Shown here piece after piece: positions 1-64,000 of a DNA stretch of 64,000 bases (its first letter is position 1; the number at the start of each line of letters is the position of its first letter). Below the pieces are notes generated by a model. The model made no database searches, was not told the origin of the DNA, and saw only the letters and a list, made by a program, of their open reading frames with translations. This DNA comes from Nitrosomonas sp. (GTDB lineage Bacteria; Pseudomonadota; Gammaproteobacteria; Burkholderiales; Nitrosomonadaceae), in assembly GCA_024281995.1 (NCBI GenBank), contig JAMWZW010000001.1, positions 248,001-312,000 on the forward strand. Direction: 5' to 3'. Both the position numbers and the translations under genes were made by a program.

Positions 1-211
1 AATTGAACATGCCTATGCGTAACAGGCGTGCAAATCGCTCATTGATGATTTCAAAAGTTGGCATTCGGCCACGTACAATACGTTCCTGAGTGCCAATGTT
101 ATAGGCCTTGATTCCACCTTTTTCTTCTTCTTTGCTTTCCTCATCGCTTTCACCAGTGGCACCTCTGAGGAGTGCATCAACTTCATCTTGTGAAAGAAAT
201 TCTTCGGACAT
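1..211 (-). CDS. fliM: Flagellar motor switch protein FliM (N-terminal part, cut by window edge)
   Basis: FliM is a C-ring protein that binds phospho-CheY and sets rotation direction. Only the first 70 codons are inside the window. They begin MSEEFLSQDEVDALLR, the conserved CheY-binding peptide at the extreme N-terminus of FliM. A Glu-rich linker and the start of the middle domain (NIGTQERIVRGRMPTFEIIN) follow. The ATG at 211-209 lies 7 bases after the fliL stop, so the two are co-transcribed, as is usual. The rest of the gene lies to the left of the window. Confidence 0.93.
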   Translation of the reverse strand, partial: MSEEFLSQDEVDALLRGATGESDEESKEEEKGGIKAYNIGTQERIVRGRMPTFEIINERFARLLRIGMFN

Positions 212-218
212 GTGAGTA

Positions 219-707
219 TTATTGAATTACAAATGATGTGAACAAGACTTCCAGAACTTCTTCTTGCAACTCGGTTTTGCTTAAGGATTGTCTAATTTCG
301 TCAACAATTTGTTGACTTAATTGTTGTTTTCCTACAACACCTGAGATTTCTGTTGCTTTCTTACTCGAAAGTAACATTAATATCCGATTACGGATTTCTG
401 GCATCTGTTTTTTGATTTCAGCGACCACAGAAGTTTCTCGAGTTTTTACAGTTAATCCGACTTGCAGATACTGACTGTTTACTTCTGGTTGTAGATTGAC
501 GGTAAAAATATCGAGATCTACAAATGTAGTTGGTTTTTCTTTAGGCTTGGCGGGCTCAGATTCATCGTCTCCCATTATTTTCATGGCATACCATGTGCCA
601 CCAGCACCAGCCCCAATAGCAATAGTTGCTATTAAAATTATCATGATTAAGCTTTTTTTATTTTTTCCTCCACCTGCATTCGGTGGCGTTTCAGCGGTTT
701 TTGACAT
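219..707 (-). CDS. fliL: Flagellar basal body-associated protein FliL
   Basis: FliL is an inner-membrane protein that surrounds the stator-rotor interface and supports torque. The 162-residue protein has a short Lys/Gly-rich cytoplasmic tail. One transmembrane helix follows at about residues 19-42, then a periplasmic stomatin-like domain with the typical VDLDIFTVNL strand. It ends FTSFVIQ, the conserved FliL C-terminus. Length is normal. It lies just upstream of fliM. A 248-bp gap separates it from fliK, so a promoter of its own is possible, but no clear sigma-54 or sigma-28 site was recognised there. Confidence 0.93.
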   Translation of the reverse strand: MSKTAETPPNAGGGKNKKSLIMIILIATIAIGAGAGGTWYAMKIMGDDESEPAKPKEKPTTFVDLDIFTVNLQPEVNSQYLQVGLTVKTRETSVVAEIKKQMPEIRNRILMLLSSKKATEISGVVGKQQLSQQIVDEIRQSLSKTELQEEVLEVLFTSFVIQ

Positions 708-955
708 TGTGCTCAGCTCCTTATTTAGATGAACACAATTATCTTAGACACAATCGTTAATCGATATGACAAATAGCAATGAATTAACATCGCTATTTTC
801 ACGTAACAAAGTTGTCAGTGGTTTGGTTGGGATTTTTTAATTGAGAAATGCTGCTGATAAAGTGCTATTTATATTTATTTTATGGAATGAGTTTAAGATT
901 CAAATAGGCGTGTTTTTTATGAAAAGTATTAACTCGTTACTTTGTTTATTAATAT

Positions 956-2122
956 TTAAGCATACGTATTGACAATACCGTGATGTTTATTTGACACAAC
1001 AGTTGTTTCAATTTGATGTGTAGCCTCTGTTTGGGTGCTTGTTGTATTGGTAATGTTTCTAGCCGGATTATATGTTTGCTGTTGTCTATTTTCTTGTTGG
1101 AATGAATCAGCGCTAACCAATACATCACCTAATTGAATGCCATTTTCGGCCATCATTTCTCTTAATCTGGGTAAAGCTTCTTCAATGGCTTCACGTACTG
1201 CTGGGTGAGGTGAGAGAAATTGTGCAGTAGCTTGGTCTTGTGTAATGCTTAACATAACCTCAACAGGGCCAAGATGAGCCGGATTTAAATGGATTTCGGC
1301 CACTTGATGTTGCTGAGAAGTTAACCACATAATTTTCTGAGCAAACTCACTTCCCCATTTGGGTTGACCTACAGCAAGATCTACTTGAGTGTTCTGCGGC
1401 CCAGGATGTGAAGAAGAAACTGCAGGAGTGTGACTTAAACTCAGCGATTGTGGCGTTGTTACAGATTCAGTTGTTGCGGAGAAGATAGTTTCTTTTGCAC
1501 TAATTTGTGAGACATCGCTTATTTCTGAAGAAAAAGGTAAAAGTTTGCCGGAAACGGCAGGATCTGCCATATCCAGTGACTGCCAAAAATCATTGGACGA
1601 ATAAACGAAATTACTTGTTAAAGGATCGGCTGCTGAAGTAACTTGTGCAAATTTTTGCTGCAAAATTTGGTTGGTAACAAGTAATGGATTGGTTGCAAGT
1701 TTGTTATCTTGAGCAACTAATGTGTTCTGAGGTAATCCTGTTAACGTTGCTGGCAGAGTTGTCGCGGTCGTTGAAATGGCCGGATTCATTATGTTGAACT
1801 GAATTAGTGATTGCTCTATGTTAGTTATATCAACAAATAGATTATTGGTGGGTATATTTGTACCAGACGTATCTGATGATGCATTTATACTTACACCATT
1901 AGTTTCCGATGAGGTCTCTTTTTCCGAAGATTCGGCTATTTTAGCGGGGGGCGTACTTGTCTCGCTCTTATGCGTTGTGTCGGATACTTCACGCTCCAAT
2001 ACTTTTGCGAATTCTTGTGTTGTGGGCTGCCGGGTGTCATTGGATGTAGAGTTGCTCACTATTGCCGGATTGTCAGTTGATGATTTAACTTGTGGTGCGG
2101 CAACTATATTCATATTTAACAT
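956..2122 (-). CDS. fliK: Flagellar hook-length control protein FliK
   Basis: FliK is the exported ruler that measures hook length and switches export specificity. The first ~240 of 388 residues are Ser/Thr/Asn/Gln-rich, low in complexity and probably disordered, as is normal for this family. The C-terminal Flg_hook domain (roughly 250-345) is well conserved, with the signature HLNPAHLGPVEVML and a later ENGIQLGDVLVS segment. A Gln/Thr-rich tail follows. It lies between fliJ and fliL, the usual position. The N-terminal two thirds diverge quickly between species, so the identification rests on the C-terminal domain and context. Confidence 0.9.
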   Translation of the reverse strand: MLNMNIVAAPQVKSSTDNPAIVSNSTSNDTRQPTTQEFAKVLEREVSDTTHKSETSTPPAKIAESSEKETSSETNGVSINASSDTSGTNIPTNNLFVDITNIEQSLIQFNIMNPAISTTATTLPATLTGLPQNTLVAQDNKLATNPLLVTNQILQQKFAQVTSAADPLTSNFVYSSNDFWQSLDMADPAVSGKLLPFSSEISDVSQISAKETIFSATTESVTTPQSLSLSHTPAVSSSHPGPQNTQVDLAVGQPKWGSEFAQKIMWLTSQQHQVAEIHLNPAHLGPVEVMLSITQDQATAQFLSPHPAVREAIEEALPRLREMMAENGIQLGDVLVSADSFQQENRQQQTYNPARNITNTTSTQTEATHQIETTVVSNKHHGIVNTYA

Positions 2123-2205
2123 AAGTTTTCGGTCTCAAGTAATTAGTTATCAAGCATTTGTAATTAAGCAATCTTTGTACCAATTTAACGCAATGTGAGA
2201 GAGCT

Positions 2206-2664
2206 TCAATTGTCTTTTTGGGAATATGGGTCACGATTGAAAACACTCGAAGCAAATTCATCTTGCAATTTTTGTTCTTTTTTTATTACTTTTTGATTTT
2301 CAGAGATTTTTTTGCGCTGAGATAAGATGTCATAGCATTTTAATTTTCTTTGATAGGATAAAAATTCATTATTTCCTACCACCTGCATGCGCTGGGTTTG
2401 CAGCACTACTTGCCGCTGTTCAGAAATAGCTGCATCGAGCTTCTCCATGAATGCAATAAAATTGAGCAATTCAATCTGATCAATGCCTGCTGCAATGGCA
2501 TTCTGCAGATTTGACTGGTAATTAGCACGATAGCGCAGAAGTAGGTTTAGTTTTTTTTCTGCAGCTTGGTGTTGCGCATTTAACTTACCTAATTTTATCG
2601 CGGAAGAATCTGTTTGCTGTTGAGCTAATTCCCGAAGTATTTTTAGCGACGATGAGGTTGACAT
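2206..2664 (-). CDS. fliJ: Flagellar export chaperone FliJ
   Basis: FliJ is a small coiled-coil protein that sits in the FliI hexamer and helps couple the export gate to proton flow. The reading frame opens further upstream, but the start MSTSSSLKILRELA at 2664 is preferred. It lies 25 bases after the fliI stop, whereas an upstream start would extend far into fliI. This gives 152 residues, close to the usual ~147. The protein is almost entirely helical, rich in Gln, Lys and Glu, as expected for the two-helix coiled coil. The assignment rests on fold, size and position after fliI, because FliJ sequences are poorly conserved. Confidence 0.88.
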   Translation of the reverse strand: MSTSSSLKILRELAQQQTDSSAIKLGKLNAQHQAAEKKLNLLLRYRANYQSNLQNAIAAGIDQIELLNFIAFMEKLDAAISEQRQVVLQTQRMQVVGNNEFLSYQRKLKCYDILSQRKKISENQKVIKKEQKLQDEFASSVFNRDPYSQKDN

Positions 2665-2689
2665 AAATATTATCGTTGAAGATGCAAGC

Positions 2690-4096
2690 TCATTCGCTGT
2701 CAAATAGCCTTGTAAGCTTTTCAATACTATCTGTAAGGCTTTCACGTTGAGACATTTCTTGATTTAAAAATTGCTCAAACGCTGGATATAGTTTAATCGC
2801 CCAGTCCAGTTCTGGATCTGAACCCGGAACGTATGCGCCAACGCTAATCAAATCATGACTTCGTTGATAGCGGGAATAAAGGTTTTTGAATTGCCTGGCC
2901 ATGTGAATTTGTTGTTGTGAAACTACGCTGGTCATGGTACGGCTGATCGAAGCTTCGATATCGATTGCCGGATAATGCCCAGCTTCTGCCAATCTGCGCG
3001 ATAACACGATATGTCCATCGAGAATAGCGCGGGCGCTATCCACTATGGGGTCGTTTTGGTCGTCACCCTCAGCCAATACGGTATAGAAAGCTGTAATCGA
3101 GCCACTGTTGTGATTTCCATTGCCTGCGCGCTCTACTAATTGGGGTAATTTGGCAAAGACAGAGGGTGGATATCCCTTGGTTGCTGGCGGTTCGCCGATA
3201 GCTAGGGATATTTCCCGCTGTGCCATGGCATAACGGGTCAACGAGTCCATAATGAGTAATACATGTTTGCCGCTGTCGCGAAAATATTCCGCAATGGCCG
3301 TGGCGTAGGCTGCACCTTGTAAACGTAATAATGGAGAGGTATCGGCAGGCGCAGCAATGACCACGGAACGAGCCAATCCTTCTTCACCCAGAATATTTTC
3401 TATGAAGTCTTTAACTTCGCGTCCCCGCTCTCCAATTAAGCCGACAACAATTACATCTGCAGTGGTGTAACGTGCCATCATACCAAGCAACACACTTTTG
3501 CCAACACCACTACCGGCAAACAAGCCCATGCGTTGACCTCGCCCAACAGTGAGAAGTGCGTTAATTGCGCATACGCCAACATCGAGTGGCTGGGTAACTG
3601 GAATTCGCTCTAACGGGTTATATGGCCGACTGTACAATGGAACGTTGTGTTCTGCCCTTGTAGAACCAAGCTGATCTAGTGGCTCACCCAGTCCATTTAA
3701 AACACGACCGAGTAACTCAGGTCCAACAGCTACATGTTTGGCACGATCAGCTGCACGTCTTCGTGGGTGGAAATAATTTCCAAGTTTAGGCGGGTCGGCA
3801 ACAATCTCTGTAGCAACTACTTTTGCTCCTGGAGATAACCCATACACGTCACTGGATGGCATCAGAAAGAGACGATCGCCAGCAAAACCAACAACTTCGG
3901 CGGAAGCACTATAGCCGTTCGATAGATAAATAGTACAGCTGCTGCCCACGGCTAATCTAAGTCCAACCGCCTCAATCACCAGTCCTGACACGCGTGTGAT
4001 CGTGCCACTGAGCAATAGTGGATTACAAGGCGCAATAAGTTGAGCGCAATTATTTAAGTAATTGTTCCACTGTTGATGGCGACCAGGGTTAGTCAT
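2690..4096 (-). CDS. fliI: Flagellum-specific ATPase FliI
   Basis: FliI is the ATPase of the flagellar type III export apparatus, related to F1-beta. The start [10 protein letters not shown] at 4096 overlaps the fliH stop by 8 bases and gives 468 residues, the normal size. The longer frame begins inside fliH and its extra residues are not FliI-like. Visible motifs are the Walker A GSGVGKS (Lys near residue 200), catalytic [10 protein letters not shown], Walker [12 protein letters not shown], and the [16 protein letters not shown] segment typical of FliI/T3SS ATPases. It sits in a fliH-fliI-fliJ transcription unit whose products form the export ATPase complex. Confidence 0.96.
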
Positions 4097-4790
4097 TTTT
4101 TTCAAGCCAGTCGGCATTTTGACCAAGTGCTGACAATATTTTTTGCCAGCGCACCTCCAGGCTTGCATCGATTTCACTGCCATTGACTTCGATGCGGCAA
4201 CCTCCTGGAAGCAATTGCTCATCTTCTCGAATAGACCAATTATCTTGTGCCAATTGATTTTCCATGTGCGAGCGGATTATTTTTGCATCATCAGGATGTA
4301 AGTAAAGCCTTGGTTGTTGCAGTACACAAGGCAAGTTTTTAATCGCATCTTGCACGATAGGTAAGATAAATTCAGGTTTAATAATGAGTGCTCGGCCGAT
4401 CATTTTTTTGCTCAGTGCAATCGCCAAACTTAAAAGTTCGTCTGCAACTTCCTGATCGAGTCTTTGCAAATCTTGATTGAGGTGGGATAGTAATGTTTGA
4501 AGATGTGTTGCTTCATTTTTAATCTCAGCTTCAGCCACTTTTTTGCCTTCTGTGTATCCTTTTTCAGTGCCTTCTTGAAAACCGGCAGCATATCCGTCTT
4601 TTCGGGCATTTTGGAAGATTGCCGCAATTTCTGCATCAGTCGGTAAGGTAATTTGCTTGTTTACCTGAGCATCGCTTTGTCCTTCAGTTGAATGTTTTTT
4701 TTGAATCAAATCTGAGGTTTCCAAAGAATCCATTTTCCATCGCTGATAGGAAGTGAGTTTTTCTCTTGGAATAAAACTATTTGTTGTCAT
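4089..4790 (-). CDS. fliH: Flagellar assembly protein FliH
   Basis: FliH is the regulator and peripheral stalk of the FliI ATPase. The 233-residue protein starts with the typical N-terminal segment [16 protein letters not shown] Gly-spaced helix follows ([20 protein letters not shown], the GxxxG repeats of FliH), then a C-terminal domain similar to the V/F-ATPase E/delta subunits. Its 3' end overlaps fliI by 8 bases, which suggests translational coupling. The gap to fliG upstream is 77 bases. Confidence 0.93.
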
Positions 4791-4867
4791 TGATAACCCT
4801 TTGTTGCGACAATAAACGGTAAGTGTTTTATTGAAATTTGATGAATGAGCCTATCAAAAAGTAATCC

Positions 4868-5863
4868 CTAAACAAAGTTATCTTCACCTTTCCCCCCCAG
4901 TACGATTTGTCCATCGTCAGCCAATTTTCGTAGGGTTTTTAGGATTTCTTTTTGCTCTGCTTCTACTTCAGATACACGCACTGGACCTTTACTTTCAAGA
5001 TCTTCTCTGAGTGCCTCAGCAGCACGCTGTGACATATTTTTGAAAATTTTCTTGCGTAATTCTTCCTGTGCGCCTTTCAAGGCGATAATTAGGGATTCTG
5101 ACTGAACTTCTCTGAGTAGTAATTGAATACCATGATCATCAATATCAATAAGATTATCGAATACGAACATCTCATCCATGATTTTTTGTGCCAATTCTTC
5201 ATCGAATTGCTTGATATTGTCTATAACACTGGTTTCCTGAGCAGTCGGAACAAAATTGAGAATTTCTGCTGCTGCACGTACACCGCCCATTGCGGATTTA
5301 CGAAGATTATTACTTCCTGATAGCAGTTTTGTCAGTACGTCATTAAGTTCGCGCAGTGCGTCTGGTTGAATGCTATCCAGGGTTGCGATGCGTAATAAGG
5401 TGTCGTTACGCAACCGTTCTGTGAATAGGCTCAAAATTTCACTGGCTTGATCACGTTCCAAATGAACAAGAATAGTTGCAATAATCTGTGGATGCTCATC
5501 TTTGATCAATTCTGCTACTGAAGGTGCATCCATCCACTTTAATCCTTCGATGCCGCTGGTATCGCCGCCTTGTAGAATGCGATCAATAAGATTGGCTGCT
5601 TTTTCGTCACCTAGTGCGCTGGTTAAGACTTTACGTATGTAATCTGCTGAATCCTGTCCCAATGTAGTCCTTCCTTCGGCTTCATTACAGAATTCTGCGA
5701 GTATGTTTTCAATCTCCGGGCGTGTCACATTTTGTAAGCTAGACATAGCTTCCCCTAGCTTTTGTACCTCTTTGGGACCGAGTAATTTAATTACCGATGC
5801 AGCTTCCTGCTCACCTAGAGACATAAGCAAAATGGCGCTTTTTTTGATACCTTCTTCATCCAT
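4868..5863 (-). CDS. fliG: Flagellar motor switch protein FliG
   Basis: FliG is the C-ring protein that contacts the stator and makes torque. All three armadillo-like domains are present in 331 residues. The middle domain carries the conserved EHPQ motif (KDEHPQIIATILVHL). The C-terminal domain has the charged torque helix (LIIALKGAQEELRKKIFKNMSQRAAEALREDL, read as consecutive blocks). The N-terminal domain (GIKKSAILLMSLGEQEA) binds FliF. Its start overlaps the end of fliF by 8 bases. The gene is intact. Confidence 0.96.
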   Translation of the reverse strand: MDEEGIKKSAILLMSLGEQEAASVIKLLGPKEVQKLGEAMSSLQNVTRPEIENILAEFCNEAEGRTTLGQDSADYIRKVLTSALGDEKAANLIDRILQGGDTSGIEGLKWMDAPSVAELIKDEHPQIIATILVHLERDQASEILSLFTERLRNDTLLRIATLDSIQPDALRELNDVLTKLLSGSNNLRKSAMGGVRAAAEILNFVPTAQETSVIDNIKQFDEELAQKIMDEMFVFDNLIDIDDHGIQLLLREVQSESLIIALKGAQEELRKKIFKNMSQRAAEALREDLESKGPVRVSEVEAEQKEILKTLRKLADDGQIVLGGKGEDNFV

Positions 5864-7565
5864 TCTTGGTTACCCAGTCTTTGACAACGTTCGCGACAAT
5901 AGCTGGCTCATCTAAGGCTAATTGCTTAGCTTTCTTAAGATTTTCTTCAAAAATAGTTTTTTGAAGCGCGTGAATTGCTGCCTCATTAATTTGCCCGGGC
6001 AATTGCTCCAATACAGTTCCATCCGCCGCGACATTGCTGGTTTTATCCGGCAGGGCGGGGGTTGTTGACTGAGCTAAGCTTTTGAGAAACGGGCGAAAGA
6101 TTTTTAATAAGAAAAACAATACCACAATCGCAATTAATAATTGTTTTCCAATTTCTTGAGCTAGCATCATTACATCGGGATCTTTCCATAATGGAACATC
6201 CGTTATGGGTTCAGTATCGTTAGTGAATAAGCTATTCGTTACAGTCAATGAATCTCCGCGTTTCTCGTTATAACCCATCGCTTCTTTGACAAGGTTATTG
6301 ATTTCCTTGATTTCTTCTGCTGTCAATGGCTCATATGAGACTTCACCGTTTTCATCGGTTTTCTTACGATAATTGACAACGACTGCCGCGGTAAGCCGTT
6401 TGATATTTCCGCTAGATTGCTGTGTATGTTGTACTGTTTTGTCTACTTCATAATTGATAGTAGATTCTTTTTTCTTATCCGTAGGTAATTGCGGTGCTTT
6501 ATTGGCAGCATCTTCATTTTCAGCATTTCCGCCATCAGCTTTTTTTCCACCAACTTCAATAGGTGCTGTAGCAGGTTCAGGTGGACGGTTTGTTAAAGCG
6601 CCAGGAATTCCGCCGTCAATTTTCGAGCCCATAGAAGCCGATTCGAATGTTTTCTGACTGCGAATCGTTGCCGCATCAGATTCGGTGTTGTTGGGGCGAT
6701 AGATTTCTTCAGCACGCTCGATTCGAGAAAAATCCATATCTGCAGTTACTTGCGCACGCACGTTGGTTGCACCCGTAATAGGTATCAGAATAGTCTCAAT
6801 ACGACGGATATAGTTTTCTTCAAGTTCTTGTATATATTCGAGTTGCTTGGCATCGAAACGCGTATCCTGTTTATTATCATTCTGCGTGCTGAGCAAATTG
6901 CCATTTTGATCAACAACCGTTACATTTTTAACAGGTAGATTAGGTACACTGCTCGACATCAAGTGCACGATTGCGCTAACTTGTTCTATGCTTAAAACTC
7001 TTCCGGGATGTAAATTGAGCAAAACAGATACACTGGGTTGTTGCTTTTCTCTTGAAAATACCGAAGGTTTCGCAATTGCTAAGTGAACGCGCGCACTTTG
7101 TACGGCCGATAGGGATTGAACGGAGCGAGCCAGCTCCCCTTCTAGTGCACGCTGATAATTGACTTGCTCCAAAAATTGACTGGAACCAAATTTTTGATTT
7201 TCCATCAATTCGAATCCTGGCAAGCTGCCTTTAGGTAATCCTTGGCCAGCTAGTCGTAGTCGTACTTCGTGAACTTGTTTTTCGGGAATTAAGATCGCTC
7301 CACCACTTTCAGAAAATTTGTAGGGTATGTTCATTTGCTGCAGGGTGTTAATGATAGCGGCACCATCCTGATCGGACACATTGTTATAGAGCGTGCGGTA
7401 ATTGGGTGTCTGACTCCATAATAAAGCACCTATTAGCAATGCGACAACAGCTGCAGCTGCCAGAATCAAGCCGACTTTCTTTTGATTCGATAACTGACTA
7501 AGCTGTGCCAACTTTAATGTCTGAGTTGGTGTTGTCGTATTAGATTCACTGGGTACCGTTGCCAC
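5856..7565 (-). CDS. fliF: Flagellar MS-ring protein FliF
   Basis: FliF forms the MS ring in the inner membrane, the base for C-ring and export gate assembly. It has 569 residues, the usual size. There is an N-terminal transmembrane helix at ~31-51 (VGLILAAAAVVALLIGALLW), YscJ-type ring-building domains (for example GLPKGSLPGFELME, FLEQVNYQRALEGELARS), a periplasmic Asn/Ala/Lys-rich linker and a second helix near 460-480. A cytoplasmic tail that binds FliG ends the protein. It is the first gene of the leftward flagellar unit. The 196-bp gap to the divergent kinase gene should hold promoters for both directions, but no clear consensus was recognised. Confidence 0.96.
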   Translation of the reverse strand: MATVPSESNTTTPTQTLKLAQLSQLSNQKKVGLILAAAAVVALLIGALLWSQTPNYRTLYNNVSDQDGAAIINTLQQMNIPYKFSESGGAILIPEKQVHEVRLRLAGQGLPKGSLPGFELMENQKFGSSQFLEQVNYQRALEGELARSVQSLSAVQSARVHLAIAKPSVFSREKQQPSVSVLLNLHPGRVLSIEQVSAIVHLMSSSVPNLPVKNVTVVDQNGNLLSTQNDNKQDTRFDAKQLEYIQELEENYIRRIETILIPITGATNVRAQVTADMDFSRIERAEEIYRPNNTESDAATIRSQKTFESASMGSKIDGGIPGALTNRPPEPATAPIEVGGKKADGGNAENEDAANKAPQLPTDKKKESTINYEVDKTVQHTQQSSGNIKRLTAAVVVNYRKKTDENGEVSYEPLTAEEIKEINNLVKEAMGYNEKRGDSLTVTNSLFTNDTEPITDVPLWKDPDVMMLAQEIGKQLLIAIVVLFFLLKIFRPFLKSLAQSTTPALPDKTSNVAADGTVLEQLPGQINEAAIHALQKTIFEENLKKAKQLALDEPAIVANVVKDWVTKNG

Positions 7566-7761
7566 GAACTGTTCTCCTGCGCAATTCTTGCTAATTCATT
7601 AATGATTTTATGCAATAGAGTTTTATTGATGCGATGATTATCAATAAATTTATGCAATCTGAATGCTCAAATAGAATAGATTTGCCTCCCTTATTCGGAT
7701 CATTAGAAGGGTTAATGTAAGTGTTAAGCTACGGGCAATTCTTAAAAATGCCATTTAACCC

Positions 7762-8955
7762 GTGCAATCAAATAAAATCAGTGAGATTAAACCTGTTGCT
7801 ACAGATCAGAAACAACTGCAGCTTGCGTTTGCTGCTTTTAATGAAGCATCTGAGCAACTTTCTGGCGTGTATCAACAATTACAACACCAAGTGGCTGAGT
7901 TGACCCGTGAGCTGGTACTTGCTAATGGTGAGTTGCACAAGCAACTGATGGAAAAAGAAGATTTATCCCGACGCTTGAGTTCCCTGTTAAATGCTTTACC
8001 TGGTGGTGTTCTGGCATTGAATGTGCATGAAGTTATTGAGCAAGTGAATCCGGCTGCTGCCGTTATACTTGGAATACCTTTACTTGGACTGACGTGGCAG
8101 CAAATTATCCAGGAACGCTTATTGCCGACAACGGTTACCAATGAGTGGTATGTAGGTCAGCAGAAAGAAATCGATCAGCGTCGCCGTATCCGTGTCGAAA
8201 GCAGTGCACCCGATTCAATTGGAAGGCGGATACTGCTCGTAAATGATATTACTGATGCTTATACCGTTCAGGAAAAAATAAGGCGTAATCAGCGTTTGAC
8301 TGCGATGGGTGAGATGGCGGCGAATCTTGCGCATCAGTTACGTACTCCACTTGCAACTGCACTACTTTATGCCAATCATCTTAAAAGCGATGCATTGACT
8401 GTCGAAGAGCGTCAGAAATTTGCTACTAAGACCATTGAACGGTTGCATCATTTAGAGCATTTGACAAAAGACATGTTGCGCTTTGTAAAAGGTGAGACTA
8501 CGCAACTAGAAAATATCCTGGTAAGTGACTTGTTAATAGAGTTGCAGCAAGTCATTGAACCACAACTAAAATCACTTAATTTGCAATTAATTGTCCGGGA
8601 TTTGAGTAAAACAGAACAGCTGATGACGGATCGCCAAGCATTGTGCGGGGCGATGATCAATTTACTTGAGAATGCCATGCAAGTTTCTTCACCGGGCGAT
8701 CATATTATTTTAACCGGAAGTGTGGATGCCGACAGTATTGTTCTAAGTGTTCGTGATGATGGGCCGGGTGTGGATGTGGCACTGCAAGAAAGATTATTTG
8801 AACCTTTTTTTACGACACGCTCAGAAGGAACTGGATTGGGCCTTGCTATAGTTCGAGGCGTGATTCAATCGATGGGTGGTACCGTACAGATTCATTCACT
8901 TCCTAAAGCAGGGAGCGAGTTTGTGGTGCGTTTGCCAAGGAACAAAGGAGATTGA
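7762..8955 (+). CDS. fleS: PAS-containing sensor histidine kinase, FleS/FlrB type
   Basis: Soluble histidine kinase of 397 residues that probably phosphorylates the adjacent response regulator to switch on middle flagellar genes. The start is GTG. Order of domains: N-terminal coiled coil (~20-75), one PAS domain (~72-150), HisKA with the phospho-accepting His191 in MAANLAHQLRTPL, then HATPase_c with NLLENAMQ, DDGPGVD and GTGLGLAI boxes. No membrane segment is seen, as in FleS/FlrB. It is divergent from fliF, and its stop is 4 bases before the regulator start. The specific flagellar role is inferred from context. Confidence 0.88.
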   Translation: MQSNKISEIKPVATDQKQLQLAFAAFNEASEQLSGVYQQLQHQVAELTRELVLANGELHKQLMEKEDLSRRLSSLLNALPGGVLALNVHEVIEQVNPAAAVILGIPLLGLTWQQIIQERLLPTTVTNEWYVGQQKEIDQRRRIRVESSAPDSIGRRILLVNDITDAYTVQEKIRRNQRLTAMGEMAANLAHQLRTPLATALLYANHLKSDALTVEERQKFATKTIERLHHLEHLTKDMLRFVKGETTQLENILVSDLLIELQQVIEPQLKSLNLQLIVRDLSKTEQLMTDRQALCGAMINLLENAMQVSSPGDHIILTGSVDADSIVLSVRDDGPGVDVALQERLFEPFFTTRSEGTGLGLAIVRGVIQSMGGTVQIHSLPKAGSEFVVRLPRNKGD

Positions 8956-8959
8956 CATT

Positions 8960-10267
8960 ATGAAAATATTACCAGTTTTGGTGGTGGAAGATGATCATGA
9001 TTTACTGGAGGCGATATGTACTACCATAAAGTTAGCTGGTTATCAGGCAGTAGCAGCATCAAATGGCAATGATGCCCTAGCGATGCTGCAAGATTGCCAA
9101 ATTGGTATAGTGGTGAGCGATGTGCAGATGAAGCCGATTGATGGACTTACGTTATTAAAAAAAATTAAAACATTTAATCCTGAGTTGCCAGTGCTGTTGA
9201 TGACTGCTTATAGAGAAATCGATAAAGCGGTTGATGCAATGCGATTAGGTGCTTGTGACTACTTGCTGAAACCATTTGATCCAGACAGTTTAATGGAGCA
9301 TATTAAACGATATGCGTTGTTAGAGTCTGAGTCGGATGAACAAGTTGTTGCTAGAGATCCACGCACACGGACATTACTGTCGCTTGCTAAACGAGTAGCA
9401 AAATCGCCAGCGACAGTTATGCTGACAGGTGAGAGCGGATGTGGAAAAGAAGTGATCGCACGTTTTATTCATCAACATTCATTACGTTTTTCCAAGCCGT
9501 TCATTGCCATAAATTGTGCTGCTATTCCAGAGAATTTGCTTGAAGCCACCCTGTTTGGTTATGAGAAAGGAGCGTTTACCGGTGCATCACAAGCACAGCA
9601 AGGAAAATTTGAGCAAGCGGAAGGTGGTACGTTGCTGTTAGATGAAATTTCAGAAATGCCTTTGGGATTACAAGCAAAATTATTGCGAGTACTTCAGGAA
9701 AGAGAAGTAGAAAGAGTAGGTGGACATAAAACAATTAAATTGGATATTCGTGTTTTGGCAACTTCGAATCGTGATATGAGGAGAATGGTTCAGAATGGTC
9801 AATTCCGTGAAGATCTGTACTATCGGCTTAATGTGTTTCCAATAGAAATTCCATCACTACGTGAGCGACCAATGGATATTGAACCGCTTGTGCGTAAAAC
9901 TCTGGAAGCAGCAACAATTGATCGAGGGCGAACGCCATATAAAATAACACAAGCAGCTATGGACAAGCTGATTCAATATTCCTGGCCTGGGAATGTGAGG
10001 GAGCTAGAAAATGTAATGCAGCGTGCCATGATTTTGGCAAATGATAGTGTTGAAGCTGAACACATTGATTTGCCAAAAATCGATACTTGTTCTCAGACCG
10101 ACGAAAATGGCGTGGAACTTGCTTCGCAAGATATGAAAGCACTCGAGCGCAAACATATTTTAGAAACTCTCGCAGCCGTTAATGGTTCTCGCAAGTTAGC
10201 CGTTAAAAGGCTAGGAATTTCTGAGCGGACGTTGCGCTACAAATTGCAGCAGTATCGCACAAGCTAG
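8960..10267 (+). CDS. fleR: Sigma-54-dependent response regulator, FleR/FlrC type
   Basis: NtrC-family activator of 435 residues. The receiver domain carries phospho-acceptor Asp54 in IVVSDVQM. The central AAA+ domain shows Walker A GESGCGKE and the sigma-54-contacting GAFTGA loop. A C-terminal Fis-type helix-turn-helix (AVKRLGISERTLRYKLQQY) follows. The ATG at 8960 is chosen because a good ribosome site (aaaggag, 8944-8950) precedes it and the receiver fold starts at once. A longer frame from 8876 would lie inside the kinase gene. Together with the kinase it probably controls RpoN-dependent flagellar promoters. Confidence 0.92.
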   Translation: MKILPVLVVEDDHDLLEAICTTIKLAGYQAVAASNGNDALAMLQDCQIGIVVSDVQMKPIDGLTLLKKIKTFNPELPVLLMTAYREIDKAVDAMRLGACDYLLKPFDPDSLMEHIKRYALLESESDEQVVARDPRTRTLLSLAKRVAKSPATVMLTGESGCGKEVIARFIHQHSLRFSKPFIAINCAAIPENLLEATLFGYEKGAFTGASQAQQGKFEQAEGGTLLLDEISEMPLGLQAKLLRVLQEREVERVGGHKTIKLDIRVLATSNRDMRRMVQNGQFREDLYYRLNVFPIEIPSLRERPMDIEPLVRKTLEAATIDRGRTPYKITQAAMDKLIQYSWPGNVRELENVMQRAMILANDSVEAEHIDLPKIDTCSQTDENGVELASQDMKALERKHILETLAAVNGSRKLAVKRLGISERTLRYKLQQYRTS

Positions 10268-10359
10268 AGAGTACTCAAATAAGGGTCAATCTGATTAGCA
10301 AAGTTGTTTGGAGTTTTAGTTTTTGAAAGATATTTGACGAGTTAAGAAGGAGTAAATTT

Positions 10360-10683
10360 ATGGATACATCCGGAATTGATAATATCTTGCAGCAATTGCA
10401 AGCAGCTTCAGCACTTGCTGCTGGTGGCAAAAAACAATCGGGTGGCGATGAAATTACGCGCGTTGATTTCAACGAAAAACTTAAAGCGGCTGTTGATCAG
10501 GTAAATAATGCTCAACAGGTAGCTGATAAGCTTACCATGCAATTTGTTAGCGGCGAATCTAATGTCGATCTGCATGAAGTAATGATTTCCCTGCAAAAGG
10601 CCAATGTTTCATTTCAATCAATGGTACAAGTCCGTAATAAGTTGGTAACAGCGTATCAGGAAATTATGAATATGCAGGTTTAA
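10360..10683 (+). CDS. fliE: Flagellar hook-basal body complex protein FliE
   Basis: FliE is the small rod-junction protein between the MS ring and the proximal rod. The 107 residues contain the typical C-terminal pattern [17 protein letters not shown] followed by [17 protein letters not shown], the classic FliE ending. A ribosome site (gaaggag) lies before the ATG. Here fliE follows the kinase-regulator pair and is separated from fliF, which reads the other way. The stop codon is only 11 bases from the left end of the IS481 element, so the insertion spared the gene but probably removed its native downstream sequence. Confidence 0.95.
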
Positions 10684-10694
10684 GGTTTATTATA

Positions 10695-10722
10695 TGTAGT
10701 AGTTCAGACTTGATCTGACAGT
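10695..10722 (+). repeat. Left terminal inverted repeat of the IS481 element
   Basis: A 28-bp end that starts TGTAGTAGTTCAGACTTGAT and continues CTGACAGT. Compared with the reverse complement of 11886-11913, only about five positions differ, all in the middle. Confidence 0.9.
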
Positions 10723-10807
10723 AGGTCTTGCCAAAGGTGGGATTACCCGGTTTGATAGAGGTGTGAATCTTTATCAACGAAGCGCGCAAGCGCAAAGGAG
10801 TAATCCC

Positions 10808-11851
10808 ATGAGTAGTATTCAACGAACTATCATCAAACACAAGATTGGTTTGCTTAATCTGGCAGCCGAGCTTGGCAATGTATCCCGAGCCTGCAAGGTG
10901 ATGGGTTTTTCACGCGATACTTTCTATCGCTATCAGGCTGCCGTGGAGGCAGGAGGCGTTGAGGCACTGATTGATGAGAACCGGCGTAAACCCAATATCA
11001 AGAATCGCGTAGAAGAAGCGACGGAAGCAGCGATCAAAGCTTTTGCGCTGGAGCAACCTGCGTTTGGTCAGGTTCGTGTTTCTAATGAACTACGCAAACG
11101 CGGAATCATTGTTTCTCCATCTGGCGTTCGTTCGGTGTGGCTGCGTCAGAATCTGGAGTCGTTCAAGAAGCGTTTGTCAGCCTTGGAGAAACATATCGCC
11201 GAGACCGGAGCAGTGCTGACCGAAGCGCAAGTGCAGGCCCTGGAGAAGAAACAAGAAGACGATGTTGCTCATGGCGAAATCGAGACGGCTCATCCAGGCT
11301 ATCTCGGCAGCCAAGACACATTTTACGTTGGCACCATCAAGGGCGTGGGTCGAATTTATCAGCAAACATTCGTCGATACTTATTCCAAGTGGGCTGCAGC
11401 GAAGTTGTATACCACCAAAACGCCGATCACAGCAGCTGATTTGCTTAATGACCGGGTGCTTCCGTTCTTTGTCGAACAAGGTATGGGAGTCATCCGTATC
11501 CTGACCGATCGCGGTACCGAATACTGCGGTAAGCCGGAGAGTCACGATTATCAGCTCTATCTGGCACTCAATGACATTGAGCATTCCAGAACGAAAGCCA
11601 ATCATCCACAAACAAATGGTATCTGCGAGCGTTTCCACAAAACCATCTTGCAGGAATTCTACCAAGTAGCATTCAGGCGTAAGATTTACCAATCGATCGA
11701 AGAGTTACAGCACGATCTGGATGACTGGATGGTGTATTACAACAACACACGTACTCACCAAGGAAAAATGTGTTGTGGGCGTACACCGATGCAAACTTTA
11801 ATTGACGCAAAGGGGGTGTGGGACGATAAAATTACCTCATTGAATAACTGA
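10808..11851 (+). CDS. IS481-family DDE transposase
   Basis: Transposase of 347 residues. An N-terminal helix-turn-helix region (NLAAELGNVSRACKVMGFSR) precedes an rve integrase core. The DDE triad is visible as Asp in FVDTYSKWAAAKLY, Asp in ILTDRGTEYCG and Glu in HPQTNGICERFHKTI. The ATG at 10808 is preferred over an in-frame codon 45 bases upstream because aaaggag stands just before it and IS481 proteins start with this segment. The frame is intact, so the element may still be active. Confidence 0.93.
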   Translation: MSSIQRTIIKHKIGLLNLAAELGNVSRACKVMGFSRDTFYRYQAAVEAGGVEALIDENRRKPNIKNRVEEATEAAIKAFALEQPAFGQVRVSNELRKRGIIVSPSGVRSVWLRQNLESFKKRLSALEKHIAETGAVLTEAQVQALEKKQEDDVAHGEIETAHPGYLGSQDTFYVGTIKGVGRIYQQTFVDTYSKWAAAKLYTTKTPITAADLLNDRVLPFFVEQGMGVIRILTDRGTEYCGKPESHDYQLYLALNDIEHSRTKANHPQTNGICERFHKTILQEFYQVAFRRKIYQSIEELQHDLDDWMVYYNNTRTHQGKMCCGRTPMQTLIDAKGVWDDKITSLNN

Positions 11852-11885
11852 ATTTGATCTAACAGACACATCGTTAAATCGGGTA

Positions 11886-11913
11886 ACTGTCAGATCGGGT
11901 CGAGACTACTACA
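11886..11913 (-). repeat. Right terminal inverted repeat of the IS481 element
   Basis: It mirrors the left end. The outermost bases read CTACTACA on the plus strand and the inner part is ACTGTCAGATC. It begins 34 bases after the transposase stop. Confidence 0.9.
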
Positions 11914-11983
11914 ATTAATATCAATCCGATGTGAGCAGATACAGATTAGTTAAAATTTTTCCTGATGTTTCTGCTCGTATATT

Positions 11984-13837
11984 TTATTCTTCCAAAGCCA
12001 TTTCTAATTCGAGCCAATCGTTTTCCAATTGAGCTATTTTTGTTTCCAATGCTGCATGGGTGGCATTAAGCTGGTCGATTCGATCGCGGGTGCAATTCAT
12101 ATAGGTAGCGGGATCAGCTAATCGATGCCTGGTTTCATCGAGTTCTTTTTGCGTGATTGTTAAATCGGCTTCAAGTTTTGATTGTTTGCTGAGCAGGGCT
12201 TTTTTATTTGGTTTTGTAGTTGGCTTAGGGTGTGTTTTTTGTAAAGATAGTCGCAATTTTGCTGTTTCGCTGGTGCGGCGCGCTTCTATCCACTGCTGAT
12301 AATCTTCTAGATCACCTTCAAACAACTGAGCCTTGTTATCAGCTACTAACCATAACTCTTCAGCTGTAGCACGAATTAAGCTGCGATCATGCGATACGAG
12401 TACAACTGCGCCAGTATAGGCTTCCAATGCAATGGTTAGTGCATCGCGCATATCCAGATCTAAGTGATTGGTAGGCTCATCTAACAATAGCAAGTGTGGT
12501 TTTTGCCAGGCCAGTAAAGCGAGTGTTAATCGGCTTTTTTCTCCTCCGGAAAAGCTGGATACCGGGCGATTTTCGCTATCACTTCCAAAACCAAACCGTC
12601 CTAGGAAATTACGTAAATTCAATGAGGTTTGTTGGGGCGCTAGTTTTTGCATATGCTGCAAAGGCGTTGCTTGGTCGTTTAGGTTTTCTAATTGATGTTG
12701 TGCAAAATATCCAATGCTGAGATTAGGGGCTCTTTCAACTTCACCGGATGTAGGTTTGATTTCCCCGGTAAGAAGTTTAATTAGCGTAGATTTTCCAGCG
12801 CCATTGGGGCCTAACAGGGCAATTCGGCTGCCCGCTTGTAAAATAAGATTCACATTTTGATACAACAAATGATTGCCATATTCAAAACGCAGCTCTTTAG
12901 TACGTAACAACACATGTGGACTGTGTTCGGGTGCTTCAATCTTCAAATCGAAATGCTCATCTTCCATATGTAGCGGTACCATATGCGTCATGCGCTCAAG
13001 TGCTTTAATACGGCTTTGTGCCTGTTTTGCTTTGGTTGCTTTAGCGCGAAAACGTCGTACAAAACTTTCCATATGCGCAATCTTTTTTTTATATTGCTGA
13101 AAAGCTTGAGCATGTTGTGCTAGGCGTTCAGCACGTGCATTCTGAAAATTATCATAATTGCCGCTATATATATCAATATTCTTATTATTGATATATGCAA
13201 TGCGATTAACACAAGCATTGAGAAATTCACGGTCATGGGAAACTACAATCAGACTTCCAGGATAGTGTTCAAGGTACTGTTCCAACCACAGAATGGCTTC
13301 AAGATCGAGGTGATTGGTCGGTTCATCCAATAGTAGTAAATCAGCACGATGCATTAAAGCGCGAGCCAGATTTAAACGCATGCGCCAACCACCTGAGAAA
13401 TGATCGACGGGTTGCTCTACCATTTGATTGGTAAACCCTAATCCATTTAATAGCTGAGCTGCTCGCGATCGGGCCGAATATCCATTAAGTGCTTCATATT
13501 GCTGTTGCGCTTCAAACCATATGTCATCATGTTTGTCGTGCAAGATAATCTTTTCTAATTGCCGTAATTCGATGTCGCCATCCAGTACAAATTCAATAGC
13601 ATCTTGATTAGAAGAAGTGATTTCTTGTTCAACATAAGCGATTGTTTTGCCAGACTGCAAATTAATCTCGCCTGCGTCTGGCTGTATTGCACCACGGATC
13701 AATCGTAATAAGGTGGACTTGCCACAACCGTTTCTACCAACTAGTCCAAACCGTTGGTTGATAGAAATTTGCAGATTGACATTATCAAGTAGCGGAGTTC
13801 CATTCTGCAAATATGTTAAGTGTTGAATTTCTAACAT
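11984..13837 (-). CDS. yheS: ABC-F family ATPase, YheS-like
   Basis: Soluble protein of 617 residues with two ABC ATPase domains and no membrane segments. The ABC-F family acts on the ribosome. Domain 1 has Walker A GRNGCGKST, signature FSGGWRMRLNLARAL and LLLLDEPTNHLDLEA. Domain 2 has GPNGAGKST, FSGGEKSRLTLALL and LLLLDEPTNHLDLDM. Between them is the P-site tRNA-interaction linker with FRAKATKAKQAQSR. A charged coiled coil closes the protein. Overall similarity, including GDLEDYQQW near the end, favours YheS over Uup or EttA. It is convergent with the IS element and fliE. Confidence 0.9.
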   Translation of the reverse strand: MLEIQHLTYLQNGTPLLDNVNLQISINQRFGLVGRNGCGKSTLLRLIRGAIQPDAGEINLQSGKTIAYVEQEITSSNQDAIEFVLDGDIELRQLEKIILHDKHDDIWFEAQQQYEALNGYSARSRAAQLLNGLGFTNQMVEQPVDHFSGGWRMRLNLARALMHRADLLLLDEPTNHLDLEAILWLEQYLEHYPGSLIVVSHDREFLNACVNRIAYINNKNIDIYSGNYDNFQNARAERLAQHAQAFQQYKKKIAHMESFVRRFRAKATKAKQAQSRIKALERMTHMVPLHMEDEHFDLKIEAPEHSPHVLLRTKELRFEYGNHLLYQNVNLILQAGSRIALLGPNGAGKSTLIKLLTGEIKPTSGEVERAPNLSIGYFAQHQLENLNDQATPLQHMQKLAPQQTSLNLRNFLGRFGFGSDSENRPVSSFSGGEKSRLTLALLAWQKPHLLLLDEPTNHLDLDMRDALTIALEAYTGAVVLVSHDRSLIRATAEELWLVADNKAQLFEGDLEDYQQWIEARRTSETAKLRLSLQKTHPKPTTKPNKKALLSKQSKLEADLTITQKELDETRHRLADPATYMNCTRDRIDQLNATHAALETKIAQLENDWLELEMALEE

Positions 13838-14201
13838 AGCATATTCAATTAATAAGATTTTAAGTCAGTGTAAAATACGTTTTAGAATATGTTATGGAAT
13901 AATAAATTGATTTTTTTCAAATGAGACAAATATGTTTTAATAAGCTGGTTATAGGGGTTGTTGTTTTTGAGCAACATCAAATTAATATTGCCTTGACAGG
14001 GAAAAGTACCTTATATAAGCTGCGGTGTGGTCAAATATGACACACTTATATTTATTAAGCAATGTCATGGGTAAGCGTTTGAATGAAAATTTTCCAACCA
14101 GTAATAAGATTAGGAATTAATAATCAGAGTTGGCGCGCTCAACCAGAATTTCTTGCACATAAAAGCAAGGTGACAAGTACAATTACTTCGAGGGGAAGAT
14201 C
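13838..14201. other. Intergenic region between yheS-like gene and the sphingolipid-type operon
   Basis: About 360 bp of AT-rich, non-coding sequence between divergent genes. It must hold promoters for both sides. One candidate rightward promoter with a neighbouring dyad is listed separately. No RNA gene was recognised. Confidence 0.6.
13993..14045 (+). promoter_or_regulatory. Candidate sigma-70-like promoter with overlapping dyad upstream of the acyl-AMP ligase operon
   Basis: TTGACA at 13993-13998 is followed after 15 bases by TATAAG at 14014-14019. Next, at 14025-14045, lies an interrupted dyad with arms GTGTG(g)TCA and TGACACAC, where an operator would overlap the transcription start. The spacing is shorter than ideal and the site is ~160 bp before the start codon, so this is only a suggestion from the sequence. 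Confidence 0.3.
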
Positions 14202-16019
14202 TTGAGTTCGACAATAACCAAGTTGAACGCTCCGCTAACGCAAGCGTTTGATTTTCAGCCTTCAAGCGAATTACAATTTACACCGACTTTCAATACACTA
14301 ACTCAGCGGTTAGCGGACTTTGATACCCTGACCAGCGCTTTAGAATATGCAGCAGATGGAATAACGGGGTATAACTTTTACGACGCGAAGGGAAATTTAC
14401 GTTCGGTTTTGCCTTACAGTGAGCTTAGAGATAATGCTCGCACTTTGGCCCAACGCCTATATAGTTTTGATTTGCCCAGAGGAAGTCGAGTGGCAATTAT
14501 TGCTGACACTTCTGCAGAATTTGTCGAATTGTTCTTTGCTTGTCGTTATGCTGGTTTGGTACCTTTTGCGATGCCGATTCCAGTTAATTTAGGTAGTCAT
14601 GCGATTTATGTTCAACAGCTAAAAGGCATGCTTGAGAGCAGTCAAGCCAGTATTGCGTTAGCAAATATTGATTATATTAATTTTCTGCAAGAAGCTGTAG
14701 AAAGAGTTGAAAGTATACGATGGGTGGGAACGCCAGGTAAATTAAGCGAGTTGCCTGCGGTTCGTTTGGAGTTGCAATCCAATCATCCTGATGAAATTGC
14801 TTACTTGCAGTTTACTTCGGGTAGTACGCGTACGCCGAGAGGGGTGGTTATTACTGAACGAGCCTTAATGTGCAATTTGCAGGGTATTGTTCGTAATGGC
14901 TTGGAAATAAGACCGGGTGATCGCTCTGCATCATGGTTGCCTTTTTATCATGATATGGGATTGGTTGGTTTGGTCTTGGCGCCAATGGTTACGCAACTTT
15001 CAGTAGATTATCTGGCAACTAGAGATTTTGCAATTCGGCCTTTGCAATGGCTTCGTTTAATTAGCCGTAACCGATGCACTGTAGCATTCAGCCAACCTTT
15101 TGGTCTTAAGCTTTGTACTTTACGTGCAAGAGAAACTGATCTAAAGGAGTTGGATCTTAGTTGTTGGAGGGCTGCTGGTATTGGTGCAGAAATGATTCGA
15201 CCTGAAACTTTGAGAAACTTTGCAGAAAAATTTGCATCAGCAGGTTTTGATGAGAGTGCTTTTTTACCATGTTATGGACTTGCGGAATCAACATTAGCGG
15301 TTACCTTTTCTAAAATTGGTACGGGGTGTAAAAGCATACAAGTAGATAGCAAGACTCTAATAGATAAGAAGATGGCTGCCAGATTACAGGCTGACGGGCG
15401 CAAACAAAATGAATTTGTAAACTGTGGGCGTCCGTTACCTGGACATACGGTTAAGATTGTTGATGAAGATGGAGAGCAGTTATCAGAAATGATGGTTGGT
15501 AGTGTTCTGGTACATGGTGATAGTTTAATGACTGGCTACTATAATAACCCTGAAGAGACTGATAGGGCGCTTAAATCCGGTAACTGGTTAGATACGGGAG
15601 ATATTGGATTTCTGTTGGGAGGTGATTTATTTATCACGGGACGCCGAACAGATGTCATCATTGTTAATGGACGTAATATCCGCGCGCAAGATATAGAAGA
15701 ATTAGCGGAACAACAACCTGAGGTTCGGTCTCGCGAAGCTTCAGCATTTGGCGTAGACAGTGAAGATGGAACAACAACCATTGTTCTAGTAATCGAATGC
15801 AGACTTACTTCTATGACAGAGAGGCAATCGTTAACAATTAGATTGCAGCAATTTGTTTATATGGCCTTTGGTGTTAATTGTGTTGTTGAATTAGTACCGC
15901 CGCATACTTTACCAAGAACTTCTTCTGGAAAACTTTCTCGGTTTGCTGCGAAGCAAGGATATATCCAAAGGACAAATCTTGCTGGGCAGCTATCTTTTGT
16001 AGAGTCAGGCGATAGATAA
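14202..16019 (+). CDS. Acyl-AMP ligase / acyl-ACP synthetase of a ceramide-type operon
   Basis: Adenylate-forming enzyme of 605 residues, in the fatty acyl-AMP ligase branch. It should activate a fatty acid with ATP and load it on the ACP encoded two genes downstream. Seen: P-loop LQFTSGSTRTPRG (~205), YGLAEST core, adenine/hinge region DIGFLLGGDLFITGRRTDVI and C-terminal LPRTSSGKLSR with the catalytic Lys. The start is TTG at 14202, backed by gagggga 6 bases upstream. It is the first of four tightly spaced genes matching the Caulobacter ceramide locus, where this position holds the acyl-ACP synthetase. Substrate chain length cannot be read. Confidence 0.83.
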   Translation: MSSTITKLNAPLTQAFDFQPSSELQFTPTFNTLTQRLADFDTLTSALEYAADGITGYNFYDAKGNLRSVLPYSELRDNARTLAQRLYSFDLPRGSRVAIIADTSAEFVELFFACRYAGLVPFAMPIPVNLGSHAIYVQQLKGMLESSQASIALANIDYINFLQEAVERVESIRWVGTPGKLSELPAVRLELQSNHPDEIAYLQFTSGSTRTPRGVVITERALMCNLQGIVRNGLEIRPGDRSASWLPFYHDMGLVGLVLAPMVTQLSVDYLATRDFAIRPLQWLRLISRNRCTVAFSQPFGLKLCTLRARETDLKELDLSCWRAAGIGAEMIRPETLRNFAEKFASAGFDESAFLPCYGLAESTLAVTFSKIGTGCKSIQVDSKTLIDKKMAARLQADGRKQNEFVNCGRPLPGHTVKIVDEDGEQLSEMMVGSVLVHGDSLMTGYYNNPEETDRALKSGNWLDTGDIGFLLGGDLFITGRRTDVIIVNGRNIRAQDIEELAEQQPEVRSREASAFGVDSEDGTTTIVLVIECRLTSMTERQSLTIRLQQFVYMAFGVNCVVELVPPHTLPRTSSGKLSRFAAKQGYIQRTNLAGQLSFVESGDR

Positions 16020-16026
16020 AAAGGAT

Positions 16027-16938
16027 ATGCCGGAATTAGTAGCTGTAACAGGCGCTACTGGTTTTATCGGTAAAGTGTTAGTACAAAAACTGATTCAAAG
16101 CGGCTGGAAGGTTCGTGCCCTTACTAGAAGTAAGGAATCATCATGTAGCGAATCAATTCAATGGATTCATGGCGATCTTGACAATACAGTTGCGCTACGT
16201 CATTTGGTTGATGGCGTAGCGTTTGTGGTTCATTGTGCTGCTACAGTAAGGGGTGATTCTTTCAGCAAATTTGAACATATCAATGTTGAAGGCACCAGAA
16301 ATCTTTTATACGCGATTACTGAACAAGATAAATGGCCTCGATTCCTTCTCATATCATCTTTAGCTGCAAGAAATCCTGAATTATCCTGGTACGCTGGAAG
16401 CAAGTATTTATGTGAGCAGCTACTTACTGGATATTCCGGTCTATTGTCGACAATTTTTCGCCCTACAGCGGTATATGGTCCCGGTGATAAGGAGTTAAAG
16501 CCGCTTTTTCAGGCAATGCAGCGCGGGGTGCTTCCTGTAATAGGAGGAATTCATAATCGATTTGGTTTGCTTCACGTTTATGATCTGGTTGCGGCTATTC
16601 AAGCTTGGCTGGCGTCAGATCAGTCTATCAACGGCATTTTTGAACTGGATGATGGCACACCGGGCGGATATAGCTATCAAGGTCTATCTGTTTTGGCTCA
16701 GCGAGTATGGAAACGCCCTGTTTACTGTATCACCATACCGAATTTTTTGATTCGAAGTATCGCGCTATCAAATCTCTGGCTTGCACGCCTATTACATTAC
16801 TCTCCCATGCTAACACCAGGAAAAGTTAATGAATTACAACATAGTGACTGGGTATGTAACAACGAACCTTTAACCAGTATACTTCCTACATGGCGACCGA
16901 ATATTCGTTTACAAGATGTATTATCTGAAGTAATCTAA
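16027..16938 (+). CDS. NAD(P)-dependent epimerase/reductase, CerR-like candidate
   Basis: Extended short-chain dehydrogenase of 303 residues. The Rossmann motif GATGFIG is at the N-terminus. A Ser preceding the active site (LLISSLAARNPELS) and the catalytic YxxxK (YAGSK) are present. It starts 7 bases after the acyl-AMP ligase stop. In Caulobacter the gene at this place (CerR) reduces the 3-keto group of the sphingoid intermediate; that role here is inferred from order alone. A general sugar epimerase function is less likely given the lipid neighbours, but the sequence does not exclude it. Confidence 0.72.
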   Translation: MPELVAVTGATGFIGKVLVQKLIQSGWKVRALTRSKESSCSESIQWIHGDLDNTVALRHLVDGVAFVVHCAATVRGDSFSKFEHINVEGTRNLLYAITEQDKWPRFLLISSLAARNPELSWYAGSKYLCEQLLTGYSGLLSTIFRPTAVYGPGDKELKPLFQAMQRGVLPVIGGIHNRFGLLHVYDLVAAIQAWLASDQSINGIFELDDGTPGGYSYQGLSVLAQRVWKRPVYCITIPNFLIRSIALSNLWLARLLHYSPMLTPGKVNELQHSDWVCNNEPLTSILPTWRPNIRLQDVLSEVI

Positions 16939-16968
16939 CTTTGAAATTTAATTACGATGAGTTAATTT

Positions 16969-17223
16969 ATGACCGAGAACAATTATAATGAGATCATGAA
17001 ATTACTCTGTGATCGTTTAGAAGGGGTATCGAATTCCAATGTTCAAATCACTTCCGAAACAAACATAATTAGCCAATTATCGATTGATTCCATTAAGTTA
17101 CTCAATCTGATTATGGAAATTGAAGACACTTTTGACATCTCAATTCCTATCAATGCATTAACCGATGTGCAAACTGTTCGTGAGCTAGCTGATTTAGTTT
17201 ATAAAATTAAGTCAGCATCATAA
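16969..17223 (+). CDS. Acyl carrier protein
   Basis: Small acidic four-helix carrier protein of 84 residues with the phosphopantetheine attachment Ser in SQLSIDSIKLLNLIMEIED (a DSI variant of the common DSL motif). It is distinct from the housekeeping AcpP sequence. Only one base separates its stop from the ATG of the following synthase, so the pair is probably co-translated. It is expected to carry the acyl chain made available by the acyl-AMP ligase and hand it to the palmitoyltransferase-like enzyme. Confidence 0.9.
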   Translation: MTENNYNEIMKLLCDRLEGVSNSNVQITSETNIISQLSIDSIKLLNLIMEIEDTFDISIPINALTDVQTVRELADLVYKIKSAS

Positions 17224-17224
17224 A

Positions 17225-18418
17225 ATGAATTTACTTGAAAAATTAGACGCGTCTGCTGCGGCAAGAAAAGCGCTTTTGCCCGATGGTGTCGGAGCTTTCG
17301 GTATTCCGATCGAAGAGGTTTATTCGGCTACTGAAGCTCGGATTGGGGATCGGCGTGTTCTGCTGCTCGGCACTAACAATTATTTAGGGTTGACTTTTGC
17401 ACCTGAGTGCATCCGAGCAGCGCATGAAGCAATCGATAAAGAAGGTACGGGTACAACAGGATCTCGGATGGCAAATGGTAGTTATTTTGGTCATCGCTCA
17501 CTAGAGAGAGAATTTGCAGATTTTTATCAATGTGATTCTGCGATTGTCTTTACTACGGGTTATCAAGCAAATTTGGGCACCATTTCTGGTCTCGTTGGTC
17601 CTGGGGATACTGTCTTGATTGATGGTGACTCTCATGCCAGCATATACGATGGCTGTGTTTTAAGTGGTGCAGATATCATTCGCTTCAAGCATAATGATAT
17701 GGTTGATATGGAAAAACGGTTGCGCCGCTTGGGTAATCGTGTTGAAACAACGTTGATAATTGCTGAAGGGATTTACAGTATGCTCGGCGATCAAGCGCCT
17801 TTGGATGATATTGTTAAACTAAAGAATGCTTACGGCTGTATTTTACTCCTCGATGAAGCGCATTCGTTGGGCGTGCTGGGTGAAACTGGCCAGGGTCTTG
17901 TGGAAGCAACCGGATTATTGAAAGAAGTCGACTTTATTACGGGCACTTTTAGTAAAAGCTTATGCAGTATTGGCGGCTATTGTGTAAGTAATCACCCTCA
18001 GCTTGAGCAATTACGCTATGTCAGCCATCCTTATATTTTTACAGCATCGCCATCTCCAGCAACGATTGCTTCGACGCGTGCGGCATTAGAGTTATTGCGT
18101 AAAGGTAGCCATTTGCGCAAACAATTGTGGCAAAACTGCACACAGCTTTATACACAGCTAAGGGAAGGAGGATATTTACTTGGCCCTCATCCTGGACCGG
18201 TAATTGCTGCAATAGTTGACACGCCGCGCCAAGCACTCTTACTTTGGCAGAATTTGCTGGAGCATAATATTTACGTGAATTTAATATTGCCTCCAGCTGC
18301 ACCGGAGGGCAAATCACTCGTGCGATGCAGTGTAAATGCAGCGCATACTTCTGAACAAATTAAGTATGTAGGCGATACTTTTTGTAAGTTGCATGGACTA
18401 GTATGTTCACCAAGTTAA
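17225..18418 (+). CDS. spt: Serine palmitoyltransferase-like alpha-oxoamine synthase
   Basis: PLP enzyme of 397 residues that joins an amino acid to an acyl thioester with loss of CO2. The PLP Lys244 lies in TFSKSLCSIGGY, the cofactor Asp210 and His213 in LLLDEAHSLGV, and a substrate His137 in DGDSHASI. N-terminal NNYLGL and GTGTTGSRMANGS are typical of the family (KBL, BioF, HemA, SPT). The ACP and acyl-AMP ligase next door point to SPT, which would give 3-ketosphinganine. A BioF or KBL role is unlikely because no biotin or threonine genes are near. It is the last gene of the four-gene unit. Confidence 0.82.
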   Translation: MNLLEKLDASAAARKALLPDGVGAFGIPIEEVYSATEARIGDRRVLLLGTNNYLGLTFAPECIRAAHEAIDKEGTGTTGSRMANGSYFGHRSLEREFADFYQCDSAIVFTTGYQANLGTISGLVGPGDTVLIDGDSHASIYDGCVLSGADIIRFKHNDMVDMEKRLRRLGNRVETTLIIAEGIYSMLGDQAPLDDIVKLKNAYGCILLLDEAHSLGVLGETGQGLVEATGLLKEVDFITGTFSKSLCSIGGYCVSNHPQLEQLRYVSHPYIFTASPSPATIASTRAALELLRKGSHLRKQLWQNCTQLYTQLREGGYLLGPHPGPVIAAIVDTPRQALLLWQNLLEHNIYVNLILPPAAPEGKSLVRCSVNAAHTSEQIKYVGDTFCKLHGLVCSPS

Positions 18419-18533
18419 GTTTTTGATATGGATAAATAGATATTAAGTGTCTTTTTTTAACAAAGATGCTCGGCAATACTTAAATATTTTTTGTTGTTGA
18501 TAAAAACTAAATGGTTTTTCATAGGGTGGTGCT

Positions 18534-19187
18534 ATGAAAGTAATGCAAGTATTGGTGGTAACTATATTTCTTTTTCTATTTCATGGTAGTTCTTATGGGA
18601 TAGCCATTGTGTACAATGGGTTTCAATGCCTCAATGCGATAAATGCAAATGACACCACTGTTAGCAATACTCCAGTACAAAGTAGATTTGAAGTTATTGA
18701 AGATGTTGGGGAGGGAATGTTTCGCTTAAATTTGACAGGGGGTATTCCTCGCATTGTCAATAATAATCAGAACGTTTGTATTGATAATGCAACCGCTTTA
18801 GGTTATTCAGGAATCCCTGAAGTCGATGGACTGCCAGCACCGCTTCAATCAATCGATGCGACAGCATATTTTAGTGGAAGAAATCTGGTGATTGTGATCA
18901 ATTCATTATTTACCGATCTAAGCGCCAGAAGAGACTCTTTCGCCTCATTTTTTAGTACAAGTAATATATTTGCAATTACCAATACGCTGTTTTTTGAATT
19001 TAATTCGCTAACATCTTCATTCCGCTTAAATAAGTTAATCCATAACAGAGGGTATACGCAAACAACCAGTGGTTCTACCAACTTTATTCCGTTTCTGGAA
19101 ACAGTCCTCCCATCTTTTAACGATATACCGCGAGATAAAACCCGAATCCTGACCCCAATTTCCAGTATTGACTATGTATTGGAATAG
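18534..19187 (+). CDS. Exported protein of unknown function
   Basis: 217 residues with a clear signal peptide (hydrophobic stretch ~5-22, MQVLVVTIFLFLFHGSSYG) and probably cleaved near the Gly/Ile that follows. The mature part is rich in Asn, Ser, Thr and Phe, has only two Cys, and reads like a secreted or outer-membrane beta-rich protein. No family was recognised. It follows the sphingolipid-type operon after 115 bases on the same strand and has its own AT-rich leader, so co-function is possible but not shown. Confidence 0.6.
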   Translation: MKVMQVLVVTIFLFLFHGSSYGIAIVYNGFQCLNAINANDTTVSNTPVQSRFEVIEDVGEGMFRLNLTGGIPRIVNNNQNVCIDNATALGYSGIPEVDGLPAPLQSIDATAYFSGRNLVIVINSLFTDLSARRDSFASFFSTSNIFAITNTLFFEFNSLTSSFRLNKLIHNRGYTQTTSGSTNFIPFLETVLPSFNDIPRDKTRILTPISSIDYVLE

Positions 19188-19305
19188 CCGACATGCCTGA
19201 ATCGTTTGATATTTGACTGATGTGGTTAGGTGTCAGCAGTCAGATGCGATGTGTTTTTTATAATCCCCATCATTTAAATACATTCAAAATATTTGCCTTG
19301 TATTG

Positions 19306-20499
19306 TCATTGTTTAAATTGTGCAATGAACGTGCGATCAATATATTTTTTCCATAACCAAATCCAATTTCCATGAGCATGTAGTGATCCCCAAGATGCGA
19401 CTGCATGACGATCTCCTGTTGTCAGCAGGCTGAGAGAATGTTTTTGAGGCTTGAAAGCAAGAAGAGAACGACTGCAGGATGTGGCGATGAGATTTTTAGC
19501 TAAAATAGGCCCTTGCCGAATGGCATAAACGCCATTCTTCGGTATGGGGGTATGAATAAAATTAGCGCAGTCTCCAACAGCAAATACATCGGTGTGTGAA
19601 ACGCTGCGCAGATATTCGTCAACGAGAATAAAGCCATTGTGGTCACATTCTAATCCGCTTTTTGCAATCCACGGCTGTGCGCCTGCATGGGTAGCCCAAA
19701 CTACAAAGTCATAATTGAGAGTCATGTCATTGTCAATTACCAGCTGATGCTGATTAATTGCAGTTACCCGCTTTCCCCTAATCACAGTGATTCCCAGTTT
19801 ATTTAAGTAATCATCGAAATACAGCTTGGTGCGTTGATTGTAAGAACTTAGAATGCTTGGGTGAGCGCATATCAACGAAAAATTCACATGCGGTAGGTTA
19901 GTATGGCTGAGCCTAAAATGAATAGCGAGCAGTATTTCAATACTCCCGGCACCACCGCCAACCACGACGATGTGTTTCGGTTCATCCGTGGATTGCGCGG
20001 CTTGTAGCCATTTTAACCAGCTTTGCAAGAATTGCTTGAGGGGTTTTATGGGGCAACCGTAGCGAGTAGCGGCTTTAATATTATATAACATTGGTTGCGA
20101 ACCAATGTTGATTGATAACAGGTCATAGCTAAGATGCGCTTGCTGGTTGCAATAAATCTGTTTGGAGAGATGATCAATTTGCTCGACTTCACTTTGAATA
20201 AAAGTGATTTTTGCTTGATTGCATAACTTTTTTATATCGATGTAACAGTCTTCAGGACGATAGTGGCCAGAAATTACTCCGGGCAGCATTCCTGAATATA
20301 ATATAAATTGATCATTGCAAATGAGTGAAATGTTGATATTTGGTGGAAGGGGCCGCATGCCTAGTTGTTTAATAGCGATAATATGACTGTGGCCTCCACC
20401 AATGAGACATATATGTTTTTTATCATAAGATTGGCTTATCATTAGCTTTATTAAGATTGCGTTATGACTAGAAAAGTGTGATAGTTCACATCGCAACAT
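19306..20499 (-). CDS. FAD-dependent pyridine nucleotide-disulfide oxidoreductase (SelD-associated type, stand-alone)
   Basis: Up to 397 residues with two Rossmann folds. The FAD motif is ICLIGGGHSHIIAIK, the NAD motif is IVVVGGGAGSIEIL, and the second FAD-binding strand is DVFAVGDCANF. The GGGHSH start and FILYSGMLPGVISG segment match the family often fused to the N-terminus of selenophosphate synthase or found alone; related to NDH-2. No SelD domain is present here. The true start may be the Met at 20442, 22 nt before the Rossmann strand; neither start has a good ribosome site. The substrate is unknown. Confidence 0.75.
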   Translation of the reverse strand: MLRCELSHFSSHNAILIKLMISQSYDKKHICLIGGGHSHIIAIKQLGMRPLPPNINISLICNDQFILYSGMLPGVISGHYRPEDCYIDIKKLCNQAKITFIQSEVEQIDHLSKQIYCNQQAHLSYDLLSINIGSQPMLYNIKAATRYGCPIKPLKQFLQSWLKWLQAAQSTDEPKHIVVVGGGAGSIEILLAIHFRLSHTNLPHVNFSLICAHPSILSSYNQRTKLYFDDYLNKLGITVIRGKRVTAINQHQLVIDNDMTLNYDFVVWATHAGAQPWIAKSGLECDHNGFILVDEYLRSVSHTDVFAVGDCANFIHTPIPKNGVYAIRQGPILAKNLIATSCSRSLLAFKPQKHSLSLLTTGDRHAVASWGSLHAHGNWIWLWKKYIDRTFIAQFKQ

Positions 20500-20654
20500 T
20501 ATAGGTTAGTCCATACCACTATCATTAAAATTAAAAATTTTTTTGGCTTCGGGTTCGGTCGACCAATGCATTGAAGTTATTTGATTTGTCATTAAAGTAC
20601 ATGTTGCGTATTTAATAACTTTTAAGCGGTTGTAATTACTCATGGAGGGAAATA

Positions 20655-21179
20655 ATGAAGTTTATGAGAATCAAAGCATTAGTTGCTTATGCTGTTTTGT
20701 TATCATTGGCGGTATTGTTGCTTGGATGTAAGCCAATTTTCGAGAAGAAACCTATTCCAGGTAAAGAGAGCAAAGAAGAAACAGCAGCACCAGCAGCGGC
20801 ACCAGCACCAGCACCAGCACCTGCCGTAGCGGAGCCACCTAAAACAGAAGAAATTCAAAGTATACAAAGCTTGCCAGCAACTACAGAAGCGCCTGATGCG
20901 ACAATGGCAGCTACTGAAGGAGCATTTGTTGAAGAAATTGCATCAAATGTTTCTTCAGCACCAGCAGCCGATGATGGTGACGATGTTGTAAAGATAACCC
21001 CTACTATTATGAAGAAAGTTCAGCAGGCTCTTGTAAATTATGGGTTTAATCCTGGTCCTGTGGATGGTGTCAGTGGTGCTAAAACAGTGGCTGCTATCGA
21101 AAGTTTCCAGAAACAAAACGATATTCCTGTCGGTAAGTTAACTAAAAGAACTCTACGTGCACTTGGGGTAGATTTTTAG
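20655..21179 (+). CDS. Lipoprotein with C-terminal peptidoglycan-binding domain
   Basis: 174 residues. A lipoprotein signal ends in LLLGC with lipidated Cys25. A long Ala/Pro/Glu linker follows (a near-perfect APAPAPAP run), then a PG_binding_1 domain (~120-170) with the typical VQQALVNYGFNPGPVDGVSG and ALRALGVDF-like end (TLRALGVDF). It probably anchors in the outer membrane and grips the cell wall through the domain. The ribosome site ggaggg is strong. It is a single-gene unit closed by a strong terminator, divergent from the FAD oxidoreductase. Confidence 0.85.
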   Translation: MKFMRIKALVAYAVLLSLAVLLLGCKPIFEKKPIPGKESKEETAAPAAAPAPAPAPAVAEPPKTEEIQSIQSLPATTEAPDATMAATEGAFVEEIASNVSSAPAADDGDDVVKITPTIMKKVQQALVNYGFNPGPVDGVSGAKTVAAIESFQKQNDIPVGKLTKRTLRALGVDF

Positions 21180-21203
21180 TTATATAAAAATTGAACGTAC
21201 TCT

Positions 21204-21240
21204 AATACACCAAGAACTTCTAGTTCTTGGTGTATTTTTT
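21204..21240 (+). terminator. Strong intrinsic terminator after the peptidoglycan-binding lipoprotein
   Basis: A perfect 15-bp stem (AATACACCAAGAACT paired with its complement) with a 3-base TCT loop is followed by a run of T. It begins 25 bases after the stop codon. Confidence 0.9.
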
Positions 21241-21531
21241 ACATGAGAATTTTTTGAAGAAAAAAATTAGAAATTATTAGAAATTAAAAGTGTGACCGTT
21301 CAATGATATTTTCTATTGCTATAAGCAACTTAAAAAAATTTGCTATGCAGCAATTCATGTTCTATAGTTAAATATTTATATAAAAAGCTGGTTATAAAAT
21401 ATTTTTTATTTGAGTTTTCTCCAGAGTTTTTGACTCATCCCTAGAACAAGTAGTTTTGCGCCAGTGACGCTGTGTTTAAATTGTATATATAAATCATAAC
21501 TAGTTTTTGAAGTACTTTTGGAGGTTTTCGC
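21241..21531. other. Leader region upstream of hpnH
   Basis: About 290 bp of very AT-rich sequence without an open frame. It must carry the hpnH promoter. A good ribosome site (ggagg, 21521-21525) stands before the start. No riboswitch or RNA gene was recognised. Confidence 0.5.
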
Positions 21532-22647
21532 ATGGGAGTTCCTTTACGTCAACAGATTGCGGTTGGCAGTTATTTAATTAAACAGAAAATAAAGGGAGTA
21601 AAAAAATACCCCTTAGTACTAATGCTGGAACCTTTGTTTCGCTGTAATCTTGCTTGTGCAGGATGTGGAAAAATTGCGCATCCGGAAGATGTTCTCGATC
21701 AACGTCTTTCTTATGAAGAGTGTATGCAAGCAGTAGACGAATGCGGTGCGCCGATGGTATCAATTCCAGGTGGTGAGCCACTGTTACATAAAGAGATGCC
21801 ACAGATTGTTGCGGGTATTATTAAACGCAAGAAATATGTTTATCTGTGTACAAATGCATTATTGTTAAAAAAAAGGATTAATGACTATACACCATCACCG
21901 TATTTGACATTCTCAATCCATTTGGATGGTATGAAAGAACGTCACGATGCTTCCGTTTGTCAGGATGGTGTATTTGATCGTGCGGTAGAAGCGATAAAGC
22001 TGGCTTTAGATAAGGGTTTTAGAGTTACTGTAAACTGTACATTATTTCAGGGCGAAACGCCCAAAGATGTAGCTGAATTCTTGGATTATGCAATGGAATT
22101 GGGCGTTGAAGCAGCAACGATTGCTCCGGGTTTTAGTTATGAGAAGGCGCCTCAACAAGATGTTTTTATCAAAAGTCAAGATACCAAGGTATTATTTCGC
22201 GGCATTTTTGAACTAGGCAAAAAACTGAAACGGAAATGGAGATTGAATCACTCAGCCCTTTATTTAGACTATTTAGCAGGAAATCAGGATTACAATTGTA
22301 CTCCATGGGGAAATCCGACTCGCAATGTATTTGGGTGGCAGAAACCGTGTTATTTACTATCCGATGAAGGTTACGCAAAGACATTTAAAGAGCTGCTTGA
22401 TGATACGCCTTGGGAAAAATATGGAACTGCAAATAATCCAAAATGTGCTCAGTGCATGGCACATTGTGGTTATGAGGCAACAGCTGTTGAAGATACACTG
22501 CAGCATCCATGGAAAGCGTTGATTACATCATTAAAAGGCCCTAGAACTTCAGGTCCTATGGTAGCTGAGCCTACTCCAAAGTGGGTGACCGAAGAAAACA
22601 AAACACCAAAGAAACTGGATATACCGGTAACAGTGATTAATAAATAA
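21532..22647 (+). CDS. hpnH: Hopanoid biosynthesis radical SAM protein HpnH
   Basis: HpnH joins 5'-deoxyadenosine to diploptene to make adenosylhopane, the first step of hopanoid side-chain extension. The 371 residues carry the radical SAM cluster motif CNLACAGC (Cys38, 42, 45) and SIPGGEPLLH, plus a Cys-containing C-terminal segment (NPKCAQCMAHCGYEATAV) typical of HpnH. Length is normal. It heads a hpnH-hpnB-hpnM unit. Squalene-hopene cyclase is not in the window. Confidence 0.95.
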   Translation: MGVPLRQQIAVGSYLIKQKIKGVKKYPLVLMLEPLFRCNLACAGCGKIAHPEDVLDQRLSYEECMQAVDECGAPMVSIPGGEPLLHKEMPQIVAGIIKRKKYVYLCTNALLLKKRINDYTPSPYLTFSIHLDGMKERHDASVCQDGVFDRAVEAIKLALDKGFRVTVNCTLFQGETPKDVAEFLDYAMELGVEAATIAPGFSYEKAPQQDVFIKSQDTKVLFRGIFELGKKLKRKWRLNHSALYLDYLAGNQDYNCTPWGNPTRNVFGWQKPCYLLSDEGYAKTFKELLDDTPWEKYGTANNPKCAQCMAHCGYEATAVEDTLQHPWKALITSLKGPRTSGPMVAEPTPKWVTEENKTPKKLDIPVTVINK

Positions 22648-22688
22648 AATAATTAGCAATTTGTTTTTATTAGCTATTTAAGCTAGAG

Positions 22689-23822
22689 ATGATAACGGAA
22701 TTGGTATTATATCTGTCAATTCTTGGAGTTTTGTGCTGGTGGGCATTGATACTACTTCCATGGCATCCTTGTCGCATACGTGAAAAATTAGAAGTTGGAA
22801 TTCCAGAAAATACTAAAGCGCTGTTAAGTGATATCACAGTATTGATCCCGGCACGTAATGAAGGTCCTTATATTCGACACACAATAAACAGTGTGAAAGC
22901 GCAAGGAAAAGGTTCCTGTATTATCGTGATTGATGATCAATCACAAGATAATACAGCACAACAGGCGAAGTTGTGTGGTGTAAGAGTCATATCGGGTATT
23001 GCACCTTTGCCAGGCTGGAGTGGAAAGTTATGGGCCCTGCAACAAGGATTGCAAGAAGTTAGAACACCTTATACGCTTTTGTTGGATGCAGATATTATTC
23101 TGACTCCCGGAATTATTTGTGAAATAAGACAAAAGGCAGAGGTGGAGAATTTTGCGCTGATATCGTTAATGGCTGAGCCACCTATGAAAAATTTCGTAGA
23201 GCGTTTATTAATGCCTGCATTTATTTTTTTCTTTAAATTGTTGTATCCATTTGGACTTGCAAATAAACCAACATCACGTGTTGCGGCAGCTGCCGGAGGC
23301 TGTGTCCTAGTGGAAACGCAAGCGTTACGAACAATAGGTGCTTTTGATAGCTTGCATGATGCATTAATTGATGATTGCACTTTAGCGACACACATTAAAC
23401 GCACTGGTTTACGCACGTGGATTGGATTGAGCCATGCGGCACGAAGTCATCGTGGGTATCATGATTTGAGGCAGATTTGGGAAATGGTGGCTCGTACTGC
23501 CTATACTCAGTTAAAGTATTCGGTTGTCTTGCTTGTCGCTTGCACATTGATCATGGTATCCATGTTTTGGGCGGCACCGTTGTTTTTTTTATTGCAACCA
23601 AGCCCGGAAATTTTCTGGGTAAGCTTATCGGCATGGATAGCAATGTTTATTTCTTACATGCCAACTTTAATTTATTATAAACGCTCTCCGCTTTGGATAT
23701 TTGCATTACCTATAATTGGCACATTGTATCTGGCAATGACCTGGGCATCAGCGTTGCGGTATTGGGGAGGTGAGCGTGCTTGTTGGAAAGATCGTCACTA
23801 TGAAAGTAAAACTAACAATTAA
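22689..23822 (+). CDS. hpnB: Hopanoid-associated glycosyltransferase HpnB
   Basis: Family 2 glycosyltransferase of 377 residues. An N-terminal membrane helix (~3-23) precedes a GT-A domain with ITVLIPARNEGPYI, the metal-binding LLLDADIIL and the acceptor-site DDCTLATHIKRTG. Several C-terminal membrane helices follow (~275-360). This architecture and order after hpnH fit HpnB, which is widespread in hopanoid clusters but whose exact product is not firmly known. The 3' end overlaps the following gene by 23 bases. Confidence 0.9.
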   Translation: MITELVLYLSILGVLCWWALILLPWHPCRIREKLEVGIPENTKALLSDITVLIPARNEGPYIRHTINSVKAQGKGSCIIVIDDQSQDNTAQQAKLCGVRVISGIAPLPGWSGKLWALQQGLQEVRTPYTLLLDADIILTPGIICEIRQKAEVENFALISLMAEPPMKNFVERLLMPAFIFFFKLLYPFGLANKPTSRVAAAAGGCVLVETQALRTIGAFDSLHDALIDDCTLATHIKRTGLRTWIGLSHAARSHRGYHDLRQIWEMVARTAYTQLKYSVVLLVACTLIMVSMFWAAPLFFLLQPSPEIFWVSLSAWIAMFISYMPTLIYYKRSPLWIFALPIIGTLYLAMTWASALRYWGGERACWKDRHYESKTNN

Positions 23823-24432
23823 ATTAATGACGTGGTGGCTAGTTGGGCTAATATTGTCATTCACCAATATTGCCTTCAGCGCATCCAATTCAGTGACTGA
23901 GAGCCCTGAACAAGTCATCCAGGAGTTACAATCTTCCTTACTTCAAGTAATGCGTGACGGCCAAAAATTAGGGTATGAAGGGCGATTTAAATTCCTTGAA
24001 CCCGTAATTGATCAATCTCATGACATCGAGATGATTATCAAAACGATACTTGGCGCAACTTACTGGTCTCAATTGGATAGTGGGCAAAAAAAACTGATTA
24101 TTGATACTTTTCGCCAGTTGAGTATTGCCACTTACGCGGGGAGATTCACTCATCATGAGGGAGAGCAATTCGAAGTTATTGAGCAGCGCGATTTACCGCA
24201 TGGGCAAATGCTGGTGCGCAGTCAATTAACCAAGTCTGATGGTGGTACAGTAAATTTCGATTATGTTCTACAGCAGACAGAAGATCGTTGGCGTATTGTG
24301 AATATTTTATTTGATGGTGTGAGTGACCTTGCAATCAAGCGGGGTGAGTACCGTGCAATTATGCAGCGAGAAGGATTTCAGGCGCTGATTGAATTGCTTA
24401 AGGAAAAAATTATTCAGGCCAAACAAAATTAA
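23800..24432 (+). CDS. hpnM: Hopanoid-associated MlaC-family protein HpnM
   Basis: Periplasmic lipid-binding protein of the MlaC/Ttg2D family; HpnM is thought to take part in moving hopanoids to the outer membrane. There are 210 residues with a signal peptide (~8-30). The MlaC pattern is seen in PVIDQSHDIEMIIKTILGATYW and in DYVLQQTEDRWRIVNILFDGVS, followed by LAIKRGEY. The ATG at 23800 is preferred: it gives a proper signal peptide and has ggaaag upstream, although a GTG at 23770 is in frame. It overlaps hpnB and is convergent with rsmB, 18 bases away. Confidence 0.88.
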   Translation: MKVKLTIKLMTWWLVGLILSFTNIAFSASNSVTESPEQVIQELQSSLLQVMRDGQKLGYEGRFKFLEPVIDQSHDIEMIIKTILGATYWSQLDSGQKKLIIDTFRQLSIATYAGRFTHHEGEQFEVIEQRDLPHGQMLVRSQLTKSDGGTVNFDYVLQQTEDRWRIVNILFDGVSDLAIKRGEYRAIMQREGFQALIELLKEKIIQAKQN

Positions 24433-24450
24433 TGCAGGTATCTTTTTTAT

Positions 24451-25722
24451 TTACTCTGTGAGTGTTTCTTTGGTACGTATTAAAGCAGCAGCAAAAAAAC
24501 CATCCGTCTGATGCCGATTAGGCGACAGCTGCAAAAAATTACCTGTATCGAGTGATATTTTTTGTTGTGATAACAAATCTGCGCAACTTACTAGTGCAAA
24601 TTGCGAATGCGTAGCCAGGAAATTATCAATGACAACCTGGTTTTCTTCGGGCAAGAAGCTGCATGTTGCGTACACCAGCAATCCACCCGGTTTGAGTAAA
24701 CCGGCCGCGGCAGCAAGGATAGCACTTTGTTTGATACTTAACTCTTGTATGCTTTGTGGGGTTTGACGCCACTTTAAATCGGGATTGCGCCGGAGTGTTC
24801 CGAGCCCACTGCAGGGCGCATCTACCAATACACGGTCTATTTTTCCAGACAATCGCTTGATCTTGCTATCTTTCTCGTTTGCGATACGTTGTATGTGAAG
24901 GTTGGATAATCCTGAGCGTTTTAAACGAGGCTTCAGATTGTTTAATCGTTTTTCCGAGGTATCGAAAGCATACAGGCGTCCTTTTGAATGCATTAAGGCG
25001 CCGAGATGCAAAGCTTTACCACCCGCACCGGCGCAAAAATCGACAACCATTTCACCGCGCTTTGGTGCTAGCAGATATCCAAGCAATTGACTGCCTTCAT
25101 CTTGCACTTCTATTTTTCCAGAAAGAAAAAGCTCGTGATGGTTAATCGCGGGTTTCCCGATTAGGCGAATTCCGCAAGGTGAATAAGGCGTTTCCTGTGC
25201 TGTAATACCATCTTGCTGAAGAATCTCAAGTACCTGGTGGCGTTTTGCGAGAAATGTGTTAACTCGAAGGTCCAGGGGTGCGGGCTTCTGTAACGAAAGT
25301 CCTAAATCAAGAATATCAGCATCTGGCATGAATATTTGCAACTTTTTTACTAGCCAAGTAGGAAATTCTGCTTGGACGGACAATGGGAGTGTATCCGGTT
25401 TGATTGCTTTAACTTCTGATAACCATTTGGCTTCCGTTTTGCTAATCAATGATGTTAATTCGCGCAGATTCATTCCATGGAATTTAACTAAATAACCTAA
25501 GACTAGTGCACGAGGAGTTATTCGCTCGATAAGGCTTTCAAGCAAGAAACGATGGCGCAATATGCCGAAAACTGTTTCTGCAATGAAGGCACGGTCTTGT
25601 ACACCATATATTGGATTTTCCTGAAAAAAGCGACGTAAGATTGCATCGGCTGGAAATACAAGAGGAAGTATGGTTCGTGTAGCAACAATTGCGGCATCGA
25701 GTTGGGGGCGTGAGAGAGGCAT
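24451..25722 (-). CDS. rsmB: 16S rRNA m5C methyltransferase of the RsmB/NOP family
   Basis: SAM-dependent cytosine-5 RNA methyltransferase, probably acting on C967 of 16S rRNA. The 423 residues comprise an N-terminal NusB-like RNA-binding region and a C-terminal Rossmann domain. SAM motif: VVDFCAGAGGKALHLGAL. Motif IV with its Cys: LVDAPCSGLGTLRRNPDLKW. Catalytic Cys in LLVYATCSFLPEEN. The N-terminal region is shorter and less typical than E. coli RsmB, so a paralogous specificity is possible. It is the last gene of the purM-purN-DUF3108-rsmB unit. Confidence 0.87.
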   Translation of the reverse strand: MPLSRPQLDAAIVATRTILPLVFPADAILRRFFQENPIYGVQDRAFIAETVFGILRHRFLLESLIERITPRALVLGYLVKFHGMNLRELTSLISKTEAKWLSEVKAIKPDTLPLSVQAEFPTWLVKKLQIFMPDADILDLGLSLQKPAPLDLRVNTFLAKRHQVLEILQQDGITAQETPYSPCGIRLIGKPAINHHELFLSGKIEVQDEGSQLLGYLLAPKRGEMVVDFCAGAGGKALHLGALMHSKGRLYAFDTSEKRLNNLKPRLKRSGLSNLHIQRIANEKDSKIKRLSGKIDRVLVDAPCSGLGTLRRNPDLKWRQTPQSIQELSIKQSAILAAAAGLLKPGGLLVYATCSFLPEENQVVIDNFLATHSQFALVSCADLLSQQKISLDTGNFLQLSPNRHQTDGFFAAALIRTKETLTE

Positions 25723-25760
25723 CGGTTTCCTAAAGAATGAAGGAGTTAGCTTGAGTCGAT

Positions 25761-26477
25761 TTAGTGGTCGGGTTTATAGCTGATATTAATGCCGGTTACA
25801 ATTTTATCGATTTCCCGTCCATTATCTTCTACGGAAACAATACGAACGGGCAGCATGTGATTGTTAGGCGCAAGCCATAATTTCCTTTTTAGCTTAGAGT
25901 TTTTTTCCTCTTGTCGAGTCAACACTATGGCTTCCATTTCACCAAGAGGGGTATTGAGTATTTCTTTTGTTACTTTGTAATGCGATAGTCGCAGGCTATG
26001 TCCGTTGGTGACATAGCGATCAACATGGTGTTTTGGAAGTGGAGCAAACATGAAGTTGTACGATAAACTCAGACGGTCCAGCGTACCTTCTGGCAATTTT
26101 TCTTGTACGTGATGGCCATTATGGTGCAATATAATAGTGTGATTTTTCCAGTCAAATACAGCCTCGCTCGGTTCTTTTTTTCCACGTTTTTCATAAGCGC
26201 GAGAGGGTTTTAATCCTTGTTTTGTGATGATACCCTCACTGTGACGCACAATACTGTTGGGTTCAATGATTTTGAAAACGCCTGTTGCCTGTGCGTCGCT
26301 ATTAATAATGTAGCTATAGCCACTAGGCGTGTGTTTAATTTCCATCACTTCATTAATTTCTCCTTGTCCGATATCCGTTATTACTGCGTAACTAATCTCA
26401 ATGCGCGTTGGAATATCGGTTGCAAATCCTGGGTAGCTGACCATCCACAATAGAAAAATCGTTGCAAGAAATTTCAT
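25761..26477 (-). CDS. Exported DUF3108 protein
   Basis: 238 residues with an N-terminal signal peptide (MKFLATIFLLWMVSYPGFA) and a periplasmic beta-rich DUF3108 domain. Features of the family visible are YEKRGKKEPSEAVFDW and the late segment LWLAPNNHMLPVRIVSVEDNG. Its molecular role is not established. The start overlaps the purN stop by 4 bases, so translation is probably coupled, and this neighbourhood is common in betaproteobacteria. Confidence 0.85.
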   Translation of the reverse strand: MKFLATIFLLWMVSYPGFATDIPTRIEISYAVITDIGQGEINEVMEIKHTPSGYSYIINSDAQATGVFKIIEPNSIVRHSEGIITKQGLKPSRAYEKRGKKEPSEAVFDWKNHTIILHHNGHHVQEKLPEGTLDRLSLSYNFMFAPLPKHHVDRYVTNGHSLRLSHYKVTKEILNTPLGEMEAIVLTRQEEKNSKLKRKLWLAPNNHMLPVRIVSVEDNGREIDKIVTGINISYKPDH

Positions 26478-27112
26478 TTGGGTAATCCTGGTGAATAAAG
26501 TACTGTTTCGCTACTACTTGAGTCTATAATTTCAGCGTGATTGCCAATAAGCCTAATTCGATCTTCCATAAACCATCGTACTGCTTGAGGGTAAATACGA
26601 TGCTCTTGCTGTAAGACCCGGGCAGCAAGTGATTTCTCAGTTTCATTGGGTAATACCGGAATTGCAGCCTGAATGACTATAGGTCCGTGATCAAGCTGAA
26701 GTGTGACAAAATGTACGGTACAACCATGAATTCTAATACCTTCTTGCAACACACGGGCATGTGTTTTCAACCCTGGAAATGCTGGCAGTAAGGAAGGGTG
26801 AATATTCATTAATCGGCCTTGATAATGTTGTACAAAGCGATTACTGAGTATACGCATGAAGCCAGCCAATGCAATGAGTTTAGGTTGGCAGGCATCAATT
26901 TTTTTGGCTAAAGCTGTATCAAAGGCTTCTCGATCTGGAAAACTACGATGATCTAAAGCCATGGTCTTAACACCATATTTTCTTGCAAGTATTAAGCCTT
27001 CGGCCTGTGGATTGTTGCTGATGACGGTAATGCGATCGATTCGAAACTCAGCTTCCAACAGTGCCTGCATATTGCTGCCGCGACCGGAAATAAGAATAAC
27101 CAATGATTTCAT
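26474..27112 (-). CDS. purN: Phosphoribosylglycinamide formyltransferase PurN
   Basis: PurN transfers a formyl group from 10-formyl-THF to GAR in purine synthesis. The 212 residues have the phosphate loop ISGRGSNMQALL, the catalytic Asn/His in MNIHPSLLPAFPG and the Asp in VTLQLDHGPIV. Length is normal. It is 24 bases after purM, the enzyme two steps later in the pathway. Confidence 0.96.
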   Translation of the reverse strand: MKSLVILISGRGSNMQALLEAEFRIDRITVISNNPQAEGLILARKYGVKTMALDHRSFPDREAFDTALAKKIDACQPKLIALAGFMRILSNRFVQHYQGRLMNIHPSLLPAFPGLKTHARVLQEGIRIHGCTVHFVTLQLDHGPIVIQAAIPVLPNETEKSLAARVLQQEHRIYPQAVRWFMEDRIRLIGNHAEIIDSSSSETVLYSPGLPK

Positions 27113-27136
27113 GAAGCTGCTAAAAAAGATCCCTAT

Positions 27137-28195
27137 TTACACAACGATAGTGGCTGCTTGATCGATGTTGCGATGTTTAATTTCACCGATTTTCCATACG
27201 GTTTCTCCAGTCGTTCGCAAGCTTTGCATGGCTTGCTCGGCATTTTCGGGAGAAATGATAATGACCATACCGATACCGCAATTAAATACGCGTGTCATTT
27301 CGTGATCACCAACATTTCCTTGCAGTTGTAGCCAAGTAAATAGTGGTGGCATTTGCCAAGTATCTTTATGTAATACTGCCATTGTTTGCTCGGGCAGGAT
27401 CCGCGGTATATTTTCGACCAATCCGCCACCGGTAATGTGGGCTAGCCCTTTCACAGGTAATTGTTTAATCAAGTCAAGCACCGCTTTCACATAAATACGT
27501 GTTGGCGCCATAATGCTGTCAGTCAATGGTTTTCCGTGGAAATCCATTGATAAATCAATACGATTATTTTCAATAATCTTGCGAATCAATGAATAGCCAT
27601 TGGAATGTGCGCCGCTCGAGGCTAGGCCTAACACGATATCGCCTTCTTGGATGGTGGCACCATTGATAATGCGTTCTTTTTCAACAATGCCTACAGCAAA
27701 TCCGGCCAAATCATATTCTTCAGGAGGATACATGCCAGGCATTTCAGCGGTTTCTCCGCCGATCAAGGCACAACCTGCGAGTTCACAGCCTCGCGCGATT
27801 CCACGGATGACTGCCGTTGCTGTTTCCACATTTAACTTGCCACAAGCAAAGTAGTCTAGAAAAAATAAAGGTTCAGCGCCTTGTACTAAAATATCATTTA
27901 CACTCATGGCAACCAGATCGATACCGATACTGTCATGCCGATTAAGCTGAAAAGCCAATTTAAGCTTGGTGCCAACGCCATCAGTGCCGGAAACCAAAAC
28001 AGGGTTCTGATAGTGCTTGGAAATTTCAAACAGTGCACCAAACCCACCAATGCCATTAAGAACCTCAGGGCGCAACGTCCTGCGGGCAAATGGTTTAATG
28101 TTTTCAACCAAGCGATCACCTGCATCCATATCGACGCCGGCGTCACGATAGGAAAGTTGTGTCGAATCAGGCTGATTAAAACTGGATGAAGTCAA
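27137..28195 (-). CDS. purM: Phosphoribosylformylglycinamidine cyclo-ligase PurM
   Basis: PurM (AIR synthetase) closes the imidazole ring in purine synthesis. The 352 residues match the whole family: [16 protein letters not shown] at the N-terminus, the ATP-binding [28 protein letters not shown] and [16 protein letters not shown]. The start gives an N-terminus slightly longer than usual but in the normal range. It opens the leftward purM-purN-DUF3108-rsmB unit. The upstream region faces an unrelated insertion rather than perM directly. Confidence 0.96.
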
Positions 28196-28663
28196 ATTGA
28201 ATTCTCACGCGATTGCTAAAAATATTGCTGATAAACTCTGATTTTAACGCAAATAAAGGCTATATATTGTTGTGAATATAAAAATTACTGTAGGGTATGA
28301 ACTTATGAATAGCCAGCTATCTGTTATTTATTACAAATACAGTTTTGCGGTTATGCCAAAATTAATTCAGCTTGTTCGGTTTTTTTATAGGTGACGGAGT
28401 CGTATTTTAACCACAAATTGTTTTTAATGTCGTTTAGATAGCCACGGTTTAGCAACAAGAAAAAGTATATCCTAGGTAGCATAGGCTATACGGAAATAAT
28501 TTTCACAAGATTATTTTTGATAATGAGGTGAAAATTTATAACCAAAGTTGCATACAAAATATTGCAACATATTCCGAACAAGCAACTCCGGTGAAATCCT
28601 TGGAGCAGTTCTTTACATAGTTAGATTTGGGAGATCAAAATTTTTTTGAAGGAGGAATAGGAA
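28196..28663. other. Intergenic region between purM and the divergent membrane-protein gene
   Basis: About 470 bp of AT-rich sequence with no convincing gene. It should contain the leftward purM promoter and a rightward promoter. A strong Shine-Dalgarno (aaggagg, ~28650) precedes the next gene. No purine-type riboswitch, tRNA or insertion-sequence end was recognised. Confidence 0.5.
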
Positions 28664-29590
28664 ATGGATCTTACAACATGGCTGGATGTGGCCATTGGAC
28701 TTACGCTGATTTATTTGGGCGTAAGCTTATTTGTAACTATCATCAATGAATACATTGCGCAGAAACTTAACATGCGCGGGCGTGATTTGTATGATGATTT
28801 GCAGCAGCTCATCGATGATCCGGACGTTAAACAAGCCTTGTTGCACTACCCGGCGTTAAAGCCCTTTTTTAACAATCAACCTCAAGAAACCCCCTCATAT
28901 ATAGATACTAAGATATTGGGACAACTGCTTATCGGCAGCCTCGCCAATACGACCTCAACTTGTAGCTCGATCAAGCAGATAAAGGAAACGATCGATAAAT
29001 TGCCTGATTCTGCACTAAAAATGCAGTTACAAAGTATTGCGCGCACTGTCGGCGATAAAACCGAAGATATGGTGACGGCGGTAAGTGATTGGATGGACCG
29101 TTCTTTGACCATGATGGGTGGAACATACAAGCGTAACTTGCAAATCATCAGTTTCTGCATTGGACTTACGCTCACGGTTCTTTTTAATATCAATACTATC
29201 ACTCTGACTGAGCATATCTATCGCGATAAAGAATTGAGAAGCGCGGTAACGGCTTATGCTATTCAAGTGAGCGAGCAAACCACAAAAGAAACGTTCGACA
29301 AGTGCAGTAAGCAACCTGAATTATTCCTAGAGGACCCCGCATGTAAACATTTAAAAGGACTTACTGATGCCCTTCAGGGTCGTAATGATAGCTTGGGCAA
29401 ATTGCCTATTGGATGGAGTAATGTCACTTTATCATTAGATGGAACAGCAATAGAAATCATTCTGGTTACTTTGCAACATATCGCGGGATGGTTGCTTACT
29501 GCGCTTGCGATTTCTCTGGGCGCGCCTTTCTGGTTCGATTTACTCAATAAGGCCGTCAGTGTCCGTCATGGAATGCGCAAGCCGGAGTAG
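28664..29590 (+). CDS. Membrane protein of unknown function
   Basis: 308 residues. The N-terminal helix at ~9-29 (VAIGLTLIYLGVSLFVTIINEYI) is followed by a cytoplasmic helical stretch with Asp/Gln-rich segments. A second helix lies near 165-182 and a third near 270-290 (GWLLTALAISLGAPFWFDLL). The ending, GAPFWFDLLNKAV plus a basic tail, recurs in a group of uncharacterised bacterial membrane proteins as far as can be recalled. The loop between helices 2 and 3 has two Cys (DKCSKQ, DPACKH) and may lie in the periplasm. Function is unknown. Confidence 0.6.
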   Translation: MDLTTWLDVAIGLTLIYLGVSLFVTIINEYIAQKLNMRGRDLYDDLQQLIDDPDVKQALLHYPALKPFFNNQPQETPSYIDTKILGQLLIGSLANTTSTCSSIKQIKETIDKLPDSALKMQLQSIARTVGDKTEDMVTAVSDWMDRSLTMMGGTYKRNLQIISFCIGLTLTVLFNINTITLTEHIYRDKELRSAVTAYAIQVSEQTTKETFDKCSKQPELFLEDPACKHLKGLTDALQGRNDSLGKLPIGWSNVTLSLDGTAIEIILVTLQHIAGWLLTALAISLGAPFWFDLLNKAVSVRHGMRKPE

Positions 29591-29871
29591 AGGAGTGTTT
29601 ATACTTATATGATAATTTGATGATTTTAAGGCGTTCCAGTTAAGTTGAGATAATATGGGGATAAATACTTTGATTCCAGCTTCCGCGCTTTGCTCGTTTA
29701 CTCATAAGCACAAGAGTGCTCAATTAGATTGATTAAGATAATTTGGGCAGAAATAGTAAAAATTTGAATCCGCGTTGCTGATATGAATCAGAATTATGTC
29801 GAAACATTCAACATCAACGATTATAATCACCGGCTTTGGCGCTAGTATTTTTCCGAATGTAGGGGTCGTTC

Positions 29872-31260
29872 ATGTCTTTCAGCATAGCCGATTTATTATC
29901 GCAACATCGCACGGATAAATTTGACTTTCACGAGCGGTATCTCAATGCCCAGATGGTCAGGGTTTTGAAAACCATTGGCTATGACCGGAATTATCAACGG
30001 GCTGTCGGGCAGTATTTGTATGACGAGAACGGTAACGAATATCTTGATCTGTTGAGCGGTTTCGGGGTGTATGCGTTTGGCCGCAATCATCCTACGATTA
30101 TCAATGCATTGAAAGAAGTATTGTCGCTCGAACTGCCCGACTTGGTGCAGCTTGACGTATCTACTTTGAGCGGTTTGCTGGCAAAAGAGATTTTGACGAC
30201 AACACCGGATAATTTGGAACGCGTTTTCTTTTGTAATTCGGGTACGGAAGCCGTTGAAGCAGCGATAAAATTCGCCCGCTATGTCACGAAACGCAACCGG
30301 ATTATTTGTTGTGATCATGCTTATCACGGTTTGACGATGGGTGCGCTATCTTTGAACGGCGAGCAGATTTTCAAGGATGGATTCGGCCCGTTATTGCTGG
30401 ATTGCGGTTCGGTTCCTTTTAATGATTTGGCAGCGTTGGAGCAGGCACTAAGCAGTCGCAGCGTGGCTGCTTTCATTGTCGAACCGATTCAGGGTAAGGG
30501 TGTCAATATCCCTGATGATGACTACCTACCGGAAGTCGAACGGCTGTGCAAGAAATACGGCACAATGTTTGTGGCAGATGAAATCCAAACCGGTATCGGC
30601 CGCACCGGTAAATTCTGGGCAATCGAGCATTGGGGCGTGAAACCGGACATGATCTGCATGGCTAAAGCATTATCCGGCGGCTTTGTTCCTGTCGGTGCAG
30701 TAGCGATGACGCAGCAGATTATGGAAAGTGTATTTAACCGCATGGATCGTGCAGTAGTTCATGGCTCCACTTTTTCCAAGAATAATATGGCTATGGCAGC
30801 CGGTTTGGCTAGCCTGGAAGTGGTCAGAAGGGAAAATCTGTTAGAAAACAGCGCAAAGAATGGTGCTTACATAATCAATCGATTGAACGAACTGACCGGT
30901 CAGTATGAATTTTTCAAAGAAGCCCGCGGTAAAGGCTCGATGATTGCGGTTGAATTCAAATCACCCAGCAGTTTGTCGTTGAAAGCCGCTTGGATGATGC
31001 TGGAAGCCGCCAACAAGGGGTTATTCTGTCAGATGATTACGATTCCCTTATTCAAGGAACACAGAATTCTGACGCAAGTGGCCGGACATGGCATGAACGT
31101 GATCAAACTGCTGCCACCGCTGATACTGACGCAAAAAGACCTCGATCACATCATCAGCGCATTCAGCAAAACGATTGCGGACACCCATCACGTTCCAGGA
31201 TCAATTTGGGAACTGGGTAAGAATTTAGCTAGTCACGCATTAAAAACTAAAGCCGGTTAA
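29872..31260 (+). CDS. Class III PLP aminotransferase, candidate HpnO
   Basis: 462-residue fold-type I aminotransferase. Cofactor and substrate features: FFCNSGTEAVEAAIKFAR, the PLP-ring Asp in MFVADEIQTGIGRTG, and Lys in MAKALSGGFVPVGA. Close relatives include acetylornithine/GABA-type enzymes and HpnO, which aminates the hopanoid side chain to aminobacteriohopanetriol. Length (~460) and the hopanoid genes 6 kb away fit HpnO, but the family is large and no arginine genes are near. It is 18 bases upstream of perM on the same strand, so read-through is likely. Confidence 0.7.
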   Translation: MSFSIADLLSQHRTDKFDFHERYLNAQMVRVLKTIGYDRNYQRAVGQYLYDENGNEYLDLLSGFGVYAFGRNHPTIINALKEVLSLELPDLVQLDVSTLSGLLAKEILTTTPDNLERVFFCNSGTEAVEAAIKFARYVTKRNRIICCDHAYHGLTMGALSLNGEQIFKDGFGPLLLDCGSVPFNDLAALEQALSSRSVAAFIVEPIQGKGVNIPDDDYLPEVERLCKKYGTMFVADEIQTGIGRTGKFWAIEHWGVKPDMICMAKALSGGFVPVGAVAMTQQIMESVFNRMDRAVVHGSTFSKNNMAMAAGLASLEVVRRENLLENSAKNGAYIINRLNELTGQYEFFKEARGKGSMIAVEFKSPSSLSLKAAWMMLEAANKGLFCQMITIPLFKEHRILTQVAGHGMNVIKLLPPLILTQKDLDHIISAFSKTIADTHHVPGSIWELGKNLASHALKTKAG

Positions 31261-31278
31261 ATTTAAATTTTAATCCAG

Positions 31279-32343
31279 ATGAGCAACGAACATTCCAACG
31301 AAATCCATTATCTCTGGTGGTTAATTCTAGTCTGTGTGGCGGGTGGTTTGATTTATCTGCTCAGCCCGATACTTACGCCTTTTTTACTGGCAGCCGTGAT
31401 AGCTTATATCTGTAACCCAATGGTTACCCGTATGGAAAATCATGGAATATCGCGAACGGTGGGTGCGGTTTTAGTGATGCTTCTGTTGAGCGGCGTGTTT
31501 GCAGCTCTGATTCTAATCATGGTGCCGCTTTTTGAAGAAGAAGCCAGGCGGCTTCTGAATAAAGTACCGGTTTACTTGGATATGATTAAAAATCACATCA
31601 TTCCTTTGCTAGAGGCAAGGCTGAACATCAGTTTAGAGCCTGATATGAATTTGCTAAAGGAAGCCATCTCAAAGCACTGGCAAAGCGCCGGTGGTGTAGC
31701 GGCAAAGGTTTTGCCGTCTTTAACCAGCGGTGGAATGGCCATTGTTGAGTTTCTAGTTAACCTTTTGCTGGTGCCGGTAGTCTTGTTTTATTTATTGCGT
31801 GATTGGGATGTGCTAATCAAGCTGGTTGACGAAATGATCCCGCGTTATTGGCATCATCAGGTTTCGTTACTGGCGCGTGAAACGGATCGGATTCTGGCTG
31901 AATTTTTACGAGGGCAATTGTCCGTGATCCTGCTGATGAGTATTTGTTATATCACCGGCTTATGGCTGGTGGGATTGGAATTTGCTTTGCCGATTGGTTT
32001 AGTAGCCGGTATTTTAGTTTTCGTACCGTATTTGGGCATGATCGTTGGTTTAACACTGGCGACTTTTGCTGCGTTAATGCAATTCCAAGGCTGGGCAGGA
32101 GTTATCCCTGTTTGGATTGTTTTTGGCATGGGTCAATTACTCGAAGGTATGCTGATCACACCTTGGTTAGTCGGCGATCGTATCGGCTTGCACCCGGTGA
32201 TGGTAATTTTTGCATTACTGGCTTTCGGTCAGTTATTCGGATTCTTTGGCATTTTACTGGCACTGCCAGTGAGCGCCATATTGCTGGTTTGGATACGCCA
32301 TCTGCATCAACATTATTTGCAAAGTAATCTCTATAATTCGTAA
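31279..32343 (+). CDS. perM: AI-2E family transporter (PerM type)
   Basis: Integral membrane protein of 354 residues with about eight hydrophobic segments (for example YLLSPILTPFLLAAVIAYIC and LVAGILVFVPYLGMIVGLTL, the conserved C-terminal core of the family). The central soluble region with EEARRLLNKVPVYLDMIK lies between helices. Substrates of PerM-type members are mostly unknown. In betaproteobacteria this gene commonly lies next to purM and before hda, as here on the downstream side. Confidence 0.88.
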   Translation: MSNEHSNEIHYLWWLILVCVAGGLIYLLSPILTPFLLAAVIAYICNPMVTRMENHGISRTVGAVLVMLLLSGVFAALILIMVPLFEEEARRLLNKVPVYLDMIKNHIIPLLEARLNISLEPDMNLLKEAISKHWQSAGGVAAKVLPSLTSGGMAIVEFLVNLLLVPVVLFYLLRDWDVLIKLVDEMIPRYWHHQVSLLARETDRILAEFLRGQLSVILLMSICYITGLWLVGLEFALPIGLVAGILVFVPYLGMIVGLTLATFAALMQFQGWAGVIPVWIVFGMGQLLEGMLITPWLVGDRIGLHPVMVIFALLAFGQLFGFFGILLALPVSAILLVWIRHLHQHYLQSNLYNS

Positions 32344-32390
32344 CATGCGATGCATCGACGGGGCCGGATAATATCCATCGGATGCATGCC

Positions 32391-33068
32391 ATGCAGCAAT
32401 TGCTATTAGATATCAAAACCGTACCATTACCTTCGTTGGAAAATTTTGTGCCGGGACGCAATGTTGAATTGTTGCAGTTGCTGGGAAAAATTCTGCAGGG
32501 TCGGGAGAAAGAGCGTTTTGTTTATTTGTGGGGTGATCGGGGATGCGGTAAAAGCCATTTGCTGCGGGCAATGACTGCGGCCTATACACAAAAAAGCTTA
32601 AAAGCGGTATATTTCTCCGCCCGGCAGCAGCATGAATTTTCAGCCATCGGTACGATGGATTGTATGGCAATCGACGATCTTGATCAGCTTGATGCAGCAG
32701 CGCAAGTTGCTTTATTTAATCTTTATAATCAGTTGCGTGATGACGGTGAGACCGTGTTGTTAATGAGTGGCACAGCTGCTCCGATGCATATGACTATGCG
32801 GCAAGACTTAGTGACGCGTTTGGGTTGGGGACTGGTTTACCACGTGCTTGAATTGACTGAAGAAGAAAAAATACAGGCTATGAAAAGGTATGCAAATGAT
32901 CGCGGCTTTCAGTTACCCGAGGAAATTTGCATTTATTTATTACGGCATGGAAAACGGGATTTGCCATCACTAATGATGACGCTGGACGCACTGGATCGGT
33001 ACTCTCTGATTCATCAGCGGCAAATAACCGTACCCTTAGTTCGAGAATTATTACAGGTGGTTTCATGA
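32391..33068 (+). CDS. hda: DnaA regulatory inactivator Hda
   Basis: Hda is a DnaA-like AAA+ protein that stimulates hydrolysis of DnaA-ATP with the sliding clamp and so limits re-initiation. About 225 residues. The N-terminal MQQLLLDI is the clamp-binding segment (QL-type motif) and sets the start at 32391. Walker A YLWGDRGCGKSHLL and Walker B-like MAIDDLDQL are seen, with the arginine-finger region near RLGWGLVYHV. The stop overlaps the next start as ATGA. Confidence 0.9.
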   Translation: MQQLLLDIKTVPLPSLENFVPGRNVELLQLLGKILQGREKERFVYLWGDRGCGKSHLLRAMTAAYTQKSLKAVYFSARQQHEFSAIGTMDCMAIDDLDQLDAAAQVALFNLYNQLRDDGETVLLMSGTAAPMHMTMRQDLVTRLGWGLVYHVLELTEEEKIQAMKRYANDRGFQLPEEICIYLLRHGKRDLPSLMMTLDALDRYSLIHQRQITVPLVRELLQVVS

Positions 33069-33727
33069 ATTTAGCATTATTCGATTTGGATAACACATTG
33101 ATTGCAGGTGACAGTGATTTCCAGTGGGCGCAATTTTTGATTGAAAAGAAAGCATTGGATCGTGAACTGCACGAAGCGAAAAATATTGAATTTTACGAGC
33201 AGTACAAAGCTGGAACACTCGATATTCACGAATTCCTTAATTTTCAACTGAAACCATTGGCACGCCACCCGCGCGCGCAACTGGAATCCTGGCGCAGTGA
33301 ATTTATGCAGAAGAAGATAGTACCGTTGATTGCACCGGGTACACAGCAATTAATTGAGCGTCATAAGCTGGACGGCGATCTTTGTATCATCATCACCGCC
33401 ACCAACAGCTTCGTCACCTCGCCCATCGCCCACGCGCTCGGCATCGAACATCTCATTGCCACCGAACCGGAAGAAAAAGACGGTGAATTTACCGGCCGCG
33501 TGACCGGCACCCCATCATTCCGTGAAGGAAAAATCGAACGCCTGGAAAAATGGCTGGATGCGCATAATCTAACCTGGCTGTCTTTTTTACGCAGCTGGTT
33601 TTATAGCGATTCACTCAATGACTTGCCGTTGCTGTGCAAGGTCACCCACCCGGTCGCGGTCGATCCCGATCCGACGTTGAAAAGCCACGCTGAAAGAAAT
33701 AACTGGCCGATCATTAGCTTACGTTGA
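33065..33727 (+). CDS. HAD-superfamily phosphatase, SerB-like
   Basis: 220-residue hydrolase of the PSPase-like HAD subfamily (HAD-IB). Motif I LALFDLDNTLIAGDSD holds the nucleophile Asp. Motif II is ITATNSF and motif III SFRSWFYSDSLNDLPLL-like (motif IV DSLNDLPLL). The ATG at 33065 overlaps the hda stop by 4 bases, so translation is coupled. It could be a histidinol- or serine-phosphatase type enzyme; the substrate is not clear. The stretch 33385-33600 is noticeably richer in G+C than the rest of the gene. Confidence 0.85.
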   Translation: MNLALFDLDNTLIAGDSDFQWAQFLIEKKALDRELHEAKNIEFYEQYKAGTLDIHEFLNFQLKPLARHPRAQLESWRSEFMQKKIVPLIAPGTQQLIERHKLDGDLCIIITATNSFVTSPIAHALGIEHLIATEPEEKDGEFTGRVTGTPSFREGKIERLEKWLDAHNLTWLSFLRSWFYSDSLNDLPLLCKVTHPVAVDPDPTLKSHAERNNWPIISLR

Positions 33728-33833
33728 TGAAACGGATTGGCAATTGGCGGTTTAGGGAGACATTTCCCGGATAAGCTTGCGTCATCCGGGCTACTTGCTG
33801 ATCGTGGCAAATGCAAAAATTTCAAGTGAGCCG

Positions 33834-34136
33834 CTAAGCTACATGAATGGGTTGTACTTCTTTGTCGAGCTTATCACCAAGATTTTTTTCGGTGACTTCC
33901 AAATCATAATGGGATTGCAAATTCATCCACGATTGCGGATGCACGCCAAAATATTTACCGAGCCTAAGCGCTGTATCCGCGGTGATCGCTCTGTTGCCGT
34001 GGACGATTTCATTGATGCGGCGCGCCGGGACGTTGATGGCTTTGGCCAGTGCATACTGCGTAATCGCCAAAGGCTTCATAAAATCTTCCAATAATACTTC
34101 CCCAGGGTGAATAGGTTCCAGATATTGCTTGTTCAT
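33834..34136 (-). CDS. higA: HigA-family antitoxin
   Basis: 100-residue antitoxin with an N-terminal Xre-type helix-turn-helix (HPGEVLLEDFMKPLAITQYALAKAINVPARRINEI, read as the HigA signature HPGEVLLEDF through ISQYxLA-like). It should neutralise the toxin and repress the pair. It lies 9 bases downstream of the toxin gene, the toxin-first order typical of higBA. Confidence 0.93.
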   Translation of the reverse strand: MNKQYLEPIHPGEVLLEDFMKPLAITQYALAKAINVPARRINEIVHGNRAITADTALRLGKYFGVHPQSWMNLQSHYDLEVTEKNLGDKLDKEVQPIHVA

Positions 34137-34145
34137 GTCAAACTC

Positions 34146-34427
34146 CTAGTGATAATCGACAATTTCCACATCATACGCATCGCCATCGCGCCAGCAAAAG
34201 CAAATCCGCCACTGATCATTAATGCGGATACTGTATTGCCCCGCCCGTTTCCCTTTTAATGCTTCGAGCCGGTTTCCCGGTGGAATCTTCAAAAACTCAA
34301 GTTCCACGGCAGCATGTATTTGCAACAGCTTCCGTAATGCTGTCCGGTGAATATCCACGGGCAGCTTGAGTGTTATTTGTCTCAAAAAAAGCTTCTTGGT
34401 TTCCTTGTTAGCGAAGATTTTTATCAT
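34146..34427 (-). CDS. higB: HigB/RelE-superfamily toxin
   Basis: 93-residue protein of the ParE/RelE fold, probably a ribosome-dependent mRNA endonuclease. The start MIKIFANKETKKLF at 34427 matches the usual HigB start and length; a longer frame to 34523 is not supported. Seen: PPGNRLEALKGKRAGQYSIRINDQWRICFCW with the conserved Arg residues, and the closing DAYDVEIVDYH. It is toxin-first and appears intact. Confidence 0.92.
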   Translation of the reverse strand: MIKIFANKETKKLFLRQITLKLPVDIHRTALRKLLQIHAAVELEFLKIPPGNRLEALKGKRAGQYSIRINDQWRICFCWRDGDAYDVEIVDYH

Positions 34428-34668
34428 GGCCGCATAGTAACGTACGCCGCTACTAACAACAAGCTGAGGAAACTCTGAAAAACTGCTGCGCTGCTGGCCA
34501 TGCTGTGTTGAAATCCAGCTCAAAATGCTTATTTACTTCATGTAACCTGCAAAGCCAATCCTCTTCTTTCTCTCTGTCCTATTGCTAAGAGTTTGGTGGT
34601 GTGATGTTAAGATGCGGTCATTCGCAGGGAGTGATGTTGGGCTTTCTTCGGCAGCCCAACCTACCGTG

Positions 34669-35001
34669 CTAAGTCTTTTTGTTATTGGCTTGAAAATAAA
34701 CTGGGACTGAAAACTTTAAAGCATGAGTTGTCGTCTGCTCATTTTTACTGGAAAACTCTCCATCTACAGCCGCTTTGACAATTTGAATAATGGGAATGGA
34801 GATTTCACTTTTGCCACTTTTATTTTTTTCTTCTGATACGTAGACGTGAATTGAGAATTCAATCATCTGTGATTCTAGTTGTTTTTGACCTTCAACATAG
34901 CCGGGAGCAATAGAAAGTGGCGACTGTTCTTTTGCAGTGTTGACGGCTGTCGTAATGTCTAATAAAGCCTGTTGCACAAAGTCTTTAAGAGTAATGCTCA
35001 T
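34669..35001 (-). CDS. Small protein of unknown function (possible trypsin-co-occurring-type domain)
   Basis: 110 residues. An N-terminal helix (SITLKDFVQQALLDITTAV) leads to alternating strands ending in ALKFSVPVYFQ. No signal peptide or membrane helix. The layout (helix, then FSIHVYVSEE-type strand, and a charged loop before a closing strand) recalls the small Trypco2-type proteins, but that is a weak match by eye. It stands alone between higBA and lysS. Confidence 0.5.
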   Translation of the reverse strand: MSITLKDFVQQALLDITTAVNTAKEQSPLSIAPGYVEGQKQLESQMIEFSIHVYVSEEKNKSGKSEISIPIIQIVKAAVDGEFSSKNEQTTTHALKFSVPVYFQANNKKT

Positions 35002-35078
35002 TGTTCGATTCCCGTATTGCTATTGAACTAAAGTGCAAAATGATGCGCACAAAAATATAACTATTATCCAGCGCTTTT

Positions 35079-36587
35079 CTAATCCTCCCGCCGCAATTGA
35101 GGAAACAAAATCACATCGCGGATACTCGGACTGTCGGTCAGTAGCATGACCAGTCGGTCGATGCCGATGCCTTCCCCTGCCGTAGGTGGCAAGCCGTATT
35201 CCAGCGCGCGGATATAATCGGCATCGTAATGCATGGCTTCTTTGTCGCCTGCGTCCTTGGCTTTGGCTTGTTCCAGGAAGCGTGCGGCTTGGTCTTCCGG
35301 GTCATTCAATTCGGAGAAACCGTTGGCGATTTCGCGTCCGGCGATGTAGAGTTCGAAGCGGTCGGTGATGTCCGGGTTGTTGTCGTTGCGCCGTGCCAGC
35401 GGGGAGACTTCGGCCGGATAGTCGACGATGAACGTCGGTTCGAATAACAAATGCTCGGTGGTTTCGTCGAATAGCGATAATTGCAGTCCGCCGATTCCGT
35501 CGTGCGGATTGTAATGAATACCGAGTGTTTGCAGCTTTTTGATCAGAAAATCGCGATCCTGTAACTGCGCATCGGTATATTCCGGATGAAATTTCCGGAT
35601 GGCGGTGGTAATGGTCAGCCGCGCGAACGGTTTGGCCAAATCCATGGTTTTACCTTGATACGTGACTTCGGTCGTGCCCAGTACTTTTTGCGCGATTTCG
35701 GCCAACATTTTCTCGGTGAAATCCATCAGATAGGTAAAATCCTGATACGCTTCATAGAACTCCACCATCGTGAATTCCGGGTTATGCCGTGTGGAAATAC
35801 CTTCATTGCGGAAATTGCGGTTGATTTCAAACACCTTTTCCATGCCGCCAACTACCAGTCTTTTTAAATAAAGCTCTGGCGCGATGCGCAGATACAGCGC
35901 CATATCCAGCGCATTATGGTGCGTCACAAAAGGCCGCGCGGTGGCACCGCCGGGAATCGGGTGCATCATCGGCGTTTCGACTTCGAGGTAATCGCGCGCG
36001 ACAAAAAACTCGCGCATCGCCTGGATGATTTTTGAGCGTGTGGTGAAAACCTTGCGCGTATCTTCGTTGGTGATCAGATCCAGATAGCGCTGGCGGTATT
36101 TTTGTTCCTGATCGGTTAAGCCGTGAAATTTCTCCGGCAGCGGCCTAAGCGACTTGGTCAGTAATTGCAAGCTGGTCACGCGGATTGAAAGCTCATCGGT
36201 CTTGGTTTTGAATAACGAGCCTTGCGCCCATAAGATGTCACCCAGATCGTAATACTTAAATGCCGCGTGCGCCGCCTCGCCGGTATGATCGTTTGAGATA
36301 TACAACTGAATTCGGCCGCTCATGTCCTGAATGGTGGCAAAACTGGCTTTACCCATGACGCGTTTCAGCATCATTCGCCCTGCCACTTTCACTGTAACGG
36401 GCGATTCTTCGAGTTGCTCTTTTGATAACGCATCGTACTGTTGATGTAATTCCGCCGCTATGTGTTCACGCCTGAAAGTATTCGGGAACGCATTGCCTGT
36501 TTGTCGCAATTCGGCTAACTTGATACGGCGCTCAGCAATAATTTGATTGTCATCCGAGGGTGTGGCTGATTGATTTTCCTGGGTCAT
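35079..36587 (-). CDS. lysS: Lysyl-tRNA synthetase, class II
   Basis: Charges tRNA-Lys. The ATG at 36587 ([10 protein letters not shown]) gives 502 residues, the usual size, and is preferred to an upstream in-frame Met that adds 21 atypical residues. An N-terminal OB-fold anticodon-binding domain ([19 protein letters not shown]) precedes the class II core with motif 2 [20 protein letters not shown] and motif 3 near [19 protein letters not shown]. The codon use here is richer in G+C than most of the window. Confidence 0.97.
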
Positions 36588-37344
36588 ATTTGGTTTGCAA
36601 TGTAAAAGATATTGAATGGGGTTCTGGCTGTTATTTCGCTGTAGCATCATTTTTTAAAGTTTGTTCGCGCATTATACTTCTTCATGGCTAGAACCTCGAG
36701 AAAGAGTAAATGGCTGGGTGTTCCGGCATTATTTTGTTGAATAACGATCGCGGCGAGCTGGCCCGGTTTTTTGTAATGCTGAACAAATGCACTCTGAACT
36801 GCCGATCGATAGATATCTAAGCAATTACTTAGATAAAAATAAGTAGAGTACCAATTAACTTTTTAAGCTGGCAATTTTATCCTGAGAAGCATAAATTGGG
36901 AGCGTCCATTAAAAATTTGGATAAAAATCACTCCTATAAAAAAATAAAGCGTTTTTAAACTATAAAAACAGTCTCGTGATCGTTTGAATGATCATAAATA
37001 CAGTGTGTGGACATAAGCGGTGCCCTGCATTTTTGTTTTTCTGGAAAGAGGCTATTCGCTGTTTTTTTTCAGTGCGTATAGCAATAATTTATGGGTATGG
37101 AGCTGAATCGTCGCGTTATACCCAAATAGCTAGTTTGTGCTGAATTAATTGATTTTTATCTTAATTGTTTCTCAATAAAATCAGCGTTACAGGGAAGAAG
37201 TTTTGCATTTATGCGATTGTTCCCGGCAGCAACAAGCCCGGCGTGAAAGACAAATAGTTAGGCGATTTCTCCCGGTTTTTTGAGCCGGATGGGAAAAGTA
37301 ACTGAGTGAGAACGCACTGTTGTAATCAAAAATAAGGGGAGAAT
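36588..37344. other. Long intergenic region between lysS and the RTX adhesin gene
   Basis: About 750 bp without a supported gene. It holds promoters of two divergent genes. A dyad at 36814-36835 and another of TGGGTAT/ATACCCA arms near 37092-37125 are visible. A ribosome site (aagggga) precedes the adhesin ATG. The stretch was compared mentally with the c-di-GMP-I aptamer consensus and did not match. Confidence 0.5.
36814..36835. repeat. Short palindrome, possible operator
   Basis: Arms TATCTAAG and CTTAGATA with a 6-base CAATTA centre form an 8-bp perfect dyad in the long leader of the adhesin gene. It may be a regulator site or chance in AT-rich DNA. Confidence 0.3.
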
Positions 37345-40300
37345 ATGGCTATTACGGTTGATTTAGGTAGTGCAGGCGTTGGCTACACAGAAAATGAGGG
37401 TGATTTAACGCTTTTTGCCGCAGCTACTTTTGTTTCCAGCGATGATAGTTTCGTAGACATTATTGAGATCACGCTCAACAATGCGCTTCCAGTAGAGGCT
37501 CTTTCGGTTTCTTCTTTACCAGCCGGTTATATATCCTCGTATGATTCGGTTACGGGTGTGCTGACCATTAGCAGTGGCACGGGCGATATATCGGATGCCA
37601 ACTGGGAATCAGCGCTCCGTTCAGTGCAATATAACAATTCGTCCGATAATCCGCCTGGAGCTCGGGAAATAACGGTCATCGCATCGGATACGGTTGGGCC
37701 GGCGACATCGGCCAGCACACTTGCAAATTATACTATTGCAATAACATCTTCCAATGATGCTCCGGTAATTACCGGTGATCTCGCTGCCGCAATTACCGAG
37801 GCGGGCAATTATGTAATTACGGTAGCAGACCTCGAGGAGGCCGATCCGGATGACGGTGGTGTGGAATTGACTTATACGGTGACATCACAAACCAATGGTA
37901 CCGTAAAGCTTGAAGGTTTGGATGTTCTGACATTCACTGCTCAGGACGTAATCGATGGCAAGGTCAGTTTTACGCATGATAGCTCCGAAACGCTGAATGC
38001 TGGTTTTGAATTCTCATTAGCCGATGGCGGAGAAGACGCTGTTTTACCGGAAACGGGTACATTCAGTTTTGCCGTGACACCGGTCAACGATCCGCCCAGT
38101 GGCGCGGTAACGATAGATGGAACAGCGCAAGAAAATGCCACACTCACCGCGAACACCAGCACCATTGGGGACAATGACGGACTGGGCACATTCAGCTACC
38201 AATGGCTGCGCGACAATGTTGCGATAAGCGGCGCAACCGGAGAAACTTACGGTCTAAGCGCAACCGATATTGGCAAGCAAATCAGTGTTACGGTGAGTTA
38301 CACCGACGGCCAGGGCACACCTGAGAGCCTGACCAGCGATGCGACGGCTATTGTCACCAATGTCAACGATCCGCCCAGTGGCGCGGTAACGATAGACGGG
38401 CAAGCGCAAGAAAACGCCACACTCACCGCGAACACCAGCACTATCGTAGACAATGACGAATTGGGTGCATTCAGCTACCAATGGTTGCGCGACAATGTTG
38501 CGATAAGCGGCGCAACCGGAGAAACTTACGTTCTGAATGCGGCTGACATTGGCAAGCAAATCACTGTTACGGTAAGTTACACCGACGGCCAGGGCACACC
38601 TGAGAGCCTGACCAGCAATGCGACGGCTATTGTCACCAACGTCAACGACCCGCCCACAGGCGCGGTAACGATAGACGGGCAAGTGCAAGAAAACGCCACA
38701 CTCACGGCGAACACCAGCACCATTGCGGATAATGACGAATTGGGCACATTCAGCTACCAATGGTTGCGCGACAATGTTGCGATAAGTGGCGCAACCGGAG
38801 AAACTTACGTTCTAAGCGCAACCGATATTGGCAAGCAAATCACTGTTACGGTAAGTTATACCGACGGCCAGGGCACACCTGAGAGCTTGACCAGCGATGC
38901 GACGGCTATTGTCACCAACGTCAACGACCCACCCAGTGGCGCGGTAACGATAGACGGGCAAGCGCAAGAAAATGCTACACTCACCGCGAACACCAGCACC
39001 ATTGCGGATAACGACGGATTGGGCACATTCAGCTACCAATGGCTGCGCGATAACGTTGCGATAAGCGGTGCAACCGGAGAAACTTACGCTTTAAGCGCAA
39101 CCGACATTGGCAAGCAAATCAGTGTTACGGTGAGTTACACCGACGGCCAGGGCACACCTGAGAGCCTGACCAGCGATGCGACGGCTATTGTCACCAACGT
39201 CAACGACCCGCCCACAGGCGCGGTAACGATAGATGGAACAGCGCAAGAAAATGCCACACTCACCGCGAACACCAGCACCATTGGGGACAATGACGGACTG
39301 GGCACATTCAGCTACCAATGGCTGCGCGATAATGTTGCGATAAGCGGCGCAACCGGAGAAACTTACGTTCTGAATGCGGCTGACATTGGCAAGCAAATCA
39401 CTGTTACGGTAAGTTACACCGACGGCCAGGGCACACCTGAGAGCCTGACCAGCGATGCGACGGCTATTGTCACCAACGTCAACGACCCGCCCACAGGCGC
39501 GGTAACGATAGACGGGCAAGCGCAAGAAAATGCCACACTCACCGCGAACACCAGCACCATTGCGGATAATGACGAATTGGGTGCATTCAGCTACCAATGG
39601 CTGCGCGACAATGTTGCGATAAGCGGCGCAACCGGAGAAACTTATGTTCTGAATGCGGCTGACATTGGCAAGCAAATCACTGTTACGGTAAGTTACACCG
39701 ACGGTCAAGGCACACCTGAGAGCTTGACCAGTGACCCCACTGCGATTGTGGCAGGAGAAAATCAAGCACCGATGCTATTAGCACCATTAGCTGATCAAGC
39801 GGTGCAATATGATACGGTTAATTGGAGTTACAATACCAGTGCATCTTTTAGCGATGAAGATTCTTTGACTTATAGCGCTACGCTCGTGGGTGGTGCGGCT
39901 TTGCCCGCCTGGATTCAAATCAATGCAACAACTGGAATAATAACGGGAACGCCTAATTTTAGTAATTATGGGATTTACGCACTGGAAATAACTGCAACCG
40001 ATACTCACGGACTTTTTATTGCTGACACGCTAACGCTCGCAGTTACTGCGTTTGATGCGGGTCAGTTGCTGGTTAATACCAGTGCAAATGACGTTTTTGC
40101 TGGAACGGGAGCAAATGATACTGTCACCTACGCGTATGCGGCAGCTCCTATCACGGTCTCCTTAGCGCTGACAGGCTCACAAAATACGGGTGGCGCAGGA
40201 TCAGATATATTGAATAACATCAATAACTTGATCGGTAGTAATTACAGCGATAATTTGACAGGAGATTCACAGAATAACGTATTGGATGGTGGCATTGGTA

Positions 40301-41652
40301 CTGATACTTTAGTAGGTGGACTGGGCAATGATAGTTATATTGTCAACCTTACAGGCGATATCGTCACTGAAAAATTTAATGCAGGTATCGATACAGTCAA
40401 GAGTAGTGTGACCTACGCCTTACCAGGTCAGGTTGAGAATCTTACTTTAATGGGCACAGCGAATATTAATGGCAATGGCAATGCTTTAGCTAACGTGATC
40501 ATTGGAAATGTAGCAAACAACACATTGAATGGCGGTGTTGGCGCAGATACTGCAATGGGGGGATTAGGTAATGACATTTATTTTGTTGATAATACAAACG
40601 ATATCGTTAACGAAAATTTGAATGAGGGCATCGATAAAATTAGTAGTAGCGTCACTTATACGTTGCCTGACAATGTTGAAGATCTTACGCTAACTGCAAC
40701 AGCAGCCATCAACGGCATAGGCAATGATCTGGTAAATATTTTATTAGGTAACTCAGCAGCGAATGTACTGAATGGAGGTATTGGTGCAGATACTCTGAGA
40801 GGCGGAACGGGTGACGATACTTATGTTGTTGATAATGTTGGTGACATCGTTACTGAAAATCTTAATGCCGGTATCGATACGGTTAACAGTAACATAACCT
40901 ATACCCTGAAAAGCAATATCGAGCATTTGATACTATCGGGTACTGCAGCCATTAATGGTACGGGTAATGTTTTGGCCAACACAATCACTGGAAATGCAGC
41001 AGCGAATTTGCTCAATGGCGCAACGGGAGCAGATACGCTTATTGGCGGGTTGGGTGATGATATATATACGATTGATAATGCGGGTGACATTATTGTTGAA
41101 AATCTCAATGAAGGTATTGATAGAGTCAATAGTAGTGTGAGTTATATGTTATCAGATAATGTGGAAAATATTACCTTGATAGGGAGCTCTGCGATTAATG
41201 CTACGGGCAACGGAATAGCTAATACTATAGTAGGAAATTCCGCATCAAATCAGTTAATTGGAGGGGCTGGGGATGATATTCTCAATGGCGCGGCGGGTAA
41301 TAATACGTTAACAGGCGGTACGGGTAAGGATTATTTTCAATTTAAAACGGCGGATCATATTACAGGTGGCCGAATTGATACAATTACCGACTATAACGCA
41401 TTCGATGACACCATTAAGCTGGAGAATAGTATATTTACGGCGTTTTCCGCCATGATTACTCCCGATAAAATACCTGCCGATCAATTTGTAATTGGTACGC
41501 AGGCGTTGGATGCGAATGATTTCATCATCTATAATAATGCTACGGGTGCGGTACTCTATGATGCTGATGGTAATGGTGCTGGAGCTGCGGTGCAATTTGC
41601 TACACTGAGTACCGGATTGGCATTGACCAACTGGGATTTTCACGCGATTTAG
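37345..41652 (+). CDS. Large RTX-type adhesin with tandem repeats
   Basis: 1435 residues, without an N-terminal Sec signal, which fits type I secretion by a C-terminal signal. Order: cadherin-like part (~1-250), six nearly identical 93-residue Ig-like repeats (~253-810), a dystroglycan-type cadherin domain (~811-910), then hemolysin-type calcium-binding blocks with GGxGxD nonapeptides (for example LVGGLGNDSYIV, LRGGTGDDTYVV) and a short secretion tail with ATLSTGLALTNWDFHAI. It probably acts in attachment or biofilm formation. No type I secretion genes lie nearby. It is monocistronic and ends at a strong hairpin. Confidence 0.85.
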   Translation: MAITVDLGSAGVGYTENEGDLTLFAAATFVSSDDSFVDIIEITLNNALPVEALSVSSLPAGYISSYDSVTGVLTISSGTGDISDANWESALRSVQYNNSSDNPPGAREITVIASDTVGPATSASTLANYTIAITSSNDAPVITGDLAAAITEAGNYVITVADLEEADPDDGGVELTYTVTSQTNGTVKLEGLDVLTFTAQDVIDGKVSFTHDSSETLNAGFEFSLADGGEDAVLPETGTFSFAVTPVNDPPSGAVTIDGTAQENATLTANTSTIGDNDGLGTFSYQWLRDNVAISGATGETYGLSATDIGKQISVTVSYTDGQGTPESLTSDATAIVTNVNDPPSGAVTIDGQAQENATLTANTSTIVDNDELGAFSYQWLRDNVAISGATGETYVLNAADIGKQITVTVSYTDGQGTPESLTSNATAIVTNVNDPPTGAVTIDGQVQENATLTANTSTIADNDELGTFSYQWLRDNVAISGATGETYVLSATDIGKQITVTVSYTDGQGTPESLTSDATAIVTNVNDPPSGAVTIDGQAQENATLTANTSTIADNDGLGTFSYQWLRDNVAISGATGETYALSATDIGKQISVTVSYTDGQGTPESLTSDATAIVTNVNDPPTGAVTIDGTAQENATLTANTSTIGDNDGLGTFSYQWLRDNVAISGATGETYVLNAADIGKQITVTVSYTDGQGTPESLTSDATAIVTNVNDPPTGAVTIDGQAQENATLTANTSTIADNDELGAFSYQWLRDNVAISGATGETYVLNAADIGKQITVTVSYTDGQGTPESLTSDPTAIVAGENQAPMLLAPLADQAVQYDTVNWSYNTSASFSDEDSLTYSATLVGGAALPAWIQINATTGIITGTPNFSNYGIYALEITATDTHGLFIADTLTLAVTAFDAGQLLVNTSANDVFAGTGANDTVTYAYAAAPITVSLALTGSQNTGGAGSDILNNINNLIGSNYSDNLTGDSQNNVLDGGIGTDTLVGGLGNDSYIVNLTGDIVTEKFNAGIDTVKSSVTYALPGQVENLTLMGTANINGNGNALANVIIGNVANNTLNGGVGADTAMGGLGNDIYFVDNTNDIVNENLNEGIDKISSSVTYTLPDNVEDLTLTATAAINGIGNDLVNILLGNSAANVLNGGIGADTLRGGTGDDTYVVDNVGDIVTENLNAGIDTVNSNITYTLKSNIEHLILSGTAAINGTGNVLANTITGNAAANLLNGATGADTLIGGLGDDIYTIDNAGDIIVENLNEGIDRVNSSVSYMLSDNVENITLIGSSAINATGNGIANTIVGNSASNQLIGGAGDDILNGAAGNNTLTGGTGKDYFQFKTADHITGGRIDTITDYNAFDDTIKLENSIFTAFSAMITPDKIPADQFVIGTQALDANDFIIYNNATGAVLYDADGNGAGAAVQFATLSTGLALTNWDFHAI
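38101..39774 (+). repeat. Six direct tandem repeats of 279 bp inside the adhesin gene
   Basis: Unit starts are at 38101, 38380, 38659, 38938, 39217 and 39496, an exact 279-bp period (93 codons). Each unit encodes GAVTIDG, then NATLTANTST, FSYQWLRDN and TVSYTDGQGTPESLTS. The DNA copies differ at few sites (for example GQ against GT, GLG against ELG), so the array expanded or was homogenised recently. Confidence 0.97.
40282..41253 (+). repeat. Four diverged 243-bp repeats in the calcium-binding part of the adhesin
   Basis: Units begin at 40282, 40525, 40768 and 41011, a period of 243 bp (81 codons). Each carries LNGGxGADTxxGGxGDD nonapeptides, IVTENLNxGIDxVxSSVTY and NVExLTLxGxAAINGxGN blocks. 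They are more diverged than the 279-bp array, so they are older. Confidence 0.92.
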
Positions 41653-41665
41653 TTCAGGGGGGATG

Positions 41666-41700
41666 AGTGCCTGGGAATTAGGCAATTTCCAGGCACTTTT
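41666..41700 (+). terminator. Intrinsic terminator after the adhesin gene
   Basis: A 14-bp stem with one G-U pair (arm AGTGCCTGGGAATT, loop AGGC) is followed by TTTT. It lies 14 bases after the stop codon and before the convergent diguanylate cyclase gene. Confidence 0.88.
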
Positions 41701-41717
41701 ATATCGGCGGCCAATGT

Positions 41718-43061
41718 TTAATCATTTTTGGATGGCTGAGTAGGTAATTTGTTTTTTTTCTTATTCTTGGCGCTACTTCTTTTAGTGCAAGAAGTGAACA
41801 ACTCCACTCGATTCCTACCTTTTTGTTTTGCCAAATAAAGTGCTTCGTCGGCTCTTTGCAAAAGCAAGTTTTCGTCCAGTGATTCCTGTTCGTTACTGGT
41901 AGCTACACCTAAACTGATCGTAACGGGAATGCGCTGTTTATCCGCATTGATTGCTTGGCAGGCTACTGCATTGCGGAACCGTTCCGCTGCACGTATTGCG
42001 CCTTCCTGATTATAGGGTGAAACAATCGCTAGAAATTCTTCACCGCCATAGCGTCCAACGTATTCATGCGAGCGGGTAGACTTGGAGAGGCGTTCTGCAA
42101 TTTCGCATAATACTGCGTCGCCAGTCAGATGCCCGCATTTATCGTTGATCGCTTTGAAGTGATCGATATCAATCATGATAATCGCAATTCCAATCCCACC
42201 TCTTTTGGCGCGTAGGATTTGTTTATGCAAGATGTCAAAAATCGCCGGTCGGTTAAATAAACCGGTCAACGCATCGTGTGTTACGCGTTGTTCCAATGAT
42301 TTTTTTTGTGCAATGAGTTGCTTATTGAGCTTTACATTTTTATATAGTAGAGTTTTTTCAATGATTAAAGCGAGATGACTTGCGATTTGCAAAGATAGAT
42401 CCTTGTGCAATTTTTTGTAAATATTTTTCTTGCGACAAGAAAAGAAAATAAATCCAATCAGTTTACCTGTCGCGATTAAAGGACAGATCAAACAGGAATG
42501 AATGCCTTCCTTGAAAGCTGCTTTGGCAAGATTGGATTCGGATTGCTGTTGCAGATATATGCTGAGATCATCGATGATGAACATATCATGAGTATCAAGG
42601 ATTTTTTCCAAATCGCTATCTGCTAGGGAGATTGAATAACCCGTTTCCAATTCGAGTTTATTGTAATTGGCACGTGTCCAATGCAGTTTAAATTCGTTTT
42701 GAGTGGCATCGAGTAGAACCAAACTTATTCTGTCATAGGGCAAGTGATCCTGAAAGGACTCATAAATATGATTCAAAACATCAATTAAACGAAGATTGAA
42801 ATTGTATTCAACCAATATCTTGTAAAGAGATTGAGTTTTGTCCGATTGTTTTTGTAATTGAGACGACAATTTCTTGAGAGATTTACCCAGTTGGCCAATT
42901 TCATCACTACCACAGGGGATACTGGCGGTGAAGTCGCCCCGAGTTATAGCTTCAACAGCTTTACGCAAAGTCAGAATTCGATCAATTTTTTTCATGTTAT
43001 CGTTTCCGATCGAAACAAGAGAATAAGTTAGTATACCGGCGAATAAAACCAGAGAGTACAC
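41718..43061 (-). CDS. Diguanylate cyclase with GAF domain (possibly damaged N-terminus)
   Basis: 447 residues from a GTG at 43061: a single membrane helix (~1-20), a HAMP-like linker (~25-75), a GAF domain (~85-235), then GGDEF (~262-425) with the active motif GRYGGEEFLAI. The inhibitory I-site (RxxD) is degenerate, RSHE, so product inhibition may be lost. No ribosome site precedes the GTG, and an in-frame TGA stands directly upstream (43064-43062). Upstream codons in the same frame continue a membrane-helix-like sequence (LPVPLTIL), and a nearby ATG at 43119 would join after one frameshift. Whether it is active is open. Confidence 0.72.
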   Translation of the reverse strand: MYSLVLFAGILTYSLVSIGNDNMKKIDRILTLRKAVEAITRGDFTASIPCGSDEIGQLGKSLKKLSSQLQKQSDKTQSLYKILVEYNFNLRLIDVLNHIYESFQDHLPYDRISLVLLDATQNEFKLHWTRANYNKLELETGYSISLADSDLEKILDTHDMFIIDDLSIYLQQQSESNLAKAAFKEGIHSCLICPLIATGKLIGFIFFSCRKKNIYKKLHKDLSLQIASHLALIIEKTLLYKNVKLNKQLIAQKKSLEQRVTHDALTGLFNRPAIFDILHKQILRAKRGGIGIAIIMIDIDHFKAINDKCGHLTGDAVLCEIAERLSKSTRSHEYVGRYGGEEFLAIVSPYNQEGAIRAAERFRNAVACQAINADKQRIPVTISLGVATSNEQESLDENLLLQRADEALYLAKQKGRNRVELFTSCTKRSSAKNKKKNKLPTQPSKND

Positions 43062-43076
43062 TCACAATATTGTGAG
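43061..43076. repeat. Perfect 16-bp palindrome at the diguanylate cyclase start
   Basis: CTCACAATATTGTGAG is fully self-complementary and overlaps the GTG start and the TGA before it. It could be a regulator site or an incidental product of the coding sequence if the frame once continued upstream. Confidence 0.4.
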
Positions 43077-43245
43077 AGGCACAGGAAGGTTTAATTCAAA
43101 AAGCAGTGAAGATATTCATGAGCGACGGTGATTGTTTTAAATATTTCTAAATTGATTCTCCACAACACTAAGAAATTTAGGTAATGTCAATGCTAAAATC
43201 ATCTGATCGATTTTTTGCACATCAGAACAGGACAAAAACAATAAG

Positions 43246-43632
43246 ATGATAGGAATTCTAGTGTTAACACATGAAGATTTGGGGGAGCATTTAATCAGTT
43301 GTGCGAGCCACGTGGTTGGTACAAAACCGCCACAATTGGCATATTTAAGCGTATTCACTCACGACAATCCTGACACTTTACTATCCCATGCCCGTACAGT
43401 AATTGAACAATTGGATAGTGGCGATGGCGTGCTAATACTTAGTGATATTTTGGGTGCAACACCTTGCAACATTGCCAGCCGGTTGGTACAACCTGGCAAA
43501 GTGGAATGCATTGCGGGCGTTAACTTGCCAATGTTGGTGCGAGTATTAACGTACCGTAATGAGCCGCTCTCAGTTGTGATTGAGAAAGGATTAAGCGGTG
43601 GCCAAGGCGGTGTCATGCAGATCAATGATTAA
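43246..43632 (+). CDS. PTS EIIA component, mannose family
   Basis: 128-residue EIIA-Man-type domain with phospho-acceptor His9 in MIGILVLTHEDLGEHL. It is intact and normal in length. No matching EIIB, EIIC or EIID is near. In many betaproteobacteria this EIIA-HPr-EI trio has a regulatory rather than transport role. HPr follows after 14 bases. Confidence 0.9.
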   Translation: MIGILVLTHEDLGEHLISCASHVVGTKPPQLAYLSVFTHDNPDTLLSHARTVIEQLDSGDGVLILSDILGATPCNIASRLVQPGKVECIAGVNLPMLVRVLTYRNEPLSVVIEKGLSGGQGGVMQIND

Positions 43633-43646
43633 TTCGGAATTTTGTC

Positions 43647-43916
43647 ATGCAAACGAGAGAAGTTGAAATCGTCAATAAACTGGGATTGCATGCGCGTGCG
43701 TCGGCAAAATTAACAAAACTCGCTAGTCAGTTCAAATGCGAGGTTTGGGCGACACGCAATAATCGCCGTGTCAATGCAAAAAGTATCATGGGCGTTATGA
43801 TGCTGGCAGCCAACAAAGGTTCGCGCATACAGATCGAAACTACTGGTGATGACGAAGTTGAAGCGATGACGGCATTGGTTGCATTGATTGAAGACTATTT
43901 TGGCGAGGGTGAATGA
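43647..43916 (+). CDS. ptsH: Phosphocarrier protein HPr
   Basis: 89-residue HPr. The EI-phosphorylated His15 lies in NKLGLHARASAKL and the regulatory Ser46 in VNAKSIMGVMML. No HPr kinase gene is visible nearby. The stop overlaps the following ptsI start by 4 bases. Confidence 0.95.
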   Translation: MQTREVEIVNKLGLHARASAKLTKLASQFKCEVWATRNNRRVNAKSIMGVMMLAANKGSRIQIETTGDDEVEAMTALVALIEDYFGEGE

Positions 43917-45640
43917 GCTTTATCTTACAAGGTATTGGGGTATCTGAAGGCATTGCGATAGGGCATGCGCATTTGGTCACACCTGCTGCGCTGGAGGTCA
44001 TGCATTATTTGATCCCTAAGCACCAAGTTGATAAAGAGATTGCACGGCTCGATAGCGCTTTTGCGGCAGTGCGCAAAGAATTTGAGGCATTACATAAATC
44101 TGTGGTTGATGGTCATGCACGTGCTGAGTTTAGTGCATTTCTGGATTTGCACTTGATGATTTTGGATGATCCTACGTTATCAGAAGCTGCCCGTAGCATG
44201 ATCGCGCAGACGCAATGTAATGCTGAGTGGGCACTAAAGCAGCAAATGCACGAGTTGCTGGAACAGTTTGAAGAAATTGAGGATGCTTATTTACGTGAGC
44301 GTAAAGCTGATGTCGTGCAAGTGGTTGAACGTGTTCTCAAGGCGATGCTAGGGCATCCCGGTTATTTGCCTATTGCATCGAAACGTGCGGGCGATAGCAT
44401 TTTGGTTGCTCATGATCTAAGTCCTGCTGACGTGATGCAATATAAGCAGCATCAATTTGTTGCGTTTCTAACGGATCTGGGCAGTCAAACATCCCATACT
44501 GCCATTATCGCTCGTAGTCTTAATATTCCTTCCATTGTGGCATTGCGTCATGCGCATCAGTTAATTATCGAAGATGATTGTCTGATTGTCGATGGTAATC
44601 AAGGTATTATCATTATAAATCCGGATAAGTATGTACTTGACGAGTATCGCTTGCGGCAAGGTCAGTTAGAGCTGGAAAGAAAGAAATTAAAACGGCTTAA
44701 AAGTATCGCTGCAGTGACATTGGATGGTACAGCCATCGATTTATACGCCAATATCGAATTGCCGCAAGATATTGAGCAAGTGATGGAAAGTGGTGCGACT
44801 GGTATTGGCTTATTTCGTAGTGAATTCTTGTTTCTAAATCGTGATGATTTACCCGGTGAAGAAGAACAATTCGAGGCTTATCGAACTGTCGCAGTTAAAA
44901 TGCACAAACAGCCTGTGGTAATACGTACGTTTGATCTAGGCGCAGATAAGAGTTTGAAAGGTAGCATACAAGTTGCAACTAATCCGGCATTGGGCTTACG
45001 TGCAATTCGCCTGAGCCTGGCTGAACCGAAAATGTTTCATACACAGTTGCGCGCGATTTTGCGTGCCTCCAAGTATGGTGATGTGCGTATCTTACTGCCG
45101 ATGTTGTCTCATGCGGCTGAAATAGACCAGACACTGAATCTCATTGAATATGCCAAACAAACGTTGCGAGATGACAAACTTCATTTTGATGAACATATTA
45201 ATGTCGGCGGCATGATTGAGATACCCGCGGCAGCATTAAGCCTCGATCTTTTCATGCGTAAGCTGGATTTTTTGTCAATCGGCACTAATGATTTGATTCA
45301 ATATACGCTGGCAGTGGACCGTATCGATGACGCAGTTGCGCATCTGTATGATCCGCTGCATCCGGCTATTATTTGGTTGATTTCGCATATTATACAGAGC
45401 GCTAATCGAGCCAAAGTACCCGTTTCGGTCTGTGGTGAAATGGCGGGTGATAAGCGATTCACAAGGCTTTTGCTGGGATTTGGCTTGCAGCAGTTTTCAA
45501 TGTATCCGGCACAGTTGTTAGCTGTAAAAAATCAGATATTAAAAAGCCACTTGCCGGAGATTATTCCATTGGTGCAGAAGATTATCAAAGCTGATCAACC
45601 GGAAAAGATGGTGGCATTGCTGGCAAAATTGAATGACTAG
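43913..45640 (+). CDS. ptsI: PEP-protein phosphotransferase EI
   Basis: Enzyme I of 575 residues passes phosphate from PEP to HPr. The phospho-His195 lies in DLGSQTSHTAIIARS. The PEP-binding C-terminal TIM barrel shows TGIGLFRSEFLFL, FLSIGTNDLIQYTLAVDR and the Cys in VPVSVCGEMAGD. Length is as expected for sugar-type EI. With HPr and EIIA but no permease, it suggests a regulatory phosphorelay. Confidence 0.96.
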   Translation: MSFILQGIGVSEGIAIGHAHLVTPAALEVMHYLIPKHQVDKEIARLDSAFAAVRKEFEALHKSVVDGHARAEFSAFLDLHLMILDDPTLSEAARSMIAQTQCNAEWALKQQMHELLEQFEEIEDAYLRERKADVVQVVERVLKAMLGHPGYLPIASKRAGDSILVAHDLSPADVMQYKQHQFVAFLTDLGSQTSHTAIIARSLNIPSIVALRHAHQLIIEDDCLIVDGNQGIIIINPDKYVLDEYRLRQGQLELERKKLKRLKSIAAVTLDGTAIDLYANIELPQDIEQVMESGATGIGLFRSEFLFLNRDDLPGEEEQFEAYRTVAVKMHKQPVVIRTFDLGADKSLKGSIQVATNPALGLRAIRLSLAEPKMFHTQLRAILRASKYGDVRILLPMLSHAAEIDQTLNLIEYAKQTLRDDKLHFDEHINVGGMIEIPAAALSLDLFMRKLDFLSIGTNDLIQYTLAVDRIDDAVAHLYDPLHPAIIWLISHIIQSANRAKVPVSVCGEMAGDKRFTRLLLGFGLQQFSMYPAQLLAVKNQILKSHLPEIIPLVQKIIKADQPEKMVALLAKLND

Positions 45641-45712
45641 TGTGTGTTTGTTTTTTGGCGATATAATAATCAATAAATCATTTAGCCGTTTCTTCGGATT
45701 TCCCTTAAATAC

Positions 45713-46840
45713 ATGCAAGATTCAAAATCAGTAGGTGTTGTAACGCCTCAATACGTGCAAATTGATAGACCATTACACTTGAAAAGTGGCTTGGTGATCG
45801 ATAGCTATCATTTGGTATACGAAACGTATGGACAACTCAATACTACGCGCTCGAACGCCGTATTGATTTGTCATGCATTATCGGGAAATCACCACGTGGC
45901 TGGTGTTTATAGCGGAAAAGAGAAAAGTGCGGGCTGGTGGGACAATATGGTGGGGCCGGGAAAGCCGATTGATACCGATCGATTTTTTGTCATTGGGGTT
46001 AATAATTTGGGTGGTTGTCATGGCTCAACGGGCCCAGCAAGTATAGACACCAAAACCGGCAAGCACTACGGTGCGAGTTTCCCCGTAGTTACGGTGGAAG
46101 ATTGGGTAGAAACTCAAGCCCAGCTTGCGGAACATCTGGGTATTGCGCAGTTTGCTGCGATTGTAGGTGGCAGTCTGGGTGGTATGCAGGCGCTACAGTG
46201 GACATTAGATTATCCCGAGAAGGTTCGCCATGCACTGGTGATCGCTGCGGCAGCAAATTTGACGGCGCAAAATATCGCATTTAACGATGTGGCTCGCCAG
46301 GCAATCATGACCGACCAGGATTTTTATGGAGGAAATTACTATGCGTACAATACGTTGCCCAGACGTGGATTGCGGTTGGCGCGTATGCTGGGGCATATCA
46401 CTTATCTCTCCGATGATTCAATGGCGGCGAAGTTTGGGCGCGGCTTGCGTAAAGGCGAATTGTCGTTCGGTTTTGACGTAGAATTTGAAATCGAATCTTA
46501 TTTGCGCTATCAAGGTGACAAGTTTGCTGATTTGTTCGATGCCAATACTTATTTGTTGATGACCAAAGCGTTGGATTATTTCAATCCAGCCGGGGCTTAC
46601 AATGGCGATTTGAGCGCAGCATTTCGGGCTGCTAAGGCAAATTTCCTGGTAGTGTCGTTTACATCTGATTGGCGTTTTTCGCCGGAACGTTCGCGAGAAA
46701 TCGTCAAGGCATTGTTGAATAATAAAATTAACGTCAGTTATGCAGAAATTACCGCCAGTCACGGTCATGATTCTTTTTTGATGGAGAATATACATTATCA
46801 TCAACTCGTGCGTGCGTATATGGACAACATTACTGTTTAA
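45713..46840 (+). CDS. metX: Homoserine O-acyltransferase MetX
   Basis: Alpha/beta-hydrolase-fold enzyme that activates homoserine for methionine synthesis; many proteobacterial MetX members use succinyl-CoA. The 375 residues carry the nucleophile Ser154 in [13 protein letters not shown], Asp in [12 protein letters not shown] and His in SHGHDSFL. The neighbour metW, 23 bases downstream, is the usual partner and suggests the succinyl-type MetXW pair. The 72-bp leader is too short for a recognised SAM riboswitch. Confidence 0.94.
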
Positions 46841-46863
46841 ATTGCTGAAATAATTAATTAACT

Positions 46864-47481
46864 ATGAATACTGCAATAATGGCATCACCCATTGAATTAC
46901 GTCCCGATTTTGCGGCTATTGCTGAGTGGATCAAACCTGGCACAAAAATTCTGGATCTAGGTTGTGGCGATGGCTCGCTATTGCGCTATTTACGCGATAC
47001 TCGCGATGTTTTCGGTTATGGTGTGGAAATTGACGACGATAATCTGCGTAGCTGTTTTTATAATGGCATTAATGTGATCCAGAATGATCTGGAAGCAGGG
47101 TTGTCCAGCTTTGAATCGGATTCGTTTGATTATGTCATTTTGTCTCAAACCCTTCAGGCCATGCGGCACACCGAGGGCATCATTGAGGAAATGCTGCGGG
47201 TGGGCAAAGAAGGTATTGTTTCATTTCCTAATTTTGGTTATTGGAAAAACCGTATGCAGGTGATTACCGGCCATATGCCTGTTTCAGAAACTTTGCCGTA
47301 TCATTGGTATGACACTCCAAATATTCATCTGTGTACGTTGAGTGATTTTGAAACGCTGTGCCGTCAATGCAATGCGCGCATTCTTGAGCGTAGAGTGATG
47401 AGCCCCAATAATCACCCGGTTAATTTTTTGCCAAACTTAATGGGGATGCTTGCGTTTTATCGGTTTGAGCGGCTGGCGTGA
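46864..47481 (+). CDS. metW: Methionine biosynthesis protein MetW
   Basis: Methyltransferase-like partner of MetX, 205 residues from the ATG at 46864 (a later Met at codon 6 is also possible). SAM-fold motif KILDLGCGDGSLLRYL, then SQTLQAMRHTEGIIEEMLRVG and SFPNFGYWKNRMQ, which are typical of MetW. It is convergent with the DUF455 gene, 20 bases away. Confidence 0.93.
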   Translation: MNTAIMASPIELRPDFAAIAEWIKPGTKILDLGCGDGSLLRYLRDTRDVFGYGVEIDDDNLRSCFYNGINVIQNDLEAGLSSFESDSFDYVILSQTLQAMRHTEGIIEEMLRVGKEGIVSFPNFGYWKNRMQVITGHMPVSETLPYHWYDTPNIHLCTLSDFETLCRQCNARILERRVMSPNNHPVNFLPNLMGMLAFYRFERLA

Positions 47482-47501
47482 TGGATTATCGGCTGATTTT
47501 T

Positions 47502-48332
47502 TCAGAGTACTGTGTTTCCGGCATGCGGCCTAGCTGGTGGCAAGGAGTCAAGCGCAGCTAATTCCGCTGTAGTAAATCCAGCTTCCCGCCTTGCTTCATA
47601 AGAAAAAGGTCCGCAAATCTGCCCGCTAAAATGTTGTTTAATCAATTCGTGAAAGGTTTTTTCGGAATCCAGCCCGCGTTGATTACAGCAGTATTTATAC
47701 CAGTATGATCCGATTTTTACATGCCCAATTTCGTCACGCAAAATGATCTCCAAGATAGCGGCTGTTTTTTCATCACCTGCTTGTTGTAGGCGTTTAATAA
47801 TACTAGGTGTTACATCCAGACCTCTGGCTTCTAGCACTCGCGGTACAAGCGCCATACGCACCATCGGATCAAAAGCGGTATGCACGGCCATGTTCCATAA
47901 TCCATTATGCGCCGGCAAATCGCCGTAATCACAGTCGAAGTCACGCAGGCGTTGGCGTAATAATTGAAAGTGATGGGCTTCTTCAATTGCAACTTGCACC
48001 CAGTCGCTGTAGTACTGCTGAGGCATATCGCGAAAACGATATACTGCATCCCACGCTAAATTGATGGCATTGAATTCGATATGTGTTACCGCATGAATTA
48101 AAGCGATAAATCCGGTTTTTGTTCCCAAACGGCGTTTTGGGACATTGCCGGGCATTACTAAAACTGGCTTGGCAGGCCGTCCCGGTTGACCGATAGGTTT
48201 TGGTTTTTTTCTGGTTTGTAACGATAGCTGGCCATTACGCCAAGCTTCTGCAATATGTTGCGTCAAACATAGTTTATCTTCGATCTCACAGGTTAATAGG
48301 CAGTTCTCAACTGCGTCAAATAATGATTGCAT
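47502..48332 (-). CDS. Ferritin-like DUF455 protein
   Basis: 276 residues, mostly helical. Metal-ligand-type motifs of the ferritin-like superfamily are VAIEEAHHFQLLRQRL and LRDEIGHVKIGSYWYKY. The N-terminal half has the conserved ALIHAVTHIEFNAINLAWDA segment. Relatives of this family act as di-metal oxygenases on tRNA-like substrates or are uncharacterised, so no function is assigned. Confidence 0.85.
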   Translation of the reverse strand: MQSLFDAVENCLLTCEIEDKLCLTQHIAEAWRNGQLSLQTRKKPKPIGQPGRPAKPVLVMPGNVPKRRLGTKTGFIALIHAVTHIEFNAINLAWDAVYRFRDMPQQYYSDWVQVAIEEAHHFQLLRQRLRDFDCDYGDLPAHNGLWNMAVHTAFDPMVRMALVPRVLEARGLDVTPSIIKRLQQAGDEKTAAILEIILRDEIGHVKIGSYWYKYCCNQRGLDSEKTFHELIKQHFSGQICGPFSYEARREAGFTTAELAALDSLPPARPHAGNTVL

Positions 48333-48475
48333 AAAAGGCTTCTTACCAAAGTATCCGCAAAATTTGAATCGAAAAATTCAATTGACAACAAAGATAATGC
48401 ATTATTATATCGATGGCTTTTCGTGATAAAAACCTACTGTATTCTGATTAAACTTTCTTAACAAGATAAATAGTC

Positions 48476-48898
48476 ATGCCTAACGTACCTAATGATTCGT
48501 CACTTCATGTTTCGTTGCCGGATGGACAACCTATTTTGCGCACTGTCCCAATGCCTGCTGATACCAATTACGCAGGCGATATTTTTGGCGGCTGGATCAT
48601 GTCACAAGTCGATATGGCCGGTAGCATACCCGCCATTCGACGAGCATGCGGCCGGGTTGCAACAGTTGCGGTCAATTCCTTTGTATTCAAGCAACCAGTG
48701 TTTGTTGGCGATCTTGTCAGCCTCTATGCGGATATCGTTAAAGTGGGGCGTAGTTCAATTACTGTTAATGTAACCGTATATGCGCAACGTGGCGTGCGCG
48801 AAGGTGGCGAGGAAATCTGCATCAAAGTGACGGAAGCGGTGCTGACTTATGTGGCTATAGATGAGAATCGTCGTCCGAGAATGGTGCCGCAAGGGTGA
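48476..48898 (+). CDS. yciA: Acyl-CoA thioesterase, YciA-type hotdog protein
   Basis: 140-residue hotdog-fold thioesterase. The conserved DTNYAGDIFGGWIMSQVDMAG helix, split as AGDIFGGWIMSQVD, carries the catalytic Asp region. Strand VAVNSFVFKQPVFVGDLVSLYA follows. It probably hydrolyses fatty acyl-CoA. Length matches YciA (~133). It is divergent from the DUF455 gene. Confidence 0.88.
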   Translation: MPNVPNDSSLHVSLPDGQPILRTVPMPADTNYAGDIFGGWIMSQVDMAGSIPAIRRACGRVATVAVNSFVFKQPVFVGDLVSLYADIVKVGRSSITVNVTVYAQRGVREGGEEICIKVTEAVLTYVAIDENRRPRMVPQG

Positions 48899-48957
48899 TT
48901 GGATTGGCTGATAATTAATGAAAATAAGTTGATAACTTTTTATACCAGGTAAAAAAG

Positions 48958-49878
48958 ATGCTGAATCTACCGCAATGTACTCATATTTATCAAAACCATC
49001 ACTTCGACAGTACCCGTTGGGATTATTTCCAAGCGCGTGATGATGATATCGTTATTGCCACGTCATACAAGGCAGGTACCACGTGGACTCAGGCAATTGT
49101 TGCCCATTTGCTGTTTCCGCATGGGAATTTTCCCGCGCCACCTACGGAAATGTCACCGTGGTTGGATATGCGTATCATCCCGCTGGAGGTGGTTCTAAAC
49201 GGTTTGAAGGCGCAAAAGCACCGCCGTTTTATCAAAACACATTTGCCACTCGATGGCATGCATTATAGTGACAAGATCAAATATCTTTATATCGCCCGTG
49301 ATGCGCGTGATGTCTTCATGTCGTTATGGAATCACTATACCGGTATGAAAGAAGAGTTGCTGATGTTGATGAATATGCTCCCTGGGCGCATGGGTGATGA
49401 GTTGCCACCCGCACCGCATGATATCCATATCTTCTGGCACCACTGGATTACTCGTGGTTCGTTTGCGTGGGAAACCGATGGTTGGCCGTATTGGTCGCAT
49501 CTTGCAAATGTACAATCGTGGTGGAATTTTCGTCATCTACCAAACATTCAGCTATTCCATTACACCGATATGCTTGCGGATACTGAACGCGAAGTTCGCC
49601 GTATGGCAGCGTTCCTGGAGATCGATGTGCCCGAACAAGCTTGGGATGGCATTATTAAAGCTATTTCATTTACTGAGATGAAACGCCAAGGCGAGCTGTA
49701 TGCACCAGGAGGCGGGCAGTTCTGGAAAGGCGGAGCGGAAACTTTCATGCACAAAGGCACCAATAACCGTTGGCGCGACATACTTTCAGACGACGAACTG
49801 GCGCTCTATGACGCCGCTTGCAAGCGAGCGTTGACCTCAGATTGTCGGGAATGGCTGGAGAATGGCGGAACGATCTGA
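48958..49878 (+). CDS. Sulfotransferase-domain protein
   Basis: 306-residue cytosolic-type PAPS-dependent sulfotransferase. The 5'-phosphosulfate loop is ATSYKAGTTWTQ. Catalytic His candidate in KTHLPLDGM, 3'-phosphate site in YIARDARDVFMSLWNHY, and C-terminal FMHKGTNNRWRDIL. The enzyme should sulfate a small alcohol or lipid-linked group; the acceptor is unknown. It stands alone between yciA and a decayed addiction module. Confidence 0.85.
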   Translation: MLNLPQCTHIYQNHHFDSTRWDYFQARDDDIVIATSYKAGTTWTQAIVAHLLFPHGNFPAPPTEMSPWLDMRIIPLEVVLNGLKAQKHRRFIKTHLPLDGMHYSDKIKYLYIARDARDVFMSLWNHYTGMKEELLMLMNMLPGRMGDELPPAPHDIHIFWHHWITRGSFAWETDGWPYWSHLANVQSWWNFRHLPNIQLFHYTDMLADTEREVRRMAAFLEIDVPEQAWDGIIKAISFTEMKRQGELYAPGGGQFWKGGAETFMHKGTNNRWRDILSDDELALYDAACKRALTSDCREWLENGGTI

Positions 49879-49947
49879 CGGGACTTTTTTATTGACCAAT
49901 AAGAAGTTGGACAGTATAGGTATTAATTGTATTTCTACGGAGCACTC

Positions 49948-50160
49948 ATGAAAACTGAAATATTGAACAAGCTTCGTTCTGAAGTGCTCATGCTATCGAA
50001 AGTAGAATGTGCCGAGTTGGCGCATGCTTTGGTTTGAAGTTTGGATGCGCCCGATGATGCGGATACATCGAAAGCTTGGGATAAGGAAATTCTTCGCCGT
50101 CTTGCTGAAATTGATGCGAATACCGTGAAGTTTATTGATCGGGATGAATTTCGACGGTGA
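49948..50160 (+). pseudogene. Addiction-module antitoxin-like gene interrupted by an in-frame stop
   Basis: One frame of 71 codons from ATG to TGA contains an internal TGA at codon 30 (50035-50037). Either side reads as the short helical RelB-like addiction component family, with the motif VECAELAHALV before the stop and SLDAPDDADTSKAWDKEI plus ILRRLAEIDAN after. This is a nonsense-broken gene unless the TGA is read through, which is not indicated. Confidence 0.7.
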
Positions 50161-50306
50161 ATACAAACGTGGATTGGCGGCTGAACGTGCGCCGGGTAAA
50201 AAATTCTTGAGGAAGCCGTTGAAGAAGCTATTGAGGCGGCAGCTTGTAGTGAAAATGAACCGACAATCGTGAGGCTATCGGGAAATAGCCAGAACAATCA
50301 TCTCAT
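50161..50306 (+). pseudogene. Frameshifted remnant after the broken antitoxin
   Basis: Partly readable coding sequence: EYKRGLAAERAPGKKF in one frame, then EEAVEEAIEAAACSE in another, so a frameshift lies near 50210. It may be the toxin-side remnant or part of a further addiction gene. No complete domain was recognised. Confidence 0.4.
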
Positions 50307-50516
50307 GAAAATAAGTTATGCATTAATCAATAACTTGATAATTTTGCTTTCCTTGCAAATGCAATATTCCGACAGTCCCGCAATCATGCAAAGACATCAA
50401 TGAATCATATGAGGAGTGTGAATTTTCTCACAGTGATTCTTAGCTGATCATATTAACCTTGGAACTGCTCTTTCTTTACGAATGTGCAAAACAAACTATA
50501 ACTGAAAAGGAGAAAT

Positions 50517-51509
50517 ATGATGATAGCGAACAGAAACAAATGGTCGCCAGTATTCGGTGTACTTTTTTCACTGACCCTCATTGCTTACTTGCCATCAGCA
50601 AAAGCCATCGACGATAACCATGCCCCAGTAGCTAGCGACGGTTCCGTATTGCAAGGCTCCGGAAAAAAATCATTGGCAGCATCACAAGGAGTAAATGGAT
50701 ATGCGGGAACCGGCATCATGACCAGGGATGTGGTTGGCGGATCCCAATTGGGAGTTATTCCGACCCGTGAAGAAATTAAGTCATTGCAACCGGCTGTCAA
50801 TGGAAAAGAAACGGGAATAGAGTCTGTACTGGGAGCGGATACCCGTTTCAGGACTTACGGTAATACCTATCCGGCACGTGCAGTTGCGCTTATTACATTC
50901 GATGGTGGGTTTTGTACTGGAACTTTCTATGGTTCCAATGTGGTCTTGACCGCTGGCCATTGCGTTCACAGTGGCGGTAGCGGAGGTAGCTGGAAAACCA
51001 ATGTTCGAGTGTGGCCCGGATACAATGCAGGTTCTGCTCCATATGGTTCTTTTCCAGCCAGAACTTTGCATTCTGTTACCGGATGGACGGTTAGCGGAGA
51101 TGAACGCTTCGATTATGGTGTCATTAAATTAAGCACCAATGCGGGCAATACCGTCGGCTGGTTCGGACATTTTTGGCAGACTGCAAGTTTGACGGGGCTT
51201 CCCTCGGTGATTGCCGGTTATCCGGGCGACAAATCACCATCCCAATCGCAATGGATGAGTGTGGATATTGTTCGCGATACGCAAGAAAGGCAAGTCTTTT
51301 ATAAGAATGACACGGCAGGTGGAATGAGTGGCAGCGCAGTGTGGCATGATCGGCCGGCTGGAAGCAGTTTCTGCGCAGATGGCCCATGCATCTATGCAAT
51401 ACATGCCTATGGCTTGCATGGCTCCGCACCCCACAGCGATCATAACCACGGAACACGTATCACCCAGGCAGTATCCAATAATTTGATTGCTTGGCGGGAC
51501 GCTCCGTAA
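50517..51509 (+). CDS. Secreted trypsin-like (V8/GluEP-type) serine protease
   Basis: 330 residues with a signal peptide (~10-30, VFGVLFSLTLIAYLPSAKA), a propeptide-like region to ~110 and a chymotrypsin-fold domain. Triad: His148 in VVLTAGHCV, Asp199 in ERFDYGVIKL, Ser271 in GGMSGSAVW. The segment FCTGTFYGSNVVL matches the S1B V8-type group. Ribosome site aaggagaaa precedes the ATG. The small exported protein downstream follows after 98 bases and may belong to the same unit. Confidence 0.87.
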   Translation: MMIANRNKWSPVFGVLFSLTLIAYLPSAKAIDDNHAPVASDGSVLQGSGKKSLAASQGVNGYAGTGIMTRDVVGGSQLGVIPTREEIKSLQPAVNGKETGIESVLGADTRFRTYGNTYPARAVALITFDGGFCTGTFYGSNVVLTAGHCVHSGGSGGSWKTNVRVWPGYNAGSAPYGSFPARTLHSVTGWTVSGDERFDYGVIKLSTNAGNTVGWFGHFWQTASLTGLPSVIAGYPGDKSPSQSQWMSVDIVRDTQERQVFYKNDTAGGMSGSAVWHDRPAGSSFCADGPCIYAIHAYGLHGSAPHSDHNHGTRITQAVSNNLIAWRDAP

Positions 51510-51607
51510 CTTAGCGGGTAGGCGGGGTGTAAAAATTCCGCCTATTCAATGTGAATCAGAGCGAGTCAATATTTTTGTGTAGTAACGGAATTGAGAGGAT
51601 TGCATCA

Positions 51608-52003
51608 ATGATATCGAATAACGAGTGGACAACTTTTATCTCCGCTATACTTTTGCTCGCGACCTCAGTATGCAGTTATGCTAATCAGGATATCCCAGTG
51701 ACAGATAGAGGGCATTTAGGCCAGGGAGACAAAGAAGGCGTGTCCGGGCGAATTACCGATCGGCAAGGCCATCCAGTAGCCGGTGTTTTTGTTCACCCCC
51801 GGTCACTCGATAAACCCGCACCGGCAATTCCGGAAATTGCTATTGTCAGCGATGCTAATGGCCATTACGCATGGCGATTGCCACCCGGAAAATACGAACT
51901 GTCGGCATCTGCAATCGGTTACCACGGTATGGTTAAGATAATTACTATCAAGGCGGGACAAATGACTACTGAGGATTTTATACTGGAACGCGCGCTGCAT
52001 TAG
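51608..52003 (+). CDS. Small exported protein with carboxypeptidase-regulatory-like domain
   Basis: 131 residues from ATG at 51608, favoured by gagagga just upstream over a GTG at 51551. Signal peptide near the start (FISAILLLATSVCSYA). The rest is one Ig-like CarboxypepD_reg domain with GVSGRITDRQGHPVAGVFVH and WRLPPGKYELSASAIGYH, typical of this fold. Such domains often sit on outer-surface proteins and bind or stabilise; here it is alone. Role unknown. Confidence 0.72.
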   Translation: MISNNEWTTFISAILLLATSVCSYANQDIPVTDRGHLGQGDKEGVSGRITDRQGHPVAGVFVHPRSLDKPAPAIPEIAIVSDANGHYAWRLPPGKYELSASAIGYHGMVKIITIKAGQMTTEDFILERALH

Positions 52004-52043
52004 CGATTCGAAATTGATCACAATGCCGATGGCCACGATTAGT

Positions 52044-52733
52044 TTATAGCACATTTGCTTCAAAAACCGTAACCACCGATTGAGTGCGTTGCAATAACCA
52101 AACAATCGGCAATCCCGGATCAGGATTATTACTCAGCCGGTCTAACAATTGCCGCTTACCTTCACCGGTAACAACCAGTGCAATGTGTGCACTTTCTGCC
52201 AGTATTGCCAACGACAGGCTAACCCGCAGCGACGGTGCGATCGGTGGGCCAACGGCAACGCAGTGATGAACCGAGCGTAAATCTGGATTCATCCCCGGAA
52301 ACAGTGAAGCGATATGACCATCTTCTCCCAGACCCAAGATCGTCAGGCTTAATGGTAGCGACAAGCGATCCAGGCGCTGGTGGATTTCATCAATGGCGTC
52401 GGATGGGCTGTCATGCTGGGTTTTGAGTCCGACGAAACGCGTATTTGAAGGGAGGTGATTCATCAGGTATTTTTTTACCAAGCGTTCGTTCGATTGTTCA
52501 TCCGTGACATCGACCCAGCGCTCATCCGATAGGGTGATCGTGATGCGATCCCAAGGCAATTGGCATTTTGACAGTGCGGGCAGGTAATGGCGTGGCGTAT
52601 TGCCGCCGGGGACGATCAGTGTGGCTTGAGGTTTTCGGGTTAGTGTGTTTTGCAGTGCGTTTTCAACATACTTCGCAAGGCTTTGGCTGAGCTGCTCGAT
52701 ATTCGCGAAATAGTGTCGCTGCATTGAGACCAT
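52044..52733 (-). CDS. pgl: 6-phosphogluconolactonase
   Basis: 229-residue DevB/Pgl-type lactonase of the pentose phosphate pathway. Motifs: TLIVPGGNTPRHYLPALS at the N-terminus, ITLSDERWVDVTDEQSNERLV, and SLTILGLGEDGHIASLFPG with the active His. zwf and edd are not in the window. It follows the HAD gene of the neighbouring cluster by 7 bases on the same strand, which suggests co-transcription. Confidence 0.92.
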   Translation of the reverse strand: MVSMQRHYFANIEQLSQSLAKYVENALQNTLTRKPQATLIVPGGNTPRHYLPALSKCQLPWDRITITLSDERWVDVTDEQSNERLVKKYLMNHLPSNTRFVGLKTQHDSPSDAIDEIHQRLDRLSLPLSLTILGLGEDGHIASLFPGMNPDLRSVHHCVAVGPPIAPSLRVSLSLAILAESAHIALVVTGEGKRQLLDRLSNNPDPGLPIVWLLQRTQSVVTVFEANVL

Positions 52734-52740
52734 TTTGCGT

Positions 52741-53382
52741 TTAAGCGACTAACTCACGTAAATCCGGTACGATTTTTATATGTGCTGGGAAAGGATTCGG
52801 GTCATTGGGGTGGACGCGGCCCAGAAAATCGGTGTTATTGGCTTGCGCACCCTCGTAATCCGCCATCGCATCGCCGATCATCAGCACTGTTTCGGGCTTG
52901 AGCGCATAAGTGGATAAAATTTCCGCGATTATGGTTTGTTTAAGCGCCGGCGCGCCGCGTACTTCTTTAAAGTATGGCGTCAGGCCGCGGCGTTCGACAA
53001 TAACTTTCAGCTCATTTTCAGGTGTGCCGGAGGCTACGAATAACGGAATTTTTCCGGCTTGCTGGCGAATGAGCTCCATTGCGCCGGGTACGGCATCAGC
53101 GGCGATAACGGCTTCAACCACTAGCTCGGAAAAACGACGGTCTAATTCTTTTTCTTCCGCTTCAGTCAGCGGCGGTTTATGGAGAAAATACTGTTGGAAA
53201 TGACGGAATTTGCGGTAGCGCGACATGCCGCCGTTTTGAGTATGAAATTGCACTACTTTTGCGGCAATTTCCTCGCTGTGGGTGCGATAGAGTTCCGCGA
53301 ATGCCTGGGTTTTAATTTTGCCGGATTCCACCACTACACCGTCAAAATCAAAAATAATGGCCTGCCAGTCAAAGTTTTTCAT
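52741..53382 (-). CDS. HAD-superfamily hydrolase (beta-PGM-like)
   Basis: 213 residues. Motif I AIIFDFDGVVVESG with nucleophile Asp, motif II LFVASGTPENEL, motif III Lys in VRGAPALKQTI and motif IV VLMIGDAMADYEGA. A helical cap lies between motifs I and II. It probably removes phosphate from a sugar-type intermediate; within this cluster it could play the KdsC-like role. The gap to the epimerase is 8 bases. Confidence 0.85.
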   Translation of the reverse strand: MKNFDWQAIIFDFDGVVVESGKIKTQAFAELYRTHSEEIAAKVVQFHTQNGGMSRYRKFRHFQQYFLHKPPLTEAEEKELDRRFSELVVEAVIAADAVPGAMELIRQQAGKIPLFVASGTPENELKVIVERRGLTPYFKEVRGAPALKQTIIAEILSTYALKPETVLMIGDAMADYEGAQANNTDFLGRVHPNDPNPFPAHIKIVPDLRELVA

Positions 53383-53390
53383 GACGAGTG

Positions 53391-54335
53391 TTATGCGCGA
53401 TTATCCGACGTGGCTGGGGTGGCATCGTCATTTTCATCGGCATGATGAAGATTCTGGTGGATTTCCCGTAAGCAGTCGAGCAGACCTTGTCCCAGATCGA
53501 CATGTTCATTCAGCACCAGCTTGCGGCCAATACGCGGTTGAAATGCATAGGGAGTAATTTCGTAGTGATGTATCGCATTGGCTTCGTCGAAACGCAATTC
53601 CACGGGCCATGGTAACATTTCCGAGATCATCGTCATGACATCTTTGATGCGCATTTTTTCCTGGCCTGTCAGAATTAAGTGGCGATTGGCAAACTCGGAT
53701 GCGAGTATTTGCACACTCATTCGCGCAGCATCTTCCACATGGATATACTCGCGCATGGCTTCGCCGCTGCCTTTGTAGGTGATGGAATGATGCGCGACGG
53801 CTTCGTTCAGCATGCGATATATACCGTTGCGTGTGTCGGAACGTCGGCCGTACAGTGAGCCATAGCGCAGGATGGTGTAATTCAATCCGTAGCGTTCGTG
53901 ATAAGTTTCGGTAAAGCGTTCCGCAGCTTGCTTGCTGGCACGATAAAACGATCCGGATTCGGAGTAGACATAAACGCTGCTGGCAAACACAAAGCGGCGC
54001 GCACCGGTGATACGGGCGGCTTCGAGCACATGCATGTTGCCCAATACGTTAATGGTCGCAGTCGGTATCGGTTTGTCGTGCGCTTCGTCGATATCGGCAA
54101 TGGCGGCAAAGTTGTAGACGATGGATGCATCTTTGGCGGCCTCGATAACTTGATCAAGGTTCATGATATCGCCTACGATCATTTCCTGGTTGCTTTTGAG
54201 GTACGGTGATGGGCTGCGATCGAATAGCCGCACCCGGTATCCTGCAGCGGATAATGCGTCGGCAACATGGCTACCTAGAAAACCGCTGGCGCCAAATACA
54301 ATTACTTTTTCGTTAGCGATTGTTTGATCAATCAT
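53391..54335 (-). CDS. NAD-dependent sugar epimerase/dehydratase
   Basis: 314-residue extended SDR. Rossmann motif VIVFGASGFLGSHVADAL, active-site Ser region FVFASSVYVYSESG and YxxxK in YRASKQAAERF. C-terminal LRYGSLYGRRSDTRNG binds nucleotide-sugar in relatives. It overlaps the dehydrogenase gene by 4 bases, so they are coupled. Which NDP-sugar it uses is not evident. Confidence 0.87.
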   Translation of the reverse strand: MIDQTIANEKVIVFGASGFLGSHVADALSAAGYRVRLFDRSPSPYLKSNQEMIVGDIMNLDQVIEAAKDASIVYNFAAIADIDEAHDKPIPTATINVLGNMHVLEAARITGARRFVFASSVYVYSESGSFYRASKQAAERFTETYHERYGLNYTILRYGSLYGRRSDTRNGIYRMLNEAVAHHSITYKGSGEAMREYIHVEDAARMSVQILASEFANRHLILTGQEKMRIKDVMTMISEMLPWPVELRFDEANAIHHYEITPYAFQPRIGRKLVLNEHVDLGQGLLDCLREIHQNLHHADENDDATPATSDNRA

Positions 54336-55264
54336 TTGAGGAGACCTGTTTTGATTAAGCCTTGCAGCAAATTTTCCGCCGCTTCAATTTCCATGCGCTG
54401 ACGCGATTCCCGTGCGAGTGATCCGATATGCGAAGTCAGAATGGTATTGCCGCATTCGATTAACGGACCGTGATAAGGCTCTTGTTCGAACGTATCCAGT
54501 GCCGCGGCACTGATTTTTCCCAATTTTAATGTGTCGAGAAGCGCATCCTCATCCACCAGTCCACCGCGTGCCGCATTAATAACGATTGCTTCGGGTTTTA
54601 GGGTAGTCAAGGCTTTGGCATTTAGCAGATGATGCGTGTTCGCGGAATAGGGTAAATGCAGGCTGATGATATCGGCAGTGGCCAGCAAGGACTCTAAAGG
54701 CACTAATGTCACATCGGTTGGCACTTCATTGACATAGGGGTCGTGCGCGATGACAGTGGCTTCGAATGCTTGGCACAAGCGTGCCACGCGACGACCGATA
54801 TGTCCCAATCCTATAATGCCGACGGTTTGCGCGGCGAGTAGTCGGCCTTGCATACGCGGCCATTCACTGCTTCGCACAGCTTGATCGATGGGATTAATTT
54901 GCCGCAGCAGAGCTAGCATCAAGCCTATAGTAAGTTCTGCAACCGCCTGTGCCGGCGCTTCGGGCGTGTTCAGAACGGTAATGTCATGATTTTTGGCTGC
55001 AACCAGATCGACGCTGTCCAATCCGGTGCCACATCGCGAGATGACTTTTAAATGATTGGCAGATTCAAATACCCGCTCAGTCAGCGGTTCGATGCCGGCG
55101 ATCAATCCGACTGCGCCATCTTTCAGCAATGCGATGATTTCATCTTCGGTCAGTTTACGGCGGTGAGGGTTAGTAATGATTTTTAAGCCATTTTTCAGCA
55201 AATGCTGTAGTGGTGGATTGTTGTCGATATCGAATGAGGAAGTGGAGATAACCAGTGTGTTCAT
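54332..55264 (-). CDS. D-2-hydroxyacid dehydrogenase (phosphoglycerate dehydrogenase-like)
   Basis: 310 residues from ATG at 55264 (MNTLVISTSS); an upstream in-frame start lies inside the aldolase gene. NAD site VGIIGLGHIGRRVARL. Catalytic Arg in VISRCGTGLDSVDL, Glu in DTFEQEPYHG and His in LTSHIGSLARESRQ. It overlaps the aldolase stop as ATGA. In this cluster it may oxidise or reduce a 2-oxo/2-hydroxy sugar acid; a serine-pathway role is less likely because no C-terminal ACT domain is present. Confidence 0.85.
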   Translation of the reverse strand: MNTLVISTSSFDIDNNPPLQHLLKNGLKIITNPHRRKLTEDEIIALLKDGAVGLIAGIEPLTERVFESANHLKVISRCGTGLDSVDLVAAKNHDITVLNTPEAPAQAVAELTIGLMLALLRQINPIDQAVRSSEWPRMQGRLLAAQTVGIIGLGHIGRRVARLCQAFEATVIAHDPYVNEVPTDVTLVPLESLLATADIISLHLPYSANTHHLLNAKALTTLKPEAIVINAARGGLVDEDALLDTLKLGKISAAALDTFEQEPYHGPLIECGNTILTSHIGSLARESRQRMEIEAAENLLQGLIKTGLLK

Positions 55265-56031
55265 GCGTTCTTCAGTGTTGTGCGTATACTTTGCAAATGG
55301 GTGCGGCAAATTGAATCGAGAATGCGGATATCCAGTCCATAGCCGAGGAAATTAAAACCTGCCTGAATGCGTTGCTGCAGCGCTTGCAGATCGGGTTCGA
55401 TAACATGGATGCCGCCAGGTTTTTGAGCGCGGCGGCCAGCTTCTAAAACTTCTGCGATTGCTGCTTGCACGTCGGGGTGATTAAGATCGCCGGGGCGTCC
55501 CATTGAGCCGGATAAATCATAGGGGCCGATAATATAAGCGTCGATGCCGGGAACAGTCAAAATGTGATCAATGGCCCTGACGGCGTCAATATGTTCGATC
55601 ATTACGACAATCACCGCGTTTTCTTCCAGCCATTGCCGGTAGCTTTGAAAATTTGCGCCGTAGCCTTGCGCACGTGCAAGACCAACGCCCCTTTGCCCGC
55701 GTGGCGGATAGTAAACGCTATTTACGGCTGCGATGGCATCGGTAGCGGATTTAATCATCGGTACCATGATGCCGGTGGCGCCAGCATCCATGACGCGCTT
55801 GATTTGATCGGGATGATTGGAAGTCAAGCGCACAATAGCTGGACACTGCTTGCCATCTAAAACCTGAATGCTGGCTTGTACTTCATTCAATTCCAGCACG
55901 CTATGTTCCATATCCAGCACTAGCCAGTCAAAACCGGCTGATGCCATGATCTCGGCAATGGATGGATGTCCCAACGTGACCCAAGAACCTATGGTTAATT
56001 CGGATTGCTTCAGCCTGGATTTGAGTGACAT
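55261..56031 (-). CDS. HpcH/HpaI-family class II aldolase
   Basis: 256-residue metal-dependent pyruvate aldolase. Substrate Arg in IVRLTSNHPDQIKR, metal ligands Glu in VVMIEHIDAVRAI and Asp in IIGPYDLSGSMG. Relatives condense pyruvate with an aldehyde to make 2-keto-3-deoxy sugar acids (for example the rhamnonate/KDG-type enzymes). It sits 10 bases after the cytidylyltransferase gene and before the dehydrogenase, which suggests it builds the acid that is then activated with CMP. Confidence 0.88.
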   Translation of the reverse strand: MSLKSRLKQSELTIGSWVTLGHPSIAEIMASAGFDWLVLDMEHSVLELNEVQASIQVLDGKQCPAIVRLTSNHPDQIKRVMDAGATGIMVPMIKSATDAIAAVNSVYYPPRGQRGVGLARAQGYGANFQSYRQWLEENAVIVVMIEHIDAVRAIDHILTVPGIDAYIIGPYDLSGSMGRPGDLNHPDVQAAIAEVLEAGRRAQKPGGIHVIEPDLQALQQRIQAGFNFLGYGLDIRILDSICRTHLQSIRTTLKNA

Positions 56032-56041
56032 AACGCTATTC

Positions 56042-56794
56042 CTAGTAGCGGGAGAGTAAGGGGTCGTTTTGCATCAGTTCTTCAACGCGTGCCAAATCGG
56101 CTTCAGTATCAACCGCTTGTGTATTAAATACCGTAGTCACCATTTTAACTTGCAGACCATGTTCGAGTAAACGCAACATATCGACTGATTCCAGTTGTTC
56201 AAGCAGTGTGGGCGCTAGATTTGTGTATTGAAACAGCATGTCACGGCGAAATGGAATGATGCAGACCTGTTTATATGCAATGGTATCGGTAAAGCCGGTT
56301 TTAGCTAAGGTCGGGATGGGGCGGCGTGACATGTACAAGGCATCATTGTTGATATTCATCACCACCTTGATAGTGTTGGCATCGAGATAATCCGCTTCGT
56401 GGTCAATTTTACGTACTAAGTTAACGCAACCCAGGCGGGGGTCCTGTTTAAACGGCGCGACGGCAGCATCAATCATATCAGGATGTGTCATCGGCTCATC
56501 GCCTTGCACCATCACAATCAGCTCCGCATCAGGAATATGGGTGACGGCTTCAGCGACGCGATCACTGGCACGTTCGTGCGTATCGGCAGTCATGATGACA
56601 GGAGCGCCAAAACTTTCCGCAGCTTGACGGATTTCTTCATCACATGTGGCAATATAGGTGGCGCTCAATGACGTACTCATGGCAACACGTTTATAAATAT
56701 GCTCAATCATCGGGCGGCCAAGGATTTTTGCGATTGGTTTGCCTGGAAAGCGTGATGAACCCATGCGGGCAGGTATGATTGCGATAGTTTTCAT
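56042..56794 (-). CDS. CMP-sugar-acid cytidylyltransferase, KdsB-like
   Basis: 250-residue KdsB-type nucleotidyltransferase. Phosphate-binding IPARMGSSRFPGKPIAKI, VQGDEPMTHP with the metal Asp, and late LLEQLESVDMLRLLEHGLQV plus TEADLARVEEL, all as in KdsB. It activates a keto-deoxy sugar acid with CTP. The local context (aldolase, dehydrogenase, epimerase, HAD) differs from the usual kdsB neighbourhood (lpxK and the like), so it may be a paralogue for a different acid. Confidence 0.82.
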   Translation of the reverse strand: MKTIAIIPARMGSSRFPGKPIAKILGRPMIEHIYKRVAMSTSLSATYIATCDEEIRQAAESFGAPVIMTADTHERASDRVAEAVTHIPDAELIVMVQGDEPMTHPDMIDAAVAPFKQDPRLGCVNLVRKIDHEADYLDANTIKVVMNINNDALYMSRRPIPTLAKTGFTDTIAYKQVCIIPFRRDMLFQYTNLAPTLLEQLESVDMLRLLEHGLQVKMVTTVFNTQAVDTEADLARVEELMQNDPLLSRY

Positions 56795-57087
56795 GGAAAC
56801 GATGTATATGTTTGGATTAAAAATACAAGTTCAGTTGCAATATGCAGATTATCCGGTTTTTCTCGTTTGTTGGGTAACATTTATTCGTTAATTTGAATGA
56901 TAGCCTCTATAGATTTATTTGATTAACCGACATCCGCCACACTTGTTGTGGAATTTTCACAGGTACGGACATGTTGCTGGTAATTGGGTAGTTGCGGGAG
57001 TAAAATGGCGCGCTTTACCGAATCGTCTGTTTAAACAGGGAAAATGCTTGAGATGCATGATGTTCTAGATTTTTCTGCAACACGGTT

Positions 57088-58353
57088 ATGAAAGCGCTTT
57101 TTTTTCTTCGTCACTATAATGACATAGATCATGTTACGCCAGTGATTCATCAATGGATTCAGTCTGGACATCAGTGTGATGTTGTATTGATTGGATCTGC
57201 GAAGTTTCGGCGTGATTTTCGTGTGAAGTATTTGAGTTACTTGCAAGGTGTGCGTGTCGCACATATGAATGAATTGTTTTCATGGGTAGATTATTGGAAA
57301 TGGCGCTTGCAGATGTTGATACTGACACGAAATGTCAGGCGTATCAAAGTAATTGGCAGGTTGGCGGAGAAATTGGCCGAACGGTTTGATGAGAAAAAGC
57401 GTGAACCGTTGTGGCGGCATACTGCAGAGTTTTTATTGCATCGTTGTTTTGGTGACAATGGTAAAGGCGTTGTCGCATTTGATTGGATCGAACGTAATTC
57501 AGTAATTTGTGTGGAATGGGTTGAAGTAGTCATTGCCATGGCTAAGGAGCGGGGATTGGGGACAGTGTCGTTGCCGCATGGAGATAGTCCCCATGCAAGC
57601 CAATTGATTCGTCGCGGTGAGCGGCGTGTGGTGCCTGACACGACATTCTCAGCGGCTAAGATATTTGATAGGGTGGTGGTACCCAATGAATTGTGCGCTG
57701 TGCGGTTTCGCCCATTCATGACGGGCAATCAGTTGGCTGTATTGGGTTCGCCTCGTTACTGTGAAGCATGGTTGAAGATATTGTCCGGATTGATGCCGCC
57801 TTCACCGCTGATACGCTCTGATAGTAAGCTTAAGATCGTGATCTTTCTAAGAAAAGCCAACTTTACGACGTTCTGGGAAGAAGTGAGTGAGGTGGTACAT
57901 ATGATCGCTGAGTTTCCTGGGGTTGAGTTGATCATTAAACCGCATACCCGGAGTGGATGGAAACAATCATTGACCAAAGACAGCTCGATCAAACAATTGC
58001 CTAATGTTCGCATTGCTGGTGATGACGCACATTCGGTACATTTGATGAATTGGTCGGATGTAATCATAGATTTAGCGACATCCGTTGTTTTTGAAGCGGT
58101 GAGAGCAAAGAAGCCGGTACTGGCCGCAGATTATTTAATTGCAGCACGCTCGGCTGTAGCTTACTATATGCCGGAAACAGAATTGAAATGTCGTGACGAT
58201 GTATATGAGAAAATCAATGGTTTTCTTACCAACGGGGTTGCGGATTTCTATGTAGAAGAACACCGCCAGCGTTTCTTGAAGGAAATGCTGGATTATCCGG
58301 ATGCTAACGTGTTGCCGCGTTACGTGTCGCTGCTTGAGCAACTGGCAAATTGA
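57088..58353 (+). CDS. Surface polysaccharide protein of GT-B/capsule-synthesis type
   Basis: 421 residues, soluble, first gene of the rightward polysaccharide block. N-terminal MKALFFLRHYNDIDHVTPVI reads as a Rossmann-like donor domain. Middle GTVSLPHGDSPHAS and the C-terminal ELIIKPHTRSGW plus WSDVIIDLATSVVFEA are typical of GT-B enzymes and of CDP-glycerol/KpsS-like transferases. The exact sugar or phosphate donor is unclear. It is divergent from the cytidylyltransferase across 293 bp. Confidence 0.65.
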   Translation: MKALFFLRHYNDIDHVTPVIHQWIQSGHQCDVVLIGSAKFRRDFRVKYLSYLQGVRVAHMNELFSWVDYWKWRLQMLILTRNVRRIKVIGRLAEKLAERFDEKKREPLWRHTAEFLLHRCFGDNGKGVVAFDWIERNSVICVEWVEVVIAMAKERGLGTVSLPHGDSPHASQLIRRGERRVVPDTTFSAAKIFDRVVVPNELCAVRFRPFMTGNQLAVLGSPRYCEAWLKILSGLMPPSPLIRSDSKLKIVIFLRKANFTTFWEEVSEVVHMIAEFPGVELIIKPHTRSGWKQSLTKDSSIKQLPNVRIAGDDAHSVHLMNWSDVIIDLATSVVFEAVRAKKPVLAADYLIAARSAVAYYMPETELKCRDDVYEKINGFLTNGVADFYVEEHRQRFLKEMLDYPDANVLPRYVSLLEQLAN

Positions 58354-58405
58354 TTAAGCATTTACGGGTGGTTTTGCGTCAATGCCTTGCCCTTTGAGGT
58401 GATAG

Positions 58406-59170
58406 ATGCTGACAAAAGACATTTTAAATGAATTGGTAGTTGCTGCGTATAAGCTAAAGGGTGGTTTCACCCGTGTGCAAGTACGCGGGCAGCAAATCCT
58501 GATTTCAGTTGATCATTTGCGTACGCTTAACCGGGCAAAGACATATTCAAAGAAAGAACCCGATACTTTGGATTGGCTCGACAGTTTCGAATCGGGTTCC
58601 TGCTATTTCGATATTGGCGCCAATATTGGTCAGTATGCGCTATATCCGGCGAAAAAATACGGCAAGAACGTTCAAGTATTCGCATTTGAGCCGCAAAGCA
58701 ATAATTATTACGCACTCAATAAGAATATTTATCTGAATAATTTGAGCGGTCATATTTTATCTTATTGTGTTGCGATATCTGGCCGCAGTGAATTTTCCAA
58801 GCTGTATATTCCCAAATTCATTCCAGGTGGCAATCGTTCGCAATTCGGACATGAAGATTTGGAAAATATGAAAATGTCGGCTACACATATTCAAGGAATG
58901 TTTGGCGTAACGCTGAACGATTTGTGCAGCAAGTGGGGATTTCCCTATCCAAACTACATGAAAATAGATGTCGACGGCATTGAGATTTCAATCCTGGAGG
59001 GTGCATCCGAGGTTTTGGCAAATCCATTGCTAAAATCCGTAATCATCGAATTGGGCACCCATTCCGAGCAAGAGAAGGCCGTGGCACTTATGAAACAGGC
59101 AGACCTTGAAGTCACTAAAAGACCATCTAAAAATTGGGGTGAAACATATCTGATTTTTAGCAGGACTTAA
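58406..59170 (+). CDS. FkbM-family methyltransferase
   Basis: 254-residue SAM-dependent methyltransferase. Motif I CYFDIGANIGQYALY, motif VFAFEPQSNNYYALNKN, and C-terminal YMKIDVDGIEISILEGA typical of FkbM. In polysaccharide clusters such enzymes O-methylate sugars. It follows the preceding gene after 52 bases. Confidence 0.88.
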   Translation: MLTKDILNELVVAAYKLKGGFTRVQVRGQQILISVDHLRTLNRAKTYSKKEPDTLDWLDSFESGSCYFDIGANIGQYALYPAKKYGKNVQVFAFEPQSNNYYALNKNIYLNNLSGHILSYCVAISGRSEFSKLYIPKFIPGGNRSQFGHEDLENMKMSATHIQGMFGVTLNDLCSKWGFPYPNYMKIDVDGIEISILEGASEVLANPLLKSVIIELGTHSEQEKAVALMKQADLEVTKRPSKNWGETYLIFSRT

Positions 59171-59188
59171 TCAAAGCATAGGGCTACG

Positions 59189-60208
59189 ATGGCTGCGGCA
59201 ACTGTCGATGTGGTAATTCCTGTCTATAACGCGCCGTTGTTAACGCGACGCTGTATTGATTCCGTCATTAAATATCTGCATGCATCTATCCGGAATATCC
59301 ACATCCAGGACGATGCATCGAATGCTAAAACTCGTAACATGCTGGATAGTTTGATCTACCCACAATTACATGTTTTCCATGCACCCGAAAATCAAGGGTA
59401 TGGTAAGTCGGTCAATGATGCAGTTGCACGTTCTGATGCCGATTTCGTGCTGGTGCTCAATTCCGATGCCGAGGTATTCAATGATTTCCTGCCCTTGCTT
59501 TGTAATGCTTTTGCCGCTGATCCCAAACTGGCAGTTATCAGTCCGACAGAAGGTGATTTTTCCAGTGCGAAAGCTGATCGCTATGTACGGCAGGCGGGCG
59601 GTTATATTATTACCTATCGGTTTAGAGGTTATGCTTTTTTGATCCGGCGCGCTGTTTTTAACGCGATGAAAGGGTTTGATGCGTTATTTGGCCGAGGTTA
59701 TTATGAAGATACCGATTTGGGGCGGCGGTTGGCGCAACAGGAGTGGCGCATGGGCGTACATCCGGACGTGGCGATACGGCATGAAACGGGCGCATCGTTT
59801 GGTCGTGGGCAGGCGTATCGTGAGTTAATCAGGAAAAACCGTACTTTGTATTATTCGCGTTATCCGTTGGCGCAACAAAATATTCTGGTAGTATCAGGCT
59901 TATTCACTTTGGCTGATTTATCAATTTCATTAGCGAATACTATTGAGCAAGTGATGCGGCAAGGTGGGCGATTGCACTGGTTAACTCCCACTTTATTGCG
60001 ACAATTATCCTGTCTGCAAATGCAAAATAGTGTGATCAGCTTTGCAATGATTATAAAATTGCTGTTACGCGGCTGGTCGCGGGAAGACAAGCGCATTACC
60101 GCTGTATGGATTCTTCCCGGTGTTTCGGTTGGGTTGCGTACTTTACTGATGGTATGGGTTCGCATACGTCAACTGCAGGTACAGGAATGGGGAACGGTAG
60201 CGTTGTAA
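59189..60208 (+). CDS. Family 2 glycosyltransferase
   Basis: 339 residues. GT-A core VDVVIPVYNAPLLTRRCID, metal site LVLNSDAEVFND, GGYIITYRFRGYAFLIRRAVF and the acceptor-site GFDALFGRGYYEDTDLGRRL. No membrane helix is evident; the C-terminal part is partly hydrophobic. It probably adds a sugar to the surface glycan. Starts 18 bases after the methyltransferase stop. Confidence 0.9.
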   Translation: MAAATVDVVIPVYNAPLLTRRCIDSVIKYLHASIRNIHIQDDASNAKTRNMLDSLIYPQLHVFHAPENQGYGKSVNDAVARSDADFVLVLNSDAEVFNDFLPLLCNAFAADPKLAVISPTEGDFSSAKADRYVRQAGGYIITYRFRGYAFLIRRAVFNAMKGFDALFGRGYYEDTDLGRRLAQQEWRMGVHPDVAIRHETGASFGRGQAYRELIRKNRTLYYSRYPLAQQNILVVSGLFTLADLSISLANTIEQVMRQGGRLHWLTPTLLRQLSCLQMQNSVISFAMIIKLLLRGWSREDKRITAVWILPGVSVGLRTLLMVWVRIRQLQVQEWGTVAL

Positions 60209-60216
60209 TAGATCCG

Positions 60217-61410
60217 ATGCAAATTCATTTTCCGCAACGGGAATGGCTAATTCGATGTGCGCTTGTATTGATTTGTGCAGGATTTTGGTATAGTCAATTA
60301 AACTACTTTTCCTTTCCGCTGTTGGTATTTGCCTGGTTAATTGATGGTGGATGGCGGAGATTCAATGAAGCTCTTAGGCTACCAGTGGTGCAAGCGATGT
60401 TTTTGTTGTGTGCATTGTTACTCATTGGGCTATTTTGGAGCGAATCCGTGCCGGATGGTCGAATGAAATGGTTGAAATACTTCGTGTTATTAATTTTTGT
60501 CCCATTTTATTTGTTGTTGAATAAGCAGCGCTTGCCTTGGGCATTGGGTGGTCTGGCAGTAGGGTATGCAGGCGTTTTGGCACTAGGTGTTTATCAATGG
60601 TTAGCAGTGGGGGTTCAGGGCATTCCGCTGCTTGGCATGTCGTATTTAAGCTTTTCTGCGATGTTGGGTGTTGGAGCCACCGTTGCCGTTAGCTTTGCTT
60701 GCATGAGTCAATCGCTCAAACTTCAGGTGTGTTTAGGAATCGCAGCGTTGCTATTGATGCTGGTGCAATTCCATCAGAACGCCAGGGCCTTATTATTGGC
60801 TACACTGATTTCTGTGACGTTGCTTATTTTCTTACGATACAAAATGGCCATAAAAAGAATGTTTGGTATTGTGCTATTTTTGACGGTGGCCATGACTATT
60901 TTTGCGTGGAGCAGTCCTGTTTTTGAAGATCGACTTATGCTGCTGAGAAATGACATCGCGTTATTGCAACACGGCAATTACAATTCCAGTCTAGGTTACC
61001 GGCTGGCGATGTGGGATGTTGGCATGCATGCCATTCTGGATCGTCCTTTAACAGGCTATGGTACGGGTATGCCGGTACATTATTTTGAGCAGGCCATCGT
61101 GACATACAAAGATGGCTTATATAGAGATCTCCCCGGATTTCAAAAGACATCGCATTTTCATAACGACTGGATAGAAATTGGTATGCATATTGGTGTACCA
61201 GGCATGTTGGTGTTGTTATTTCTTTTTTGGGGTTGGTATCAGTTATTTAAAGCCAACCAGCTGGTTTTTCTGGGGACTGGTTTATTGAGCTATCTTTTTG
61301 TCGCGGGACTTACAGACACTTTTCTGATTTTTAGTCGCACGCCAATTCTGATGTTGATAATTACTGCAACTGCAATTGATTGGCGGCAAAGATGCAACGG
61401 GATTGGCTAA
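60217..61410 (+). CDS. O-antigen ligase/polymerase-like membrane protein
   Basis: 397 residues from ATG at 60217; in-frame starts at 60187 and 60106 also exist and overlap the previous gene. About ten to twelve membrane helices. A large periplasmic loop near 250-330 contains LGYRLAMWDVGMHAILDRPLTGYG and FHNDWIEIGMHIGVPGM, the Wzy_C/RfaL signature with its conserved His. It probably ligates or polymerises the glycan made by the genes before it. It closes the block. Confidence 0.85.
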   Translation: MQIHFPQREWLIRCALVLICAGFWYSQLNYFSFPLLVFAWLIDGGWRRFNEALRLPVVQAMFLLCALLLIGLFWSESVPDGRMKWLKYFVLLIFVPFYLLLNKQRLPWALGGLAVGYAGVLALGVYQWLAVGVQGIPLLGMSYLSFSAMLGVGATVAVSFACMSQSLKLQVCLGIAALLLMLVQFHQNARALLLATLISVTLLIFLRYKMAIKRMFGIVLFLTVAMTIFAWSSPVFEDRLMLLRNDIALLQHGNYNSSLGYRLAMWDVGMHAILDRPLTGYGTGMPVHYFEQAIVTYKDGLYRDLPGFQKTSHFHNDWIEIGMHIGVPGMLVLLFLFWGWYQLFKANQLVFLGTGLLSYLFVAGLTDTFLIFSRTPILMLIITATAIDWRQRCNGIG

Positions 61411-61718
61411 TTTGCGTTTACTCAGAAATTCAGTAAGGCCAATCGCCCAGTACCTAATGATATTGGTTTAAGGCCAGATATCTGGGGAATAATTTTAATT
61501 CGTTAATAAATATTTATAAGTCGATAATACCAATAAAGTTGTTTCATGCTGCAAGTAAGATTCTGGAGTTACTAGCTTGATTATCAATAATAATCGTGTT
61601 TGGCAATGATGAAATCTCCCGCTTTATCCTCGTTTTTTCTGTTTTTATCAAGAAGATTTCCGGTTATTATTTCTTTCTTGAAGCTATTTTGATTGATTGA
61701 TGTCTGACGCTATTGTTT
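61411..61718. other. Intergenic region before the first L,D-transpeptidase
   Basis: About 310 bp of AT-rich sequence with no supported gene. It probably contains the rightward promoter for the transpeptidase and may end the polysaccharide unit. No clear terminator or RNA gene was recognised. Confidence 0.5.
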
Positions 61719-62684
61719 ATGTACAGATCTATTTTGTTTAATTTTACTGTAATTAGCCTTTTGAGTGCTTCTTATGTTTGTGCAGAAACATGGGTGCTGC
61801 CACCTCATGGCGTTGACATTTTTGGTCAAATTCGTACTACTAATGCAAGTCGTGAAGAAACCCTGCTCGATATAGCGCGTCAGTACGATATCGGACAAAT
61901 CGAGATTTTGTTGGCCAATCCGACGGTCGACCGATGGTTACCTGAAGATGGTGCAAAAGTTGTGCTACCAAGTCGATACATTCTTCCTCACGCTGAGCGG
62001 AAAGGTTTGGTACTTAATCTACCTGAAATGAGAATTTATTATTTTCCTGAACCAACAAAAGGGGAAAAACCAGTAGTGATTACCCATCCAGTTGGGATTG
62101 GCAGAATGGATTGGGTGACTCCATTGGGAATATCAAAAATTATTGACAAAAAGAAAGATCCAACATGGACGCCTCCAAAATCATTGCAGTTGGATAGAAT
62201 AGCCAATGGCGAGCAACCATATCCCAGCATCGTGCCGCCAGGTCCTACCAATCCATTAGGTCGACATGCTATGCGTTTAAGCATTGGTGGTGGTAGTTAT
62301 CTAATACATGGCACCATTAAGCCATTTGGTGTTGGCATGCGAGTTTCAGCTGGATGTGTACGTATGTATCCCGAAGACATTGAGGCATTGTTTGATAAAG
62401 TTCCACTCGGAACGCAAGTGCAAGTAGTTAACCAGCCGATCAAACTCGGTTGGTTGCTTGATTCACTTTTTATTGAATTGCATCCGCCATTGGAAGAAGA
62501 TGAAGAGAAGTATACTAATTACAAACAGATGACAATCAATGCCATCAATGATTTCTTGACATTAAAAAGTAGTCAGAAAAATATTACTGAGGATTTTGAA
62601 ATTGATCAGGAAGCTTTAAGAAAAGCAATTATTGAAAAAAATGGTATACCGATTTTAATTTCCCGGTTACGGGATCAAACTTAA
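61719..62684 (+). CDS. L,D-transpeptidase (YkuD/ErfK type, LysM-like N-terminal region)
   Basis: 321 residues from ATG at 61719 (a TTG at 61713 adds two). Signal peptide ~4-22. A LysM-like segment (~45-88, ETLLDIARQYDIGQIE through VVLPSRYILP) is followed by the YkuD catalytic domain with IHGTIKPFGVGMRVSAGCVRM; the nucleophile Cys is near residue 213. It resembles E. coli ErfK/YcfS/YbiS, which link Lpp to peptidoglycan. It faces a lipoprotein gene across a shared terminator. Confidence 0.88.
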   Translation: MYRSILFNFTVISLLSASYVCAETWVLPPHGVDIFGQIRTTNASREETLLDIARQYDIGQIEILLANPTVDRWLPEDGAKVVLPSRYILPHAERKGLVLNLPEMRIYYFPEPTKGEKPVVITHPVGIGRMDWVTPLGISKIIDKKKDPTWTPPKSLQLDRIANGEQPYPSIVPPGPTNPLGRHAMRLSIGGGSYLIHGTIKPFGVGMRVSAGCVRMYPEDIEALFDKVPLGTQVQVVNQPIKLGWLLDSLFIELHPPLEEDEEKYTNYKQMTINAINDFLTLKSSQKNITEDFEIDQEALRKAIIEKNGIPILISRLRDQT

Positions 62685-62752
62685 GTTCATACGATGCACA
62701 ACGAATAATGCCGTAGAAGCGAAGAAATTCTATTGTGAAATTAATCATGAAT

Positions 62753-62783
62753 AAAAAAACCCCTCAATTGAGGGGTTTTTTTA
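62753..62783. terminator. Bidirectional intrinsic terminator
   Basis: Perfect palindrome CCCCTCAATTGAGGGG, flanked by an A run on the left and a T run on the right, so it can stop transcription from both the transpeptidase (rightward) and the lipoprotein gene (leftward). Confidence 0.93.
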
Positions 62784-62806
62784 TTATGTTCTATGAAAAT
62801 ATCTTA

Positions 62807-63085
62807 TTACTTATGCATTGCTTTTTTAAACATTCTGTCAATTTTTGATTCGGTTTCCATTGAACGTCTGTTTGCTTCATCCGCGATACGGATTGCATCA
62901 TTTGCTTTAGCGCTAGCAGCGGCTGCCTCTGCTTTTGCTGCAGACGCATCGGCTGCAGCTGCATTAATTTTAGCTTGTAGTTCATCAAATTGAGCTGTTG
63001 TAGCACAACCTGTGAGTCCAATAAAAGCACCTGCTATTACTGCCAGTGTTAAGATGCGAACTGGATGCTTGATTTTTTCTTTCAT
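62807..63085 (-). CDS. Lpp/OprI-like alanine-zipper lipoprotein
   Basis: 92 residues. Lipobox LTGC with lipidated Cys27. The mature 66 residues form a heptad-like Ala-rich coiled coil (KINAAAADASAAKAEAAAA, then KANDAIRIADEANRR). The C-terminus is a Lys (MFKKAMHK), the residue that L,D-transpeptidases attach to peptidoglycan in Lpp. The strong ribosome site (gaggagatcgga) precedes the ATG, as for an abundant lipoprotein. Very likely a Braun-type tether between outer membrane and wall. Confidence 0.86.
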   Translation of the reverse strand: MKEKIKHPVRILTLAVIAGAFIGLTGCATTAQFDELQAKINAAAADASAAKAEAAAASAKANDAIRIADEANRRSMETESKIDRMFKKAMHK

Positions 63086-63364
63086 TCCGATCTCCTCAGT
63101 GTTTATTCTATTTAATGCGCATAAACATCCGCTACTTCATTAGTGTTAGTTACCGATATCGCTACCGGCAACCCACTGGAATCTTATCTGATTTTTTCCA
63201 CAAAATAAATGAATTTAGATGAATTCTCTGACAAATTTACTAAAATCTTAATGTGACATACAATATAATTCAATAACTACATGAATAAATAGATGTTTGT
63301 CTTAATTAAGCAATTCAAGTATTTAACAACAAATATAACAGTTATAAATAAACTGCTCTGATTC

Positions 63365-63958
63365 TTAACGAATATTAACTAAAATGCCAGGTTTTATCCA
63401 CTTTCCGAGTTGATCAATTTGCTCGTTTGTAAGTGCAATACAACCATTAGTCCAATTGTAGTTATGGTGAATTTCTTGGTCACCTCTGCCAATTCCATGT
63501 ATACCGATATGCCCTCCTAAAGGTGTATCTTGAGGAGGTGTTTTTCCCAAATTTTTTGCTTGCAGGATTGATAACCAGGTTTCTTCGGTAATTCTGTTTT
63601 CATCCAAAGCGCGCTTAGCGGTATCAAGATTTGGGTAATTCAAGCCAAAGAAACGATAATAGCGGCTTTTTTCGTTAACCCAACCAACTCTAAATTTACC
63701 GAGTGGGGTTTTATCATCTTGTGTCATTTTTGTCCAAGTAGTACCGTAGCGTCCGATAGCAACATTTTTAAATACTGCCTGGATGGAATTACCTTGCATG
63801 ACTAAAAGCCTGTGTTCCATGGTATCAACGTCAATCCATATTTCATTATTGAGTTGCGCTGGATTGTCACTGGCTCGTGCAAAATTTAGGGCTGATAAAA
63901 CAAAAACTCCACTCACAAAAAATATCAGATAATGAATGAAAGAATTTTGTTGAATCAC
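63365..63958 (-). CDS. Second L,D-transpeptidase-family protein (YkuD domain)
   Basis: 197 residues with a signal peptide/anchor (~9-29). YkuD domain with IGIHGIGRGDQE (His154) and NWTNGCIALTN (Cys173). It lacks a LysM and differs from the first enzyme; its layout (IDVDTMEHRLLV start, LGKFRVGWVNEKSRYYRFFGLNYPN) is nearer the small YafK/DpaA-like group, some of which cut Lpp from the wall. It lies upstream of the lipoprotein gene on the same strand, 279 bp away. Confidence 0.82.
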   Translation of the reverse strand: MIQQNSFIHYLIFFVSGVFVLSALNFARASDNPAQLNNEIWIDVDTMEHRLLVMQGNSIQAVFKNVAIGRYGTTWTKMTQDDKTPLGKFRVGWVNEKSRYYRFFGLNYPNLDTAKRALDENRITEETWLSILQAKNLGKTPPQDTPLGGHIGIHGIGRGDQEIHHNYNWTNGCIALTNEQIDQLGKWIKPGILVNIR

Positions 63959-64000
63959 TTGAGTGCGCGTAAAAATAAAGACAGTGCAATTATGTCATAA

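Follow-up and report, generated by a model that had tools for sequence, protein, structure and literature searches.

A conserved ceramide operon in Nitrosomonas, a genus that seems to have lost key lipopolysaccharide genes: do ceramide-based lipids take their place?

Does a compact four-gene cluster in Nitrosomonas sp. encode sphingolipid synthesis, and would its product stand next to lipopolysaccharide (LPS) or in its place? The cluster lies at 14202-18418 of the window, the whole 64,000-nucleotide stretch of DNA analysed here. All four genes are on the forward strand: aasR (14202-16019; 605 aa; predicted fatty acyl-AMP ligase/acyl-AcpR synthetase), cerR (16027-16938; 303 aa; SDR/NAD-dependent epimerase-type reductase), acpR (16969-17223; 84 aa; putative specialised acyl carrier protein), and spt (17225-18418; 397 aa; putative serine palmitoyltransferase). 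The open reading frames confirm the order and the intergenic gaps of 7, 30, and 1 bases given by an earlier sequence-only reading, which had also correctly taken the host for a betaproteobacterium. The start codon of aasR is TTG, with GAGGGGAAG immediately 5′. Scans of 13700-18700 gave 15 promoter hits against 12.4 ± 2.9 expected and 3 terminator hits against 3.7 ± 2.1 expected; both are at chance level, therefore no promoter is claimed.

The order aasR-cerR-acpR-spt on a single strand is present in 68 of 69 Nitrosomonadaceae-like loci, a set that excludes two Bacteroidota loci (L209 and L210) with an Spt-like match only. The 69th locus, L166, starts within cerR and has the other three genes. 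This conservation exceeds chance by a wide margin. In this arrangement acpR sits directly 5′ of spt, with aasR and cerR linked. In part of the set, spt is followed by a gene for a 217-aa protein (18534-19187, forward strand, in the window) with a hydrophobic N-terminus by eye; Pfam searches at E 0.001 and 0.01 and an NCBIfam search at 0.001 gave no match for it, and whether it belongs to the ceramide system is uncertain.

Spt scores 567 bits against the serine palmitoyltransferase model NF047599 (cut-off 500), and the NCBIfam profile search shows an existing NCBI family, 'SerpalmtaseBetaP'. Its best PDB match is 2x8u, 'SERINE PALMITOYLTRANSFERASE' (E 2.9e-117), and it has 53 % identity to Spt of Escherichia coli BL21(DE3). 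Lysine K244 in GTFSK, H137, D210/H213, and R367, which we take to be functional residues, are all present. A motif search of the 69 loci, using strict patterns and with L208, L185, and L166 cut by contig ends, found GTFSK in 68, the SH motif in 62, DEAH in 68, and the Arg motif in 67. The synthase shares the alpha-oxoamine synthase superfamily with BioF, KBL, and CqsA, and 28eh, a 'Cysteate-C-fatty acyltransferase', is among its PDB matches. It is nevertheless very unlikely that the enzyme is BioF/KBL/CqsA-like, or uses another amino acid such as cysteate, and makes a different amino lipid or signal. The bioF, glycine C-acetyltransferase, and CqsA-type models all stay under their cut-offs (322/426, 300/460, and 218/428 bits), the top PDB matches are SPT, the tree groups the protein with proteobacterial Spt (support 100/99), and the partners include CerR and a ceramide synthase. 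A single clade of the window Spt with E. coli BioF and KBL, the clustering that the sequence-only reading had set against its own proposal, is rejected (AU p = 2e-7).

The partner proteins are of the expected kinds. AcpR matches PF00550 (PP-binding ACP), has 41 % identity over 59 aa to its BL21 homologue, and lies below the cut-off of every NCBIfam model matched (15/15); Ser41, in IDSIKL, is presumably the functional serine of the ACP motif. CerR matches PF01370 (NAD-dependent epimerase/SDR), has 44 % identity to its BL21 homologue, and carries GATGFIG at 9-15 and YAGSK at 122-126; in PDB, two NDUFA9 subunits of complex I match it best. The window CerR is too short at its start to include an export signal, although Caulobacter CerR is reported to be periplasmic, which counts against the reading favoured below. 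Searched in three frames, the 69 loci gave the ACP Ser motif in 62, the CerR GxTGFxG motif in 65, and WYAxSK in 63. AasR, of the AMP-binding family, scores best among NCBIfam models against NF006624 ('fatty acyl-AMP ligase'), with 856 bits for a cut-off of 600, and the BL21 protein in the equivalent position is 48 % identical to it over 552 aa; the function of the Caulobacter homologue is given in the available text of PMC9386255.

As the sequence-only reading had observed, the window has no ceramide synthase gene, and the genome search that it had proposed located the sole CerS match on another contig (G000:C15:65169-66281). The protein query that found it, BL21 YghO (49 % identity), is listed as a homologue of CC_1154 (CerS) in the accessible part of PMC9386255. 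CerS was found in 23 of the 25 genus genomes searched and in none of 16 others. The route through Pfam was misleading: PF04339 and PF13480, which we take to be the ceramide synthase family domains, had no match in this genome, and neither BL21 YghO nor the Nitrosomonas CerS matches any Pfam family at E 0.001. In the same operon as CerS are DAGK_cat kinase, CDP-OH_P_transf, and NTP_transf_3 (MobA-like) genes and an LptF/LptG pair. Both DTVDGKLARVTVTSSRVGDVMDHGLD, presumably the CDP-alcohol phosphotransferase motif, and GDGT, presumably the kinase motif, are intact. The DAGK-type kinase appears CpgB-like and the MobA-like nucleotidyltransferase CpgD-like, and relatives of these two and of the CDP-alcohol transferase occur in other spt clusters.

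The NF047599 score, the Spt tree, and the CerS homologue uphold the proposal of a Caulobacter-like operon for sphingoid bases or ceramide, and on gene content the capacity to make ceramide is near certain. AasR would load a fatty acid onto AcpR, Spt would condense the AcpR-bound acyl group with serine to 3-ketosphinganine, CerR would reduce the keto group, and CerS would attach the second acyl chain to give ceramide.

The description of the module as lying outside the usual phyla, however, is not new, because an earlier paper describes this operon in N. eutropha C91 (Neut_0458-0461, with cerS as Neut_1100; PMC9386255, as far as its available text goes); the NCBI family and the BL21 operon also precede it. 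The C91 genes have the same content and order as those in the window, again with cerS elsewhere in the genome. According to the accessible sections of PMC11324152, at least 13 of the 17 genes in the Caulobacter cluster have orthologues in N. eutropha, which is expected to make CPG and CPG2. Caulobacter crescentus has the same five ceramide genes (CC_1165-1162 and CC_1154), and its gene region likewise includes a kinase, a cytidylyltransferase, and a second LptF/LptG (PMC11324152 and PMC12275187, both from partial text). The yghO-spt cluster of BL21(DE3) has the identical gene order, a divergent CerS homologue, and adjoining LptF/LptG, but none of its nine proteins compared matches the Nitrosomonas kinase, CDP-alcohol transferase, or nucleotidyltransferase.

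Nitrosomonas differs from Caulobacter in its lipid A genes. LpxC and LpxB, the two lipid A genes counted here, are each above cut-off in 0 of 37 Nitrosomonas genomes and in all 24 genomes from other families of the order, where both score more than 290 bits. The genus therefore seems to have lost key LPS genes. Caulobacter, unlike Nitrosomonas, has LpxC, which served as a control of the search, and LPS. A Caulobacter-like state, in which sphingolipids occur alongside a lipid A built by divergent or undetected enzymes, would fit three features: the retention of LptD (in 36 of 37 genus genomes, including this one), a KdsB-type Kdo cytidylyltransferase in the window (NF009905, 304 bits, cut-off 255), and, also in the window, a protein with a Wzy_C/O-antigen ligase domain. 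The finding in N. europaea of lpxK alone among nine lipid A genes (Opiyo 2010; PMC3087551, partial text) bears on it both ways, one gene being present and the others not found. Set against the LpxC and LpxB counts and the apparent loss of the ordinary LptF/LptG of the order, such a lipid A is improbable.

The evidence on LptF/LptG comes from gene position and from phylogeny. In 22 of 23 CerS-bearing genomes LptF/LptG lie within ~3 kb of CerS, and this genome has only two LptF/LptG matches, both adjoining CerS, whereas BL21 retains a second, ordinary pair. A 102-row tree served as a quick search; the careful trees used hand-picked rows (28/50 for LptF, 28/52 for LptG, and 26 loci concatenated), with 19 of the 24 other-family genomes included and with matches under 450 bases and reading frames under 250 aa or with stops dropped. 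LptF/LptG of Nitrosomonas cluster with the pair beside spt in BL21 and with a pair from the spt/CerS locus of genome G442 (100/100, concatenated), and a single clade with the ordinary LptFG of the order is rejected by LptF (p 0.00015) and by the concatenation (p 0.0002), but not by LptG alone (p 0.069 and 0.096); each of the three careful trees drew a long-branch warning. On this evidence the ordinary pair appears to be gone from this genome. Alphaproteobacterial spt-cluster LptF/LptG fall outside the Nitrosomonas-BL21 group. There is thus no single clade of sphingolipid-type LptFG; the term reflects the neighbouring genes. LptG Lys34 and its neighbours, which we take to be LPS contacts, were not diagnostic of LptG type in an 11-row alignment, since Lys34 is likewise missing from the five rows with ordinary LptG of the order.

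Taken jointly, these data favour, at a probability of about 0.72, a reading in which the ceramide pathway feeds an anionic phosphoglycerate-type sphingolipid that is exported by Lpt and stands in for LPS. The kinase, CDP-alcohol transferase, nucleotidyltransferase, and LptF/LptG of the CerS operon suggest that ceramide is probably given such a headgroup and is the cargo of a Lpt bridge ending in LptD. Likewise, a genus without LpxC, LpxB, and the ordinary LptF/LptG of the order points to the sphingolipid as the most likely substitute for LPS in the outer leaflet. The sequences themselves show which genes are present, how they are ordered and conserved, which were not found in the genomes searched, and how LptF branches; enzyme activities, headgroup, cargo, and leaflet are inferred from these. 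The sequence-only reading was right to guess that the product might replace LPS or accompany it; replacement itself is suggested. A more speculative version, and a doubtful one, is that the whole Lpt bridge has switched from LPS to ceramide-anchored lipids, which may bear a Kdo-type sugar or an O-antigen-like polymer as a ceramide-based LPS analogue. The Kdo-type cytidylyltransferase and the O-antigen-ligase domain protein in the window would also fit an LPS-like polymer that is still made, and to that extent they count against the favoured reading.

LPS-free bearers of sphingolipids occur elsewhere. Examples are Sphingomonas, which we take to be LPS-free with glycosphingolipids instead, and Sorangium cellulosum, which has sphingolipids with LPS absent, to go by a reference title; they belong to a different phylum or class. 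Compared with such organisms, Nitrosomonas keeps the export bridge, tied to the ceramide operon. Survival of Caulobacter without LPS depends partly on CPG2 (PMC12275187, available text), and carriage of sphingolipids by the Lpt machinery was put forward for Caulobacter and left as a proposal (PMC11324152, available text). Nitrosomonas is an ammonia-oxidising genus that can be cultured, and with LptD and only the CerS-adjoining LptF/LptG but neither LpxC nor LpxB it would be a clean natural test of such transport. Replacement by sphingolipids would also give a functional reason for a lipid A loss ascribed in 2010 to genome reduction (PMC3087551, available text). The context appears to be new, its two halves being in separate earlier papers: 'LPS' and 'lipopolysaccharide' have no occurrence in the 2022 N. 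eutropha operon paper (PMC9386255), and the N. eutropha section of PMC11324152 does not mention missing lipid A genes. A partial literature search found neither a publication joining the two in Nitrosomonas, although the link may already be in print, nor sphingolipid lipidomics of the genus.

Replacement may not extend to every genome, because G003 (76 % complete) and G019 (91 % complete) are without Spt, CerS, LptFG, and LpxC. These two genomes would suit a sphingolipid that is minor or conditional, with phospholipid and hopanoid filling most of the outer leaflet and the Lpt bridge moving another glycolipid, as would the hopanoid genes hpnH, hpnB, and hpnM near spt (21532-24432, forward strand; HpnH 552 bits, cut-off 225; HpnM 219, cut-off 160; HpnB 351, under its cut-off of 379). 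This is quite improbable, given that the only Lpt permease pair of this genome is within the CerS operon and that 35 of the 37 genus genomes retain an Spt scoring above cut-off. The hopanoid genes are neighbours and probably a separate lipid system; hpnH occurs within the fetched flanks of 28 of the 69 loci, either downstream or upstream and inverted.

The four open reading frames of the aasR-cerR-acpR-spt operon (14202-18418, forward strand) and the gaps of 7, 30, and 1 bases between them are as described in the sequence-only reading. The family scan identified the ligase, which has a TTG start with a GAGGGGAAG stretch immediately upstream, as an acyl-AMP ligase (NF006624, 856 bits against a cut-off of 600), cerR as encoding an NAD-dependent epimerase-type reductase, acpR an acyl carrier protein, and spt a serine palmitoyltransferase (NF047599 'SerpalmtaseBetaP', 567 bits against a cut-off of 500). 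Spt fell below the cut-offs of the BioF, glycine C-acetyltransferase, and CqsA-type models, and its top solved structure is serine palmitoyltransferase 2x8u. The presumed functional residues K244, H137, D210/H213, and R367 of Spt and serine S41 of AcpR are all present. Identities to E. coli BL21(DE3) are 53 % for Spt, 44 % for CerR, 48 % for AasR, and 41 % for AcpR (over 59 aa). The Rossmann motif of CerR is at residue 9, similar to its position in BL21, and in four of six relatives examined a stop codon lies no more than 10 codons upstream of the start, therefore the periplasmic location reported for Caulobacter CerR is not apparent here from sequence; two of the six (loci L155 and L200) could have a longer start.

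A tree of 33 rows places Spt from the window within a proteobacterial Spt clade (100/99), in a Nitrosomonadaceae group (100/100) that also contains Nitrosovibrio and a further genus of that family; the BioF and KBL of E. coli are outside the clade. Clustering with BioF/KBL, which the sequence-only reading had named as evidence against its assignment, was rejected when forced (p 2e-7), and the Spt identification stands.

The closest contig matches are from Nitrosomonas (RBC022, 97 %; Nm84, 93 %; Nm166, 92 %; N. oligotropha Nm75, 91 %). Two of the 71 loci found come from Bacteroidota, at 35-36 % identity; the other 69 (76-97 %) are Nitrosomonadaceae-like, including L166 and L187, titled Bacteroidetes and Moraxellaceae, which are probably mislabelled MAGs. 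Gene order on a single strand is conserved in 68 of the 69, the exception being L166, which begins within cerR. Among the matches listed, Spt is over the cut-off in at least 11 of 300 genomes sampled from the order (3 of 134 genera; E up to 1e-140) and at least 36 of 398 from the phylum (26 of 212 genera; E up to 1e-105), a patchy distribution, yet not a rare one. The claim that this module lies outside the usual phyla is not new, since N. eutropha Neut_0458-0461 and Neut_1100 are listed as aasR, epi, acpR, spt, and N-acyltransferase (PMC9386255), and BL21 has the same operon, adjoining yghO and a second LptF/LptG. The four-gene operon itself is a fresh example of a published type.

A search for a ceramide synthase (CerS), as the sequence-only reading had proposed, found one homologue elsewhere in this genome (2.88 Mb, 97.6 % complete), the single match to YghO (contig C15:65169-66281, 49 %, E 4e-125). 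CerS was found in 23 of 25 Nitrosomonas genomes searched and in none of 16 from outside the genus. It is followed on the same strand by genes for a MobA-like nucleotidyltransferase, LptF, LptG, a TrkA-like protein (named by eye), TrkH, a CDP-alcohol phosphotransferase, and a DAGK-type kinase. All 21 CerS loci compared have CerS and LptF, the latter truncated in L229. LptG is present in 19 (the contigs of L227 and L229 end before it); 19 loci have the nucleotidyltransferase, with no match to it in L216 or L219; and the CDP-alcohol transferase and kinase are each in 16. Four of the five loci without these last two stop there at a contig end (L227-L230); L213 lacks both over 4.2 kb of further sequence. 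Trk genes are in two loci (L060 and L221). Adjoining the CerS operon on contig C15 of this genome (L060:10909-19434) are three genes whose products have Glu-rich N-termini and resemble one another in Gly/Ala-rich stretches, together with genes for 453-aa and 722-aa proteins and a 376-aa aminotransferase-fold protein weakly matching the Spt model; this group is also in L217 and L229.

For the two lipid A enzymes covered, LpxC and LpxB, there were no matches over cut-off in 37 Nitrosomonas genomes, against 24 of 24 from other families of the order; one LpxB match, in G009, is below cut-off. LptD is in 36 of the 37 and all 24, missing from G004 (75 % complete), a fragment in G019, and in pieces in G015. 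LptF/LptG are in 35 of the 37 and all 24. The present genome has exactly two LptF/LptG matches, both adjoining CerS, and in 22 of 23 CerS-bearing genomes they are within about 3 kb of it on the same contig (different contigs in G015); G020 has one additional LptF, adjoined by a nucleotidyltransferase. The two genomes without CerS among the 25 searched for it, G003 and G019, also lack LptF/LptG matches and Spt over cut-off, through either concerted loss or assembly gaps. Opiyo (2010; PMC3087551) reported lpxK as the only one of nine lipid A genes in N. europaea and lpxA as the only one in Nitrosospira multiformis, with genome reduction as the explanation offered; the word 'sphingolipid' does not occur in that paper.

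A quick 102-row tree placed the 21 LptF rows and the 18 LptG rows from Nitrosomonas, each set separately, with the counterpart encoded in the BL21 spt cluster and the one at the spt/CerS locus of G442, and away from the 19 LptF and 19 LptG sequences representing the order's other families. The LptF and LptG of alphaproteobacterial-type spt clusters form separate groups outside this one, therefore 'sphingolipid-type' is not a single clade. Long branches were flagged in all three careful trees. For LptF, a single clade with the order's ordinary LptF was rejected (p 0.00015). LptG gave the same grouping (99/97), the ordinary-clade constraint not being rejected (p 0.069; p 0.096 with BL21 ordinary LptG added), and concatenated LptF and LptG grouped at 100/100 with the constraint rejected (p 0.0002).

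Based on gene content, order, absence, and phylogeny here, and on cited Caulobacter work for the biochemistry, AasR would load AcpR, Spt would join the acyl group to L-serine, and CerS and CerR, whose order of action is disputed for Caulobacter, would finish dihydroceramide. The kinase and CDP-linked phosphoglycerate-type transfer would probably add an anionic headgroup, and the LptB2FG encoded beside CerS would export the lipid to the outside together with LptD. CPG and CPG2 are expected in N. eutropha (PMC11324152); the same paper suggests that a second LptC/F/G may carry phosphosphingolipids in Caulobacter. Ceramide lipids probably replace LPS in this natural lineage. Because the genus lacks LpxC/LpxB, keeps LptD, and in this genome has LptF/LptG only beside CerS, this is a new variant of the published operon type. 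Counted against replacement are the absence of spt, cerS, and lptFG from G003 and G019, the LptG-only test, which does not reject the ordinary grouping, the separate alphaproteobacterial LptF/LptG, and two window genes, for a Kdo-type cytidylyltransferase (56042-56794, reverse strand; NF009905, 304 against a cut-off of 255) and an O-antigen ligase (Wzy_C) protein, which indicate that some polymer is made. Both are within a surface-polysaccharide-like cluster (52044-61410), in a genus without LpxC/LpxB matches, that also encodes an HpcH/HpaI-type aldolase, a 2-hydroxyacid dehydrogenase, an epimerase-type protein, a glycosyltransferase, and an FkbM methyltransferase.

Adjoining spt in many of the 69 loci is a gene for a 217-aa protein (18534-19187) with no Pfam or NCBIfam match. 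Hopanoid genes are recurrently close to the sphingolipid genes: hpnH/B/M are at 21532-24432 and also in L173-L181, downstream of spt or upstream-inverted depending on the locus, with hpnH within the flanks in 28 of 69. An IS481-family transposase (10763-11851; NF033577, 284 bits against a cut-off of 224), 2.35 kb upstream of the operon, is flanked by a fliE-like gene, named by eye, on one side and an ABC-F-like gene on the other. In the seven loci with both (L140, L142, L143, L144, L156, L168, and L203) the matches to these two neighbours are 18-91 bases apart, so this insertion appears to be particular to the present genome. A 1435-aa repeat protein (37345-41652), with a 279-base tandem unit in 5.9 copies (92 % matches, 38083-39731), coincides with a local GC and AT-skew peak.
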